Source of the DNA: Lepiota brunneoincarnata
Lineage: Eukaryota; Basidiomycota; Agaricomycetes; Agaricales; Agaricaceae
DNA length: 64,000 nucleotides
NCBI GenBank assembly: GCA_023014365.1
Contig: JAEBUN010000020.1
Span: forward strand, 744,001 to 808,000
Reading direction: 5' to 3'
Part shown: positions 1-64,000 of the stretch, in pieces
Numbering within the stretch: the stretch's first letter is position 1
How the letters are laid out: every line of letters starts with the position of its first letter
Made by a program: the position numbers and the translations under genes
The notes under the pieces: model-generated
Told to the model about the DNA's origin: nothing
Seen by the model: the letters and a program-made list of their open reading frames with translations, nothing else
The model's database searches: none

Positions 1-822
1 TGAGCAAGGACTGATAGTGGGAACCATCGAAAATGTCCTTGATGGTGCCAGGCTCATGAATGTATGTTCCCCGATAGCACATCTTTTTTGTGTGTGTGGG
101 GTTCATTGACATAGCCCATAGGTAAGGGATGAGGGGAAGGTACTCGAATGTCTTGTATGGCTTTCCATTAGCCACATATCACGATTCCTTGCAGTTGGGG
201 CATCCAGTGAGGTCTTCAAATGGCCTGACAAAACAAATGCAACTATTTATACAACAGCTGTATTGTACAGGCTGAAATCCAGACAGTGATTGAACGCACT
301 TTTTGGTTATTTTCAGGCTGACTTGACTGCTGCCTGGAAAAGCTTTATGGAGTTGACTGAAAGTGCGCTCAGTTATGTGGTCCTCCACCTTGAGGGTATA
401 ACTGCAAAGTAGATTGAGGTCCGAATCTCCCAAGGCATTTGTGTCTAAAGTATTGTTAGCAAGGCAGGTGATTCATGGGGCAAGGACAAACCTATGGCTG
501 TGGATGCCGCTTCATGTGCAAAGTTTTCATCAAGTATGTCCAAAGGGTGAATGTGCAAATCATTATCTTCGCTGTCCTTGCTGTTCTCATTGCTCTCGCA
601 GGCTTCATCACTCTCACAGGCTTCATTGCTCTTGCAGGCTTCATCACTCTCATAGGCTTCATTGCTCTTGCAGTCTTCATTGCTCTCACAGTCTCCATCG
701 CTCTTGCAGTCTTCAGGCTGGGAAGCTTCTGCAGCACCACCACCGGATCCCTTGTCTTTGCTGTCATTACCATTCCTACTGGCAGGCCTGGCATCTTGCA
801 GGTGGCTATTCCCCCATCACTG
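1..822 (-). pseudogene. Tnp2-family (CACTA-like) transposase, N-terminal part, broken, runs off the left edge
   Basis: Read on the minus strand, the sequence gives a spaced cysteine block (CCINSC, then CPNCKE) followed by a stretch around LPLIPYLWAM and the motif PGTIKDIFDGSHYQSLL. I recognise this order as the N-terminal region of fungal Tnp2 transposases, the DDE-type enzymes of CACTA-like elements. Upstream, 480-822 is open in one frame and encodes an acidic repeat of the pattern EACESD, usual for disordered N-termini in this family. The two blocks are separated by a TAG near 445, which could be an intron or decay. A TGA follows CPNCKES where the family has arginine. The DDE core would lie left of the window. 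It is therefore a remnant, or an exon set with at least one nonsense codon. Family call fairly sure, exon limits not. Confidence 0.7.
556..714 (-). repeat. 18-bp coding minisatellite (six-codon units) inside the Tnp2 remnant
   Basis: About nine imperfect 18-bp units of the type GAAGCCTGCAAGAGCAAT run in tandem. In the transposase frame each encodes E-A/D-C-E/K-S-N/D. The period is a multiple of three, so unit number can vary without shifting the frame. Confidence 0.8.
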
Positions 823-1997
823 CTCCATCATACACCTGGTTCTATCCATAAGCCTGTCTGACTGACATGTAGATGGCGATGCCTCGAGAGAATTATTGTC
901 ATCATTGCATTCTTAGGTAGGGAGGGATTCTGTGAGGTTGGTATTGGCTTGAAAGGTTACAGAAATCTCAGGGGGTTGGTATGCCTCAGGTTGAGCTGGT
1001 TTAGTCCACTTACAGCTGCCATCCTTGTCAGAACTAGATCACAACCGCTTTGTGGAGTCTCTTCTCCAATAATCCTGAGGTGAAATTCAGGAATGTTGGG
1101 GGTTGGGGAGCAAGAAAGTGTGCCCCAGCCACTCTTGCTCTGCTAAGACACCTGCTCTGAGTGACATCTTTCCATGACCATTCAAATGGTTTTGTTTTGT
1201 AGCATATGTCACTTGTAGGCCGTAACTGCAGGTGCAGAGGACAGGCATGACCATGGTAGAGAGAAAAAATGCACAATAGCACAGCCTGGTGGACCCTTTC
1301 TGCCAATGTGAAATGACTCATACAAGAATGTGTAAGATGTGTTAACAAGTGTATATTACTCATTTCAATGAATGCTTCTACAGAATGGGAGGGTATGGAT
1401 AAGGAATTGGTATGTGAGCATAGGACATCTGGCCCAACATACACTAATCCAGAGTGGTACATGCCACTGCTCATGATGATTGCACACAGTAGTTTTGGAA
1501 CTCTCAGCTATCCTCTGAGGAGATCCTCAGATGGTAACCAAGAGGTGTCCCAGTAATGAGTTTCTGTGCTTACATCTGAGGAGATCCTCAGATGGTAGCC
1601 ACAGATTGGCATCCAGTTTCTATGGCTGAGATATAGGTGACACCTGTGTTGAATGTCAGTAGGTGAGAGTTTGACACTTGTAAATACTTACCTTGTCCAT
1701 TAAATAGGTGCCAGGCAGTTGAACATGACCAAAATGGTGGTAGAAACATGAAGGAAATGGGTTGATTGATGATGAATAAGGGCATCACCTGACTTACTTT
1801 CCCACATGCTCTAGATCTGATGATTGCCAAGTGTTTCTGGGGTGAATGGAACAAGAGATGCGACATCCTTGATCCATAAATGATGGCACAGGAGGTGCCT
1901 GTAGAGCTAGGAGGATCAACCTTACAAATGTATAGGTCAAGCCATTGACTTTGGCGTATGTGTAACCCCACAGACTATTCAAGATGTCCACTCATGT
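823..1997. other. Stretch without a recognisable gene, left of the Gypsy-1A insertion
   Basis: Open frames here (for example 1034-1474 and 1588-1971 on the minus strand) show no motif I know and no clear codon bias. The only clear structures are the two palindromes at 1514-1593. The segment is continuous with 8792 onward once Gypsy-1A is taken out. Confidence 0.6.
1514..1593. repeat. Two palindromic motif copies (TCTGAGGA-GA-TCCTCAGA)
   Basis: Copies lie at 1514-1531 (18 bp) and 1574-1593 (20 bp, ends extended by A/T). Both are perfect inverted repeats around a central GA. The same motif recurs at 12712-12845, and a sister motif with swapped flanks lies at 13171-13245. They lie upstream of the minus-strand Tnp2 remnant, so they could be subterminal transposase-binding sites or promoter operators; which is inference. 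Confidence 0.75.
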
Positions 1998-2661
1998 TGT
2001 CATATCCACACCAAACCTAGAGCTTAACCATTAGGCTTCGGCTTCTCGACTCCACGTGTGCTCCACACGACAACCCTATGCCCTCCGACTCGGCCCCGAC
2101 TGGCTCCGACCGCAACCCCTTCGCCCCGATCACGCGACCTACCTCTACACGTGCCACGACCACCTGACCCTCGGTGCTCCCATTGTCCAGTTCTCCATTC
2201 TCCGTCCGTAATCAGAATATGTTACCAGTCTCCATACCCGTACCGGTCTCCATTCCATTCGAAATCATTCGTAATCCGCTTGTAACCATATGGGTCTCCG
2301 CTTCGCTCCGCACGTAGTCAGTACGAGTCATCATTCGTCGAGCTAGTAGTATATATACTGTAGGCACTTGGCTTGTACTCCTCAGTCTGATAATCGAATC
2401 GAGCAGCGGACCAGCTCCCTGTTCCATATCCTCTCCTCCCTTCTGCCTCGCTCCGCTTCGGCTCCGACTTCCTGAAATACGGACTAGGACAGTAGGAGGG
2501 CACAGCACATAAGCTGAGGCCGCAAGTCCAACCCCCCGCCCGACGTACTCCGCCTCGGTCCCGAAGTCTACGTACTGACTTCGCCCTGTCCCCCGGTTAC
2601 CTTATACCAAGGATACCACCCCGACCCTCCGCTTCGGTCCCGACCCGCACCGGCTCTAACA
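1998..2661 (+). repeat. 5' LTR of Gypsy-1A
   Basis: It runs from TGTCATATCC to GGCTCTAACA (TG...CA ends). A TATA box at 2350-2355 (within TAGTATATATAC) precedes the inferred transcript start at 2384. The family consists of at least two subfamilies: this copy begins with CACACCAAACC, whereas Gypsy-1B and the solo LTR at 10884 begin with CATGCCAACTC. Confidence 0.95.
2350..2394 (+). promoter_or_regulatory. LTR core promoter and start of the R region
   Basis: TATATA at 2350-2355 lies 34 bp upstream of AGTCTGATAAT at 2384-2394. That 11-mer is the exact reverse complement of the primer site at 2664-2674, so the transcript 5' end is inferred to be here. Confidence 0.65.
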
Positions 2662-2663
2662 GT

Positions 2664-2674
2664 ATTATCAGACT
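2664..2674 (+). other. Self-primer binding site of Gypsy-1A
   Basis: ATTATCAGACT starts two bases after the 5' LTR ends. It is exactly complementary to AGTCTGATAAT at the inferred mRNA start (2384-2394). This arrangement is that of Tf1/sushi elements, which prime reverse transcription with the 5' end of their own RNA instead of a tRNA. Confidence 0.7.
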
Positions 2675-2714
2675 CAAACTCCTCCTGTCCACCACACTCT
2701 GAATTTTTTTAACC

Positions 2715-4116
2715 ATAGTCTCTCGAACAGTTACCCGTACTCGCACTCTGGTAACTCCAGCCGCTCGCCGTAGCAAACGCATCACTCGACAACCTCCTTC
2801 CGAGGAACTGCAACCCGACTCCCCGAGGGCTTCTCGCTCTCACCAACAATCGATCGCACCCTCGACCCCAGACCGTTTCTCTGAAGATATACAACCTTCA
2901 GTATTCCGGACTCCCGACGGCCCCGACGACGGCCCCGACCCCAATCCTGATCCCAGCGACCCTGGTGATCCCGACGACTACCCTGACAATGGGGACGGGC
3001 CCCCGGGCAACGACGAACCATCAGACAACGGCGACAACAACAACAACATCCCACCTGGCAGCACCCGAGACGACCATGATAGACTCATACTCCGAGTTTT
3101 CCAACGCATAGCCGACCAAATGGACGGCCGTGGGAACTCTCAAGCCCCACAGCCTCCTCGATCTCCCCATACCAAAGCTCGCGAACCTGACATCTTTACA
3201 GGTTCCGACCCCGCCAAACTCAAACCCTTCCTCTTCCAATGTCGGCTCTATTTCCGTACTAACCCGGCCCAGTTCGCTATCCCCGCCACCAAGGTCAACT
3301 TCGCGTTGACATACCTCACAGGCGTGGCACAGCAACACTTCGAAATCGGCCTCGACGAGGCCGACAACCACGGAATAATACACGACTGGATCGAGGACTG
3401 GGACCAGTTCACCCTGGAACTGCAGACCAATTTCGGTCCCGCGGATCCGACCGGAGAAGCTGCTGAGCAGCTCGACTCCCTCCGAATGCGCTACGACGAG
3501 AAGATCGCCGTCTACAACGTCGATTTCCTCCGTCTAGCTGGCCAACTCCGCTGGGGTGACGAAGTATTCTGTCACCGCTACTACAAAGGCCTCCCCGACC
3601 GCATCCAGGACATTCTGTCCAATCGGCCCCGACGGCAAGCCCGACACCTTCATCGAAATGCGAGCAGCAGCGATGAAGATCGACGCTCGCTACTGGGAAC
3701 GCCAACGCGAGAAGGCCCGCGCCAAATCCGTTTCGGACCTGACCGCCTCTAGGAAACCTGGAGGTAACCCATCCCCTTCCACCTCGACCAACCCGCAACC
3801 TGCCGCCAAGCCTGCCAATAATAACAGAGGCAGCACGCCCAACACCAGCCTCAAGGGCAATCCGCCCAACCCGTCCGCCGGTCAGAAATCGGCCCCGCCC
3901 AAATCCGACCTTACTAGTAAACTTGGTAAGGACGGTAAATTAACCCCCGAGGAACGTCAACGACGTTTCGACAATAACCTCTGCCTTGTCTGCGCAGATC
4001 CCAATCACAGGGCTGCTAACTGCGACAAGAAAAAATTCCCTGATGCCAAGGCTAAAGGCCGACAGGCTCAGCTCCCCGAGACAGACGCGCCGGCTCTCCC
4101 GAGCTCGGAAAAATAG
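2715..4116 (+). pseudogene. gag: Gag of Gypsy-1A, with a lost start and frameshifts
   Basis: The reading frame begins at 2715, where ATA stands in place of the ATG found in Gypsy-1B (39051). An acidic, Pro/Asp/Asn-rich N-terminus is followed by a retrotransposon capsid region (around DIFTGSDPAKLKPFLFQC, 3190-3240) and a C-terminal zinc knuckle [14 protein letters not shown] near 3985. A run of four C at 3627-3630, against three in Gypsy-1B, shifts the frame in the middle of capsid. A second indel near 4088-4095 separates gag from pol: in Gypsy-1B the two lie in one frame here, so the ancestor probably made a single Gag-Pol polyprotein. Translation stops at the TAG at 4114. Gag packages the RNA; the damage should make this copy non-autonomous. 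Confidence 0.85.
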
Positions 4117-7100
4117 TCGGCGGTCCTCAGGCCTCTGCACAGACTGAGGATCGCATTGAACTCTGCTGTGCTCCAGAGAGTTTCCGTCTCAATGCGTCTG
4201 CTCTTTCCGACCCGAACTCCTTTCATATCACATTAACTTCTCCTTTAATTACTTCTGTATCTTCTGTCTCCGCTTCCGTACTCTCCGCTTCGGACCCGAT
4301 TTCTACAACGGACAATGTAGTTAGTTCTGATTTCTCTTCTCTTTCTCCTTTCAAAGCCCTTGTTGATAGTGGTTCTACTCACTGTTTTGTGGACTCATCT
4401 TTTGTTCGTTCTCATAGTATTCCAACCTCGTCCATTCCGGCTATTGAACTTCGGTTATTTGATGGGACCTCAAATGCCTACATTACGGAGCTTGCGCAAC
4501 TGCCTGTATCTTTCCCCTCCGGTGAATCTATCATTTTGGACACTTATGTCACCCGGCTCGACTCTTCCTGTTCTGTGGTCTTAGGACACAACTGGCTCAC
4601 CCGCTACAATCCGTTGATTGACTGGGCTTTGGGCAGTATTACTTTCCGGCCATCCCTACTCGAGAATCCTGCTTCCGTCTCTACCTGCGTCGCACCCGCA
4701 TCGGCTCCGCCTATGGCCGCCCCTGACTCTCCTGACCTAGGTTCACCACCCCTGTCCGGGACCTCGTCCCAATCTGTCCCCCTTGCGAAACCGCACATCT
4801 CCTTGATAAACGCTCCTGCCTTTATCCGCGCTGCCAAGCTCCCTGGCTCCCAACAATTCCGAATCAATCTTTCCGCCACCTCCGCATCGGCCGCGTCCTC
4901 TGCTGTCTCCGAGGAACCGCCTGACCTCTCGTCCATCCCCGAGGAATACCACGAGTTCGCTGACGTTTTCAGTAAATCGCGTGCTGACACACTTGCTCCA
5001 CACCGCCCTTACGACCTCCAGATTAACCTAGAGGATGGCGGTCAGCCTCCGGTCGGTACCATTTACTCCCTTTCACAATCGGAGCTTGGAGCTCTACGTG
5101 ATTTTATTGACGAACATTTATCTATTGGTTTCATCCGCCCCTCCACTTCCCCTCATGGAGCCCCGGTCCTCTTCGTCAAGAAAAAGGACGGCTCCCTCTG
5201 CTTATGCGTTGATTTTAGAGGTCTCAACCGTATTACCAAGAAGGACCGCTATCCCCTTCCGCTCATCTCCGACCTCTTAGACTCCCCTCGCAAAGCTCGC
5301 GTATATACCAAGATCGACCTCCGCCACGCTTACCATCTTGTCCGCGTTGCTGACGGCGACGAATGGAAGACCGCCTTTCGGACCCGCTACGGCTCCTTCG
5401 AATGGATGGTTATGCCTTTCGGCCTCACCAATGCCCCCGCCACCTTCCAGCGGTTCATGAACGATATATTCAAGGACATGCTCGACGTCTGCGTTACTAT
5501 CTACCTTGACGACATTCTGATATACTCCGACAACCATAGTATCCATCGTGACCAAGTCAAGGAGGTCCTCAAGCGGCTCCGCCAACACGGTCTATACGCC
5601 CGCCCTGACAAATGCCAGTTCCACTCTGACACAGTGGAATATCTCGGCTACATTCTCTCCCCCGACGGCCTCCGAATGGACCAATCTAAAGTCAAGACCA
5701 TCCAGGAGTGGCCTGAGCCTAAGAAAGTCAAGGACATCCAGTCCTTCTTAGGCTTCGCCAATTTCTACCGTCGCTTCATTCACGGATACTCCGACATCGT
5801 CGTTCCGCTCACTCGCCTCACCCGCAAAGACGTGAAGTGGAATTTTACTGATGATTGTCGCGAGGCCTTTAACTCCCTGAAGGAAGCATTTATCTCCGCC
5901 CCCGTCCTCACTCCTTGGGTCCCCGACGCTCAGATCATTGTCGAGACCGACGCCTCCGACTACGCCCTTGCGGCAATCCTCTCTATCGTCACCGACGATG
6001 GGGAGGTCCATCCCGTTGCATTCCATTCCCGCACCTTTAACACGGCCGAACTCAACTATGACACTCACGACAAGGAACTCCTGGCGATATTCGAAGCCTT
6101 TCGCATCTGGCGGCACTATCTCGAAGGTGCCCCCCTTGCTATTGATGTGGTCACTGACCACAAGAACCTCGAATACTTCTGCACCACCAAGATCCTGACT
6201 CGCCGCCAAGCTCGTTGGTCCAAGTTCCTATCCCAATTCCACCTCGTCATCCGTTTCCGACCCGGCCGCCTTGGCACCAAGCCTGACGCCCTAACTAGAC
6301 GATGGGACGTCTACCCTAAAGGGGGGAATAGCGACTATGCATCAGTCAACCCGCACAACTTCCGGCCTGTGTTCACTCACGAACAGCTCGCGGCCTCCGT
6401 CCGTGCCACCACTCTTTACGCCCCTTCCCTTCGCGCAGCTGTAGTCATGGACCTCGATCAGCTACACCGCGATATTCTCGCCGCCCTACCAGCGGATCCG
6501 ACTGCTTCCGCCCATCTTGCCAGCCCAGAAGGCCGTTGGTCAGTTAATGATAAAGGTTTCCTCCTCTTAGACGACAGAATCTACGTCCCTGACACTGACA
6601 ATCTCCGACTTCGGGTCCTTCAGTACAAGCATGATCACGTCCTAGCCGGCCACTTCGGTCAGAATAAAACGCTGGAACTCATCCGGCGCGAATACACCTG
6701 GCCTAGCGTCCGCACCTTCGTCAAGGATTTCTGTAAGTCTTGCGTCACCTGTATGAGGTCTAAACCCCAGCGCCATCGCCCCTACGGTCTCCTTAAGCAA
6801 CTCCCCATCCCCGAACGCCCTTGGAATTCAATCTCCATGGACTTCATCGAAAAACTTCCCGCCTCCTCCGGCTATGACGCCATCCTGGTAATCGTTGACA
6901 GACTCACCAAGCAATCCGTCTTCATCCCGACTTATGATACCGTCACCTCCTCCGACCTCGCCCGCTTATTCGTCCTCCATGTCTTCTCCAAGCACGGCGT
7001 ACCCGAACATGTTACCTCCGACCGCGGCTCCGAATTCGTCTCCCACTTCTTCCGCTCATTGGGACAAGCCCTTGACATGAAGCTACATTTCACCTCGGGC

Positions 7101-7916
7101 TACCATCCAGAAGGTGACGGACAAACGGAACGCACCAACCAGACCCTCGAACAATACCTTCGGGTCTATTGTAACTACCAACAGGACAATTGGTCCGAAT
7201 TACTACCCCTAGCTGAGTTTGCTTACAACAACGCTCCTAGTGCCACCACCGGTATCTCCCCATTCTTCGCTAATAAAGGATACCATCCGAACATCACAGT
7301 TCATCCTGAACGCGATCTTGCCTCCGCCCGGGCCCGCCATTTTGCTGTTGATCTCGACGACCTACATACCACCCTGAAGTCCGAAATAGCGCTAGCCCAG
7401 CAACGTTATCAGACCTCCGCCGACGCCCGCCGACTCCCCGCCCCGGACTTCAAGGTTGGACAAAAGGTATTCGTGAAAGCCCAATTCTTCCGCACCACCC
7501 GTCCCTCCAAAAAACTCTCCGAAAAGTACCTTGGGCCTTATGAGATCATTGCACAAGCAGGTACTCACTCCCTTACACTCCGACTTCCCGACTCCATGCG
7601 TGGAGTACACCCAGTCTTCCATGTTTCCATGCTCGAACCAGCCACACCTAACACCATACCCGCCCGATCGGATCCGCCGCCCGCGCCGGTTTCCATTGAC
7701 GGTGAACCAGAATACGAGATTGCCCGCATCGTCGACTCTAAGATCGATCGGCGCCGCGCGTGCAAGCTCCTCTATAAAGTCATCTGGTTAGGTTACGAAG
7801 ACACTGAAGAAGAGTCCTCGTGGTTGCCAGCCACCGAGCTTGAACATGCTATAGATCTCGTAGAGGCTTTTCATTCCTCTTACCCTGCAAAGCCTGGTCC
7901 TCTTCACTCACTTTGA
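4101..7916 (+). CDS. pol: Pol of Gypsy-1A: protease, RT, RNase H, integrase, chromodomain
   Basis: The pol frame is uninterrupted from at least 4101 to the TGA at 7914-7916. In order it shows: an aspartic protease with [10 protein letters not shown] (about 4357); reverse transcriptase with YLDDILIY (about 5503); RNase H with VETDASDYALAA (about 5940); the integrase zinc finger (HDHVLAGH, then CKSCVTC, 6630-6760); and a catalytic core with SMDFIEKLP, TSDRGSEF and the glutamate of GDGQTERTNQ. A GPY/F-like segment (KYLGPYEI, about 7525) and a chromodomain (YEIARIVDSK to WLPATELEHA, 7710-7860) follow. Chromodomains steer integration to modified histones. No start codon belongs to it alone; it was probably made by fusion with gag. 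All catalytic residues I can check are present. Confidence 0.93.
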   Translation, partial: ELGKIVGGPQASAQTEDRIELCCAPESFRLNASALSDPNSFHITLTSPLITSVSSVSASVLSASDPISTTDNVVSSDFSSLSPFKALVDSGSTHCFVDSSFVRSHSIPTSSIPAIELRLFDGTSNAYITELAQLPVSFPSGESIILDTYVTRLDSSCSVVLGHNWLTRYNPLIDWALGSITFRPSLLENPASVSTCVAPASAPPMAAPDSPDLGSPPLSGTSSQSVPLAKPHISLINAPAFIRAAKLPGSQQFRINLSATSASAASSAVSEEPPDLSSIPEEYHEFADVFSKSRADTLAPHRPYDLQINLEDGGQPPVGTIYSLSQSELGALRDFIDEHLSIGFIRPSTSPHGAPVLFVKKKDGSLCLCVDFRGLNRITKKDRYPLPLISDLLDSPRKARVYTKIDLRHAYHLVRVADGDEWKTAFRTRYGSFEWMVMPFGLTNAPATFQRFMNDIFKDMLDVCVTIYLDDILIYSDNHSIHRDQVKEVLKRLRQHGLYARPDKCQFHSDTVEYLGYILSPDGLRMDQSKVKTIQEWPEPKKVKDIQSFLGFANFYRRFIHGYSDIVVPLTRLTRKDVKWNFTDDCREAFNSLKEAFISAPVLTPWVPDAQIIVETDASDYALAAILSIVTDDGEVHPVAFHSRTFNTAELNYDTHDKELLAIFEAFRIWRHYLEGAPLAIDVVTDHKNLEYFCTTKILTRRQARWSKFLSQFHLVIRFRPGRLGTKPDALTRRWDVYPKGGNSDYASVNPHNFRPVFTHEQLAASVRATTLYAPSLRAAVVMDLDQLHRDILAALPADPTASAHLASPEGRWSVNDKGFLLLDDRIYVPDTDNLRLRVLQYKHDHVLAGHFGQNKTLELIRREYTWPSVRTFVKDFCKSCVTCMRSKPQRHRPYGLLKQLPIPERPWNSISMDFIEKLPASSGYDAILVIVDRLTKQSVFIPTYDTVTSSDLARLFVLHVFSKHGVPEHVTSDRGSEFVSHFFRSLGQALDMKLHFTSGYHPEGDGQTERTNQTLEQYLRVYCNYQQDNWSELLPLAEFAYNNAPSATTGISPFFANKGYHPNITVHPERDLASARARHFAVDLDDLHTTLKSEIALAQQRYQTSADARRLPAPDFKVGQKVFVKAQFFRTTRPSKKLSEKYLGPYEIIAQAGTHSLTLRLPDSMRGVHPVFHVSMLEPATPNTIPARSDPPPAPVSIDGEPEYEIARIVDSKIDRRRACKLLYKVIWLGYEDTEEESSWLPATELEHAIDLVEAFHSSYPAKPGPLHSL

Positions 7917-7986
7917 GTTACTGACCACACATCGCACCAAGAAACAACCATGTATTAAACAAACCAAAAAAAACAACCCCGTACAA

Positions 7987-8066
7987 CTACCTATCGGTGT
8001 CGTCTCCAGAGAGCCCGGGCGACCCATTCACTTCTTCCATCAAATCCTGCACCTCCTCCTCCGAAG
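7987..8066 (-). pseudogene. Last-exon remnant of the antisense gene of Gypsy-1
   Basis: On the minus strand this reads SEEEVQDLMEEVNGS and ends DDTDR-stop (TAG at 7987-7989). It matches the C-terminus of the antisense gene in Gypsy-1B (SEEEV, then MMEDAAV, then NDTDR-stop). The rest of the gene is missing: the sequence jumps from TCCGAA to TGGGCCCC, joining points about 1.06 kb apart in Gypsy-1B. Confidence 0.75.
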
Positions 8067-8109
8067 TGGGCCCCGGTCTAGACCGCCTTGGGCCTCGAGG
8101 CTCGGCCCT

Positions 8110-8122
8110 AAAGGGGGGGCAC
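8110..8122 (+). other. Polypurine tract of Gypsy-1A
   Basis: AAAGGGGGGGCAC lies directly before the 3' LTR, the usual place for plus-strand DNA priming. The same tract precedes the 3' LTR of Gypsy-1B at 45526-45538. Confidence 0.8.
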
Positions 8123-8786
8123 TGTCATATCCACACCAAACCTAGAGCTTAACCATTAGGCTTCGGCTTCTCGACTCCACGTGTGCTCCACACGACAACC
8201 CTATGCCCTCCGACTCGGCCCCGACTGGCTCCGACCGCAACCCCTTCGCCCCGATCACGCGACCTACCTCTACACGTGCCACGACCACCTGACCCTCGGT
8301 GCTCCCATTGTCCAGTTCTCCATTCTCCGTCCGTAATCAGAATACGTTACCAGTCTCCATACCCGTACCGGTCTCCATTCCATTCGAAATCATTCGTAAT
8401 CCGCTTGTAACCATATGGGTCTCCGCTTCGCTCCGCACGTAGTCAGTACGAGTCATCATTCGTCGAGCTAGTAGTATATATACTGTAGGCACTTGGCTTG
8501 TACTCCTCAGTCTGATAATCGAATCGAGCAGCGGACCAGCTCCCTGTTCCATATCCTCTCCTCCCTTCTGCCTCGCTCCGCTTCGGCTCCGACTTCCTGA
8601 AATACGGACTAGGACAGTAGGAGGGCACAGCACATAAGCTGAGGCCGCAAGTCCAACCCCCCGCCCGACGTACTCCGCCTCGGTCCCGAAGTCTACGTAC
8701 TGACTTCGCCCTGTCCCCCAGTTACCTTATACCAAGGATACCACCCCGACCCTCCGCTTCGGTCCCGACCCGCACCGGCTCTAACA
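8123..8786 (+). repeat. 3' LTR of Gypsy-1A
   Basis: 664 bp, almost identical to the 5' LTR and ended by CTCTAACA, followed by the duplicated target CATGT at 8787-8791. Confidence 0.97.
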
Positions 8787-9613
8787 CATGTTCAAATTAG
8801 CTTGTGTGGTGGGAATAAACAAAATGGCTCATAATTTCAGTTGCTTCAGTATTTACATGACATTGATACATTCCAACAAAAGAAAACATGCAAAAGATGT
8901 AATTACAATGTAACAAATCTACCAGTAAGCACAAGGGGGACCAAACTTGTTAATAAACTCCCTGGACTGTTCTTTGAGGACTTTCATGGCTCTTTGTCCT
9001 TCAGGGGCACCTCTCAGCTGCTGGCACCAAATTGGAGGAGTCCAAGGAAAACCCATCTTCTCATCCTCACAGGTTCCCATTGCACAAGCCACTTGTCTGT
9101 TGTAGAGGTCATTCATCTGGTCAGACCAGCATCCTAAATCTTCACCTGATCCCTCATAGAGGTGTGTCAAGGGAAACCATGACATTTTTCTTTTATCCTC
9201 TCCCTGACCTGAAGATCATGGTCAGTGGTACATTAAATACGAATGGGATAAGAACTCAGACCTGTATACGAGACATATAGCCCACAGATTATGTCCAATT
9301 CATCCTGGCTCAACTCATCGTCCAAAAACTCATTCCCTGCCTCATCCATAACAGAATACATGGGCAAACCATCGTGACATTTACCTGACAGGCCAGATAG
9401 AGTATCCTGTATACCAATGGTGTCAAGGGCAATCTGGCAAACAAAGCCCCTATGCAGCAATGCTGCTTGGCCGCAATGCTGTTTCAAAAGGATCTGACAC
9501 TGCTGATGGTAGAATTCATAGTCTGTCTTAGTGAACTTGTGGTCTAGCAGATGGAGTGGAACCAACACTGTTCTCGGCAGCACTGTTGTGTCAAGGGCCT
9601 TGAAGGTAGCAGC

Positions 9614-9960
9614 TGTAAGGGGACTGGTGTCTGGCATCACACTCTGCATTACACTCCCCCTTATGCAAGGCATGCCTAGGGGCCTGTGGTTGGACATCTG
9701 GGCTTGGCCTTTCTAGCCGATGCCCAATGCCTGAGCCTGGTCTCAGCCTTCGGCCATCCCCATCCCCAAGCCCAATCCATGGATGACTTTACTATCTTTT
9801 AGTTGTTTGTGTATTGTTTGTGCATGTTATTTCTGGTAGCTATTGTAGTGTTTAGTTACCTGGTCTGTGCGCAGACCACTATGTATATATGTAGCATGGG
9901 TGGTGATTGTAATCGCCACCTGAATATCAATTTGGTTCTGGTGCCTTGACTCCCCTAACA
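9614..9960. mobile_element. Solo LTR (family TGTTAGGGG...CCCCTTACA), copy 1
   Basis: 347 bp with near-inverted ends (TGTAAGGGG and CCCCTAACA) and the 5-bp target GCAGC duplicated at 9609-9613 and 9961-9965. It is homologous, in the opposite orientation, to 31334-31654; both contain a hairpin-forming GGTCTG/CAGACC core. The internal region is gone, so it arose by LTR-LTR recombination. The parent family is not otherwise in the window. Confidence 0.85.
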
Positions 9961-10883
9961 GCAGCAGATTGAAGTGTGTGGAAACATGTCCCAGCTATCG
10001 CCAACTCCAGAGCCATGTCTTTCTCTTTAATATCACTCCCCATCCTACAAACAGAGAGAGCAGCTGTTGCAGTATATACCACAAGTTTCCAGGGTACGGT
10101 GGACTCCAATCCAAAGTCAAACATGTACATCTGATCAGTTGAGTTGGCTACAACCCAAATATATTTCAACCAGTGCAAGTTCATCAGGGTGTGAGAATTG
10201 GAGTCAGCTAAGTCCCACTCTTGGATACGTGGCTGTGGGGGAAGCTTCTCAGAAAAGTGGGCAAGAAACTTTAAACACCTTTGACCCAATGGCATGGAGA
10301 AAAATGGACTCTCCAAAGGTGTCCATGTAATCCCCAAAGTGTGAATCAAGCTTCTCCCATTCACAGATCCAACCACTACATCATTCTTGCTCAGGTCTGC
10401 AGGGACTGTGAAGCTGAACTGAGTATAAAGGATCTCCAAAGTTGCACACTGCAAATTGTTGGCTACAAACTGGTCACTATCTGTTGGATGTGTTGTTACA
10501 GAAACAAGTGGCATAGCCTGCTCGACTTCCAGTACCTCCCCCCAAGGAATTTCAGCTGCGTTCATAGGAGCCTGATGTTGGTCTCCCCTCTCCCAAAGCA
10601 TCTCAACTGGGCTCACAGCAACCTCCTGGTCCTCATGCATGTCTTCATTGTCACTATCCTCTTTATCCTTCCCCCACTCTGCACACCAGTGCCACTCATT
10701 GAAAACAGCATAATATTGCTTCTGCTCTGGGCCGTAATCTTCAAGCATACTCTCACGCTCATCTCTCCTTGTAAGTTGTTTTGTAAACTTGGTGGGATCA
10801 TCAAAATCCCAATCCCAGACAAAGACAGGCACACTAGTAGTGGGTGGGTTCCTCTGTCGGCTCTCCCATTTTTGATGAGTTAG

Positions 10884-11544
10884 TGTCATATCCATGCCAA
10901 CTCAGAGTCTAATCATTTAAACTTCGGCTTCTCGACTCCACGTGTGTTCCACACAACAACCCTCTGCCCTCCGACTCGGCCCCGACCTGCTCCGACCGCA
11001 ACCCCCTGCCCCGATCACGCGACCACCTCCACACGTGCCATGGTCACCTGGCCCTCGGTGTCTCATACCCCCGTCTCCATTTCCTGTCCGTAGTCAAGAT
11101 ACGTTATTAGTCTCCATACCTGTACCCATTTCCATTCCATTCGTAATCCGTTTGTAATCCGTTTGTAACTAGATCGGTCTCCGCTCTGCTCCGCACGTAG
11201 TCAGTACGAGTCATAGTTCGTAAGGCCAGTAGTATATATACCATAGGTACTTGGCTTGTACTCCTCAGTCTGATAATTGAATCGAGCAGCGGGCCAGCTC
11301 CCTGTTCTCTATCTTCTCCTCTCTTCTGCCTCGTTCCGCTTCGGCCCCGACTTCCTGAAATACAGACTAGGACAGTAGGAGGGCACAGCACATATGCTGA
11401 GGCCGCAAGTCCAACCCCCTGCCCGACGTACTCCGCCTCGGTCCCGAAGTCTACGTACTGACTTTGCCCTGTCCCCCGGTTACCTTATAACAAGGTTACC
11501 ACCCCGACCCTCCGCCTCAGTCCCGACCCGCACCGGCTCTAACA
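10884..11544 (+). mobile_element. Solo LTR of the Gypsy-1 family (subfamily B)
   Basis: 661 bp from TGTCATATCC to CTCTAACA, flanked by the duplicated target GTTAG (10879-10883 and 11545-11549). It matches the Gypsy-1B LTRs more closely than those of Gypsy-1A. It retains the TATA and AGTCTGATAAT blocks, so it may still be a promoter facing the plus strand inside a minus-strand gene. Confidence 0.95.
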
Positions 11545-12711
11545 GTTAGTGGGGTTGCTCTTGCTATAAGCTTAGTAACAGCGGCTTCATGTTCTTGGAA
11601 GAATGGTTCCCAAACACTTCTCCCAGACCTGGTGGACTCCATCCTCACTGTTCCTGCCTTAGAGAGATGCAAGTGTACATCTGGCAAGTTTCCACCCATG
11701 GGCTCATCGATTGGCATGTTATAATTGTCATCCAGTGGCTGTGTTTGAAAAGAATCTGTTTCCCATGGCATAAACTCATCACTGGTATCAAACTCGGAGG
11801 ATTGGAGTGGCTGTTCACGGGATATGTCAGAAAATGTGATGAGTGGCCGGTGGTCAGTAGCAGGGAAGTGAGGTGCCTTTGCAATCCAAGTGGTGGCCAG
11901 TTGAAGTTCATGGGCACTTGGTGCAGGATACGATGGATCTGTTGTAGGACTCCAATGGTACCATACAGGAACATTGATATTCACAAAATAGGCAGGACTT
12001 GGCTGCAATGGCTGGGGCGGGAGATGGAGAATCACACCTGCCCAGCTTATATCCTAGTATCTCTGTAACAGAGGTGCCATCCACAGACTATCAAGCAATG
12101 CCTGATTGAACTTGTGTGCCATTGTGACCTGAACAACCCATTTCATGGGTGTGATTCCCTCATGATAGTTAGGATCTATGATCTTGTGGATTTGCCAATA
12201 GAGTAAGCCTAACCAAATACTAAACCAGTTGTGTGCTTTGGTAGCGAGATACCATGTGTGTAGTTCCATGCTGTGTTTATTTTGATACCTGAAACTCGAA
12301 GGGGCAAACAGACAAACAAAACTCAGGTCATTCTCAATCTTCAGAATTCCTGTGACTTCATCCAGACACTTCTTGATCACTATCCACTGCAAAACAACCT
12401 GTACTGGTAAGAAAAATCCATCTGAATTTGTATACAAAATTTTTTGTGGGATATGGGCCAATGACTCTACCAATATGCCACTGTAAGCCACAGGCATGGT
12501 GGGGACACAGCTCAACCACTCTGTTTGGGCAGTCCACCATCGTGGTTGTTGGAAATTGTCTGCTATCGAGGCACCTAGCACAAATGTACAAAAGCCCTCA
12601 GATGTATTATCCTCCACCACTGTGAAGTTGTGCTGGCTGTTGGGTGAATAGAAGGTGTCACCATTCACAATGGTGACTTGTCCTGCCATGGCAGATATTC
12701 TGCCAGCCAAT

Positions 12712-12845
12712 GTCCAAGGAGATCCTCAGACAAACTCTGGTAGATATGCTGCTAATATTTGAAACCCTCTGTCCAAGGAGATCCTCAGACGAAAGCTCTG
12801 GTGCTGACTTGAATTTGAATCACATGTCTGAGGAGATCCTCAGAC
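12712..12845. repeat. Three more copies of the palindromic motif, upstream of the unknown gene
   Basis: Copies at 12712-12731 and 12771-12790 have the left arm GTCCAAGGA (imperfect), and 12826-12845 is a perfect 20-bp GTCTGAGGAGATCCTCAGAC. They directly precede the start of the minus-strand gene ending near 12710 and are spaced about 55-60 bp apart. Confidence 0.75.
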
Positions 12846-12849
12846 AAGG

Positions 12850-14760
12850 GCTTGAAGCTTAAGGTGTCAGGTGAGGGGGTGATACCTATTAAGAAATTAG
12901 ACAAATGAAACGAGGAACGGTTTCCCAACTTATGCTAATGTGTTTTCGCGATCGCTGACTTGGGAGTGGCAGTGGTGGTGGTTGCTTGTGACTCTGAGTC
13001 TGGATCACAGCATTGACAGATCAGGGGCATCACCTGACCTTGGCAATTTTCTAGTTGTGTAATGCTGATGGTGCACAGCACCTCCAACCTCTAACTTACC
13101 CCTTTGCTGTAACCCTAACTCAATCAATGGAATAACCCAACAATTGGCTCTCGCTTTTGGAGTTGGAGCAGTCTTTGGATCTCTGAAGACCTCTACTGCT
13201 CTCATATGTGGCCTTGGGACGATGGTCTTTGGATCTCCAAAGACCTTTCTATCCCTCTGGCAGGCCTAGTGATGACAATCTGTATATATATTGCAACAAT
13301 ATTACAAGGAAACGGACCTTGGATTTCTGTACCTCATCACACCATTCTGGCACAACTCTTGATATGCTCACGACCATCTGCATGCCTTGATCTTGAACCA
13401 CCGCCATCCCCCAGGGCTAATTGTACTGGGGCCCCCAGTATCTTACCAAACACCTCACACTAATCCCCTATTCTGACATCTCTCACTGTCAGTCACTTCC
13501 TAGTCACTACTCCCATATCAAGGCCCCTCTGTATAATACCTGGGTTGCCACTGTCCATGATGGTTTGCAAACCCATCAACACTCTTGCAGCCCAATGGCC
13601 CCTCTGTTGACCTCAACCATCCTCTGAACTCCTCGAGATGGTGGAATTAACATGTAGATCATTGTGAACTCCCTGCTGGGATGTCATTTCCAATTGGAGG
13701 CCTGAGACCAAGCCCCCCAAGAGACCTTTTCATAAGGTTCTGGAGGTGCAGAGAGGGTTTGATTCCCTACTCAAAGGTACATTGTGACTGGGCTGGTGCT
13801 CCAGGAAGACCGCTTGGTCAAACCAACACCATATTCCACCTGTTGCATCCACTGCTGCAGACCGCAGTGAGAGCCCTTTGGCTACACCAACATATAAATG
13901 CCATGCATGGCCTGGGTTAGGAGTTGCAAGTTGCTTCATCATTGGGATTGCAATCACAGGATCAGGCTCTGGGGTACTGGCCACAAGAGGCTATCTTTAC
14001 TTCTGGGTAAAAGGTTACAACTGCCTGTCATTTTTTCTATTACTGCTGCCTTCACCTCCACTATTTTTACCACAGACTTTCATCTCTACTAGAAGCCTTT
14101 ACACAACCTCTCAAGCTTTACTACGCAGACCCACCACTGTTGACTTCTGGGCATTAGGCCTGACTGCATCTTAGCACTAGTTTACTTGTTATGGTATATA
14201 AATGCAGAATTCAAAAAAAAAAAAAAAAGATATGCTCACAATGTTCTCACATTTGCCTGTTTGGTTCAGATCCACCTACTATATTTCCACATGGAGAAGC
14301 CATCTTGAGGAAGACATGTCTACATCATACATAAGGATATGGCCTTGGATCTACTACATGGCCCTCTTGTCCACAGGTCTGGCACAAGCCATAAGGATGC
14401 CCACTTGGGGGTGGCACTCACTAGGGATGAGGTCAACTTGTGGGGGTACAAAATTAATGGGACCAACGTCTATTTGAGGGGGAACCAAGGATGTTCGACC
14501 CCTCCTAGTTACTATATACATAAAACAGCCACCCCCAACAGACGAAATGCCAAGGAAACACAAATCCTAGTGTAAACCAGGTCTGTGGGCTATACAGGCC
14601 AAGCATACCTCAATATACTTGGACTGGTACCATGACACCTGCACCACTACACTGGCCTGACTCGATTCATGTTCAATGCAACTCACACACATATGCCGCT
14701 AATACGCTGATTTCACGCCTATACATGAATTCTGTGCTCCGGAACAATTCTCTACATAGA
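12850..14760. other. Stretch with no recognisable gene
   Basis: Only short frames without known motifs. It contains the two variant palindromes at 13171-13245 and an A16 run at about 14213-14228. I see no transposase or host domain here. Confidence 0.55.
13171..13245. repeat. Variant palindromes with GTCTTTGGA arms
   Basis: 13224-13245 is a perfect inverted repeat (arms GGTCTTTGGA and TCCAAAGACC around TC); 13171-13190 is an imperfect copy ending CTGAAGAC. The outer GTCT/AGAC and inner GGA-N2-TCC match the other palindromes; only the bases between differ. Confidence 0.65.
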
Positions 14761-15765
14761 ATCATTGGCTATGTCATTAAAGAACTCTATAGAGGATTGG
14801 TACTATATCCTGTAGTAGCCAGTTCAACCAAATTGAGGATACTCAAGCCTCAGACATGTTCAAACCAGTTCATTATCACTAAGCTTAGTGAACCAAGCTA
14901 TCAGAACGCTCTCTGGAGGGATTCAGGACTCTATATAGCCTATCAAGTATACCCCAGTCGCATCAAGGGACCTTACAAGCAGTTTTCTGATGAACCCAAA
15001 TGCATTTGAACATAAAAGAATGTACCTAGCGGCTGTTGCAGGTGTATTACGTCTATAGCAAGTTCAATAATGATGACCGGACCACAGAACGGAACGTCCA
15101 ACATTCGGGAGGCAATACCCGATGCCCAAAACCCTAGAAATATCAAAAACTCCTAATTAACAAGTGCTTTGTGGGTCCCGGCACTTTGGCATACTGCTTA
15201 ACTGAGATTAATTACAACAGATCAAGGGATTGTCCATCCGCTATACATTCCGATCATAATTGATCCGGAAACTTAACGCGCTCATGTGGACACAGAATAA
15301 TGCAGACAAGCATGGAACATGTCTGGCTGGATTGCCATTCATTAATCAGAGAAAAACCCATAACCCAGGGTGAGGTTGAAATGCTGCCAAACCTTCCAAA
15401 ATGTTCTACAGTGCCTGTAACAATTAAGCTTATTGTTTTCTATTTCATATTTACTATCTCTCATATGTATCTAAACAATATAAATACGGTCGCACTTGTT
15501 TGTGGAGAAGCAAGAGGTCTCACCCCCGCTTCCACACACAAGTCTGCAAGCCATGATCAAGAACAGTTTCAGAGGGCTATTTAGTGTGCGTCGTTAAGTG
15601 TGATTTCTTCGGTTGTCGACCAACCCAGAGACAGAGACAGAGACCAGAGTTCAGAGTTTAGAGTTCCAGAGTGCTAGAGACAGAGACAGAGACAGAGACC
15701 AGAGTTCAGAGACCAGAGACCAGAGACCAGAGACCCCGCACTTTGAATTGACAGGGATTGTCCTT
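14761..15765. repeat. Dispersed 1-kb repeat, copy A (LTR-like)
   Basis: This is near-identical to 28713-29714. It has a TATAAATA at about 15479, a GGTTG-TCGAC-CAACC hairpin at about 15613, and a purine-rich CAGAGAC/CCAGAGA repeat at 15630-15735 near its right end. The TATA-then-hairpin layout is like an LTR, but I found no TG...CA ends and no target duplication. Copy A has many TG/CA where copy B has CG, so it is the more deaminated copy. A short frame at its left is shared by both, without recognisable domains. Confidence 0.7.
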
Positions 15766-16559
15766 TCATTGTTGCACTGTATGGCTAAGATAACTTCAAC
15801 AGCTGTTTGTTAACCTCTAAAAACACTACTCTCTTGAATTTTGCTGTCAGAATGCACCCCCAGAACACCCTAAAAGACGAAACTGTTCATTATCTATCTC
15901 ATTCCACTTGTATTAGCTTAAGCTTATCGAATTGCGGCTAAGCTTAGTGAAAACAAGCCTACTATCTATATTAAAACCTATGAAAGTTTCTACCTTTTCA
16001 CCGGCTCATTCACCACAGAGACAACTATGGTGACCACACACTCCTGGCTCGTCCACCACCCAAAACATGCCAAACATGACCAGCAACATGCATGGACATG
16101 TCATGCAAGCAACGGATCGCATAGGTGATGCCCCTTTCCCTGTTCCATTCTTTCTCTCTCCCCTTCTGTAGTTAAAGAACATATGCTACAACTATCATTA
16201 CAGAATTTCTCCTCCTATCTCTTCCGTTCCATACTTTTCACTTCCCCATTTAAAAAGTCCACCTTGTAGTATAAAAACTAGCCAGAAAATTGTATTACGG
16301 AAGGAAAAATACACCCCAGCTCTTTTTCTATCTACTCAAGCCCCTCTCCCTCTCATTTTCTTGTTCTTGTCCTTGCTCTCAGACTCATCCTCATTCTCTC
16401 ATTCTCTCTCCATCTCCCCCCCCTCTGGGTCAAAAGCTTTGCGACTTACAGATGCAGTCGTGCTCACCTATCAACCCCACTACCCTCACTTCAATACTCA
16501 TCACAATCTCTTTCCTTCCCTAGTCCAACTCAAAGACACTCTCCTCCCCTCTTGAACTC
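15766..16559. other. Stretch without a recognisable gene
   Basis: AT-rich on the left and CT-rich near 16300-16560. No domain or repeat found except the general pyrimidine bias. Confidence 0.5.
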
Positions 16560-17630
16560 ATCAATCCTTCCTACACTATTTTCTCCTTAGCCTCTTCATC
16601 TTTCTGACACTCTGCTTTGCTTTTCTCTTTACCTCCACCAAAACACCAGTGTCCTCATCATTGTCCTCAGGTTCCTCCTCATCATGACCTGTCTCTTCCT
16701 CATCACAACCTATCTCTTCCTCCTCATCACAACCTGTCTCATCCTCCTCCTCATAACCTGTCCCTTCCTCCTCATCAAGCCCTGTCTCTTCCTTGTCATC
16801 ACTACCCCCCTCTTTCCTATCATCACCGCTGACTCCCCCATCACTACCTGCTCCCACTTCATCTGCACCCTTATCACTACCAATGTACTCTGCATTGTGC
16901 CCTTCCTGCTCAAAAGCATCTCCAATCTCATCATTTTGATCCTTGCTGGCACTCTTCAAAGCACAAAGGGTTCTTCAAGTACTGGTCCTTTTATTTTTGA
17001 GCACTGTCCTTATGATCTCAATGGTGGCCCAGTTTCCTTCATAACGCCAAAGCCATTCATGTTGAGTGCACACCTGTGTGATGTACATAGTTGGTGTATG
17101 TGGTTAGGAATTATGACTAGTTAAGAATAAACATACAATATTGGCAATCTTGGCCAAGACAACTAGGTCTTGGCACCTCCAATCAATGTTGCATCATATA
17201 TCTGCACGCTCCAGGGCACGTTTAACAAGTGCCTATGGCAGGCATTAGCATTGAAAGTAAAATGAAGCAGAACTTACCCAGCAGTGCATGTAAAGTGGCC
17301 AGTTGTTTTCCAAGCCCATTTTGCCCTGAAGGTCTGCAATGGTACCATGGGGGCAGGGGATCTCTTTTATGTTGTTGCCCTTGGCCTTCAAGGCAGTGGT
17401 TTTCTTCAGCTTATCAATCTCCACTGAATGATGTCAGTTGCATAGATAGTACCCAGAGAATAATATCTTGCCTTCTTGTTTTGCAACCTTGGTGAGTAGA
17501 GCAGCCAGGACAGTATCGTTTGGGGTTTTGGTCTGTGCTTGAAGCAATGTGGGTGCCCTGTTCTCTTTCAATGAGCCAGAGTATTACCCAGGTTAGGGGT
17601 TTGCTCTTGAGTAGCACAGCATTCATGGCA
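16560..17630 (-). pseudogene. Eroded gene of unknown function with an acidic Glu/Asp-rich tail
   Basis: Minus-strand coding sense survives in pieces: about 17550-17440 (RYCPGCSTHQGCKTRRQD), then after a frameshift 17400-17281 (KAKGNNIKEIPCPHGTI), then about 17070-16975 (QHEWLWRYEGNWATIEII and TVLKNKR) ended by TGA. It resumes as an acidic tail 16965-16576 with repeats such as TGCDEEEE and a basic end KRKAKQSVRKMKRLRRK. The piece with a Trp-rich centre and the CPGC motif resembles hypothetical basidiomycete proteins, but I cannot name the family. It abuts the Gypsy-3 LTR at 17634. Confidence 0.5.
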
Positions 17631-17633
17631 GGA

Positions 17634-17999
17634 TGTCTATACAGACTTGGTCCTGTCCTACTTAGGTGTGACTTGGAGATGATGGAGCACTATAGTCCAG
17701 CCAGTTTAAGGGCAAAGAGGTATAGGAGGCAAGAACTTTATAACACTGAGATAAGGATACAAGGGTATGGTACAGTATCCTTATATACTACTATGTGTGG
17801 CTGTGCTCCTACTATATATATCTGGACCCAGGTAAGTGAGTCATATTCTTATCTATTTAAGTATAGATTGTTCTGATGGTACTTCTGATGGTTTCAGGTT
17901 GACAGGTCTTCTATCTATTTATATATTTTGAGTGCTTCTGATAAGAGTTCCTTCCAGTGAGGCTTCTGATAAGGGAGTTTAAGGGGACTTCTGATAACA
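17634..17999 (-). repeat. 3' LTR of Gypsy-3 (probable)
   Basis: On the minus strand it starts TGTTATCAGAAG after the purine tract AAATGGGGTAA and ends TATAGACA. TATA-like blocks (ATATATAAATAG, GTATATAAGG) lie inside. Start fairly sure; the end is judged only from the TG...CA rule. Confidence 0.6.
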
Positions 18000-18260
18000 T
18001 TACCCCATTTCTAAGGTTATATTCCATTATAACCGTTTACATCTTTTCCTTCTGTTGTGTTTGGATGGAGTTTAGAAATCTCCTACTGGTTCTCCACATA
18101 TATTCGACATGGTGATGTTGTCATATCCATCATCAAAGTTGTCTTCTTCAGGGTATTCGAGTCCTGAGTATTGGTAATGGAGTGACGGGGTGTTTTGGGG
18201 TCAAGTTACCATAGGTCTGTTGTAAGGTGTATGTCTTGTTCCTTTTGAGGGACGTTCAGT

Positions 18261-18378
18261 TCATTTATGGCAGGGTTGGAATACTCTGCAGTGTGGGCAT
18301 CTATATTTGATGCAATCGTATGAGTAGTGGCCAGGGGCATATTGTTTGCAACCGAGGCATGTGAATTGGGGGCAGTCC
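18261..18378 (-). pseudogene. C-terminal zinc-knuckle end of the Gypsy-3 polyprotein
   Basis: The minus-strand frame reads MDCPQFTCLGC, then APGHYSYDC, then CPHC, and ends CHK-stop (TCA at 18261-18263 on the plus strand). Joined across Gypsy-2 it completes a first knuckle CIQCKQTGHWAMDC, whose left half is at 25016-25050, and adds a second, CLGCKQYAPGHYSYDC. The frame is preserved over the insertion. Confidence 0.75.
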
Positions 18379-18383
18379 ATAGC

Positions 18384-19004
18384 TGTAAGGGGAACTCCAG
18401 GTCATTGCTCACAACTGCAGACTCGGAATTCTGATTTCCAGCCTTCCTGCACTCAGAAATCTGATCCCCAGCCCTCCTGCACTTGGAAATCCGATTTCCA
18501 GACTCCCAATGCTCGGGGATCCGATTTCCAGCCTTCCTACACTTGGAAATCTGATTTCCAGCCTCCCAATGCTCGGAAATCCGATTTCCCGCCTTCCTAC
18601 ACTTGGAAATCTGATTTCCAGCCTCCCAATGCTCGGAAATCCGATTTCCCGCCCCCATGGGCCCAGAAATCCGTCCCCCAACACCCCAGTACTTGGAATT
18701 CCCTCCTACACCCCTCTGATACGGACACAAACCCTCACTGGCATGCATGACCCTATCCTAAGCCCATTCCCAACTATACTTACTTTAGGCATCCCTGACA
18801 CCTCACGGCCATTTATGTAGAGTAGATTACTCAACTTGGACCTTATGGCAGGTAGTATAAGTAGTGTAGGTGAGCTTGGAGAAACCTTACTCGATTCTCT
18901 AAGGTTTCTCCCTGCTCAGGTATGTACTTGGTAGAAGTCTGGAAATGACACTAAGGTTTCTCCCTGCTCAGCCGATGCAACACGGCAACCAGGTCGCCCT
19001 TACA
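18384..19004 (+). repeat. 5' LTR of Gypsy-2
   Basis: It runs from TGTAAGGGGA to CGCCCTTACA. A minisatellite of about 30-bp half-units (TTGGAAATCTGATTTCCAGC and TCGGAAATCCGATTTCCCGC types) fills 18410-18700. Compared with the 3' LTR it holds one more 60-bp double unit and a 52-bp duplication around 18922-18973, which together explain the 112-bp length difference. The half-units contain GGAAATC/GATTTCC inverted repeats. Confidence 0.9.
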
Positions 19005-19006
19005 GA

Positions 19007-19016
19007 AGAATCAAGT
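19007..19016 (+). other. Self-primer binding site of Gypsy-2
   Basis: AGAATCAAGT starts two bases past the LTR. It is the exact complement of ACTTGATTCT at 24952-24961 in the 3' LTR, about 35 bp after a TATAAG box. The 5' LTR has ACTCGATTCT (18889-18898), one base different. Confidence 0.6.
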
Positions 19017-19116
19017 CTATTCCCAGAGGACTGGCCATTGACAATGCCTGGACAAGTTATACCACTTCTCCCATGCCAACTACACCCTTTCTCTACCCCC
19101 CAGCACCCTCGCCATC

Positions 19117-20583
19117 ATGTCCCAAGAGCAGCAGCAGCAACCACCAACTCAAATGACCATTGAGCAGGCCATAGGCTCACTTCTCACAGACATGGCAACG
19201 GTACAGGCCTGACAAGCTGAAGCCAAACAGAACATGACTGGACATGGTGAATGACATATGTGACACACTCTGAAACCTCATGGACTCAATAGGACGACAG
19301 CACCCCAACACCCCCCCCTCCATCTCAGCCATGCCCCTCAATAGAGCAGAGTATCAGTCCCAAGCTGCTGCCCATGAACCCCCCTCTCCTGCTCCACACC
19401 CCCATCCACCATCACCTCCACCGTGCACCTCCACCAAGGCCAAGGTGGCAACCCCACCAAAATTTGATGGAGAACGCGCCAAGGGTCGTGCATTTCTCAC
19501 TGTGAACCCCTACAGGTTGTAATTTACGTCAGAAATAGTCAAGAAGTGAGAATTACACCAGATAGTGCCATTTTTAGGAGAGTACATAATAATGACATTT
19601 TGATAATTACACCAGATAACACCATTTTTCTGAATAAAGGTCATAATTCTTTAATAATTCGATGTGAATTATGACATAGCCCCCACATTTTTTGACGTAA
19701 ATCACAACTGGTAGGGGTTCACAGTGTCTGAATGCATGCCAGCTCTATATCAGGCTCTCGGCAGATGTGGACCCTCTCTTACATGAAGTCGGGACGCGTG
19801 GCGCAGTGGGCCAATGAGCTGTTCCGCTTGGAAGCAAGCATCGGCAGATTTCCCTTTACAGACTGGTGGGACTTCACCAAACAATTCAAGGGTCAGGTTT
19901 TTCCCTGTCAATGCAGAAGCCGATGCACTAAACATGTTGGAGTCCACATCATACCACCAATGAGAGCAGACTGTCAAAGACTACCTAGATACTTTCAAGG
20001 TCCTCATCTCCGAGTCTGGATACCGAGACTCCTGAGTTATAGTGGTCAAGTTCTGCCGAGGTCTACACCCTTCCATCCAGAATGCCATTGCTACCCTCCC
20101 AGCAGGCTGTCCCTCGGACTCAGACCTGGAGGCTTGGTACTCGGCAGCGCAATGGGTAGACCAAGCTTGAATGGCAAATGAGGCATTCTGCTCCAGTACT
20201 TGCTCCCCATTCCCACCCCCCTCCAAGCCTCCCATGGGATATGTCAGGCTCCCCCCTGCTATGCCGACAATCAGACCTTCAGCCCCACCATGCCCCCCTA
20301 TCCACTTCAACCCCTCTCTGGGAAATCGAGTCCCTATGGACATCGATGCCTCCAAGCAGAAATCCGGACTCCCCCCGCTCTGCTACTGTTGTAAAAGGCC
20401 AGGACATATGAAGGCCGAGTGTCCACTCTGTCATGACATCCGGTACATGGATCTGGAGGAACGGGACAAACTGATGCAGAAGTGGAACTCAGAGATGGAT
20501 GCCCTAGCTGCAACAACTGGAATTCCGAGGGTGGAAGAAGCAGAGTTAGAAGCTGAAGAGGATTTTCAGCAGTGTGACGGGTG
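19117..20583 (+). pseudogene. gag: Gag of Gypsy-2, interrupted by a MITE and frameshifts
   Basis: A plausible start is ATG 19117 (MSQEQQQQPP). A TGA soon after (VQA-stop-QAEAK) fits loss of a CGA. The capsid segment begins near PPKFDGERAKGRAFL (19460-19497), is cut by the MITE at 19498-19726, and resumes as NACQLYI, then LSYMKSGRVAQWANELF (about 19770). Two or more frameshifts follow. The knuckle CYCCKRPGHMKAEC lies at about 20383. Confidence 0.8.
19498..19726. mobile_element. CACTA-type MITE inserted in the Gypsy-2 gag
   Basis: 229 bp with inverted ends of about 33 bp that start CACTGTGAACCCCTAC. The flanking TCT (19495-19497, 19727-19729) is a 3-bp target duplication. CACTG ends plus a 3-bp duplication are the mark of CACTA/EnSpm-like elements, the group of the Tnp2 transposase at the left edge. 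Removing it restores the gag frame ...AFLNACQ. It encodes nothing. Confidence 0.85.
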
Positions 20584-20760
20584 ACTAGTGTGCCCCTGCC
20601 GCATTCATGTAATAGGTTCTCAGTTTTGTCGGTAGATGAAATAGAACCTGTTTCCGGCTCTAAACCAACTCCCAAAGACACACCACCACCCCCAAAAACT
20701 TCAGTGTGACGTCCCTGCTGGGAACGCCACCTCCCAAAGAGACCAATCATTGCTTATTCT

Positions 20761-23700
20761 GACTCAGAATCCAAGTCTCTCCAGTTGACAGTGGAACTTG
20801 AGACCACCAACTTGGCAGAATGCAAAACAGTCAAGGCATTGGTGGATTCCAGTGCAACCGGTTCCTTCATTGACCAAGACTTTGTGTGTGCTGCTCGCCT
20901 CAGTACTCACCACTTATCCAATCCCATCCCGGTGTTCAATGTAGATGGGACTCCGAATGAGGCTGGACAAATTTCCAAAGTGGTAGATGTGGTCTTACAC
21001 TATCAAAACCATGCCAAATGTACGCTGTTAGCAGTAACCAAGTTGGGGAAGCAAGAACTCCTTCTGGGATTCACATGGCTGAAGCTTCATAACCCGGAAA
21101 TTGACTGGCAAACTGGAGAAGTCAAGTTATCCCAATGCCCCTCACACTGTACAGAATGCCAAGACCAGTCGCACGCTGAATGCCATGCCTGAAAACTCCA
21201 AGCCAGTTGCATCTGTGCCTGCTGACTCAGCCCCTTCCCCACCTTAGATGAAGAAGAGGATGAGGATGAGCCAGCCCTCCCTGCTGAAGAGCCGGAGGAG
21301 CCTTTAGAAGATGGGGATCGCATCTTTGCAGTGGGACTCCTCCCTCCAAAGCCTACTCCAGAGGTGATTGCTGCAGGCTCTACCACCTCTCAGCGCCTAG
21401 CAGAAGCCTTCCTCCAGAATTCCCAGATCGATAGCCCCCAGAATTCTGGCTTCCAAGCACATGTCCCCCCATATCTTCAGGAGTATGCTGCCGTCTTTGC
21501 CAAGGAGTCCTTTGACATGCTCCTGGATCACTGACCCTGGGACCATGCAATAGAGCTTGTTCTGGGAGCAGACCCCAAGGGGTGCAAGGTCTATCCACTG
21601 TCCCCTCTCAAGCAGAAGGAACTGGACAAATTCCTACAGGAAAACTTGTCTTCTGGTTGGATACACCCATCTAAGTCTCCTATGGCTTCCCCAGTCTTCT
21701 TCATTAAAAAAAAGGATGGCTTGCTTTGCCTAGTACAGGATTACCAAGCACTCAATGCCCTCACGGTGAAGAACAAGTATCCTCTACCCCTCATCTCTGA
21801 GCTGGTTGCACAGCTCCAAGGAGCAAAGTACTTCACCAAACTAGATGTTCAATGGGGCTTTAATAATGTCTGGATTAAGCCAGGAGACAAGTGGAAGGCA
21901 GCATTTCGCACCAATAGGGGCCACTTCAAACCCTTTGTCATGTTCTTCGGCCTCACTAACAGCCCAGCCACCTTCCAGACAATGATGAATGACATCTTTC
22001 ATGAACTTATCATGGAAGGAGTTGTGGTCGTCTACCTGGATGATATCCTCATCTTCACCCAGATCTTGGAGCAGCATAGGGATGTTGTTAGGTGTGTCAT
22101 GGAGATCCTTCAACAGCACAAGCTCTACCTACAGCCGGAAAAGTGTGACTTCGAGCGCACTTGCATTGAGTACCTAGGACTCATCATCTCGGAAAACTCT
22201 ATCAAGATGGACCCGGTCAAAGTTGCAGGAGTCAAGGAGTGGCCGACCCCCAAGGATAAGTTAGGGCTTCAGTCTTTCCTGGGTTTTACAAACTTCTACC
22301 ACCACTTCATCCAGGACTTCTCCCACATAGCCCGACCCCTCTTCGACCTCACCTGAACCAGTGCTACATGGCAGTGGAACTCGGAACAGCAAGCAGCATT
22401 TGATGGCTTGAAGGCAGCTATCACTTCGGCTCCAGTTTTGGCTTCTCCAGATGATAAGGCACCCTTCCAAGTAGAAGCCAATAGTTTGGATTTTGCCATG
22501 GGGGCTGTACTCTCTCAACTCTCCAGAGATGATGAAAAGTAGCACCCAGTAGCATTCTACTCTAAAGCCTTGTCTCCGGTGGAACACAACTACAAGATCC
22601 ATGATAAGGAGATGCTGGCCATTATCCGAGCACTGGAAGAGTGGAGACACTTCCTTGGAGGAGCATCGGAAAAGTTTGAAATCTGGACAGATCACAAGAA
22701 CTTAGAGTATTTCATGACCGCTCAGAAGCTAAACTGCCGCCAGGCACGTTGGTCCCTCTATCTTTCCCGGTTTGACTTCTCTCTTCACCATTGCCCTGGT
22801 CGCAGCATGGGAAAGTCCAATGCCTTGTCTTGGAGATCTGATCATGGCTCAGGAGCACAGGATAATGCTGACATTACGCTTCTCCCAGCATCTCTCTTCG
22901 CAGTACAAGCTGTTGACAGGATCTCTCTTCAAGGGGAAGAGCAAGCCCTCCTCCGAGGCATCCACTCTGGAGACTGAGGAGGCAGACAAGAGGAAACAGT
23001 GGCCAAAGCAGCCTGGGAACTCCAGAAGTCTGCAACATGCTCAGTGCGCAGTGCCGTGTGGTCAGAACTGGATGGCTTGCTTCTCTTCCGAGGCAAAATA
23101 TATGTTCCAGACGATGCAGCACTCTGCCAACGCATTGTAGCCCTTCACTATGATTCCTGAATTGGGGGACATGCAGGCCAATGGAAAACTCTGGAACTTG
23201 TCTCCCGAAACTACTGGTGGCCCAACATGTCTCGCTACATTGGTCAGTATGTTTCTACATGTGACCTGTGCCTCTGTGCAAAACCAATCTGGAAACTCCC
23301 TGTTGGAGAACTTCACCCTCTCCCCATTCCAGAAGCCCAATGGGATACCATTAGCATAGACTTTGGAGTGGAACTCCCAGAGTCTAATGGGTATGATGCT
23401 GTTATGACTGTGGTTGACTCTGTCTCCAAACATGCTCATTTCATCCCAACACACACTACCCTTACAGTGGATGGAGCAGCACGGCTATTTCTCCATCATG
23501 TATGGAAACTACATGGACTTCCACATCAAGTGGTCTTGGATCGGGGTCCTCAGTTCATTGCATCATTCACCAGAGAACTCTACCACTTACTCAGAATCAA
23601 AGGGGCTTCCTCTACAGCATGGCACCCCCAATCAGATGGGCAGACAGAACGGGTCAACCAGGAATTGGACCAATACCTCCAGATCTTTGTCAATGAGCAA

Positions 23701-24480
23701 CAGAACAATTGGCATGACCTTCTCCCCCTGGTGGAATTCCAGCACAACAACCACATCCATACTTCCACCCAACACTCACCATTCATCCTAGACACTGGCT
23801 GAAACCCAAGAATGGGGTTTGAACCCCGCCAACAACCGTCTCAGCTGGAAAGAGTCAATGAGTTCAAATCCCAGATGGAATTGGCATTGGAGGAGGCAAG
23901 ATCGGCACTCGCAAAGTCCAAAGATGACATGGCAAGGTACTACAACCAACGGCGAACCCCAACTCTGGAGTTCAAGCCCAGAGACAAGGTTTTCCTGGAT
24001 GTGTTGGACATACAAACCACACAACCATCCAAGAAACTCTCACATTGCTGGTTAGGACCCTATGTGATCGACAAGCAGGTCAGCTCCAATGCATACTGAC
24101 TGAAGCTACCGAAATCCATGAGACACCTCCATCCAGTCTTCAATGTGGTCAAGCTCACACTCGCTCCCACTGACCCCATTCCCAGACGCCAGCCCAAACC
24201 ACTGCCAGCACCCATCATCATTGAGGATGAAGAAGAGTGGGAAGTTGAGGAAATCCTAAATAGCCGCATCCACTGGAGGAGACTCCAGTTCCTAGTGAAA
24301 TGGAAGGACTTTGGGATTGAAGAAAACTCCTGGGAATCAGCCAAGGACATCCATGCCCCCAACTGCATAATAGAATTCTATCAACAACACCCAGGAGCTC
24401 TGAGACAGATCAGGAGTCTCACATTTGGCTCAATCCCCTTCTGTGCCCTCAATCCGACCATTGTGCCAAGTTGTCACAAC
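20761..24480 (+). pseudogene. pol: Pol of Gypsy-2 with several stops
   Basis: Protease region at about 20839 (ALVDSSATGSFID, with Ser where the catalytic triad usually has Gly), RT 21646-22356 with YLDDILIF, RNase H about 22440-22860, integrase zinc finger (ending CDLCLCAK, about 23260), catalytic core with SIDFGVELP, LDRGPQF and GQTERVNQE (about 23340-23670), and a chromodomain (VEEILNSRIHW, 24244-24370). Stops at 21533, 22354, 22540, 23802 and 24098 interrupt the frame; four of these are TGA where relatives have Arg and one is TAG for Trp. All are C-to-T or G-to-A changes. Confidence 0.88.
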
Positions 24481-24506
24481 CTTGAAGGGGGGGGGGGGGG
24501 GGTAGG

Positions 24507-25015
24507 TGTAAGGGGAACTCCAGGTCATCGCTCACAACTGCAGACTCGGAATTCCAATTTCTAGCCTTCCTGCACTCAGAAATCTGATCCCCAGCCCTCC
24601 TGCACTTGGAAATCCGATTTCCAGACTCCCAATGCTCAGGGATCCGATTTCCAGCCTTCCTACACTTGGAAATCTGATTTCCAGCCTCCCAATGCTCAGA
24701 AATCCGATTTCCCACCCCCATGGGCCCGGAAATCCATCCCCCAACACCCCAGTACTCAGAATTCCCTCCTACACCCCTCCGATGTGGACACAAACCCTCA
24801 CTGGCATGCATGACCCTATCCTGAGCCCATTCCCAACTATACTTACTTTAGGCATCCCTGACACCTCACGGCCATTTATGTAGAGTAGATTACTCAACTT
24901 GGACCTTATGGCAGGTAGTATAAGTAGTGTAGGTGAGCTTGGAGAAACCTTACTTGATTCTCTAAGGTTTCTCCCTGCTCAGCCGACGCAACACGGCGAC
25001 CAGGTCGCCCTTACA
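24507..25015 (+). repeat. 3' LTR of Gypsy-2
   Basis: 509 bp from TGTAAGGGGA to CGCCCTTACA, preceded by the G-rich tract at 24487-24502. It has fewer internal minisatellite units than the 5' LTR and lacks its 52-bp duplication. Confidence 0.9.
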
Positions 25016-25020
25016 ATAGC

Positions 25021-25758
25021 CCAGTGTCCAGTTTGTTTGCATTGAATGCATCAGGATCTGTCATTGGGTTTAGGGTTTGGAATTTGTTGAATGGGAGCAG
25101 GGGAGTTCTGTATTGGGGTTGGTTTGGTGATTTTACGGAAGGGGTTGTTATTTCTGACAGGATTCTTCCTTTCTGATGTGGGAGTTGGAGTGTCTTTGTT
25201 GGTGGGGGGTACCATGTTGGTCTGTTTCTTTCTTGGCATTTGGGACATGAGTCCTTGGCGAGTGAGGAGAAATGCCTCATAGTTTTTGGTCCACTTTCAT
25301 TGGGCATGGAAAGCATTGTGGAGTTTTGTTTGTTTGACATGATGGATGTAGTTTGACCATACTTCTCAGTCATAGTCACTGATGGGGGCATTGTTGACTT
25401 TGTCTGTGAGGAATTGGGTAGAGGCAATTGTGCATAAGTCTTCTACGCTGGTTGTGGTTGGTTCTAGATTCTTTATTCCAGCTGTGTGGAAGTTGATGGG
25501 TAAAGTGGCTACTGGTTCTGGTTCAGGTGTAGTGTTGGGATCAGGGGTTTCATTTCTGACATTGATGAAGGCATTAGAGGGATGTGAATGGGCATGGTCT
25601 TGGGATTGGAGTCGGGGAGTTTCTTTTGATGTTGGGATCATCGATGATGATGACAGAGGAGGTAGTGGAGGAAGAGGAGAAGGGGGGGGAGTAGATTGGG
25701 GATGGATGAGGTCAAGGTTGTTCATGGATATTGTTGGGTACGTTTGGTAGTAGAGCAA
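25021..25758 (-). pseudogene. Gypsy-3 post-chromodomain tail with first zinc-knuckle half
   Basis: The minus-strand frame is rich in Pro/Ser/Thr (LPPLPPLSSSSMIPTSKET near its start) and later in basic/Pro segments (MSQMPRKKQTNMVPPTNKDT). It ends in CIQCKQTGHW at the Gypsy-2 insertion. A frameshift or stop near 25370 breaks it. Zinc knuckles usually end Gag; finding them after the chromodomain suggests an extra RNA-binding or substitute nucleocapsid region. Confidence 0.65.
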
Positions 25759-28712
25759 AGTTGCTTCTGGTAGGTTCTGGGTAGTTCCTGGTCGTTGCTG
25801 TTAAGTTGGTGTTCTTCTTTATACTCTTCTAAGTACTCATCGGCATTGTTGTGGAGATCCTCTTCAGATATCCATTGATTCTCCATGTGGGAGTATCCTT
25901 TCCAATGTATGTAGTATTGGAGTCTTCCACGATATTGGTGGTGATTGAGAATAGTGTCTATTTCATATTCTTCTTTTTCATTGATGATGTCTGGTGGAGG
26001 TGGCATCAGATGAGGTCCGTATGCTTCTGTTTCATTGTATGGGGTTAGGAGGTTTCAGTGGAACACTGGGTGTATCTTCCATTTGATCGGAAGTTTTAAT
26101 TTGTAAGTGAGTGGCGATAGGACTTCTGAGATAAGGAAAGGTCCTAGTCTTTTTGGGGATATTTTGTTGGAGATGAAGGGGAGTTTGAGGTTCTTGGCTT
26201 CTAGCCATACTTTCTGATGTGTTTCAAGGGGTTTGACAGTTCTTCTGGTTCTTTGTTTCATAATGTCGGCAGAGAGTTGGTGTGCTGCGTGTGCTTCTTT
26301 TCTGGCATCATCAAGGAGTCTGATGCATTTGTCTACTGATGGAAAGTTTGATGTTTCCATTACCATGGGTATTGGTGGAGGGTTGTATCCCATGATTAGT
26401 TCGAATGGGGATTTCTGCCTTGAGGCATGTATTTTGGAGTTGTGTGTGAACTCGGCGATAGGGAGGGTTTCTGACCAGTCAAGGGGATTCCTAGTGCAGT
26501 ATATGGCAAGGTAAGTCTTGATTTCTTGATTATATTGTTCTGTGGAACCATCTGTCTAGGGATGGTATGTGGTTGAGAATGCCTGTTGGATGTTGAGGTG
26601 TTTGGCTAGCTCTTGGAGGGAGTTGGCAGCAAATCTGGGGTCTTGATCTGATATGATCTTGTTGGGTAATCCGAATCTGGTGAAGACTTTTTCTATTAAT
26701 AGCCATCCAATGTCATTGGCGTTTGATCGATCTGAGGTTGGGATGAAAATTACCCCCTTCATAAGGCCGTGGTCCACCATGGACAATATCGCATTATGAC
26801 CGGCACTAGGTGGTAAACCGGTGATAAGATCCCATGAGATTTGAGCAAATGGGCATTTGGAAGATGATGGTGGGATTGGTTGAGTTGGTGCATGATCCAG
26901 TCTGCATATGATTTTGTGTTGCTGACACTCTGGACAGCCTTTGACGTAGTTCTTTATGAACATTGACATTCCTGGCCAATATACTTCTTTCTTGGCAAGG
27001 TGGTATGTTTCCTGTTCTCCAGGGTGGCCATGTGTAGGGTGGTTGTGGTATCTTGCGATGACATCACATCTGAGTTGGAGGTCTTCTGGAATGATGACAT
27101 GTTCTTGGAACATGAGGAGTAGACTGTTTGAGGTCAGAACTGTTCCAAAATCTTTATTGGCAGTGTTAGGGTGAGTTTCCTTTAGGAGTTTGAACACTTT
27201 GGTGGTTCTAGCATCGTATTTGGGTGATTCCGTGATTCTTCCTTGGAGTTCCATATCGACAGTGGTGATAAAGAGATGTTCTGGGAGTACTGTAATCAGG
27301 TTTTGATCTTCTATGTTGGCAGTAGCAACAAAGAGGTTGTTTGGAAGCATGGTGACGTCTTTGTTATCATTATCCTCATTGGGGATGTGGTCTGGACATC
27401 TTGATAGAGTGTCTGGTGCAGGAATCTTTGATCCTGGGACGTGTTCTAACTTGAAGTTGTAGTCTGCGAGGGTCTGGACCCATCATGCTTGTCCGCGGTT
27501 GATTTTCTGGGGTTTACACCAGTATGTGAGGTTCTCATGGTCCGTTCTGATATGGACAGTATGGGGGCTGCCAAGGAGGTAGTGGCGCCATTCTTTGAGG
27601 GCTCGGATAATAGCGAGGAGTTCCCTGTTGTAGATGTTGTAATTGCATTCTGCTGGTCCAAACATCTTTGAATAGAATGATATAGGTTTCCGTATTCCGT
27701 TGATGTCATGTTGGTACAGGACAGCTCCTGATGCAAATTTGGAAGTGTCAGCTTCTATTTCAAAGGGTTTTGTGGAGTCAGGCATGAGGAGTACCGGTTC
27801 CTTTAAGAATTTGTTCTTGAGCATTTCAAACGCTTTTTGTTGTTCTTCTTTCCATTCAAATTTGTTCGATTTGGATAGGAGTTGGTTGAGGGGTTTGGTG
27901 TGGTGGGAGTAGCTGCAGATGAACTTCCAGTAGAAGTTGCAGAATCCAATGAATTTCCGAATATGTCAGACTGTTTTTGGCACTGGCCAGTCTTCTATTC
28001 CCTTGAGTTTTCTGGGATCCATTTTGATTTCGTCTGGCATAATGATCATGCTGAGATATTTGAGTTGCTGTTTGTTGAATTTGCATTTCTCCATTTTGAG
28101 GTAGAGGTCATTTTCCTGCAGGATTTGCAGTACTTTTTCCATAAGTCGGTTGGTTTCTTCCTGGGTTTTACCGTAGATTAGGATATCATCCATGTAGATG
28201 ATGATTCCTCCTTTCTCCATTATCTTGGAGAATAACATGTCCATCATATGTTGGAACGTCGCAGGACTGTTGCAAAGTCCAAAAAACATGACAGTCAGTT
28301 CAAAAAGACCCATGGGAGTCTTGAACGCTGCTTTCCATTGATTGCCATCTTTGATTCTGACATTATTGTATCCTAGGCGGATGTTGAGCTTAGTGAAATA
28401 CTTAGCTCCTTTGAGTTTATCCATGATAGAGGAAATCATGGGGATTGGGTATGTGTTTTTGACCATATGATCATTTAGATAACAATAGTCTTGGCATGGT
28501 TGGAGGTCTCCTCCTTTCTTGGCAACAAAGAAGAATGGTGATGCCATAGGGGATTTTGAGGGGCAGATGTACCCTTTTCAAAGGTTTTCGTCTATAAATT
28601 TCTTGAGTGCTTTTTCTTTGGTGGGTACCACTTGATAAGGTTTCATTGATTTTGCTTCAAATGTCGGTTTTAGTTTGATTTTGTGATCAAACGTCCTTGA
28701 TGGTGGAAACCG
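25722..28712 (-). pseudogene. pol: Gypsy-3 pol: RT, RNase H, integrase, chromodomain
   Basis: RT begins at RFPPSRTFDHKIKLKP (28712 down) and contains YMDDILIYG (about 28190). RNase H spans 27830-27480, with IEADTSKFASGA at about 27755. The integrase (27230-26400) has the zinc finger ending CPECQQHK and core motifs ISWDLITGLP, ISDQDPRF and TDGSTEQYNQE. The chromodomain (EYEIDTILNHHQYRG, 25980-25840) follows. Stops at ENL-stop-[10 protein letters not shown]-stop-HI and QA-stop-WVQTL are TGA where Arg is expected; TTYHP-stop-TDG is TAG for Gln. It is a dead copy. Confidence 0.88.
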
Positions 28713-29714
28713 ATCATTGGCTATATCATTAAAGAACTCTATAGAGGATTGGTACTATATCCCGTAGTAGCCAGTTCGACCGGACTGAGGATATTCGAGC
28801 CTCGGAAGTGTTCAAACCAGCTCATTATCACTAAGCTTAGTGAACCAAGCTATCAGAATGCTCTCCGGAGGGATTCAGGACTCTACATAGCCTATCGAGT
28901 ATACCCCAGTCGCATCAAGGGACCTTACGAGCAGTTTTCTGATGAACCCGAATGCGTTTGAACATAAAAGAATGTACCTAGCGGCTGTCGCAGGCGTATT
29001 ACGTCTATAGCAAGTTCAATAATGATGACCGGACCACGGAACGGAACGTCCAACATTCAGGAGGCAATACCCGATGCCCAAAACCCTAGAAATATCAAAG
29101 ACTCCTAATTAACAAGTGCTTTGGGGGTCCTGGCACTTCGGCATACTACTTAACTGAGATTAATTACAATGGATCAAGGAATTGTCCATCCGCTATACAT
29201 TCCGATCATAATTGATCCGGAAACTTAACGCACTCGTGTGGACGCAGAATAATGCAGACGAGCACGGAACACGTCTGGCTGGATTGCCATTCGTTAATCA
29301 GAGAAAAACCCATAACCCAGGGTGAGGTAGAAATGCTGCCAAACCTTCCAAAATGTTCTACAGTGCCTGTAACAATTAAGCTTATTGTTTTCTATTTCAT
29401 ATTTACTATCTCTCGTATCCAAACAATATAAATACGGTCACACTTGTTCGTGGAAAAGCAAGAGGTCTCACCCCCGCTTCCACATGCAAGTCTGCGAGCC
29501 GTGATCAAGAACGGTTTCAGAGGGCTATTTAGTGTGTGTCGTTAAGTGTGATTTCTTCGGTTGTCGACCAACCCAGAGACAGAGACAGAGACCAGAGTTC
29601 AGAGTTTAGAGTTCCAGAGTGCTAGAGACAGAGACAGAGACAGAGACCAGAGTTCAGAGACCAGAGACCAGAGACCAGAGACCCAGCGCTTTGAATTGAC
29701 AGGGGATTGTCCTT
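28713..29714. repeat. Dispersed 1-kb repeat, copy B, inside Gypsy-3
   Basis: 1002 bp, matching 14761-15765. On the minus strand Gypsy-3 reads WAKIFNKKAS just right of it and RFPPSRTFDH just left. These join to the usual KKAS-x-RFPPSR segment at the start of RT, so this copy is an insertion into Gypsy-3. No clear target duplication is seen. Its CpG sites are better preserved than those of copy A. Confidence 0.75.
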
Positions 29715-29789
29715 AGGAGGCTTTCTTGTTGAATATTTTAGCCCATCAGGCAAATCTTCAAGGGATCTCAGTGTTGCGCCGCAAAATCA

Positions 29790-31040
29790 TTTCATTTGTG
29801 AAATCACTAGCTAATAAAGTAACTAACTCTCCGTTACTGAATAATATCAGTATATGGCCATGGTCAGACACTGGGTGCGAGAGATTTAGAATACTATCTA
29901 AAATATGTGAAGGCGGACATCTCAGAAACAGAACCAGAACACCCAGACAAGTAAAAGTGATGTTAACTAACTTATGGGTGACAAGGCTATGGAAGAATGA
30001 CTCTGGTATGAATGTACCTGAGCATTGTATCCGATACCGTGTTAACTAAGATATTAGTTAAGATACTCATGACTGCACAAAAAGACCCATTTCTTTGCCT
30101 CTGCCCTAGAAAGTGGACAAGTCGCAACACCTATGTCATCCAGATGGTACCTAGTCATAATAACAGGTCCAGGAGTGAATCTTGACAAAAGAATGTAGGG
30201 ATTAGCTGAATGCCCTGACAAGAATGTCCCCTTGAAACGGTTCTGATGATATTGAAACCTAAGGGATCAAATGGGGGTATCCCAGAGGATACTCAGGGAA
30301 GGATGCCCCCTCATAAAAAAAACAAAAATAGATCAGAAATGATGAACTAGAAAATGAAGATTGATAAGAATAGAATAAGCTAATTAATTCTAGTGTTAGT
30401 CTACTACCTGAAGACTATGGAAGTGGACTTTAGAACATTAGGGTTGAAAAGCTCAGGTGTGGAGAGTCCAAGAATAAAATAAAAACCAATAGATAAACAT
30501 TAGTGAGGAAACTCACTAACCCGGCTAGCTGTGATATAAATAGCCAGGCACCTAGGGAGCAAGTCCCTGAGAGCAAATTGATGTCACTGATATCGGAACT
30601 CCTAGAATGATGCTCCTAAATGATGAGGAGACAATAAAATAATGAAGCTGAAGGCTTGTTTCAGGTATACCCATAAGTTAATTGTATATTGTTATAAAAA
30701 CTCGTCTGTAAATTACATGGGAGGCAAGAAACCACTTGCCTATTTCCCCCCCTGATTGTATGGTCAATTAGGATAGGAATATAAAGCAATTTTACACGAT
30801 TTTCTTCGGTCATAAGACCACCAGAGACTTAACAAGTTATACTCTTTAAAACCAGACCCTGTGAAACGATTGAGATATTGACAGACCCTTCTGCTTGACT
30901 CGAGAACTGAATACGAGTTGCTACGCCTCTTCTGTTCTTAAGTAGAAAGTTCACTAACTTCCGTTTCTTTGGGTTCCTCTTAGAGGCCTTGCCTCAGAAG
31001 TATACCATTGAATTGTAGAGCTGTTTAATTGAGAAGCAAA
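29790..31040. other. AT-rich stretch, no certain gene; LTR-like patch at 30690-30850
   Basis: Minus-strand frames just right of repeat copy B may be decayed upstream parts of Gypsy-3. At 30775-30830 a TATAAAG is followed by TTCTTCGGT and a GGTC-ATAA-GACC hairpin plus CAGAGAC, the same layout as in the 1-kb repeat (TATAAATA, TTCTTCGGT, hairpin, CAGAGAC). This may be a diverged relative of that repeat. Confidence 0.4.
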
Positions 31041-31720
31041 CATAGTATGCTAGGGCCCGTTGAAAATGCTGTCCACTAGGTCTATCTAGTCTAAAGATAC
31101 TTACTGCAGGAGCTTGCTAGAAGCCTGTCTCGCTGAGTAGTATAAAAGTTTTATTGCCTTGTTCAGAAGCTGTAGTGTGCTAGGGCCTGTTAGATAACAC
31201 CGTCCACTAGGCCTACTAGCTTAAAGACACTTACCACAGGAGCTTGTCAAAAGCCTGTCTCGCTGGGTAGTGTAAATTTACAGTATTGTCAAGAGAAAAG
31301 GACATAGTACACTAGGGCCCGTTAGAACACGTTTGTTAGGGGAAGTTAAGAGCGCTGGAACCAATTTGATATTTGGGTGGCAAATACAATCGACACCCAC
31401 ACTACTTATATACATAGTGGTCTGCGCACAGACCAGGTAGCCAAACACTATGTAGCTACTAGAATATAACATACGCAGACAATACACAAACAATGTAAGT
31501 TGTACACGGATCAGACTTGGGGATGGGGGTGGCCAAAGGCCAAGGCCGGGCTTAGGCATCAGGCATCGGCTAGAGAGGCTGAGCCCAGACACCCAACTGC
31601 AGACCCCTAGACATACCTTGCGTAAGGGGGTGCACAAACACTAGTCCCCTTACAATGTTGTCTGCTAGGTCTACAGAGGATCACTGATTGCGAAAGCTTG
31701 CATTTTGCCTGACTTATCGA
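31040..31720. repeat. Tandem repeat of about 130-bp units
   Basis: Three units begin near 31046, 31176 and 31307 with GCTAGGGCCCGTT-like starts and share CTTAC(T/C)(G/A)CAGGAGCTTG and GAAGCCTGTCTCGCTG-type blocks. The third unit is split by a solo LTR. Confidence 0.65.
31334..31654. mobile_element. Solo LTR (family TGTTAGGGG...CCCCTTACA), copy 2
   Basis: 321 bp, opposite in orientation to 9614-9960. Flanks ACGTT (31329-31333) and ATGTT (31655-31659) are a 5-bp target duplication with one CG-to-TG change. It interrupts the third unit of a tandem repeat. Confidence 0.8.
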
Positions 31721-31969
31721 ATTGTGAAGATATTAGTTAACATATTATATAGTAACGACCATCAAAGTTCCCATTGTATTCAGATAGAACAACTGTCTGT
31801 CTAGTTGGAGACTAAGAGAATAACGTGCCAAAAACCCTAAAAACACTAGAATTGAATATATTTCTGGAGATCTGTGACAACCTCTCCCCCACAAACTTAT
31901 AAAGTCAGAATTAGCAAACCTGTTAACAAACTTCATTTTCAATCTCCAAAAGTGATCTGCATTTCAATG

Positions 31970-32109
31970 TAATAATGACATTTTGATAATTACACCAGAT
32001 AACACCATTTTTCTGAATAAAGGTCATAATTCTTTAATAATTCAATGTGAATTACAACACAGCCCCCACATTTTTCGACGTAAATTACGACTGGTAGGGG
32101 TTCACAGTG
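31970..32109. repeat. Truncated copy of the CACTA-type MITE
   Basis: 140 bp matching the right-hand part of 19498-19726 (from TAATAATGACATTTTG to GGTTCACAGTG). The left third with its inverted end is absent. Confidence 0.8.
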
Positions 32110-32974
32110 GAACAATGATGACAGGAGGCCAGGCTCGCATATCCGTCTTATAAAGTTATGATTTGCAGTGATCGTCACTACAGACCTACTCAGTTCTGTG
32201 AGGATGGCATAGGTGGCACCACAAATATGTGGGGTATATAGTTACAATCATACTGCTGTGATTCTCTGTTGAGACGGGGAGCTGTGGAGCTGAAGGACCG
32301 CAGGTCACACGCATGATGTTATCTCTGTACTATGTGCGTCGGTGGTTCGTTTTTAGTGCGCTTCGAGCAGTAAAGGAGCTGGGAGCACATGGCTGTTGTG
32401 GTTGTCCCCGAGGTCTTGTCCGGATTAGTGGAGGGAATGACGGGTGCCCCGCGAGCAGCTGTTGTCCGCTCTCCATACTGCCCCTTTTGGGGATAGCTCC
32501 AAGGGCCCAACACCGCTCGAGGTTTGCTTCCTCATACACGTTTACCACAGTGGCATAGCCTTCAGGCTGCGGCCTGCGCTTCAATTAAGCATGTGCTCGA
32601 GGTTACGTGATCAACGTACAGCCGCCTCAGGGCGGCCGGATGAGTTTCGTTTGTTGGATTGCTCAGTTCTTTCAATCGTGGGCGCGTGAGCCTGGCGTAC
32701 CCAAAGTAGTATTGTACCCATCTTGGTACACGTTAAGGGGGGTGATTGTCGCTGCCTAAGGCAAGATAGTTCCGCGACAGCTACACTAGTGACTCCGGTC
32801 GTTCCTCAAGCGATACCGTTCTGCCGAGTAACCAATCATGCTTCATGCTTGGCATCGCATCCAGGGCTTGTTTAACTTGACGCATCCCGGCAGAAGCGTG
32901 GAGTTGGATATGGGAGGGTATAAGTTGCCCATGGACCCCAATGATAGGCGTCCTCAGTAGCAGCCCAAGTAAAG
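32110..32974. other. Upstream stretch of the GMC gene, no other gene seen
   Basis: GC content rises here relative to the transposon-rich left. Short frames lack known motifs. The last few hundred bases presumably held the GMC promoter; no TATA box near 32975 is convincing. Confidence 0.5.
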
Positions 32975-35264
32975 ATGCCTGGGATGTTCTCCAATCTTGT
33001 CCTCGTTCTTGGACTAGCCTCTCTCGGTTTGTGCGCAATCCATGGTGCAATTGACGATGTCCCGAAATTGGACTGGGGCTTCATCATTGTCGGAGGTATG
33101 CAACCACCCTCTTGTTCAGCACACATCACCCAAATGATATATATGTCAATCCAGGAGGCACTGCTGGCTCCGTCCTGGCGAACAGACTAACAGAAAATCC
33201 AAAGTTCATTGTCCTCGTCATAGAAGCAGGACCTACGTATGTTCGGATTCTCTTCGTCTCCGTCAGCCGCAGTGCTAATTGTTCTTGTCTTCCAGGAATG
33301 AAGGTGTCCTCGACTCGATCGTTCCGGGTCTGCAAAACAACACTGCTCTATCACGGTTCGACTGGAATTTCACCACGACATCGCAACGGGGGCTGAACGG
33401 CCGTTCAGTTCCTTATCAACGCGGGCATATACTTGGTGGGAGTAGTTCCGTCAGTACGTTTATCCTCTACACAAAAGTATACGTCCAGCTTGCGAACTTT
33501 ACCGAGTATAGACGGTATGGTTTACACTCGAGGTTCTTCCTCCGATTTCGACCGTTTCGCAAGTGCGAGCGGGGACCGAGGATGGAGCTGGGACAGGCTC
33601 CAGCCATACTTCAGAAAGGTAATAAGCAAAGTCAAATTTCAGTTTGTCAGACTGCTGAATGCCCTACTCAGCACGAAAAACTCGAGGCCCCAGTCGATAA
33701 CCACAATACCAAAGGCCAATTCAACCCCGCCGTCCATAGCAAGACCGGAATGGTACCTGTAACACTCCCTGGATTCACCTTTAGTCCGGCCTTCGATGCG
33801 GCCACATTACAGGCGAGTAGAGAATTGGGTGGAGATTTCCAGTTCAATTTAGATTTGAATTCTGGTAGCCCGCTTGGGATTGGTACGTCCATTCCATGCT
33901 TCGCAATAGACGGTGATGGGGAGCCCCTGAGTAGGCTGGTTGCAATCTACCATTGGACATGATGGGACCAGAAGCAGCGCCGTAACAACGTACCTCAACT
34001 CACGAACGCAGTCTCGGAAAAACTTGCATATCGTAACCGACACCCGTGTCGCGCGTGTACTCAGGACGACTGGCAGCGATGCCAAACGCCAGGCCATCCG
34101 TACCGTCGAGATTCGCTTCCCAGACTCACAGCGCACTGTCCGTGTGACTGCATCTAAGGAAGTCATCTTGTCCGCCGGAACCATTGGCACCCCGCACATC
34201 CTCTTGAATTCTGGCATTGGTGACCAGAACGACTTGGAAGCGCTCAACATATCAGCAGTGTTGCATAATCCCAGCGTGGGGCGAAATCTTTCCGACCACC
34301 CGCTCACTTTCGCTGGATTTGGTTTGGCCCCCAACTCGATTGATCTAGGCCCTTGGGTAAAGTGGGTGGTTCAATAAATGGATAAGGGTAGAACCCGCAC
34401 TCACACTATTCCAATGGCAGCCTGAGCTCCGACCCAGCACTTCAAGCCCGGGCGCTGGAGCTTTGGAAGACGAATAGGACTGGACCGGACGTGAAGTTGC
34501 TTGCGGGTAATCATATTGCTTGGACACGTCTACCAGATAATTCGTCCATCTTCGAAGGATTCCCTGATCCTTCCTCAAGGTAGCAATTCTGCGCACATTG
34601 AGATCCTGTCGAGCGTGAGTTTTTCATGTCCTGACTTCAAATATTTAAACCATACCCAGGTATTTGGGGGCATCTATTTCTCCGTGATTATTCTTGTCAG
34701 CCCTGGCTCTCGTGAGTTGAACAGTGGTTTCCAAGCTCTGAAATAGTGGATGACGGAGACAAACAAAGGTGGCTCTATAACACTTCGATCCAATAACCCC
34801 TTCGACGATCCTCTAATCGACCCAGGATACTTCACCTCGGAATTTTTTTTTGACTTATTTGCCATACGCCAAGGTCTCAGGGACACCATACGGTTCACTA
34901 AAGCATCCGTTTGGGAGGGCATCATCACAGACATTGGGGACCCTTGGCCAATATAACTACCGACGCGGACATTGACGATTACATCAAAAATACCGGTACG
35001 ACGGGTCTCCATTCCGTAGGGACTGCTTCTATGTCACCCAAGGGCGCAGATTGGGGCGTGTTCGATCCTGATTTACTGGTGAAGAAGTTATCAGGATTGA
35101 GAATCGTCGACGCATCTATCATGGTGAGCCGCCTTTGTTGGAAGTTGGCTATACATACTGATTGGCGGGGAAATAGCCATATGTTCCCTGTGCGCATACA
35201 CAGGCCCCGGTGTATAGTCGTCGCGGAAAGAGCTGCAGATATGATTAAAGCTGCTTGGCATTGA
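32975..35264 (+). pseudogene. GMC oxidoreductase (aryl-alcohol-oxidase-like), multi-intron, frameshifted
   Basis: Start ATG 32975 gives a secretion signal (MPGMFSNLVLVLGLASLGLC). The FAD motif reads VGGGTAGSVLANRL across an intron at 33096-33152. Further introns of about 50-70 bp split the gene. Recognisable blocks are EAGPTNEGVLDS, GHILGGSSSVNGMVYTRG, the GMC signature SAGTIGTPHILLNSGIG (about 34170), and the two C-terminal active-site histidines (HSVGTASM about 35010; CAHTQAPVY about 35190). The end is AERAADMIKAAWH-stop. I see frame breaks at about 34580 (before SNSAHIEILSS), about 34937 (before PLANITTD) and about 35205 (after HTQAPVY). Such secreted flavoenzymes oxidise aryl alcohols and supply H2O2 in wood decay. 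It is probably inactive unless these indels are sequencing errors. Confidence 0.85.
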
Positions 35265-35753
35265 TTACCCGAACGCTAACTTAGGCATACCGTATAATGT
35301 GCTGTTTGGGGTTATGGCGCTGATGCCATTAATTTGTAAGTAGTTGGGATGTTAGGCATTAAGTACCGCGTTAGCCGTGCATGAACTATCTATCGACCCT
35401 GGCTCTAGAATAATATCTATAGTTTTACCCATCCAAAATGCCCAAGTAGCACGCCCAAACAGAGGGTGAGAAGAGAAGATTGAAGACAGCGAAGTTCCTG
35501 GGCTCGTATTTCAGAAATGCGTGGCGAACGCTTGAACCGATGTCCGAGAAGTTCTTTCTGACCCGATTGGCGTTTGCCGTCTGCCCCTTGCTCCTCCTTC
35601 TCGGCCCCCCTGCGGGCACGCCGAACTTCCCACTGAGTAAGCTCCCCGTCGCCGCCGAACCCTCCTCACCCCAATGCAGTCGCCGACAGCTCACCCCAAA
35701 TCCACACCTCATCCTTATCCCTAACCAGTCGGTGTGGTGTAGCATAGTCATTT
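35265..35753. other. Intergenic stretch between convergent genes
   Basis: No domain found. It separates the convergent GMC (+) and HNH (-) genes and would hold both 3' ends. Confidence 0.5.
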
Positions 35754-37194
35754 TTAAGCTAGTAGGCCCTCAAGTTTACGCATGAGCACATCATCGGATA
35801 CGAAAGGACCACCGAAATAGACAGGGACCAGAGTTATATCCTCATCCTCATCATCGACGAACTTGTCAAAGATTTCGGAAGCTCCGGAGGCATAGGCAAC
35901 CCGACTTAAGGCCAGCTGCAGGTTGCAGATCTGTGGGTCGGGGAGTGGAACTCGACCCCCGCCAGGGCCCTTTCCGAAGGCAATTTCGTCGTCATCTTTC
36001 AACTTAGCCCAGGGTACGAGTCGATCTGGTCGAACTATTCGATAGTGGTATTTCCACTACCCGAGACGTGAACTTAGGATCAACCAAAGCGAATTGGAAA
36101 GACTTGCCTCGTTATCTAAGAACCTTGCTTCGATCCCCCATGCCATGTACTTATCCATCATATCATGAGCGTCATTTTGGAGATTTAACGCATTGCAAGG
36201 GTTGTTGATATTCTTGAGAACGTATTGCGCTCCTATGGTGGAGCCCGTGAACGACTCGATTGCGACGTGAGTCTGTGTCTGGGGAACGCATGAGTAACCA
36301 ACAACACACCATCCGAGGGGCTGGGCTACCTTCGAGCTTACTGAGAATGGAATGATATGACAACAACGGGCCACCACCATCATCGGGGGAAAGAAGCATG
36401 CGCCCGTTATAAGGCAGTTATCACCATCACGGAGGAAGATCTACGATATACCTTTAGCCTTGCAGCCGGTGGATCAATGGGGGAAACGTGCCAAATTTTT
36501 CAAGGCTGATTGGCTCCTCTTGTTGACAGCCTGGTCTAATAATTCCTGAATCTCTTCAACTCGCTTATGATCTGGGGTAGGGTGAACGGTATCTTGAGGG
36601 GTTTTTCTCCCGCCAGGATTTCTGACTTGGAAAGGTGCGATATTAATGATAAGTTGCCTTCTTGAGAGAAAATGGCCGCATACATGCAATTACCAGGTGG
36701 GATAGGTAGTGGCTTGCAAGGTCCGTGAAACCGGTGATATTCTTATCCGAATTCTGCAGTTCTTGATAAATCATAGCTGCCCATTCATCTGGAGCCATGT
36801 TGCAGGTACCGACATACACCGGTACCGCTTGGAGACGGATTCAATCATATCGAATCTGTTTGGACCACAAAGGAAGCACACCTAATGCCTCTGCAGTCGA
36901 ATTTTCACAACGGCCAAGCTCAAATATGAACTCCCTCGCTATGGTTTCTGGCGATGGAGCATGTTCGATCAGAGCCAGCAGCAAGCGGTGGGCAGGCAAA
37001 CTGAAGGTTGACGTTGCTGCTCCAATACGTTTGGCGATTCCCAGAGGTGAAATTTTGGCAGGCCCTTCATCTATCCGTTTCAAAATCGCTAAAGCATAGG
37101 GTGTCGGAGAGAATTGCATAGGTGCTCGAACCAAGTCAAGGTGTAAGGAGAGACTGACGCGTGACATCATCGACGCGTGACGTTGTGAAAACAA
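35754..37194 (-). CDS. HNH-nuclease-domain protein of the fungal type
   Basis: Minus-strand exons: about 37194-36841 (MFSQRHASMM start); about 36830-36700 (VPVYVGTCNMAPDEWAAMIY); 36660-36474 (ending AVNKRSQSALKN); 36439-36057; and 36002-35754. The fourth exon opens after an intron acceptor TCGTAG with IFLRDGDNCLITGAC, followed by ARCCHIIPFSVSSK and NPCNALNLQNDAHDMMDK, then WGIEA. This matches the spacing of fungal HNH domains (RDG-x-C-x2-TG, HIIPF, NA-x-NL-x5-H). The final exon (FGKGPGGGRVPLPDPQICNL) is typical of these proteins. Function is unknown; a nuclease role is inferred from the fold. No certain frameshift seen, but splice sites were judged by eye. It is convergent with the GMC gene. 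Confidence 0.65.
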
Positions 37195-38335
37195 AGGCCA
37201 TTCGGTTGCTTACAGAGTTAGCCCCGGACGGCTCTGTTAAGGCTTAATCAGGAGGAGAATCCACCCACCCACAACGATGCAGGAGTGCAGGGCTGTCGAC
37301 CATGTGGGACTCAGGAATATGTTTACATGTAGAGATTGTGTCCGACCACCCCAGGCGTCTACTATCATAGGTCACCTACTCGGCCACCCTGGGTACTCGG
37401 CCACTGCAGTATTTGACGGCCAGTTCACAAACAAATTGGGGCACTGTGTGCTCAAATCTCTAGCATTTAGGCAAGGGAAGCGACATACAAGCGCTGGTTC
37501 TCTGGGGTTATCCCTTTTCGCGATATGATGTGATCATCTGGGGTTGTGGTGTGTTTTGGCATGTTTTCTTAAGCTGCTGATGCTACCCGATATGGTAATG
37601 CATCCACGCAACAGCCGTTTTTTGCCCCCCTCCCCTCAAACTTGCTGCATGCATGCCTCGCCTCACTCACTCAATGACCTGCCACCATTGCTTGCAGTTT
37701 ACCCCCGTTCAACATCCTAAGCCCTGCTGCAAGGCTGACTGACTGACCTTCTTGATGCCTGTAAACATGTGAAAGATGCCTGGCAATCGCGAGCTCGAGG
37801 GCCAACGCAGGCACTCGTGCTCAATGGTATGTTTTTGCCATACCATTTTCATTCATTTGATGCCTTGTTCTTATTTTTACGGATTTTTTTACTTCCGGTA
37901 TGTGCATGCATACGTTAAACGGCTGTTTTCTGCATGTTTGCCATCACGAATGCGTTTCCGGTGCTGAGGTGCCACTGAGGCAAGAACGGGATTCTTGGTG
38001 TGTAGTCCTGCTATTGAACTCAATTAGAACGCCTTCTCAACATGCCTGCCTCAGGTTTTTAATGTTTGCATGCTGACCTCCATGTGGCACTAGAGCGGTT
38101 GTTTCTTTCAACTTTGCCTGCGTTTCAAGTATGCGTACATGCAAAAAACATTCACAATGTCCCTACCATACATGCCTACCATGCATTGTTACAGTGTTTC
38201 TTGCTTCCGGATGTCCTGCAGCGTCACAGATCATAAATACACACACTTTCATTGAATGACCCCCCAAACTCAAACTTGAACTCAATTCCAATCCAAATCA
38301 CCTCACTGTCCTCAGTCCATCATAACTACATCATG
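37195..38335. other. Region left of Gypsy-1B, presumed 5' part of the pogo-A element
   Basis: No coding motif. It is rich in short GCATGC/CATGCC words (about 37640-38190), which may be subterminal repeats of the pogo-type element whose transposase starts across the Gypsy-1B insertion. I could not find its terminal inverted repeat. Confidence 0.4.
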
Positions 38336-38997
38336 TGTCATATCCATGCCAACTCAAAGTCTAATCATTTAAACTTCGGCTTCTCGACTCCACGTGTGTT
38401 CCACACAATAACCCTCTGCCCTCCGACTCGGCCCCGACCTGCTCCGACCACGACCCACTGCCCCGATCACGCGACCACCTCCACACGTGCCGTGGTCACC
38501 TGACCCTCAGTGTCTCATACCCCCATCTCCATTTCCCGTCCGTAGTCAAGATACGTTATTAGTCTCCATACCTGTACCCATTTCCATTCCATTTGTAATC
38601 TGTTTGTAATCCGTTTGTAACTAGATCGGTCTCCGCTTTGCTCCGCACGTAGTCAGTATGAGTCATAGTTCATAAGGCCAGTAGTATATATACCGTAGGT
38701 ACTTGGCTTGTACTCCTCAGTCTGATAATCGAATCGAGCAGCAGACCAGCTCCCTGTTCTCTATCCTCTCCTCTCTTCTGCCTCGCTCCTGCTTCGGCCC
38801 CGACTTCCTGAAATACGGACTAGGACAGTAGGAGGGCACAGCACATACGCTGAGGCTGCAAGTCCAACCCCCCGCCCGATGTACTCCGCCTCGGTCCCGA
38901 AGTCTACGTACTGACTTCGCCCTGTCCCCCGGTTACCTTATATCAAGGTTACCACCCCAACCCTCCGCCTCGGTCCTGACCCGCACTGGCTCTAACA
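38336..38997 (+). repeat. 5' LTR of Gypsy-1B
   Basis: 662 bp, TGTCATATCC to CTCTAACA. The inferred transcript start AGTCTGATAAT is at 38719-38729. Confidence 0.95.
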
Positions 38998-38999
38998 GT

Positions 39000-39010
39000 A
39001 TTATCAGACT
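39000..39010 (+). other. Self-primer binding site of Gypsy-1B
   Basis: ATTATCAGACT, two bases after the LTR end, complementary to 38719-38729. Its conservation in the older copy supports a function. Confidence 0.65.
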
Positions 39011-39050
39011 CACACTCCTCCTGTCCACCACACTCTGAATCTTTCTAACC

Positions 39051-42000
39051 ATGGTCTCTTGAACAGTTACCTGTACTCGCACTCTGGTAACTCCAGCCGC
39101 TCGCCGTAGCAAACGCATAACTCAACAACCTCCTTCTGAGGAACTGCAACCCAGCTCCCTGAGGGCTTCTTGCTCTTGCCGACAACCAGTCGTGCCCTCA
39201 ACTCCAGACCATTTTTCTGAAGATATACAACCTTCATTATTCCGGACTCCTGACGGCCCCGACAATGGCCCTGACCCCAATCCTGATCCCAGCGACCCTG
39301 GTGATCCCGATGACTATCCTGACAACGGGGACGGGCCCCTGGGAGACGACGAACCATCAGACAACAGCGACAACAACAACAACATTCCACCTGGCAACAC
39401 CCGAGATGACCATGATAGACTCATACTCCGAGTTTTCCAATGCATAGCCGATCAAATGGACAGCTGTGGGAACTCTCAAGCCCCACAGCCTCCTCGAACT
39501 CCCTGTACCAAAGCTCGCAAACCTGACATCTTTACAGGTTCCGACCCCGCCAAACTCAAACCCTTCCTCTTCCAATGCCGACTCTATTTCCATACCAACC
39601 CAGCCCAGTTTGCAATCCCTGCCACCAAGGTCAACTTCGCGTTGACATACCTCACAGGCGTGGCACAGCAACACTTCGAAATCGGCCTCGACGAGTCTGA
39701 CAACCACAGGAATAATGCACAACTGGATCGAGGACTGGGACCAGTTCACCCTGGAACTGCAGACCAATTTCGGTCCCGCGGATCCGACCGGAGAAGCTGC
39801 TGAGCAGTTCGACTCCCTCCGAATGCGCTACGACAAGAAAATCGCCATCTACAACGTCGACTTTCTCCGCCTAGCTGGCCAACTCCACTGGGGTGACTGA
39901 AGTATTTTGTCACTGCTACTACAAAGGCCTCCCCGACCGCATCCAGGACATTCTGTCCAATCGGCCCGATGGCAAGCCCTGACACCTTCATCGAAATGCG
40001 AAGCAGCAGCGATGAAGATCGACGCTCACTACTGGGAATGCCAACGCGAGAAGGCCCGCGCCAAAGCCGCTTCGGACCTGACCACCTCTAGGAAACCTGG
40101 AGGTAACCCATCCCCTTCCACCTCGACCAACCCGCAACCTGCCGCCAAGCCTGCCAATAGTAACAGAGGCAGCATGCCCAACACCAGCTTCAAGGGCAAT
40201 CCGCCCAACCCATCTGCCGGTCAGAAATTGGCCCCACCCAAATCCGACCTTACTAGTAAACTTGGTAAGGATGGTAAATTAACCCCTGAGGAACGTCAAT
40301 GACGTTTCGACAATAACCTCTGCCTTGTCTGCGCAGATCCCAATCACAGGGCTGCCAACTGCAACAAGAAGAAATTCCCTGATGCCAAGGCTAAAGGCCG
40401 ACAGGCTCAGCTCCCTGAGACAGACACGCCTGACTCTCCCGAGCTCGGAAAAATAGTTGGTGGTCCTCAGGCCTCTGCACAGACTGAGGATCGCATTGAA
40501 CTCTGCTGTGCTCCAGAGAGTTTCTGTCTCAATGCGTCCGCTCTTTCCGACCCAAACTCTTTTCATCTTACATTAACTTCTCCTTTAGTTACTTCTTTAT
40601 CTCCTGTTTCCACTTCCATACTCTCCGCTTCGGACCCGCTTTCTGCAACAGACAATGTAGTTAGTTCTGATTTCTCTTCTCTTTCTCCTTTCAAAGCTCT
40701 TGTTGATAGTGGTTCTACTCACTGTTTTGTGGACTCATCTTTTGTTCGTTCTCATAGTATTCCAACCTCGTCCACCCTGGCTATTGAACTTCAGTTATTT
40801 GATGGGACCTCAAATGCCTACATTACAGAGCTTGCACAACTGCCTGTATCTTTCCCCTCCGGTGAATCTATCATTTTGGACACTTATGTCACCTGGCTCG
40901 ACTCTTCCTATTCTGTGGTCTTAGGACACAACTGGCTCACCCGCTACAATCCGTTGATTGACTGGGCTTTGGGCAGTATTACTTTCCGGCCATCCCTACT
41001 TGAGAATCCTGCTTCCGTCTCTACCTGCATTGCACCCGCATCGGCCCCGCCTATGGCCACCCCTGACTCTCCTGACCTAGGTTCACCACCCCTGTCCGGG
41101 ACCTCGTCCCAACCTGTCCCCATTGCAAAACCACATATCTCCTTGATAAACGCTCCTGCCTTTATCCGCGCTGCCAAGCTCCCTGGCTCCCAACAATTCC
41201 GAATTAACCTCTCCGCTGCCTCCGCGTCGGCCGCATCTTCTTCTGTCTCCGATGACCTGGTTGACCTCTCGTCTATCCCTGAGGAATACCATGAGTTCGC
41301 TGATGTTTTCAGTAAATTGCGTGCTGACACACTTGCTCCACACCGCCCTTACAACCTCCAGATTAACCTAGAGGACGGCGGTCAGCCTCTGGTCGGTACC
41401 ATTTATTCCCTTTCACAATCAGAGCTTGGAGCTCTACATGATTTTATTGACGAACATTTATCCATTGGGTTCATTCGCCCTTCCACTTCTCCTCATGGAG
41501 CCCTGGTCCTCTTCGTCAAGAAAAAGGACGGCTCCCTCTGTTTATGTGTTGATTTTAGAGGTCTCAACCGTATTACCAAGAAGGACCATTACCCCCTTCC
41601 ACTCATCTCCGACCTCTTAGACTCCCCTCGCAAAGCCCTGCAGTATATACCAAAATCGACCTCCGTCACGCTTACCATCTAGTCCGCGTTGCTGATGGCG
41701 ACTGAATGGAAGACCGCCTTTCGGACCCGCTACGGCTCCTTTGAATGGATGGTTATGCCTTTCAGCCTCACCAACGCCCCCGCCACCTTCCAGTGGTTCA
41801 TGAATAATATATTCAAGGACATGCTTGACGTCTGCGTTACTATCTATCTTGACAACATTCTGATATACTCCGACAATCACAGTATCCACCTGTGACCAAG
41901 TCAGGGAGGTCCTCAAGTGGCTCCGACAACACGGTCTATATGCCCGCCCCAACAAATGCCAGTTCCACTCTGACACAGTGGAATACCTCAGTTACATCCT

Positions 42001-44267
42001 TTCCCCTGATGGTCTCTGAATGGACCAATCTAAGGTCAAGGCCATCCAGGAGTGGCCGGAACCCAAGAAAGTCAAGGATATCCAATCCTTCTTAGGTTTT
42101 GCCAATTTCTATCGTCGTTTCATCCATGGTTACTCCGACATCGTCGTTCCGCTCACTCGCCTCACCTGCAAAGACGTGAAATGGAATTTCACTGACGAAT
42201 GCCGTGAAGCCTTTAACTCCCTGAAGGAAGCATTCATATCTGCCCCCGTCCTCACTCCTTGGGCCCCCGACGCCCAGATCATTGTCGAGACCGACGCCTC
42301 CGACTACGCCCTTGCGGCTATCCTCTCTATCATCACTGATAATGGGGAGGTTCATCCCGTTGCATTCCATTCCCGCACCTTTAACACGGCCGAACTTAAT
42401 TATGACACCCACGACAAGGAACTCTTGGCGATATTCGAGGCTTTTCGTATCTGGCGGCACTATCTTGAGGGTGCCCCTCTTACTATTGACGTAGTCACCG
42501 ACCACAAAAACCTCGAATACTTCTGCACCACCAAGATCCTCACTCGCCGCCAAGCTCGTTGGTCCAAGTTCCTATCCCAATTCCACCTCGTCATCCGGTT
42601 CTGACCCGGCTGCCTTGGCACCAAGCCTGACGCCCTAACTAGACAATGGGACGTCTACCCTAAAGGGGGGAATAGCGACTATGCATCAGTCAACCCACAC
42701 AATTTCTGACCCGTATTCACCCATGAACAGCTCGTGGCCTCTGTCCGCGCCACCACTCTTTACACCCCTTTCCTTCGCGCAGCTGTAGTCATGGACCTCG
42801 ATCAGCTACACCGCGATATCCTCACCACCCTACCAGCGGATCCGACCACTTCTGCCCACCTTGCCAGCCCAGAAGGCCGTTGGTCAGTCAACGATAAAGG
42901 TTTCCTCCTCCTAGACGACAGAATCTATGTCCCTGACGCCGACAATCTCTGACTTCGGGTCCTCCAGTACAAGCATGACCATGTCCTAGCTGGCCACTTC
43001 GGTCAGAATAAAATGCTGGAACTCATCTGGCGCGAATACACCTGGCCTAGTGTCCGCACCTTCGTCAAAGATTTCTGTAAGTCTTGTGTCACCTGTATGA
43101 GGTCTAAACCCCAGCGCCACCGCCCCTATGGTCTCCTCAAGCAACTCCCCATCCCTGAACGCCCTTGGAATTCAATCTCCATGGACTTCATCGAGAAACT
43201 CCCCGCCTCCTCCGGCTACGATGCCATCCTAGTAATAGTCGACAGACTCACCAAGCAATCCTTATTCATCCCCACCTATGATACCGTCACCTCCTCCAAC
43301 CTCGCCCACCTATTCATCCTCCACGTCATCTCCAAGCATGGCATACCCGAACATGTTACCTCCGACCGCAGCTCCGAATTTGTCTCTCACTTCTTCTGCT
43401 CATTGGGACAAGCCCTCGACATGAAACTACACTTCACTTCGGGCTACCACCCAGAAGGTGACAGGACAGACAGAACTGCACCAACCAGACCCTGGAACAA
43501 TATCTCCGGGTCTATTGTAACTACCAACAGGACAATTGGTCTGAATTACTACCACTAGCTGAGTTTGCTTACAACAATGCTCCTAGTGCCACCACCGGTA
43601 TCTCCCCGTTCTTCAGCTAATAAAGGATACCATCCAAACATCACAGTTCATCCTGAACGCAATCTCGCCTCCGCTCGGGCCCACCATTTTGCTGTTGACC
43701 TCGATGACCTACATACCACCTTGAAGTCTGAAATATTGCTAGCCCAGCAACACTATCAGACCTCCGCCGAACATCCGCCGACTCCCTGCCCCAGACTTCA
43801 AGGTCGGACAAAAGGTATTCGTGAAAGCCCAATTTTTCTGCACTACCCGTCCTTCCAAAAAACTCTCCGAAAAGTTCCTTGGACCTTACAAGATCATTGC
43901 CCAAGCAGGGACTCACTCCTTCACACTCCAACTTCCTGATTCCATGCGTGGAGTACACCCAGTCTTCCATGTTTCTATGCTTGAACCTGGCCACACCTAA
44001 TACCATACCAGCCCAATTGGACCCGCCACCTGCACCAGTTTCTATCGACAGCAAACCAGAATACGAAGATCAGCTCACATCATCGACTCAAAGATTGATC
44101 GGTGCCGCGCATGCAAACTCCTCTACAAAGTCATTTGGTTAGGTTATGAAGACACCGAAGAAGAGTCTTCAGTGGTTACTGGCTACCGAGCTTGAACATG
44201 CCATAGATTTAGTAGAGGTTTTCCATTCCTCTTACCCCGATAAGCCTGGCCCCCTCCATTCACTCTG
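39051..44267 (+). pseudogene. gag-pol: Gag-Pol of Gypsy-1B, many stops and frameshifts
   Basis: ATG 39051 is followed at once by TGA (39060-39062) where 1A has CGA. The zinc knuckle [14 protein letters not shown] is at about 40322, and gag continues in frame into pol ([14 protein letters not shown]), showing the ancestral Gag-Pol fusion. Protease [10 protein letters not shown] is at about 40697. The RT motif reads YLDNILIY at about 41845, with Asn for the second catalytic Asp. Integrase and chromodomain are recognisable to the TGA at 44265. In-frame TGA at 40300, 42018, 42602 and 42951 replace CGA, and frames jump at 39897, 39979, 41638, 41702, 41890, 43462, 43615 and 44167. It is dead. Confidence 0.92.
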
Positions 44268-44272
44268 AGTTT

Positions 44273-45405
44273 TCCACTGATCACCCACCACACCAAGAAA
44301 CAAAAAATTTATTGGACAAGTACAAACTACCTGTCCGTGTCGTTCCCAGAGGTGCAGGGCGGCACCGCCGCATCCTCCATCATACCTCACACCTCCTCTT
44401 CCGAAATGCCTCCAATGCTCTCCGACTCCTCCAACTCCTCCGACTCCTCCGTCTCCTCCGTCTCCGTAATACCCCTACTCGACCAGTTACCATCCACCTG
44501 TGCCTCCCAATGCCGCAACTGTTCATAGCAGGCCAGCTGTCAGCTCGAACCTTGTCTACCCTCTCCCCCAATCGAGTGATGGCCTGTGCAAGCCGCACCT
44601 CCATGATATTGACCCGCTTGAGGGTCTTCTGGTGCCCCTCCTTGATAAGTCGCTTCAGCTCTACGGGATCATTTGGTCAGCAAACCTCGCAGTCAGAAAC
44701 TCCTCACTCACCTTCAAATTGTTGGCCTGACATCCCCCCGGCCCCGCTCGGCTCCGTCTCCTCTTGACCCCCACACCATTTTTTCATTTTGCTGCACCAA
44801 CAGCAACTCCTGGTGTTACTAAAAAAACTATCAGTATGTAGCCTGGAAACCCTCAAAATGACTTACCCGCCGGCGACCTCACACGGGACCTCGTCTCGCT
44901 GGCACCTCCAGCAGGGGTTCTCGCCCCTGAATACGTTCGCATGGCCCCATCACAGGGCCGCCCTCGCCTTTGCCTTCCCCTTACCCTTATCCCCTGAATC
45001 CCCGGAGGCCTCCTCCTCCTCCTCCTCCTCATCTCTCGCCTCGTCCCTATCTGTGTATTCGGAATCCGACTCCTCCATATCTATCTGCATCGGTTCTTCC
45101 GACGGACGGCTCAACGAGGCCCCCGTAGTCGTTGCGACGAGTCGGGCCCGAATCGCCCGACGCTCTGCCTCGGCAGCCTCATCTTGTTGCCACCTGATAT
45201 CTTCTGCCATATGCTCTCTCACCCGCTCCTCCACTTGTCGCTGGTGCAGCGCTATCATCCGCTGCCGCTCCTCCTCCTCTCGTTGCTCCTCCTCCTCCAG
45301 CCTCTCGATTTCCAGCCGCTCTCGCTCCTCTCGCTCCGCCTTCTCCCTCAACAATTGCGCCTTGCGCTCCACAGTGGTCAGTTGTCGGGAGGGTTGTCTG
45401 CTCAT
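44273..45405 (-). pseudogene. Antisense gene inside Gypsy-1B: acidic coiled-coil protein with Zn(II)2Cys6-type cysteine spacing
   Basis: On the minus strand, ATG 45405 opens MSRQPSRQLTTVERKAQLLR. A long Glu/Arg coiled coil (residues about 10-75), an acidic segment and a basic KGKGKAKAR follow. After one TGA (44952-44950, probably an old CGA) comes WGHANVFRGENPCWRCQRDEVPC. A 57-bp intron (44866-44810, GTAAGT...CCAG) joins to SCCWCSKMKKWCGG. The cysteines follow C-x2-C-x6-C-x6-C-x2-C-x6-C, the pattern of fungal Zn2Cys6 DNA-binding clusters. A further intron (about 44710-44660) leads to LKRLIKEGHQKTLKRVNIMEV and, after a frameshift, an acidic tail SEEEV and NDTDR-stop. It is nearly complete but has one nonsense codon and one frame break. 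Role unknown: regulation of the element or of its host chromatin are guesses. Confidence 0.7.
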
Positions 45406-45457
45406 GGGAGTAAGAGGTCAAGTTGTGTTTTTTTTGGAATCGAACCAGTTCACCATT

Positions 45458-45465
45458 TTTATACC
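45458..45465 (-). promoter_or_regulatory. TATA box for the antisense gene
   Basis: TATAAAAA on the minus strand lies 53-60 bp upstream of the antisense ATG and just outside the 3' LTR, so the gene seems to have its own promoter. Confidence 0.5.
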
Positions 45466-45538
45466 CTGTCGGAACTTTCCGATGGGCCCCAGCCTAGACC
45501 GCCTTGGGCCTCGAGGCTCAGCCCTAAAGGGGGGGCAC

Positions 45539-46199
45539 TGTCATATCCATGCCAACTCAAAGTCTAATCATTTAAACTTCGGCTTCTCGACTCCACGTGT
45601 GTTCCACACAACAACCCTCTGCCCTCCGACTTGGCCACGACCTGCTCCGACCGCAACCCACTGCCCCGATCACGCGACCACCTCCACACGTGCCGCGGTC
45701 ACCTGACCCTTGGTGTCTCATACCCCCATCTCCATTTCCCATCCGTAGTCAAGATATGTTATTAGTCTCCATACCTGTACCTGTTTCCATTCCATTCGTA
45801 ATCCGTTTGTAATCTGTTTGTAACTAGATCGGTCTCCGCTTCGCTCCGCACGTAGTCAGTACGAGTCATAGTTCATAAGGCCAGTAGTATATATACCGTA
45901 GGTACTTGGCTTGTACTCCTCAGTCTGATAATCGAATCGAGCAGCAGACCAGCTCCCTGTTCTCTATCCTCTCCTCTCTTCTGCCTCGCTCTGCTTCGGC
46001 CCCGACTTCCTGAAATACGGACTAGGACAGTAGGAGGGCACAGCACATACGCTGAGGCTGCAAGTCCAACCCCCCGCCCAACGTACTCCACCTCGGTCCC
46101 GAAGTCTACGTACTGACTTCGCCCTGTCCCCCGGTTACCTTATATCAAGGTTACCACCCCGACCCTCCACCTCGGTCCTGACCCGCACTGGCTCTAACA
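45539..46199 (+). repeat. 3' LTR of Gypsy-1B
   Basis: 661 bp, ended by CTCTAACA and the target copy TCATG. It sits two bases upstream of the pogo-A start codon and may now act as its promoter. Confidence 0.95.
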
Positions 46200-46201
46200 T
46201 C

Positions 46202-48912
46202 ATGCCAGAGTGTACCCCATCCCTTTCCACCAACATTCCTGCACTCCCTCAGGAAGACTGCATTCAGCTTGCTATCACAGCTATCAGTGAGGCAGGCAAC
46301 ACAGCTGATGGCAAACCACAGTTGTCTTTGCATAAGGCTGCCAGCATGTACCAAGTGCCTTGTAGCATGCTTGGAGATCGTCTGAAAGGCCTCCCTACAC
46401 GTGCTGAAGCACATGCAGATCAGCGAGCGCTCTTGGCAGCTGAAGAAGAGGTCCTTGTGGAATGGGCAAAGGCGTTGGGCTATCGGGGAGTACCATTGAC
46501 ACATGCCACTCTGACTAAATATGCTTCTGAGATATCTGGAAAGCCCATCGGCAAGTCGTGGCCAAAGAGATTCCTTGCGAGGCACCCAGATCTCAAAGTG
46601 AAGGTGACATTGAGTTTGGAGAAATGCCATGCAACGGCGCTCAATAGGACAGCAGTTGATGGTTTCTATGATATTTTGGAGCAGGTGGTGCACGATTTTC
46701 AGATCAAGCCAGAGAACACGTGGAATATGGATGAGAAAGGTGTCCAGCTTGGCATTGGGGCGAAGGTGGCTGCAATTGTTGATCGTGACCAAGCAACGGT
46801 GTATTCTGTTGAAGATGGCAATTGTGAGCTTGTGACAGTCATTGAAGCAGTTTCGGCTAATGGAGCGGCACTCTTCCCATCGGTCATTTTCCAGGGAGTG
46901 TGACGCAATCCAGAATGGGGACGGCCTGAAAACAATCCAGATGCCACTAGGTATGTAATTGGTCTGCGTTCAATTGAGCAGTATTTGATGTTTTGTCTAG
47001 TGTTTCCGTCTCTCCAAAGGGGTGGACTGACCAGGAGCTTGGCTTGAAATGGCTCGAGCGGGACTTTGAGCCAAATACCAGACCAGAGACATCCCAGGAG
47101 TACTGTCTTCTGATTCTTGATGGACACAATTCCCACTGTACCTATCAGTTTATCAAATTTTCTGCCCAGCACCATATCATTATCATCTGCCTTCCCTCAC
47201 ATACTACACACGCATTGCAGCCTTGTGATGTCAGCGTATTTGGTCCGCTCGCCCGTGCGTGGAAGTCCCAGGTCACACGAGCATCACAGGAAAACATAGC
47301 AATCACGAAGGATAATCTACTGCTTTACTACCACAATGCTCAAAGTCTCGCGCTCAAACCAACAACAATCCAATCAGCATTCAGAAAGATGGGAATCTAC
47401 CCCCTTGATCGCAATGCAATCCCTCTATCCACCTTTGAACCTGCAAAAAACACAACAACTCAAGCTGCGCAACCAATACCAGCTTGGCTTCCATCACTAC
47501 TCACACCAACACCAGATCCATCCCCCGCTGCCTCAGCGGCGATGACACAAGTGCTGGACATGTCACCTCCTGGGAATTCTGATGCCCCTGAACCTGGGAG
47601 CACAGATGACAGCATGCCTGAACCACCACCACCCAACAGTGAACTTGCAGCCACAGACACAGCTGACACTGAACCCAGTCAACCTACACAACAATATCAT
47701 ATCAAAGTACCACGTCCACTTCCATACACGGTATCACGGCGAGCACTCTGGGAAGAGAACAAGATGTTATGAGCAATCATTGCTGAGGTCGGCGAGGTGC
47801 TGGAGCAAGACTATGCCCAAATGAAGTTGATGGACCTTGAAAATGAGAGGTTGCGTCAAAAGGCATTTGCAAAGGGCCAACAGAGGATGGCAAAGCGGAA
47901 GCTCACCTCTGGCCAGGCACGCCACATGACAGCACCTGAGATGATTGATTTGCTCGCCAGACAGACATGGGAATCAGCTATGGCTGATGTATTCAAGGAA
48001 GCCTCAGAGTGGTTCAAGGTTAGGCAAAAGGCAATTGATGACCACCATAAAGCGCTCGCAGCTGAGAGGAAGTTGGCCGATCGGGAGTGGAAGGTAGCAG
48101 AGCAGCAGGCGAAGAAAGCTGAAACCAAAGCTGAGAAGGCCAGGCTACAGGCTGAGCAAATGGCAACACGTGGGCGTGGAAGAGGTAGCCAAATCACTTG
48201 CGCACGTGGCCGTGGTCGAGGTCGAGGTCGTGGGCATGGGCGTGGGCGTGGGCGTGGGCAAGGTGGGGGCCAAGGTGGTGCAGAACTGACCGTGGCGGGA
48301 AGGCATACTGACAGTGATGAGTCTGGATTTCAATTTTCAGACTCTGATTCTGTTCCAACAGATCATGAAGACATACCAAACCCCGATGCACCACCTGAAT
48401 GTCGCCTTCCATGTGAATGCAGAGCCAGAGCACCTCGATTTCTACCAAGCAATAATGAGGAGGAGGACGCCCCACCTCTGGTCAACCATCCACGGCCCAG
48501 ACCTCGACCAATTCATGCACGACAACCACCAGCAGAACAGGAAACCATTTCTGCTGGCGATCTGGGAATCCCATTTCCGAGAGATGCAGGCGGCACCGCT
48601 ACAAGCCCACCACAATCAGATCATCATGAACTCAATACAGGAGAAAAAACCATACCGTTTGACACCACACCACAAGCTCCCGAGAACCCAGCTAATCCAA
48701 CCATACCACACGAGCCAGGACACCCTACGATCAATATAGGGGGTCCAAAAGCGACAGGTGGGGATGGGATTCAGTTTGACCATAACGAGGCAGGTCCTTC
48801 AATGACTTTTCTGGGCAGTGAACCAGGACCCGGGCTAATGGCTAGCGAGGATGTCGCAACTAGCAGGCCACAAGTGAGGCGTAGTAGACGCCTTGCTACA
48901 AAGATAAAATAG
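46202..48912 (+). pseudogene. pogo-A: pogo-family DDE transposase with an RG-rich C-terminal extension
   Basis: ATG 46202 (MPECTPSLSTN) begins a helix-turn-helix region (SLHKAASMYQVPCSMLGDRL) and a CENP-B-like second DNA-binding part (KSWPKRFLARHPDLK). The DDE_1 catalytic core shows NMDEKGVQLG (46726), LDGHNSH (47118) and LQPCDVSVFGPL (about 47217), giving a DD35D spacing. A 50-bp intron (46951-47000) is clear. TGA at 46901 and 47770 interrupt one continuous frame; both fit decay of CGA. After residue 500 comes a Pro/Thr linker, a Lys/Glu-rich helix (AEQQAKKAETKAEKARLQ) and a GRGRG block (48165-48270), then an acidic tail to 48912. If read without the stops it is about 880 residues, long for the family. 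It should cut and paste at TA. Confidence 0.85.
46951..47000 (+). other. Intron of pogo-A
   Basis: GTATGTAATT...TTTTGTCTAG, 50 bp, joins ...PDAT to SVSVSPKGWTDQEL in frame. Confidence 0.85.
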
Positions 48913-49311
48913 CATATAACGTCACTTTTCATGTAGGTTAGACTTACCACTATACATCTGAATGCATCTGAACATCGAAAACTTGGATGTTGTGCTTTGA
49001 GCAAGGTCTGAGCGAAGCTGGGTGCAACGTTGTTTTGTTTCCCACGACTGGCCGAGTTGACAGGTTTGCTCAATTTGGCACCCTCGCCGGGAAAATATTC
49101 ACAGGACCCGCAACACCAACCCTAAAATTACCAAAACATACATCCACCCCTTCCAATCATCCTAGACGACCTCTAGCCAAAGTCTCAAGGCAATTTCCTG
49201 GCTATCTATCCTGTATCCACATCAGGAACCCTTAGGGGGTCGAGTACCCGACCTTTGATAGTAGAACATGTGACCAATATCCAGTTTTCACACTCAGATA
49301 TCCCAAACCCA
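48913..49311. other. 3' flank of pogo-A and intergenic stretch
   Basis: No gene seen. The right end of the pogo-A element should be here but no inverted repeat matching the 37.2-38.3 kb region was found. Confidence 0.45.
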
Positions 49312-50431
49312 ATGCCTACCCCGAAGTCCCATATACGCTCAGCAGCACTGGCTCTGCGAAAGGGGCTCATTTATCATGACAGAGGTATAATTTTGATTAA
49401 CAAACCGCGCGGCATGGTCTGTCAGTTGTCTCACGGAAAATCATCTGCAAAGGTGAGCAGACGACCACACAGAAGTTCATGACTCTCATACTGTGGTGGT
49501 AGTACGAGAATTTTAATATCCTTCTCAAAGGTAGTCACGCGTAGACGCCATGTCCATTTCTGACGATGGTATCAGGTATCCGTGACGAGCTGAACATGTC
49601 CGAGAAGCCGTTTCCCGTGCATCGACTAGACCAAGTGAGCATCCAAACCACTCTCTTGTTCATCTGCTCGACTCGAAACAGGACACAACTGGGGCCCTTT
49701 TCCTTGCGCGCACCCGAGAGTGGGCACACAAGCTCCAACAACAGTTCCTGGAGGGTACTGTTCACAAGACGTACCTCGCGCTGGTCCACGGGGGACAAGA
49801 AAGATTCCCTCGGCGTCACGGTGTCATCAAAGCTTCCCTATCGCAGGAGGACGGCCGTGTTTTTCTGGATCCAGGAGGGAAGGAATGCGTAACGAAGTGG
49901 GAGGTCCTAGGGTTTTCGGTATGTCGGTCTCCACCCACCCTTAGCCTTACATTTGTCTATCTCACTGCTATCCAGCCGAGGGTACCTATCACCCTTCTTC
50001 GGCTCCAACTTCTCACTGGTCATAATCACCAACTGCATATACATTTAGCGAAGTATCTGAAAGGTACTATCAGTCGAATAATTGAGTTCTACATTCATGA
50101 ACACTGTTTTAGCCCCCATCCTCGGTGACAAACTATACGCCAGATACGAAACCACAGGAAACATCACGAATGTCATCAATTACCCCACAAAAGAAATGTT
50201 CCTGCATTCTTCTGAGCTTTCTCTAATAGTGAGAATAAAATGCCACCTGTTCAGCTACCGATACTTACATAGTGTAACCAGCGCTTCAACAAGACAGGTC
50301 CAAATAAACGCTTTACCCAGACCTCCCGCGTCCCTGTGCCTTCAAAATTCCAGGTCCTCTGTCGAGACGCGAAGATACCGTTTGAGGCAAACATTCTAAA
50401 GGGAGAGATGTTCCTCAACGGGGAACAATAG
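49312..50431 (+). CDS. RluA-type RNA pseudouridine synthase, multi-intron
   Basis: ATG 49312 (MPTPKSHIRSAALALRKGL) opens exon 1, which includes HDRGIILINKPRGMVCQLSH. The following exon carries IRDELNMSEKPFPVHRLDQ, and after an intron DTTGALFLARTREWAHKL: HRLD with the catalytic Asp is the RluA active-site motif. Later exons give TVHKTYLALVHGG, TKWEVLGFS, then PRVPITLLRLQLLTGHNHQL and HIHLAKYLK, APILGDKLYARYETT, and a final exon ending FLNGEQ-stop (50429-50431). Five introns of about 45-60 bp begin GT and end AG; the first is longer and its acceptor uncertain. The family isomerises uridine in rRNA or mitochondrial RNA. In the usual TGR-x-HQ-[IL]R-x-H motif both arginines are His here, each one CG-to-CA change away, so activity is doubtful. 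No frameshift seen. Confidence 0.8.
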
Positions 50432-50487
50432 ACTTTGTACAAATGGCGTTTTCGAGTAAAGCTTTCTTCTCAATCTAAATCGGACAC

Positions 50488-50989
50488 TTGAATAACCATA
50501 ACACCAGCCGGTTTCCCAAGGCAAAGATCATCGTTGGGCATCTTGGTGAACGCATTCCGTCTGATTTGGTCCGCATTGACGAGCGTGAGCCATTGTATTC
50601 GGCTTCGTCACTTGTCTTCCTAGCTCACATGTGGACTATAGAACTTATGCGCCAATTAGATCTTGGTATGCCAATGAAGCGCAATGTAAGCTCATACTGG
50701 CGAACCAATATCTGGGAAACAACCTCTGGAAACTTTGCCACCCCCCCTGTTGAAGTTCCACATGGAAACCATTGGGTTGGATCGCATCATGTACTCTGTT
50801 GACTACCCTTTCGTGAGTGCCATTTCTGATTGTATGGTTCTGGTGCATTGACGGAGCATGTTGTCTAGGTGGCGATACCTGAAGGAGAAGCATGGGTCAA
50901 GGCGTTGGATCGTGTCTTTATAGAGAGGGAGCTTGATAGTCTCAAACGCGATGTTGCGATTAGAGTCCTTGGTCTTGACAAAGACTAGG
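50488..50989 (+). pseudogene. Amidohydrolase decarboxylase (2,3-dihydroxybenzoate/gamma-resorcylate type), 3' part, copy 1
   Basis: The frame encodes FPKAKIIVGHLGERIPSDL, SSYWRTNIWETTSGNFATP and, after a frameshift in a run of seven C (about 50743), LLKFHMETIGLDRIMYSVDY. An intron starting GTGAGTGCC (about 50812-50869) leads to VAIPEGEAWVKALDRVF and the end LGLDKD-stop. These are the metal-binding C-terminal half of ACMSD-family amidohydrolases (HLGE, DYPF). The N-terminal half with the first metal ligands is missing. Two further copies of its terminal exons lie at 54218-54570. Confidence 0.8.
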
Positions 50990-51130
50990 CACGCCTACAG
51001 GCGAGAGGAAAGAAATAAAGATAAAGATAATAAAGATCACATGAGTGACGGAAGATAGCCGATTCGCTACAGGCCATTTGAGCACGCGTTACCAGATATG
51101 TCACAGGTCAGCCATTCGCGCTAAACCACC

Positions 51131-54040
51131 ATGACGGACACACAGATGGAATCCGATACGCTTCCCTCGCCCCTACGCACCGGGATGGATGAACCGATGG
51201 ACACCGACACGCCATCTTCCTCTGGGCCACTGAATCTAGGAGGCGTTGATCTGTCTGGGTTTAACAAGAAGATGAAAGAGCACTCGGATCGACTTCGTTG
51301 GCGAGATCATTTTGGATTGGCTGGGGATGACGCGGAAATGTTTCGTTTCCAACTTCCGCAAGTTTTGCAACACCTCACAACGGAATTGGCGCACACGGAC
51401 TTGAAGGACGCCGTCATCAAAACCATGTCCGCCGCCGATGCCGCGAACACAGCAACCAAACTTGACAATGAAGAGTTGGAACAGTGGAAGATTGGATTGT
51501 GGGATGGTATAGAGAAGAATGATTGGCGCAAGCTAATTCAGCGTCGTATGTGCATCTCGAGCCATTCGCTCTGCTGCAAGACAATAAAATACCGCGCAGC
51601 TTCGCTTCACGTAGCATCCCCTAGTGAGGAATCTATCGAATCCATCATCAACGTCGAGGACCAAGAAACAGGTATGTCGTCGGGAACCAGGTTCAAATAC
51701 TTACCGACATTTACTTTACCACACAGCCACTCAGAGGTCTTGGGAACACGAGTTTCGGGGCGACGCTGCAGAAGGCCTATGGCAGCACATTCTGAAACAC
51801 CACCGACCTGACGACACAGACATTTACGCCCAGTATGCTGCCATTGTCCAGTCTTCGGGTATGGGAAAGTCAAGAACTGTGGATGAACTAGCCAAGAAGT
51901 GTTTCGTATTGCCCTTAAATCTTCGGCAGGAGGGGTCCAGTGGTATGTTAGTTTCGGCTTGGGCATTTGTGGTACTTGATCATACTTTCATCCTTCTTTC
52001 AGGGTATCCCCCTCCGGATCGCCATGTTCGAGATTATCTCATTCCTGCCAGTTCAAGGACAGCTACCTTCAATCGTGCCAGTGCTTTCCTTGAGGCCCTA
52101 TTCAAACATGCAGCTGATTATATCCATCTTGACAAATCATCCAATTATGTTGGATTTGCGCGAACATTCAGAGAGCGCATGACTGAGGGTCAGACGATGG
52201 CAAGTCATAACAAATTTCGGAGAGAGTTCTACAGTCAAGTCATCGGCAAGGCAGAGGCGCTATTACAGGAAAAGGTATGTGATTACCCAGTACACCATTA
52301 TAGCTCACAAATGTTTTAGCTAGTTGCAGAATAGGACCACAGGCAATCACGATTCCCCCCTTTATTCTGCGTTCAAGGCACTTGACGATCTGCTCCAGGA
52401 CCAGTGGCTGCAGGAACAGAAGACGGTGAAACCCCAAGAGAGCCCCCGGCTTGTTGTCCTAGCGTTTGATGAAGCACATACATTGACCGAGCGGCAACCG
52501 ACTTCCACCGGGGATGATTGGTCCATATTCAACGAACTTCGCCGTGTGCTACGAGCGCTAAATGGCCTTCCTTTGTTCTCGCTCTTCTTGTCAACAACTG
52601 GCAAAGTTTCTCAGTTTGCCTCTGCTGCTGGAGAGGACCTTTCGATGAGAGTTGTCAAGGGTGACTTGCGCATCATTGAACCCTTACACGGATCTTGGTT
52701 TCGACCATCTCGCACATAAGATCAGTTTGGATGGCTCATGGACCCTGGAGCGGCTGACTGAGGATGATCAGATCTGTAGTCTAGGCCGCCCCTTGTGAGC
52801 ATCTGGATTATGCGCCAATCTTTGTAGTTATTCATGAGATGATGATAGATTTGCAACCCGGAACCAATATGGCACAGGCACTATCAAACTCGATATCATT
52901 CGGTTCGCTGCTGCAAAACTCCTCAACGCAGCCCGGCACCCATCGGAACTCTCCGCTGATCAACATCTGGCATGCCTATCCCAACGAATTCCTATTGAAT
53001 TCAACTCGACCAATTATATGTCTCAGAAGAACGAGAGGAAGCAGGTGGAAGGACACATGCGAGTCTGCCTCAAAATCGACTCCGCCTTCGAGACCATGGT
53101 AACGACGTCCTCGTCTGAACCGATCCTCTCAGAGGCTGCCTATTACGTCATGCAAGGCCCCTCTTTCGCAGCACCACAGGCACTGAAGCAGGTGATGCAA
53201 GGATTTTCAATATCGAAGGGTGACCGTGGCGAATTCCTGGTCCTCTTGTTGTTGATTCTTGCCCGTGATGCAGCTGTTGGTCCCGCTGACCCAAACGCGC
53301 GGCCAGAGACAGGAAAGCGCTGGATTGGGATGGCAGATTTCTTATATGGCCATGTCTTCCGCAAGCACATCATTCCTTCAGGCTTTATAGATCAACACAC
53401 GATCGATGCTCTAAATGGGCTTTCCAAGGACTTCGGTGACGCACATATCTACTTCACTCACTTCGCAAAGGTTCACGAGTACAAGGCCATTGATATCACC
53501 TCGCTGTTGTTGCTCAAAGGCCGAGGGGCAGCAGTGTTATGTGCAAATAGCCAAGCGGGAGTTGATGCTATTAACGTGTTTTTGGTGAAGGGTACGCAGT
53601 TGGTTAGGGATAATGCAGGACTTATTCTCCACCAAGTCAAGAATGACTCGCGCTATTCAGCAACTCCTAAACAGAAGCTGTTCGATGATATGGACCCTTA
53701 TGGCCTCGAGATCCTCGAAGAGAATGCCCCTGCCGTTCCCTTGGTCAAGATTGTGTTTGCCCTAGCCGCAACGAAGCCCTGCCTGAAGGTTGTGCGCCAC
53801 GACTCACTCGAAAACTACAATGCCGTCGTCTACGAGATTTGGTGTGCAGGCCTTTCTAAAGATATCCTAGGTCCAATCGAGCAAACGAATGTGGGTGTTT
53901 GGGATGCACTGCTTCAAGCTTCGTTCGGTTGGAAAGAATTATACAAGACCCCTTCGGTAGTAACAAGTAACCTACGAAGAACTGCAACTCCAGGTGCAGC
54001 ACGAGATGCCGCCCACTATTCTAGCTGGGCAGAGCGGTAG
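51131..54040 (+). pseudogene. P-loop NTPase resembling Crinkler (CRN)/CR-type effector proteins, frameshifted
   Basis: ATG 51131. Exons by splice consensus: 51131-51545, 51600-51671, 51726-51942, 52003-52274 and 52324 onward, with introns of about 50-60 bp. Exon 3 carries a Walker A, AAIVQSSGMGKSRTVDEL (about 51838); exon 5 carries a Walker B, LVVLAFDEAHTL (about 52450). An extra T near 52685 shifts the frame after RIIEP; the downstream sense YTDLGFDHLAHKISLDG continues in the new frame, and the C-terminal part (NERKQVEGHMRVCLKIDS to the TAG at 54038) is open. Two stops at 52797-52850 may be an intron. The NTPase start VQSSGMGKSR and DEAH are, from memory, typical of fungal CR-type proteins with a C-terminal nuclease-like domain. 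Some relatives are secreted or nuclear toxins or effectors; this one has no signal peptide. The family name is an inference. Confidence 0.65.
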
Positions 54041-54217
54041 TTTACTTCAGGAGGAAGAACCAACCAGAAAGTAGGCACCTCTTCTTGCTAGGCCCTACTT
54101 GTAAGATCCTTTTTGTTGTTTGTGTCCTTCGATAGTGTTTTGTCATCTTTGGATTGTGCTTTGCTGCGCTAGGAATAAATTCACTTTTCTCACATGACTC
54201 AAGTCCCTCGTTCCTAG

Positions 54218-54337
54218 GTTTCGATGTCTGAGGGTGAGGCATGGGTTAAAATGTTGGGCAATGTCCTTTCAAAGAGGGAGCTCGAAAGCCTCAAACGTGG
54301 TGTTGCAATTGGGATGCTTGGTCCGGACAGGGACTAG
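54218..54337 (+). pseudogene. Amidohydrolase last exon, copy 2
   Basis: After an intron acceptor TTCCTAG the frame reads VSMSEGEAWVKMLGNVLSKR and ends LGPDRD-stop (54335-54337), matching EGEAWVKALDRVF and LGLDKD-stop of copy 1. Confidence 0.8.
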
Positions 54338-54362
54338 CATATGCCCAAGGTTGTACCCTTGC

Positions 54363-54570
54363 ATCATGTACTCTGTTGATTATCCCTTCGTGAGTGCAAC
54401 AAGTCTTGGCAAGGTGGTCCTAGTTGAAAGGGGGCATCGATGTCGGAGGCAATCCCCATCACTGAAGGGGAGGCATGGGTTAGGACACTGGGGCGTGGTC
54501 CTTACGAAGAGGGAGCCCTACTGCTTTAAGCGTGGAGTTGCAATTAAAGTTCTTGGTCAGAACAAGGACT
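54363..54570 (+). pseudogene. Amidohydrolase last two exons, copy 3, degraded
   Basis: IMYSVDYPF followed by the intron start GTGAGTGC, then EGEAWVRTLGRG and, shifted, remnants of the LKRGVAIKVLGQNKD end. It lies 25 bp after copy 2, so the amidohydrolase locus was once a tandem array. Confidence 0.75.
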
Positions 54571-54739
54571 GCAGACCGCTTTGGACGTGGCGTTATTTCT
54601 GCTTCCCCGAACGAAGGATGAACACAGGTGTATTGCAAACATGCAGATCCACGATGCAAATACATATGCAGGAACATAGATCCCTCTACCCGACTATGGA
54701 CATTGTTTTGAGAATACCGGGTCGAGTGCATTGAATATG

Positions 54740-56300
54740 TCAAAGATCCTCGGGCTTGTTAAGAGGTCGCCCTTGTTGCAAGAAGTGTAAGACCCCTTGG
54801 TTGATCAGCGCATTGTCTAGGTACTCGCCTTCCATTCCCCCTTCAATCATCAGGACTTGGCCGGTGATATGACCAGAAACTTTGGCAGATGACAAGATCA
54901 CAACCTGGGTTGCAACATCGTATGGCATTGCGACTTTCTTGAGTGGTGTGCTGATAGAGGGACATCTCAGCACTACTTCTGAGGATGATGTCGACGATGA
55001 ATCCAGTGACGTACGTAGCGAGGGCTTGATATACGATCGCAGGATTCTTCAAGGCGCTCTCAGCCATGGGCTACAAGTCGACCTTGAGCACTTCGCCCGA
55101 TATTACTTGATCATTGGGTCCTCACCGTCATGACCCATCCGGGCCCAATGGAATTCACCCTCCCTTTCGGTGCTATCTTCACAATCTCGTTTTTTAAATA
55201 CAGCGCCAAGCCGTACATCATGTTGAACTGAGTAGAGTCAATAGTATCAGTGACACACTGATCACTAGTCACTAGCTCGAGTTGATCAACAATCACTGAT
55301 GTATTCACACGTTGTTAATAATAGTGTGATTTGATAAGCCCACTGATTTGGTCAAGTGTAAAGGTTCTTCGTATGTAACTCCCCTTCACATAATAGGATT
55401 TGGCTAGTCTAAGGTCCCATCCTGTCAAAATGGACACGAGGCGTGAAACTCGGTGTCCACTAATTGACATCCCCAAGGGATGGGTGTACATAACAACTAA
55501 TTACTTATATATCATAATTCGTTACTAACTAATAAGTGATCTGTCACTTTATTTAACACATCATCGCTAAATGAACCAACAGACGGGTCAGCCCTCATAG
55601 ATCCTGAAAGAATAGGAGCTCCGAACCACTCTTGGATGCAGCATAGTCTGCATGTCCTGCTTCGCCTGAGCCCGGAAAAAAGTAAGCCCAAACTCCGGCA
55701 CCAGATCAAAGCAATTCAACGCACCGTATTTCCCAGCAGTACTTCCGATCATAATAATAACAGCCTTCTCCTTGACTTCCGCAGGTGCCCTCTCCAGACG
55801 CTTGAGATACTCCTTGGAAACGATAAACGACGAGGTAAGGTTTGTGTCGATGGTGAGTTTCCATCGTTCAAGAGAAAGTTTCCACAGTGGCTCCAGGGTA
55901 GAGGGCCAGATCCCATGACTGAGGATAAGGACTTGAATTTCTCCAAAAGACGTTGCGGAGGCTTTTGAGAAAAGATTCTCTACCGCAGCTTCTTCAGTGA
56001 GGTTCGCTTGTATGGCCTGTATATGGTCTGGACCGAATTGAGTAAGGAGGAGTTGCAAAGGTGTCTTGTTTGCGTTGTATTGCGTCGTTACTCTGGCCCC
56101 TTGTTCTAAGTGTTGGCTTGGGATATCAAGCTTTTCTTTCTCGATGGATATGACAATATACCTGCAAACAAACGAGAGATTTCAGACCGATTCCACCACT
56201 TGCCCCTCCGATGAAGTTTGAGTACAGTATAAGCTTTGCTTCATTGCTACAAGTACTGACCGGTGACCAGAATGTGCACATCATTCAAGCCTAGGTCCAT
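54740..56300 (-). CDS. Short-chain dehydrogenase/reductase (SDR), multi-intron
   Basis: ATG at 56300 begins MDLGLNDVHILVTG; across an intron the cofactor motif reads TGASGGIGLK. Then GARVTTQYNANKTPLQ, SHGIWPS (normally NHG), NLTSSFIVSKEYLK, the active-site serine in IMIGSTAGKYG and, after an intron of about 55 bp, the catalytic YAASK in HADYAASK. The next exon is MMYGLALYLKNEIVKIAPKG, then MAESALKNPAIVYQALAT, TPLKKVAMPYDVATQVV and the SDR end SGHITGQVLMIEGGMEGEYL; stop at 54740. The intron between YAASK and MMYG is about 375 bp, against about 50 bp elsewhere, and holds a MITE-like insertion; its donor site is unclear, so splicing may be broken. Substrate unknown. Confidence 0.75.
55250..55560. 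mobile_element. MITE-like insertion in an SDR intron
   Basis: Imperfect inverted ends: AGTGACACACTGATCACT at 55251 and the complement of AGTGACAGATCACTT at about 55541-55556. In between, 55423-55491 is a 70-bp block repeated at 62995-63062. No coding. Confidence 0.5.
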
Positions 56301-56484
56301 TGCAAAAGAGGGAAGAGTAAGTAAGCATTGATTCCGTTCCAGGGTGGATCTCAGTCCTTAGGATAATCGATAAGACTAGTTTGGTCGAGCGTTCTCGCAC
56401 TCGGAGCGGTTGGCATGGTGGACACCGATAGCGATGATATGCCGGGCAGATATGTCTGTGTTACAGAGCTATATGATATATCCT

Positions 56485-56510
56485 GATGACCGGAAGACTG
56501 TCCGGTCATC
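56485..56510. repeat. Perfect 10-bp inverted repeat near the SDR start
   Basis: GATGACCGGA, six-base spacer, TCCGGTCATC. It lies about 190 bp upstream of the SDR start and 40 bp from the Helitron end; it may be an operator or a hairpin. Confidence 0.6.
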
Positions 56511-56550
56511 CAGATGTGTTGCTTGCACGAGAATTATGGCTTCATTGATA

Positions 56551-56581
56551 CGAGGGTAAGAACCCGTGCCGTTGGCACGGG
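56551..56581 (-). other. Probable Helitron 3' end with terminal hairpin
   Basis: On the minus strand the hairpin CCCGTGCC-AAC-GGCACGGG (56581-56563) is followed after eight bases by CTCG (56554-56551) and T. Helitrons end in such a hairpin about 10 bp before CTRR and insert 5' of T. CTCG departs from CTRR by one base. Confidence 0.55.
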
Positions 56582-56754
56582 GCGTGATTATGCTTCAATT
56601 CTAAGTCACACGTAAATCCGAGTTTGTAATCCTGAGTACAATTCCAGTTCTATGTACATTACAAATGACTGAACAAACCTAAATTAAATGTTCCATGAAA
56701 AAGAAAAAGATGAATGTTCCATAAGAGAAGAAAAATAAATGTTTCATGTTCTAA

Positions 56755-58854
56755 CTACAAATCCAGTCCATTGAAAACTTCCTTGTATACTACATTGGTG
56801 GTTCTTTTGGTAATATTTACTTCAGGAAATACTACTTTAATCCTGTTTGCCTACATACAATTGGCCATGTGAAAAAACTGGTGTCTGCAGATTAATTCCA
56901 ACATGCTTTACTGACTGTCCCTTTGACTTGTTAATAGTCATTGCAAATGCAAGTCATACTGGAAATTGCCTGCATTGGAGTGGGATTGGAAGTGTTTCAT
57001 CATTTGGCTTTAGTATAATTCTTGGAATTAACACTATTGTCCCTGCATATTTGGCATCTCCAGTTATAACTTTGCACTGTATTACCCTTCTCCTAATAGC
57101 CATTACAACCATTCTTGTCCCATTGCAAAGTCCTTTTGATGCATCCAGGTTTCTTAGAAGCATCACAGGGGACCCAACCTTCAGAGCTAACCTTGCAAGT
57201 GGTAGTCCACTTGCTCGAAGTGATTGAAGGTACTCTGCTGAATATGGTTGGTAGTCATTCAAGGTTGGGTTTTCCAGTTGTACTGAGTCTGCACTCATGA
57301 GTATATGAGTCTCTCCTGGAAATTTGTCAAGAATGGTTTCATTAATATCATCCACCTCATCATTCCTTGAAGACAGAATTGTTCTGTCTAAGAAGTACTG
57401 GTCAGGCTTGTTGTCCTGTCCAATTTGAGGATAAGTGGAATCAATAAGGCTTTCTATAGAATTCTCAGGGCAACACATTTCAGCAGGGATTTCAACAGTC
57501 TCAGCATTATCCAGGGTGTTTCCTGCACCTATCCTGAGCAGCCATGCAGCATGTTGCTCTCTTTCTGGAGTGTTGTCTAATCTCATATTCTGCTGCAAGT
57601 AATACATATTGTGACATTATTCCAGAGTGGACTACAAATGATAGAAGCACCAATAATTTCTTGCCTCAAGCCCCATGGAACTACTGGCAATGTCTGATGG
57701 AAGTCACCACCAAAGACAACTGTAATTCCACCAAAGGGTAAGTTTGTCTGGAATAAGTCTTGTAAGCAGCGATCAACAGCATGAATTCCATGGCTATGTT
57801 GCATTGGAACTTCATCCCAGATAATGATCTTTGTCTGCTGCAATACTGGGAATATATGGGATGTACGTGTAATTGGAGATACAGAAGTTTCATCTGCAGG
57901 TATTGGAATTTTAAACCTGGAATGAGCAGTTCTGCCTCCCTCAAGTAATAGAGCAGCAATTCCAGAAGATGCAACACATAGTGCAATATGACCCCTAGAT
58001 CTGACCACAGCAGCAAGAGCACCGCATACAAATGTTTTTCCACATCCACCTGCACTGTGAATGAAAAATATTTGTCCCAGGTTGTTATCCACAGATTGAA
58101 TAGCAGCATTATAGACATTGGCTTGTTCTTGATTAAAGAGCTGGGTGTTCCTTACAACCATAGCTTCCAGCTCAGCATGATTGTAGTTGAGTTGTTCAGC
58201 TAGGATAAAGTTGATAGGAATATCATCCCAAATTTCACCAGCTCCAGGACCCCGTGATAGAGGCATAGGTGGGAAGTCTTTAAGAGTTTTCCCTGAGCTC
58301 ATCAGGATTTTATCAAGAAGATGTAAGCCATAGTCATATCTTTGCTCAGGTGTAAATACCCAACCCTGGTAATGGGGAATCTGTTCTAGCCTCCTTGCAA
58401 GATCATCACATATAGAGTGCTTGAACCGATCCCAGAGTGCCTCTGGTGAAGATGGATTGCAGTTTTGTAGAATAACTGCAAACAATGCATGCAATGCAGA
58501 TCCAGTCTCGATATGGATGACATCCTTGAGGAATAGGATTTTGACCTTGAGCATGATTTCTATTACCCTGAGCATGATTTCTATGGTCTTGAACAGGATT
58601 TCTATGCTCTGCATCATCTTCAACTCTAATATTCTGAGGTTCATTGATCAGAACCTCATGATCATTTCCCTGCCCTTCAGCTTGAAATTGCTCAAGATTT
58701 ATCCTGGCTTGGTTATCAAGCTCATCAACTTCATTCTGAATATCAAGATTATCCTCCTGCTGAAGTTCAGCTTGTTGCTCATCTCTCAGCTCTTGGAGAT
58801 GTCTGGCCAAAATGTCTCTCTGCAATTCTGCATCTCTATCCACCTGAGACTGTA
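56755..58854 (-). pseudogene. Helitron RepHel, helicase (Pif1-like) part, decayed
   Basis: Minus-strand blocks: a Gln/Glu-rich linker (58854-58510), then after a frameshift IHIETGSALHALFAVILQNC and DDLARRLEQIPHYQGWVFTP, Walker A in GGCGKTFVCGALAAVV (about 58050), Walker B IIIWDEVPMQ (about 57825), GGDFHQTLPVVPWG, and the Helitron-type C-terminus GLPLARLALKVGSPVMLLRN and LCNGTRMVV. It ends [20 protein letters not shown], then after a small deletion [20 protein letters not shown] and GLDL-stop (56755-56757). A TGA precedes [10 protein letters not shown] where Arg is usual. The HUH Rep domain is absent. The linker continues across pogo-B into 61706-62410. Confidence 0.85.
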
Positions 58855-58856
58855 TA

Positions 58857-61703
58857 CAGTGATCTGCCGTCATTTGGCACAGCAGATTGATTTTATTTTT
58901 TCCTGCTTGCATTTTGCCTCAGACCATAGAAAGAAATAGTCAAACATATACTAAATAGTGTTCTATGTAACATGGAGCCTTGTTAAAATGAACCATAGCA
59001 TGAGAATTTGTGGAATTATTTTTTCTAAGACTTGAGACCCAAAACAGCCGAAAACTGTCATTTGGCACAGTGTGACAAAAGTGTGACACCTGCTTATCAA
59101 TCTGCATCTTCCCTATCGTGGTTATCCTCTGCTCCGTCTCCCTCACCAATTCCCATGTCCCATTCTACTAGAGCCTTGATTTCTGCTCTGGTGGGGCATT
59201 TTGGCTGCTTTGGGAGCTCCTTCTGTGGTACATTTTGCTTCAGGAGCTCCTCCCGTTCCTTTTCATTGTCCCCTTTTGCCTTCTCCCACTGCAGTCTTGT
59301 TGCCTTCCATCGTACCTCAATGGCATCCTTCAGAGCTCACTTCTGAGCCCTTTCATCTGCTCATATCTTTTTCTCCCTCTCTTCCCGCTCCAGCCGCTCT
59401 GTCAACAACTCAATCTCCCTGGTAAATGATGGATCTGTCAAGACCCTACCCTTCCCACTTGGAAACAAGAGTGTCCGGTCTTCCTTCTTCTTGTTCTCCT
59501 TTACATTTAAAGAATGGTTTTGCTGACACAGTGTAAGGTCCTAAATGACCATCTGGGCATGATTTGCCTCACTAATTAGATCTCGAGCCTTGATCTGCTG
59601 TTGAGCACTCTTGAGGCTTGTCTCAAGCTCTGAGATGTGTTCAACAAGCTTGCTCTGACCGAAATTACTGGCTCCAGGTGAGTTTCGAGTGTCAAGGAGA
59701 CTCCAGTTGGGTTTAGGAAGATCGTGTGGATGCTCAATGATTGGATGAAGAATGGAATAGGAGGATTTAAATGGGCTATCCGAAACCAGGTATAATACTG
59801 AACTTGATGAGAGTGATTCTGACAGCATCCGAGCTTGTTTTCTAGGCGTAAAATCAGTCGGGCTTGCAGATCTGCATGCTGGAACTATTAGGTTTGGCCC
59901 TGGGAAGGTTATTGTTGATATCGAGGGGGGATTGCTGTGAAATACAGCCATCACTTGCCGAATTGGTGATGGTTGCTGGACAGGAAAGGTTCCCTTTGTA
60001 GATTTTGGTATACTTGGTTGTATTTGTTGTTTGGAAATGATATTTGGATTGAAAGGATGAACACCTGTTGCCTTGAAAACAGCTTGAATAGTATCTGGGG
60101 TGAATGCACGCAAGTAAGCTGTCCAAAAACACAAGTAAAGTCTGCCTTTGAGAGGGAATTGTGGTTTTCCTTTTCGTATGAATTCAGTTCCTCCTTCTAA
60201 ACTTCTTTCATCCGAGCAAAGCAGACCACATCCAACCCTTGAAGAGCATGGGTGCAGTGTGGTGGATATCCACAAGTGTAATGAGATTTATGGCCATCCA
60301 GAATGAGAATGCAAGTTTTCCCATTTGCCTTGTCTTTTGTTGGTGGATTGAAATGCAATTTAATCCAGTCAAGTGCAAGTTCACCATCTGTCCAACCATT
60401 AGGTGAGTGTGCAATCCTTGGTAAAAATATTATATTAGTCACAGATCAAGATATTCCTATATTAATATTGACTTACGATGCATTCACAACATTGTTTTGA
60501 TTCCACTTTGCCATAAAATGTTTCCCCTTGAAAATTATCATAGGATGGAGAGCAGAACCATCTGCACAGATGGTCACCAGTACAGTAACATTTTCTCGGT
60601 TGGCCCCCCCCTGTTTATGCTGTGTTTTTGTTCCCTGACATCCCCATACCCGCTCCTTTCCTGAATGTGATCTTGTGAATCCACTTTCATCCATCCCATA
60701 GATATTCTCTGGCAAGATTTGTTTATCAATTAAATTTGCCTTGATAAGTTCAAACCAGGCCTGTATAGCCTCTGGAGTGAGCACACTTGCACGGACAGTA
60801 TCTAGAGATTTACTCCAGTGAGTCTGGATGACGTCAGCATGACAATCCCTAAAACCATCAATCCAATGCTCTCCAAGTGGTTTGCATCCGTTTCCTTCAA
60901 CTTCCTGCACAATCGCATTGGCATAGTTCATGATTTGTTTCCCATTTAGGGGAAGCCCACGGTCAGCTGATTGAATAATAAAATCCACAAGAACTTGCTC
61001 CTTTGCAGGGCTGAGCCGCTGCAGTGAAGCAACATATTCTTCTTGAGTCCCCTCTCCATTTACACACTGTGCGAGACTTCTGTATGGTACCTGGAGTTTT
61101 TCTGCAAAAAAGCGAAGGCCTGGAGGCTTCTTTAATGTCTCCTTTTCTTGGATATATGCTGCTGCTGCATCATTAAGGTTCTGGTTCAGTTCTGCCCAAG
61201 CCTTCTTCTTTTTGTTGGCAATGGACTCTGCATGGAACACCATAGTACCAGTGCAAAAGATGAGTAACAAGAAGGAGATGGGAGGGATGTACAAATTTTT
61301 GAGTTTACGAGCATACTTCCACCTGTGTTGAATGTCATGCTCTCAAAAAGGCCATCTATCGCTAGCTCCTGAGCTTGCAGCCCTACCAAAATTGACCTAC
61401 AGATAGCTTGAATGCATATCTACAGAATGGGCCAAGACTCGCACAGAAATATGTGCTTTTTGTAGTTTGAGTGACATTTGATCTCGCCTCGAAAGTTGTT
61501 TGGGCATATTTTGAGAGACTTTTGGAGGGAATCATGGCATGCCTCCCTCAAATTTGCTTCAATCACCTTAGTTTTAGATGAAACAGTAGACCTCTATGTA
61601 GTGTATTTATCATAATTTTATCAGGATATTACGCTGAAGAGATGAGCACTAATCTTAGATTGTGCCAAATGACGGTGGTATGCCAAATGATGGCAGATCA
61701 CTG
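58857..61703 (-). mobile_element. pogo-B: complete pogo-type DNA transposon nested in the Helitron
   Basis: 2847 bp with inverted ends CAGTGATCTGCCGTCATTTG (left; right reads CCATC) and TA at both flanks (58855-58856 and 61704-61705). A GTCATTTGGCACA word recurs inside each end (59057 and, inverted, 61661), forming paired subterminal repeats. It contains one minus-strand transposase gene. Confidence 0.93.
58960..61294 (-). pseudogene. pogo-B transposase (HTH plus DDE_1), with a deletion in the catalytic core
   Basis: The first exon (about 61294 to 60476) encodes LNDAAAAYIQEKETLKKPPG, a psq-type helix-turn-helix (RFFAEKLQVPYRSLAQCVNG), a CENP-B-like part (PLGEHWIDGFRDCHADVI) and the first Asp in IYGMDESGFTRSH. 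An intron (GTAAGTC...CCAAG, about 60475-60421) joins to IAHSPNGWTDGELALDW. The second Asp is in ILDGHKSHYTC, but GYPPHCTHALQGLDVVCF with the third follows at once: only 21 residues separate them, against 35 in pogo-A, so about 14-18 codons are lost in frame. After a frameshift come AYLRAFTPDTIQAVFKATGV and HPFNPNII, then a basic/acidic C-terminus with several stops (59520-58960). The enzyme is dead, but the ends may still respond to another source. Confidence 0.85.
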
Positions 61704-61705
61704 TA

Positions 61706-62410
61706 TTCTCTTCCATCCTTTGTGTAAGTGCTTGTTCTAGTTGAGTAAGTCTTTGCTGTTGTATCCTCTCCCTATCCCTAAGTTCCTGCTCAAGTTGTTC
61801 TATCCTTCTCCTATCCTGATCATGGGTGATATGTGCTATATGCCCTCTATGCAAATTATTGGAAGCAGGATTAGCCTGACCACCTGAAATATTATGCTGT
61901 GGCCTCAGTGGTTGTGCAGCTCTACTGCTTCCTCTTCCTCTCCCTCTTCCTCTTCCTCTATTCCTACTTCTTGTCTGTGGAGGTGCAGGAGGCACATTTC
62001 TGGGCATAGGATGCATCATTGGTTGGTTAAACCACTCTGGTATAGGAGTTTCAGGTATAGCAGATAGTTGAGCATGAACATTAGATGGGCCAGCAGTAGA
62101 TGTTGAAGGTCCTGCAATATTAGAAGGCCCTACAACCATATGTGGTGCCACCCTACTGTCTCTACCCATATTTGCATTCATCACAAATGCTGACTGTAGA
62201 GTCTGGATAGGTGCTGGATGCTCATCAGATACACCAACAGGTGCAGGAACTATATCCCCAAAATTGGGTTGGAGAGGAACAGCAAATGGCTCTCGATTTC
62301 AATTGCGATGTTTATCAGGGTCTGTCATTTCCAACCATTCTAACCGGTCTGCTGACCGGGTTGATTGGCGCAATTGTTCAGGAGTAGTTGGTGGTGAAAG
62401 AGGGTTCCTG
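61706..62410 (-). pseudogene. N-terminal part of the Helitron ORF (or captured ORF), upstream of pogo-B
   Basis: Minus strand from about 62410 after a possible acceptor CACAG: NPLSPPTTPEQLRQSTRSAD, RLEWLEMTDPDKHRN, a TGA (about 62299), NREPFAVPLQPNFGD, PSTSTAGPSN, a GRGRGRGRG block (61930-61965) and a coiled coil (RRRIEQLEQELRDRERIQQQ, then RLTQLEQALTQRMEE) up to the pogo-B TA site. It resumes left of pogo-B as QSQVDRDAELQRDILARHLQ, one base out of frame. Gln-rich linkers of this sort precede Rep in fungal Helitrons, but the HUH motif is not here, so the assignment rests on position. Confidence 0.55.
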
Positions 62411-62639
62411 TGAATCACATCAAGTCAAAAACAGAAACAATAGATATGCCAATATATGACTAACATTTTTGTTAACCAATTCCTCAAGTTCACAATTTGA
62501 CAAATGCACTATGAGATCACACTGTTTCTTTCATTAGTTAACCATATCATCACAATAACAAAAGCCCAACTCACAATAACAGTTGAATAAACCACTGGTA
62601 TATCACAGTAATAGAGTGTATGCTTTAGCAAGTTGGTGT

Positions 62640-62935
62640 ATCACACTTCAGCAGTAGTGGTGTGATGTATATCCCCCAGTTGTGGGTCAATCAGTGATTC
62701 AATGATATATCACAATAGTAATGTTTATTTGGCCCCAGCAATACCCAATAGTGATGTATATGACTCAAGAGTAAGCCAATCACTAATGGATCACCACTAT
62801 AGTGATGTTTGTGACCCCACAGTAAGCCAATCACCAAAGTATCACAATAATAGTGATGTCCCTGACCCTTGTAGTGAGCCAATCACAAAAGTAATGATAT
62901 ATCATTGATGTATCACAATATAGCAATGACCCTGT
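62640..62935. repeat. Minisatellite of about 55-60 bp units
   Basis: Units share TATCACAATA(A)TAGTGATGT and GTAAGCCAATCAC(T/A)AA; about five imperfect copies. Confidence 0.75.
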
Positions 62936-62994
62936 GAGTTCGAGCTTCACTCTCCCTCACATATAGGGAATTCTGGCTTCTTTGGGTCTATTAT

Positions 62995-63062
62995 GTCATT
63001 TTGGACATGAGGCGTGAAAGTTGGTGTCCACTAATTGACATCCCCTAGGGAAGGGTGTATAT
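62995..63062. repeat. 70-bp conserved block, second copy
   Basis: Matches 55423-55491 (shared words GAGGCGTGAAA and GGTGTCCACTAATTGACATC). The block can fold through GGACA/TGTCC. Confidence 0.8.
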
Positions 63063-63210
63063 CGCAATATTTTCAGCAGATTATCTAATTTTTTTGATGT
63101 ACTGTTGATCTGGTCTAATGAAGGGGACAACTGCTGACATAATTACAAAAGCCAACCAATTCTGACTAAGCTGACTAATTCAGGGTCCATGTCCCATTCT
63201 TTATAGACAA

Positions 63211-64000
63211 GCTTACGCTCGTGTGCTTTTGGCACACATATTTGGGTGACTTTAGCATTATAGGAAGATTTGAGTGAAAAAAAAGATTTTTGGAAGTCAC
63301 ATGACTTTGTTTACAATTGTTTGTGGATCAGTGAATGGATCACATGATCTTGTTTGATGACCTTAGCATTATCTGAATAGATGCCCAGACCCTTCAGCCT
63401 GGGCACTTGGAGTGTACTAATTGAAGCTTAGTATTGTCTAAGTATGTTATATTGCTTATATATTGAACACAGCATGCATGTATAGCTACTTGTAATCTAG
63501 CATTATCTGAATATGTTGTGTTACTTATATCTTGAATACACCATGAAACTAATCACAATACATGCCTGAGCTTACACTTATGTGCCTTCAGCACACAAAT
63601 TTGGGTGACTTTAGCATTATAGTGAAGTTTAGAAAGATTCAAGTGAAAAGAAAGTTTTGGAAATTACATGACTTTGTTTACTAATGTTTTATCTTCATTC
63701 AATGGATCACATGATCTTGTTTGATAACCTTAGCATTATCTGAATAGATGCCCAGACCCTTTGGCCTGGGCACTTGGAGTATAACAATTGTTTATATTAT
63801 CTGAAGCTTAGTATTGTCTAGGTATGTTATATTACTTATATATTAAATACAGCATGAAACTAATCACAATATATGCCTGAGCTTACACACAAATTTGGAT
63901 GACTTTAGCATTATAGTTAAGTTTAGAGATTTGAGTGAAAATTTTTTTTGGAAGTCACATGACCTTATTTACTGATGTTTGTAAGTGACTGAATAGATCA
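63211..64000. repeat. Long tandem array, units of about 310-360 bp
   Basis: Units begin at 63211, 63570 and 63881 (cut by the window edge) and share TTTGGGTGACTTTAGCATTATA, given here in parts as TTTGGGTGACTTT and AGCATTATA, plus GATCACATGATCTTGTTTGA and GATGCCCAGACCCTT. AT-rich, non-coding; it may extend far to the right. Confidence 0.85.

What the first reader, a model, noticed from the sequence alone, without database searches (positions are those of the whole stretch)
44273..45465. Spliced antisense gene with a Zn(II)2Cys6-type cluster inside a Ty3/gypsy retrotransposon
Between pol and the 3' LTR of Gypsy-1B, on the opposite strand, lies a gene with a TATA box (45458-45465), a coiled coil, a basic patch and, across a clean 57-bp intron, cysteines at C-x2-C-x6-C-x6-C-x2-C-x6-C. 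That spacing is the established signature of fungal Zn2Cys6 DNA-binding proteins. A retroelement carrying its own reverse-facing putative DNA-binding protein could silence, activate or target itself. The intron must be on the antisense strand, so it would survive the sense RNA intermediate. The family may be known as hypothetical proteins without its link to the element being noted.
Basis: partly seen in the sequence, partly recalled or inferred. Interest (0 to 1): 0.87.

Follow-up and report, generated by a model that had tools for sequence, protein, structure and literature searches.

The report
Retrotransposon with reverse-strand zinc-cluster gene
A mushroom-genome jumping element carries, on its reverse strand, a spliced and selectively maintained gene for a zinc-cluster protein of the kind that usually reads CGG triplets, and the element is itself dotted with paired CGG sites at one fixed spacing, as if it encoded its own recognition system.

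Summary
The gene lies tail to tail with a chromodomain Ty3/gypsy pol. New here: the element is enriched for CGG-N2-CCG, an inverted CGG repeat of the type Zn2Cys6 dimers read. In the window 43 of 45 such sites lie in gypsy sequence; an intact pol frame has 8 against 1.1 expected, reached by 0 of 5000 synonymous shuffles; in young LTRs half-sites are conserved, spacers vary. A second, 22-kb gypsy lineage carries a different antisense Zn2Cys6 gene in the same place, without that dyad. Antisense accessory genes are known (Grande, Retand, Botrytis Boty/brtn); my searches found no Zn2Cys6-type one. Best reading: an element-encoded DNA-binding protein recognising its own family to activate or unsilence it. 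Transcription, zinc binding, DNA binding and function are inferred.

The parts
38336..46199 (+). Ty3/gypsy element Gypsy-1B, LTR to LTR, with 5-bp target-site duplication TCATG
   Evidence: LTRs 96.5% identical over 662 bp; TSD and boundaries read; protease, RNase H, integrase and Tf2-1-like SH3 matches in pieces of pol
38336..38998 (+). 5' LTR, with TCGGNNCCGA dyads at 38428, 38794, 38891
45539..46199 (+). 3' LTR, with dyads at 45996, 46093
45456..45463 (-). TATA box of the antisense gene, inside the element but outside the LTR
   Evidence: TATAAAA upstream of the ATG in 55 of 60 copies
44867..45405 (-). exon 1: E/R-rich helix, acidic stretch, basic KGKGKAKAR patch, first half of the cysteine cluster; premature stop in this copy
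44819..44866 (-). intron 1, 48 bp, GT-AG, splits the cluster
44712..44818 (-). exon 2: second half of the cluster (CRRCSKMKKRC in many intact copies)
44327..44660 (-). exon 3: amphipathic helix and acidic tail; frame changes in this copy
44308..44313 (-). AATAAA, just past the antisense stop codon
44001..44268 (+). end of pol (decayed chromodomain region), convergent with the antisense gene
   Evidence: sequence; the homologous end of Gypsy-1A matches Pfam Chromo at 33.7 bits (cut-off 25.1)
1998..8786 (+). Gypsy-1A: young relative (LTRs 662 of 664 identical, TSD CATGT), open pol frame, antisense gene almost wholly deleted, 23 CGG-N2-CCG sites
10884..11545 (+). solo LTR of the same family with three dyads

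Best explanation
The antisense gene encodes a nuclear, dimeric Zn2Cys6-like DNA-binding protein of the element. It binds inverted CGG repeats (CGG-N2-CCG) spread over the LTRs and body of its own family and keeps those copies transcribable, as activator or anti-silencing factor, in cis and in trans. Shown: the spliced gene, its conservation and purifying selection, and a dyad array selected at DNA level.
For: Intact spliced frames in 23 of 60 copies and pooled pN/pS 0.24 over 253 pairs; per exon 0.24, 0.16 and 0.41 over nine representatives. Conserved cysteines and introns. CGG-N2-CCG: 17 in Gypsy-1B against 1.5 expected, spacing 2 standing out among 0-16; 43 of 45 window sites, and 19 of 19 TCGGNNCCGA, in the 15.3 kb of gypsy sequence; 8 in the Gypsy-1A pol frame against 1.14, in all three codon phases, 0 of 5000 synonymous shuffles; highest-ranked of 53,248 dyads in pol under the synonymous null and in LTR+gag under a dinucleotide null. 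Half-site diversity in 25 young LTRs 0.022 against 0.094 at other CpG columns and 0.068 elsewhere, P 0.004; spacer 0.143. Genome: TCGGNNCCGA 1831 against 972 for its reversed control.
Against: No RNA, binding or methylation data. Cluster below the Pfam cut-off. No homologue of the protein found. Gypsy-1A kept its sites but lost the gene and still inserted recently, so the gene is not needed in cis by each copy. Under a dinucleotide null CGG-N2-CCG ranks sixth in pol, fourth in the gag region and fifteenth in the LTR alone; CCG-N7-CCG (2 of 5000) and CCG-N3-CGG (9 of 5000) are also over-represented in pol. The second gypsy lineage with an antisense Zn2Cys6 gene shows no CGG-N2-CCG in the 10.6 kb read. 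I know of no characterised Zn2Cys6 dimer reading a 2-bp spacing (recall).
Confidence: 0.45

Rival explanations
1. The dyads are docking sites for a host Zn2Cys6 transcription factor that drives the LTR, and the antisense protein does something else (for instance nuclear import or packaging).
For: The genome has its own Zn2Cys6 genes: 36 of the 81 places listed are marked over the Pfam cut-off. LTR dyads lie on both sides of the LTR's TATA-like stretch.
Against: Sites are spread through gag and pol, in all three codon phases, and are nearly absent from the other 44 kb tested in the window (one site in each of two control stretches).
Confidence: 0.22
2. The protein is a repressor of its own family (copy-number control): it binds the dyads and limits sense transcription, or the antisense transcript itself silences gag-pol.
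For: Convergent transcription could form double-stranded RNA; PMC7264820 (passages) raises this for plant antisense ORFs. Old copies carry many transition-type changes at CpG, consistent with methylation (by inspection).
Against: Protein-level selection is not explained by antisense RNA alone. Self-repression would not obviously favour accumulating sites inside coding sequence.
Confidence: 0.18
3. The dyads are unrelated to the protein: they reflect a composite GC-rich repeat (CCG-N3-CGG-N2-CCG) used at RNA or replication level.
For: CCG-N3-CGG is also enriched (14 in Gypsy-1A; 9 of 5000 shuffles in pol).
Against: Conserved half-sites around a variable 2-bp spacer fit a protein dyad better than an RNA element.
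Confidence: 0.12
4. The antisense frame is a passenger: a recently captured host gene or chance frame kept only by hitch-hiking.
For: No assigned function; no outside homologue found.
Against: pN/pS 0.24, in-frame exon lengths, conserved introns and cysteines.
Confidence: 0.03

Closest known systems
Antisense additional ORFs (aORF-3R) of LTR retrotransposons: maize Grande gene23, rice RIRE2, Silene Retand, PvRetro13 (PMC7264820 passages and sections 5 and 7; PMC11963269 passages)
   Same: Gene between pol and 3' LTR, antisense, conserved in the family, suspected nuclear or DNA-binding product, own upstream promoter in Grande
   Different: Those products have other domains or none (TRP28, SMC-like); here a Zn2Cys6-like cluster split by an intron, in a fungal chromodomain element, with a matching dyad array
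Boty/brtn of Botrytis cinerea (Zhao et al. 2011; not seen, known here only through PMC7264820, PMC8365987 and PMC4227169 passages)
   Same: Fungal gypsy element with CHROMO domain and an additional antisense gene
VANC anti-silencing proteins of Arabidopsis VANDAL transposons (PMC5735166 abstract; PMC10398659 listing)
   Same: Element-encoded protein with sequence-specific targets in its own family; targets multiply in the element
   Different: DNA transposons; unrelated protein; VANC targets often form tandem repeats, here single dyads are spread over LTR, gag and pol; demethylation untested here
GAL4-type Zn2Cys6 regulators (Pfam PF00172; PDB entries)
   Same: C-x2-C-x6-C ... C-x2-C-x6-C, helix after the cluster, CGG-type inverted repeats (the last from recall)
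   Different: Below the Pfam cut-off; the basic half (CRRCSKMKKRC) comes second, and the first half matches the second half of the Pfam profile (positions 15-32), hinting at swapped halves; spacing of 2 bp is short
HTLV-1 HBZ (recall, and named in PMC11963269 passages)
   Same: Antisense-strand nuclear regulator in an LTR element
   Different: bZIP protein of a retrovirus (recall); no relation claimed

Membership tests
Antisense additional ORF (aORF-3R) of LTR retrotransposons | Between pol and 3' LTR, antisense to gag-pol | tested here: met
Antisense additional ORF (aORF-3R) of LTR retrotransposons | Present and conserved in the family's copies | tested here: met
   40 scored copies by DNA, 347 exon-level matches at E<=1; 59 of 60 introns, 56 of 60 cysteine spacing
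Antisense additional ORF (aORF-3R) of LTR retrotransposons | Antisense transcript from its own promoter | not testable with these tools
   TATA and AATAAA in place; no RNA data held
Zn2Cys6 binuclear cluster (PF00172) | Six cysteines with family-type spacing | tested here: met
   22 of 23 intact copies and 56 of 60 overall
Zn2Cys6 binuclear cluster (PF00172) | Score above Pfam's gathering cut-off | tested here: not met
   14.4 and 7.6 bits against 21, so it is called Zn2Cys6-like, not filed as a member
Zn2Cys6 binuclear cluster (PF00172) | Binds two zinc ions and CGG-type DNA | not testable with these tools
   only the indirect dyad evidence
Zn2Cys6 binuclear cluster (PF00172) | Canonical order of halves (basic half first) | tested here: inconclusive
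   half 1 matches profile 15-32; half 2 best matches, among zinc-cluster chains, the first half of AlcR, at E above 1; half 1 also matches Pho7's first half weakly
Ty3/gypsy chromodomain element | RT-RNase H, integrase, C-terminal chromodomain | tested here: met
   Gypsy-1A pol pieces; 7837 of 7978 scored candidates at E<=1e-50 in a pol search, many of the listed ones with PF00385
VANC-type anti-silencing system | Element-specific targets multiplied in the element | tested here: inconclusive
   a dyad is multiplied in the element, but that this protein reads it is not shown
VANC-type anti-silencing system | Loss of DNA methylation on targets | not testable with these tools
   no methylation data
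Boty/brtn | Sequence homology to brtn | not tested
   brtn sequence not available to me

The most novel reading that the evidence does not exclude
Fungal LTR retrotransposons have at least twice acquired a reverse-strand, spliced Zn2Cys6 regulator between pol and the 3' LTR; in one lineage the element has evolved a dispersed array of the cognate CGG-N2-CCG dyad through LTRs and even coding sequence, with selection acting on DNA across codon phases. It would be an element-encoded self-recognition system, a retroelement counterpart of plant VANC, possibly with a half-swapped zinc cluster.
Probability: 0.4. Interest if true: 0.9.

Novelty: new variant of a known kind. Interest (0 to 1): 0.76.

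Why it matters
Antisense genes of LTR retrotransposons are known in several families, but their function is not (PMC7264820 passages and sections). A family whose antisense product resembles a DNA-binding class with a well-known kind of target, and whose own DNA is enriched for one target form, makes the question directly testable by ordinary binding assays. If confirmed it would show a retroelement encoding a sequence-specific protein for its own kin, and it suggests a function for other antisense ORFs.

Tried and rejected
Rejected: the 57-bp intron and the x6 middle spacing; an exon-3 arginine-rich patch as a protein feature (it comes from a shifted frame in the broken window copy); a TCGG-N6-CCGA repeat beside the antisense TATA box, present in the window copy but in none of the 59 other copies counted. 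Led nowhere: protein homologue searches (none at E<=0.001 among 492 candidates and 7991 scored). One search shows that the same database does hold fungal relatives of the pol, but many entries are from short contigs and introns may split this gene there, so absence is not shown. Viral contigs gave no relative of the pol. Structure prediction was not tried, because by its description the tool would not take the spliced protein. Eight more divergent copies (L068-L075) were only compared by tblastn and are in no count. L001-L008 are the same places as the window copy and later loci and were not counted twice. LTRs were found by pattern in 52 of 59 fetched copies (one search lists 55 LTRs with three from the window). 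The 25 LTRs are a set that I chose as young or intact; over all 55 the half-sites are more variable (0.118) than non-CpG columns (0.066) though less than other CpG columns (0.195), as expected of decaying copies but weaker support. Copies are related, so P values are guides only.

Full report
WHAT IS THERE. Gypsy-1B spans 38336-46199 with LTRs 96.5% identical over 662 bp and the duplication TCATG on both sides. Pieces of its decayed gag-pol match protease, RNase H, integrase and the Tf2-1-like SH3 domain. Its young relative Gypsy-1A at 1998-8786 has an open pol frame ending in a chromodomain. Downstream of pol, on the opposite strand, lies the gene in question. In the window copy it runs from ATG 45405 to a stop at 44329-44327, with TATAAAAA at 45463-45456 and AATAAA at 44313-44308. 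Pol ends at 44268, so the genes converge without overlap. The window copy is broken: a stop at codon 152 and single-base length changes in exon 3.

CORRECTED GENE MODEL. Forty copies were found by DNA similarity in the same genome, the window's included (only 40 were scored, so this is a lower bound); I fetched the other 39 and 20 more from the best exon-3 protein hits. Reading each copy by itself with the model exon / intron / exon / intron / exon (539, 48, 107 and 51 bp in the window copy), 23 of 60 give an uninterrupted protein of 313-328 residues: 8 of 40 in the first set, 15 of 20 in the second, which was picked from high-scoring hits and is therefore biased. Both introns are GT-AG in 59 of 60; exon 1+2 stay in frame in 55 of 60 although exon 1 varies from 527 to 574 bp among untruncated copies; intron 1 varies from 47 to 71 bp without regard to frame. 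The cysteines read C-x2-C-x6-C-x9-C-x2-C-x6-C in 56 of 60 copies; of the other four, L026 has the cysteines with one residue less between them.

SELECTION. Over all 253 pairs of the 23 intact copies pN/pS is 0.24; the median dN/dS is 0.14 in the 154 most diverged pairs. For nine representatives the true frame gives 0.24, 0.16 and 0.41 in exons 1-3. The other two forward frames give 0.77 to 3.6 and hold stops. Of the nine reverse-frame values seven give 0.57 to 3.2; the two lowest, 0.33 and 0.20, are in frames that I take to share third positions with the true frame, and they hold stops. Differences by codon position in exon 1 are 0.096, 0.099 and 0.282. Choosing intact copies does not select against amino-acid changes. 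So the gene was under protein-level selection during the family's history.

WHAT THE PROTEIN LOOKS LIKE. By inspection: a long E/R-rich helix, an acidic stretch, a KGKGKAKAR patch, the cysteine cluster, an amphipathic helix and an acidic tail. Pfam gives Zn_clus at 14.4 bits, under the cut-off of 21, and 7.6 bits in another copy. The first half alone matches profile positions 15-32, the second half of the profile. The second half (CRRCSKMKKRC) carries the basic residues that GAL4 has in its first half (GAL4 sequence), and among zinc-cluster chains best matches the first half of AlcR, at E above 1; the first half also matches the first half of Pho7 weakly. Swapped halves are thus suggested, not shown. 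No outside homologue was found, although the database holds fungal pol relatives, one named one being 81% identical over 91% in Leucocoprinus birnbaumii.

THE DYAD ARRAY. Zn2Cys6 dimers typically bind CGG triplets in fixed arrangements (established knowledge, recalled). I therefore counted CGG-Nx-CCG. In Gypsy-1B spacing 2 occurs 17 times against 1.5 in shuffles, while the other spacings from 0 to 16 occur 0-4 times. In the window 43 of 45 CGGNNCCG and 19 of 19 TCGGNNCCGA lie in the two gypsy copies and one solo LTR, 15.3 kb of 64 kb; two control stretches of 26.7 and 17.8 kb have one each. The open pol frame of Gypsy-1A has eight sites in codon phases 1,0,0,1,2,0,1,0; synonymous-codon shuffles average 1.14 and 0 of 5000 reach eight. 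Of 68 triplet arrangements tested, this is the only one never reached; CCG-N7-CCG (2 of 5000) and CCG-N3-CGG (9 of 5000) are also high. In a blind scan of 53,248 dyads it ranks first in pol under the synonymous null and first in LTR+gag under a dinucleotide null, but sixth in pol, fourth in the gag region and fifteenth in the LTR alone under that null. Genome-wide TCGGNNCCGA counts 1831 against 972 for its reversed control; spacing 3 gives 886 against 559, spacing 4 gives 633 against 734.

FOOTPRINT IN THE LTR. Intact LTRs have dyads near +93, +448 to +461, +545 to +558 and +624 to +637: 18 of the 25 young or intact set have four, 7 have three; of the other 30, 3 have four, 11 three, 4 two, 6 one and 6 none. 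At one place the spacer reads TC, TT or TA while CGG and CCG stay. In the 25, half-site diversity is 0.022, other CpG columns 0.094, non-CpG columns 0.068 (P 0.004 against matched random columns), spacer 0.143 (P 0.11). Over all 55 the contrast is weaker (half-sites 0.118, other CpG 0.195, non-CpG 0.066, spacer 0.123), as decayed copies lose CpG.

A COPY THAT LOST THE GENE. Between pol and the 3' LTR Gypsy-1A keeps only the last codons of exon 3 fused to the start of the antisense promoter region; the sequence GGGCCC is shared by both sides (my reading). One of 40 scored hits spans this junction. Its LTRs are identical at 662 of 664 positions and it is flanked by CATGT. So a copy without the gene could insert recently, which fits supply in trans, or dispensability.

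A SECOND LINEAGE. A search for Zn_clus found another repeated gene. Its cluster is CTTCAARKLECEPLGKGKKCRSCDLYNYPC (17.1 bits, also under the cut-off). Of 40 scored DNA hits 19 are 98-100% and 21 are 87-89% identical; protein searches report 133 and 143 exon matches, most of the listed ones without stops. At C12 it lies on the plus strand between a 1285-bp LTR (566910-568194) and a gypsy integrase frame on the minus strand (572605-574437); the partner LTR, 100% identical, is at 587754-589038. This makes a 22.1-kb element with an antisense Zn2Cys6-like gene between pol and 3' LTR. Only this one locus was checked for arrangement, and the 22 kb were not read throughout. It has no CGG-N2-CCG in the 10.6 kb read; whether it has another dyad is open.

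HOW IT MOST LIKELY WORKS. The antisense gene is transcribed from its own TATA box and spliced (inferred). The protein enters the nucleus, dimerises through the helix after the cluster and binds CGG-N2-CCG sites across the family (inferred). Because sites are spread over the body and not only at the promoter, I favour an anti-silencing or chromatin role like that of VANC (PMC5735166, abstract) over a simple promoter switch; repression or a host reader remain open. Antisense introns would survive the sense RNA intermediate, and they are in fact kept.

LITERATURE. Antisense genes in this position are known from plants and from Botrytis Boty (brtn) (PMC7264820 passages and two sections; PMC8365987 and PMC4227169 passages; PMC11963269 passages). 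The word antisense does not occur in the held main text of two papers on fungal LTR elements (PMC3248453, PMC2864245; word searches). Searches for antisense or Zn2Cys6 genes in fungal retroelements (open-licence library only) showed none of this type in their listings. Zhao et al. 2011 itself was not seen, so overlap with brtn cannot be excluded.

Noticed in passing
46202-47772 (+): Gypsy-1B sits directly beside a DNA transposon gene: the ORF piece 46202-46903 matches HTH_Tnp_Tc5 (28.7 bits, cut-off 22.2); pogo/Tigger-like by recall.
   Followed up: no
1998-8786: Gypsy-1A, young and with an open pol frame, has lost nearly the whole antisense gene in one deletion with GGGCCC shared at both sides.
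   Followed up: partly
L076, L078, L079 (G000:C12:566910-589038): A 22-kb gypsy element of another lineage with its own antisense Zn2Cys6-like gene and 100% identical LTRs of 1285 bp.
   Followed up: partly
L048-L067 against L013, L033: Copies with different exon 1 share nearly identical exon 3 (for example L049 and L059), suggesting recombination or template switching between subfamilies.
   Followed up: no
18421-18840 and 24544-24903; 14761-15756 and 28713-29704: Other repeats in the window: a roughly 30-bp-period array in two places, and a duplicated stretch 93-96% identical; nature not examined.
   Followed up: no
G000:C11:142944-143305: Another copy with the two ends of the pol-to-LTR region only about 150 bp apart, perhaps a second, smaller remnant of the antisense gene.
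   Followed up: no
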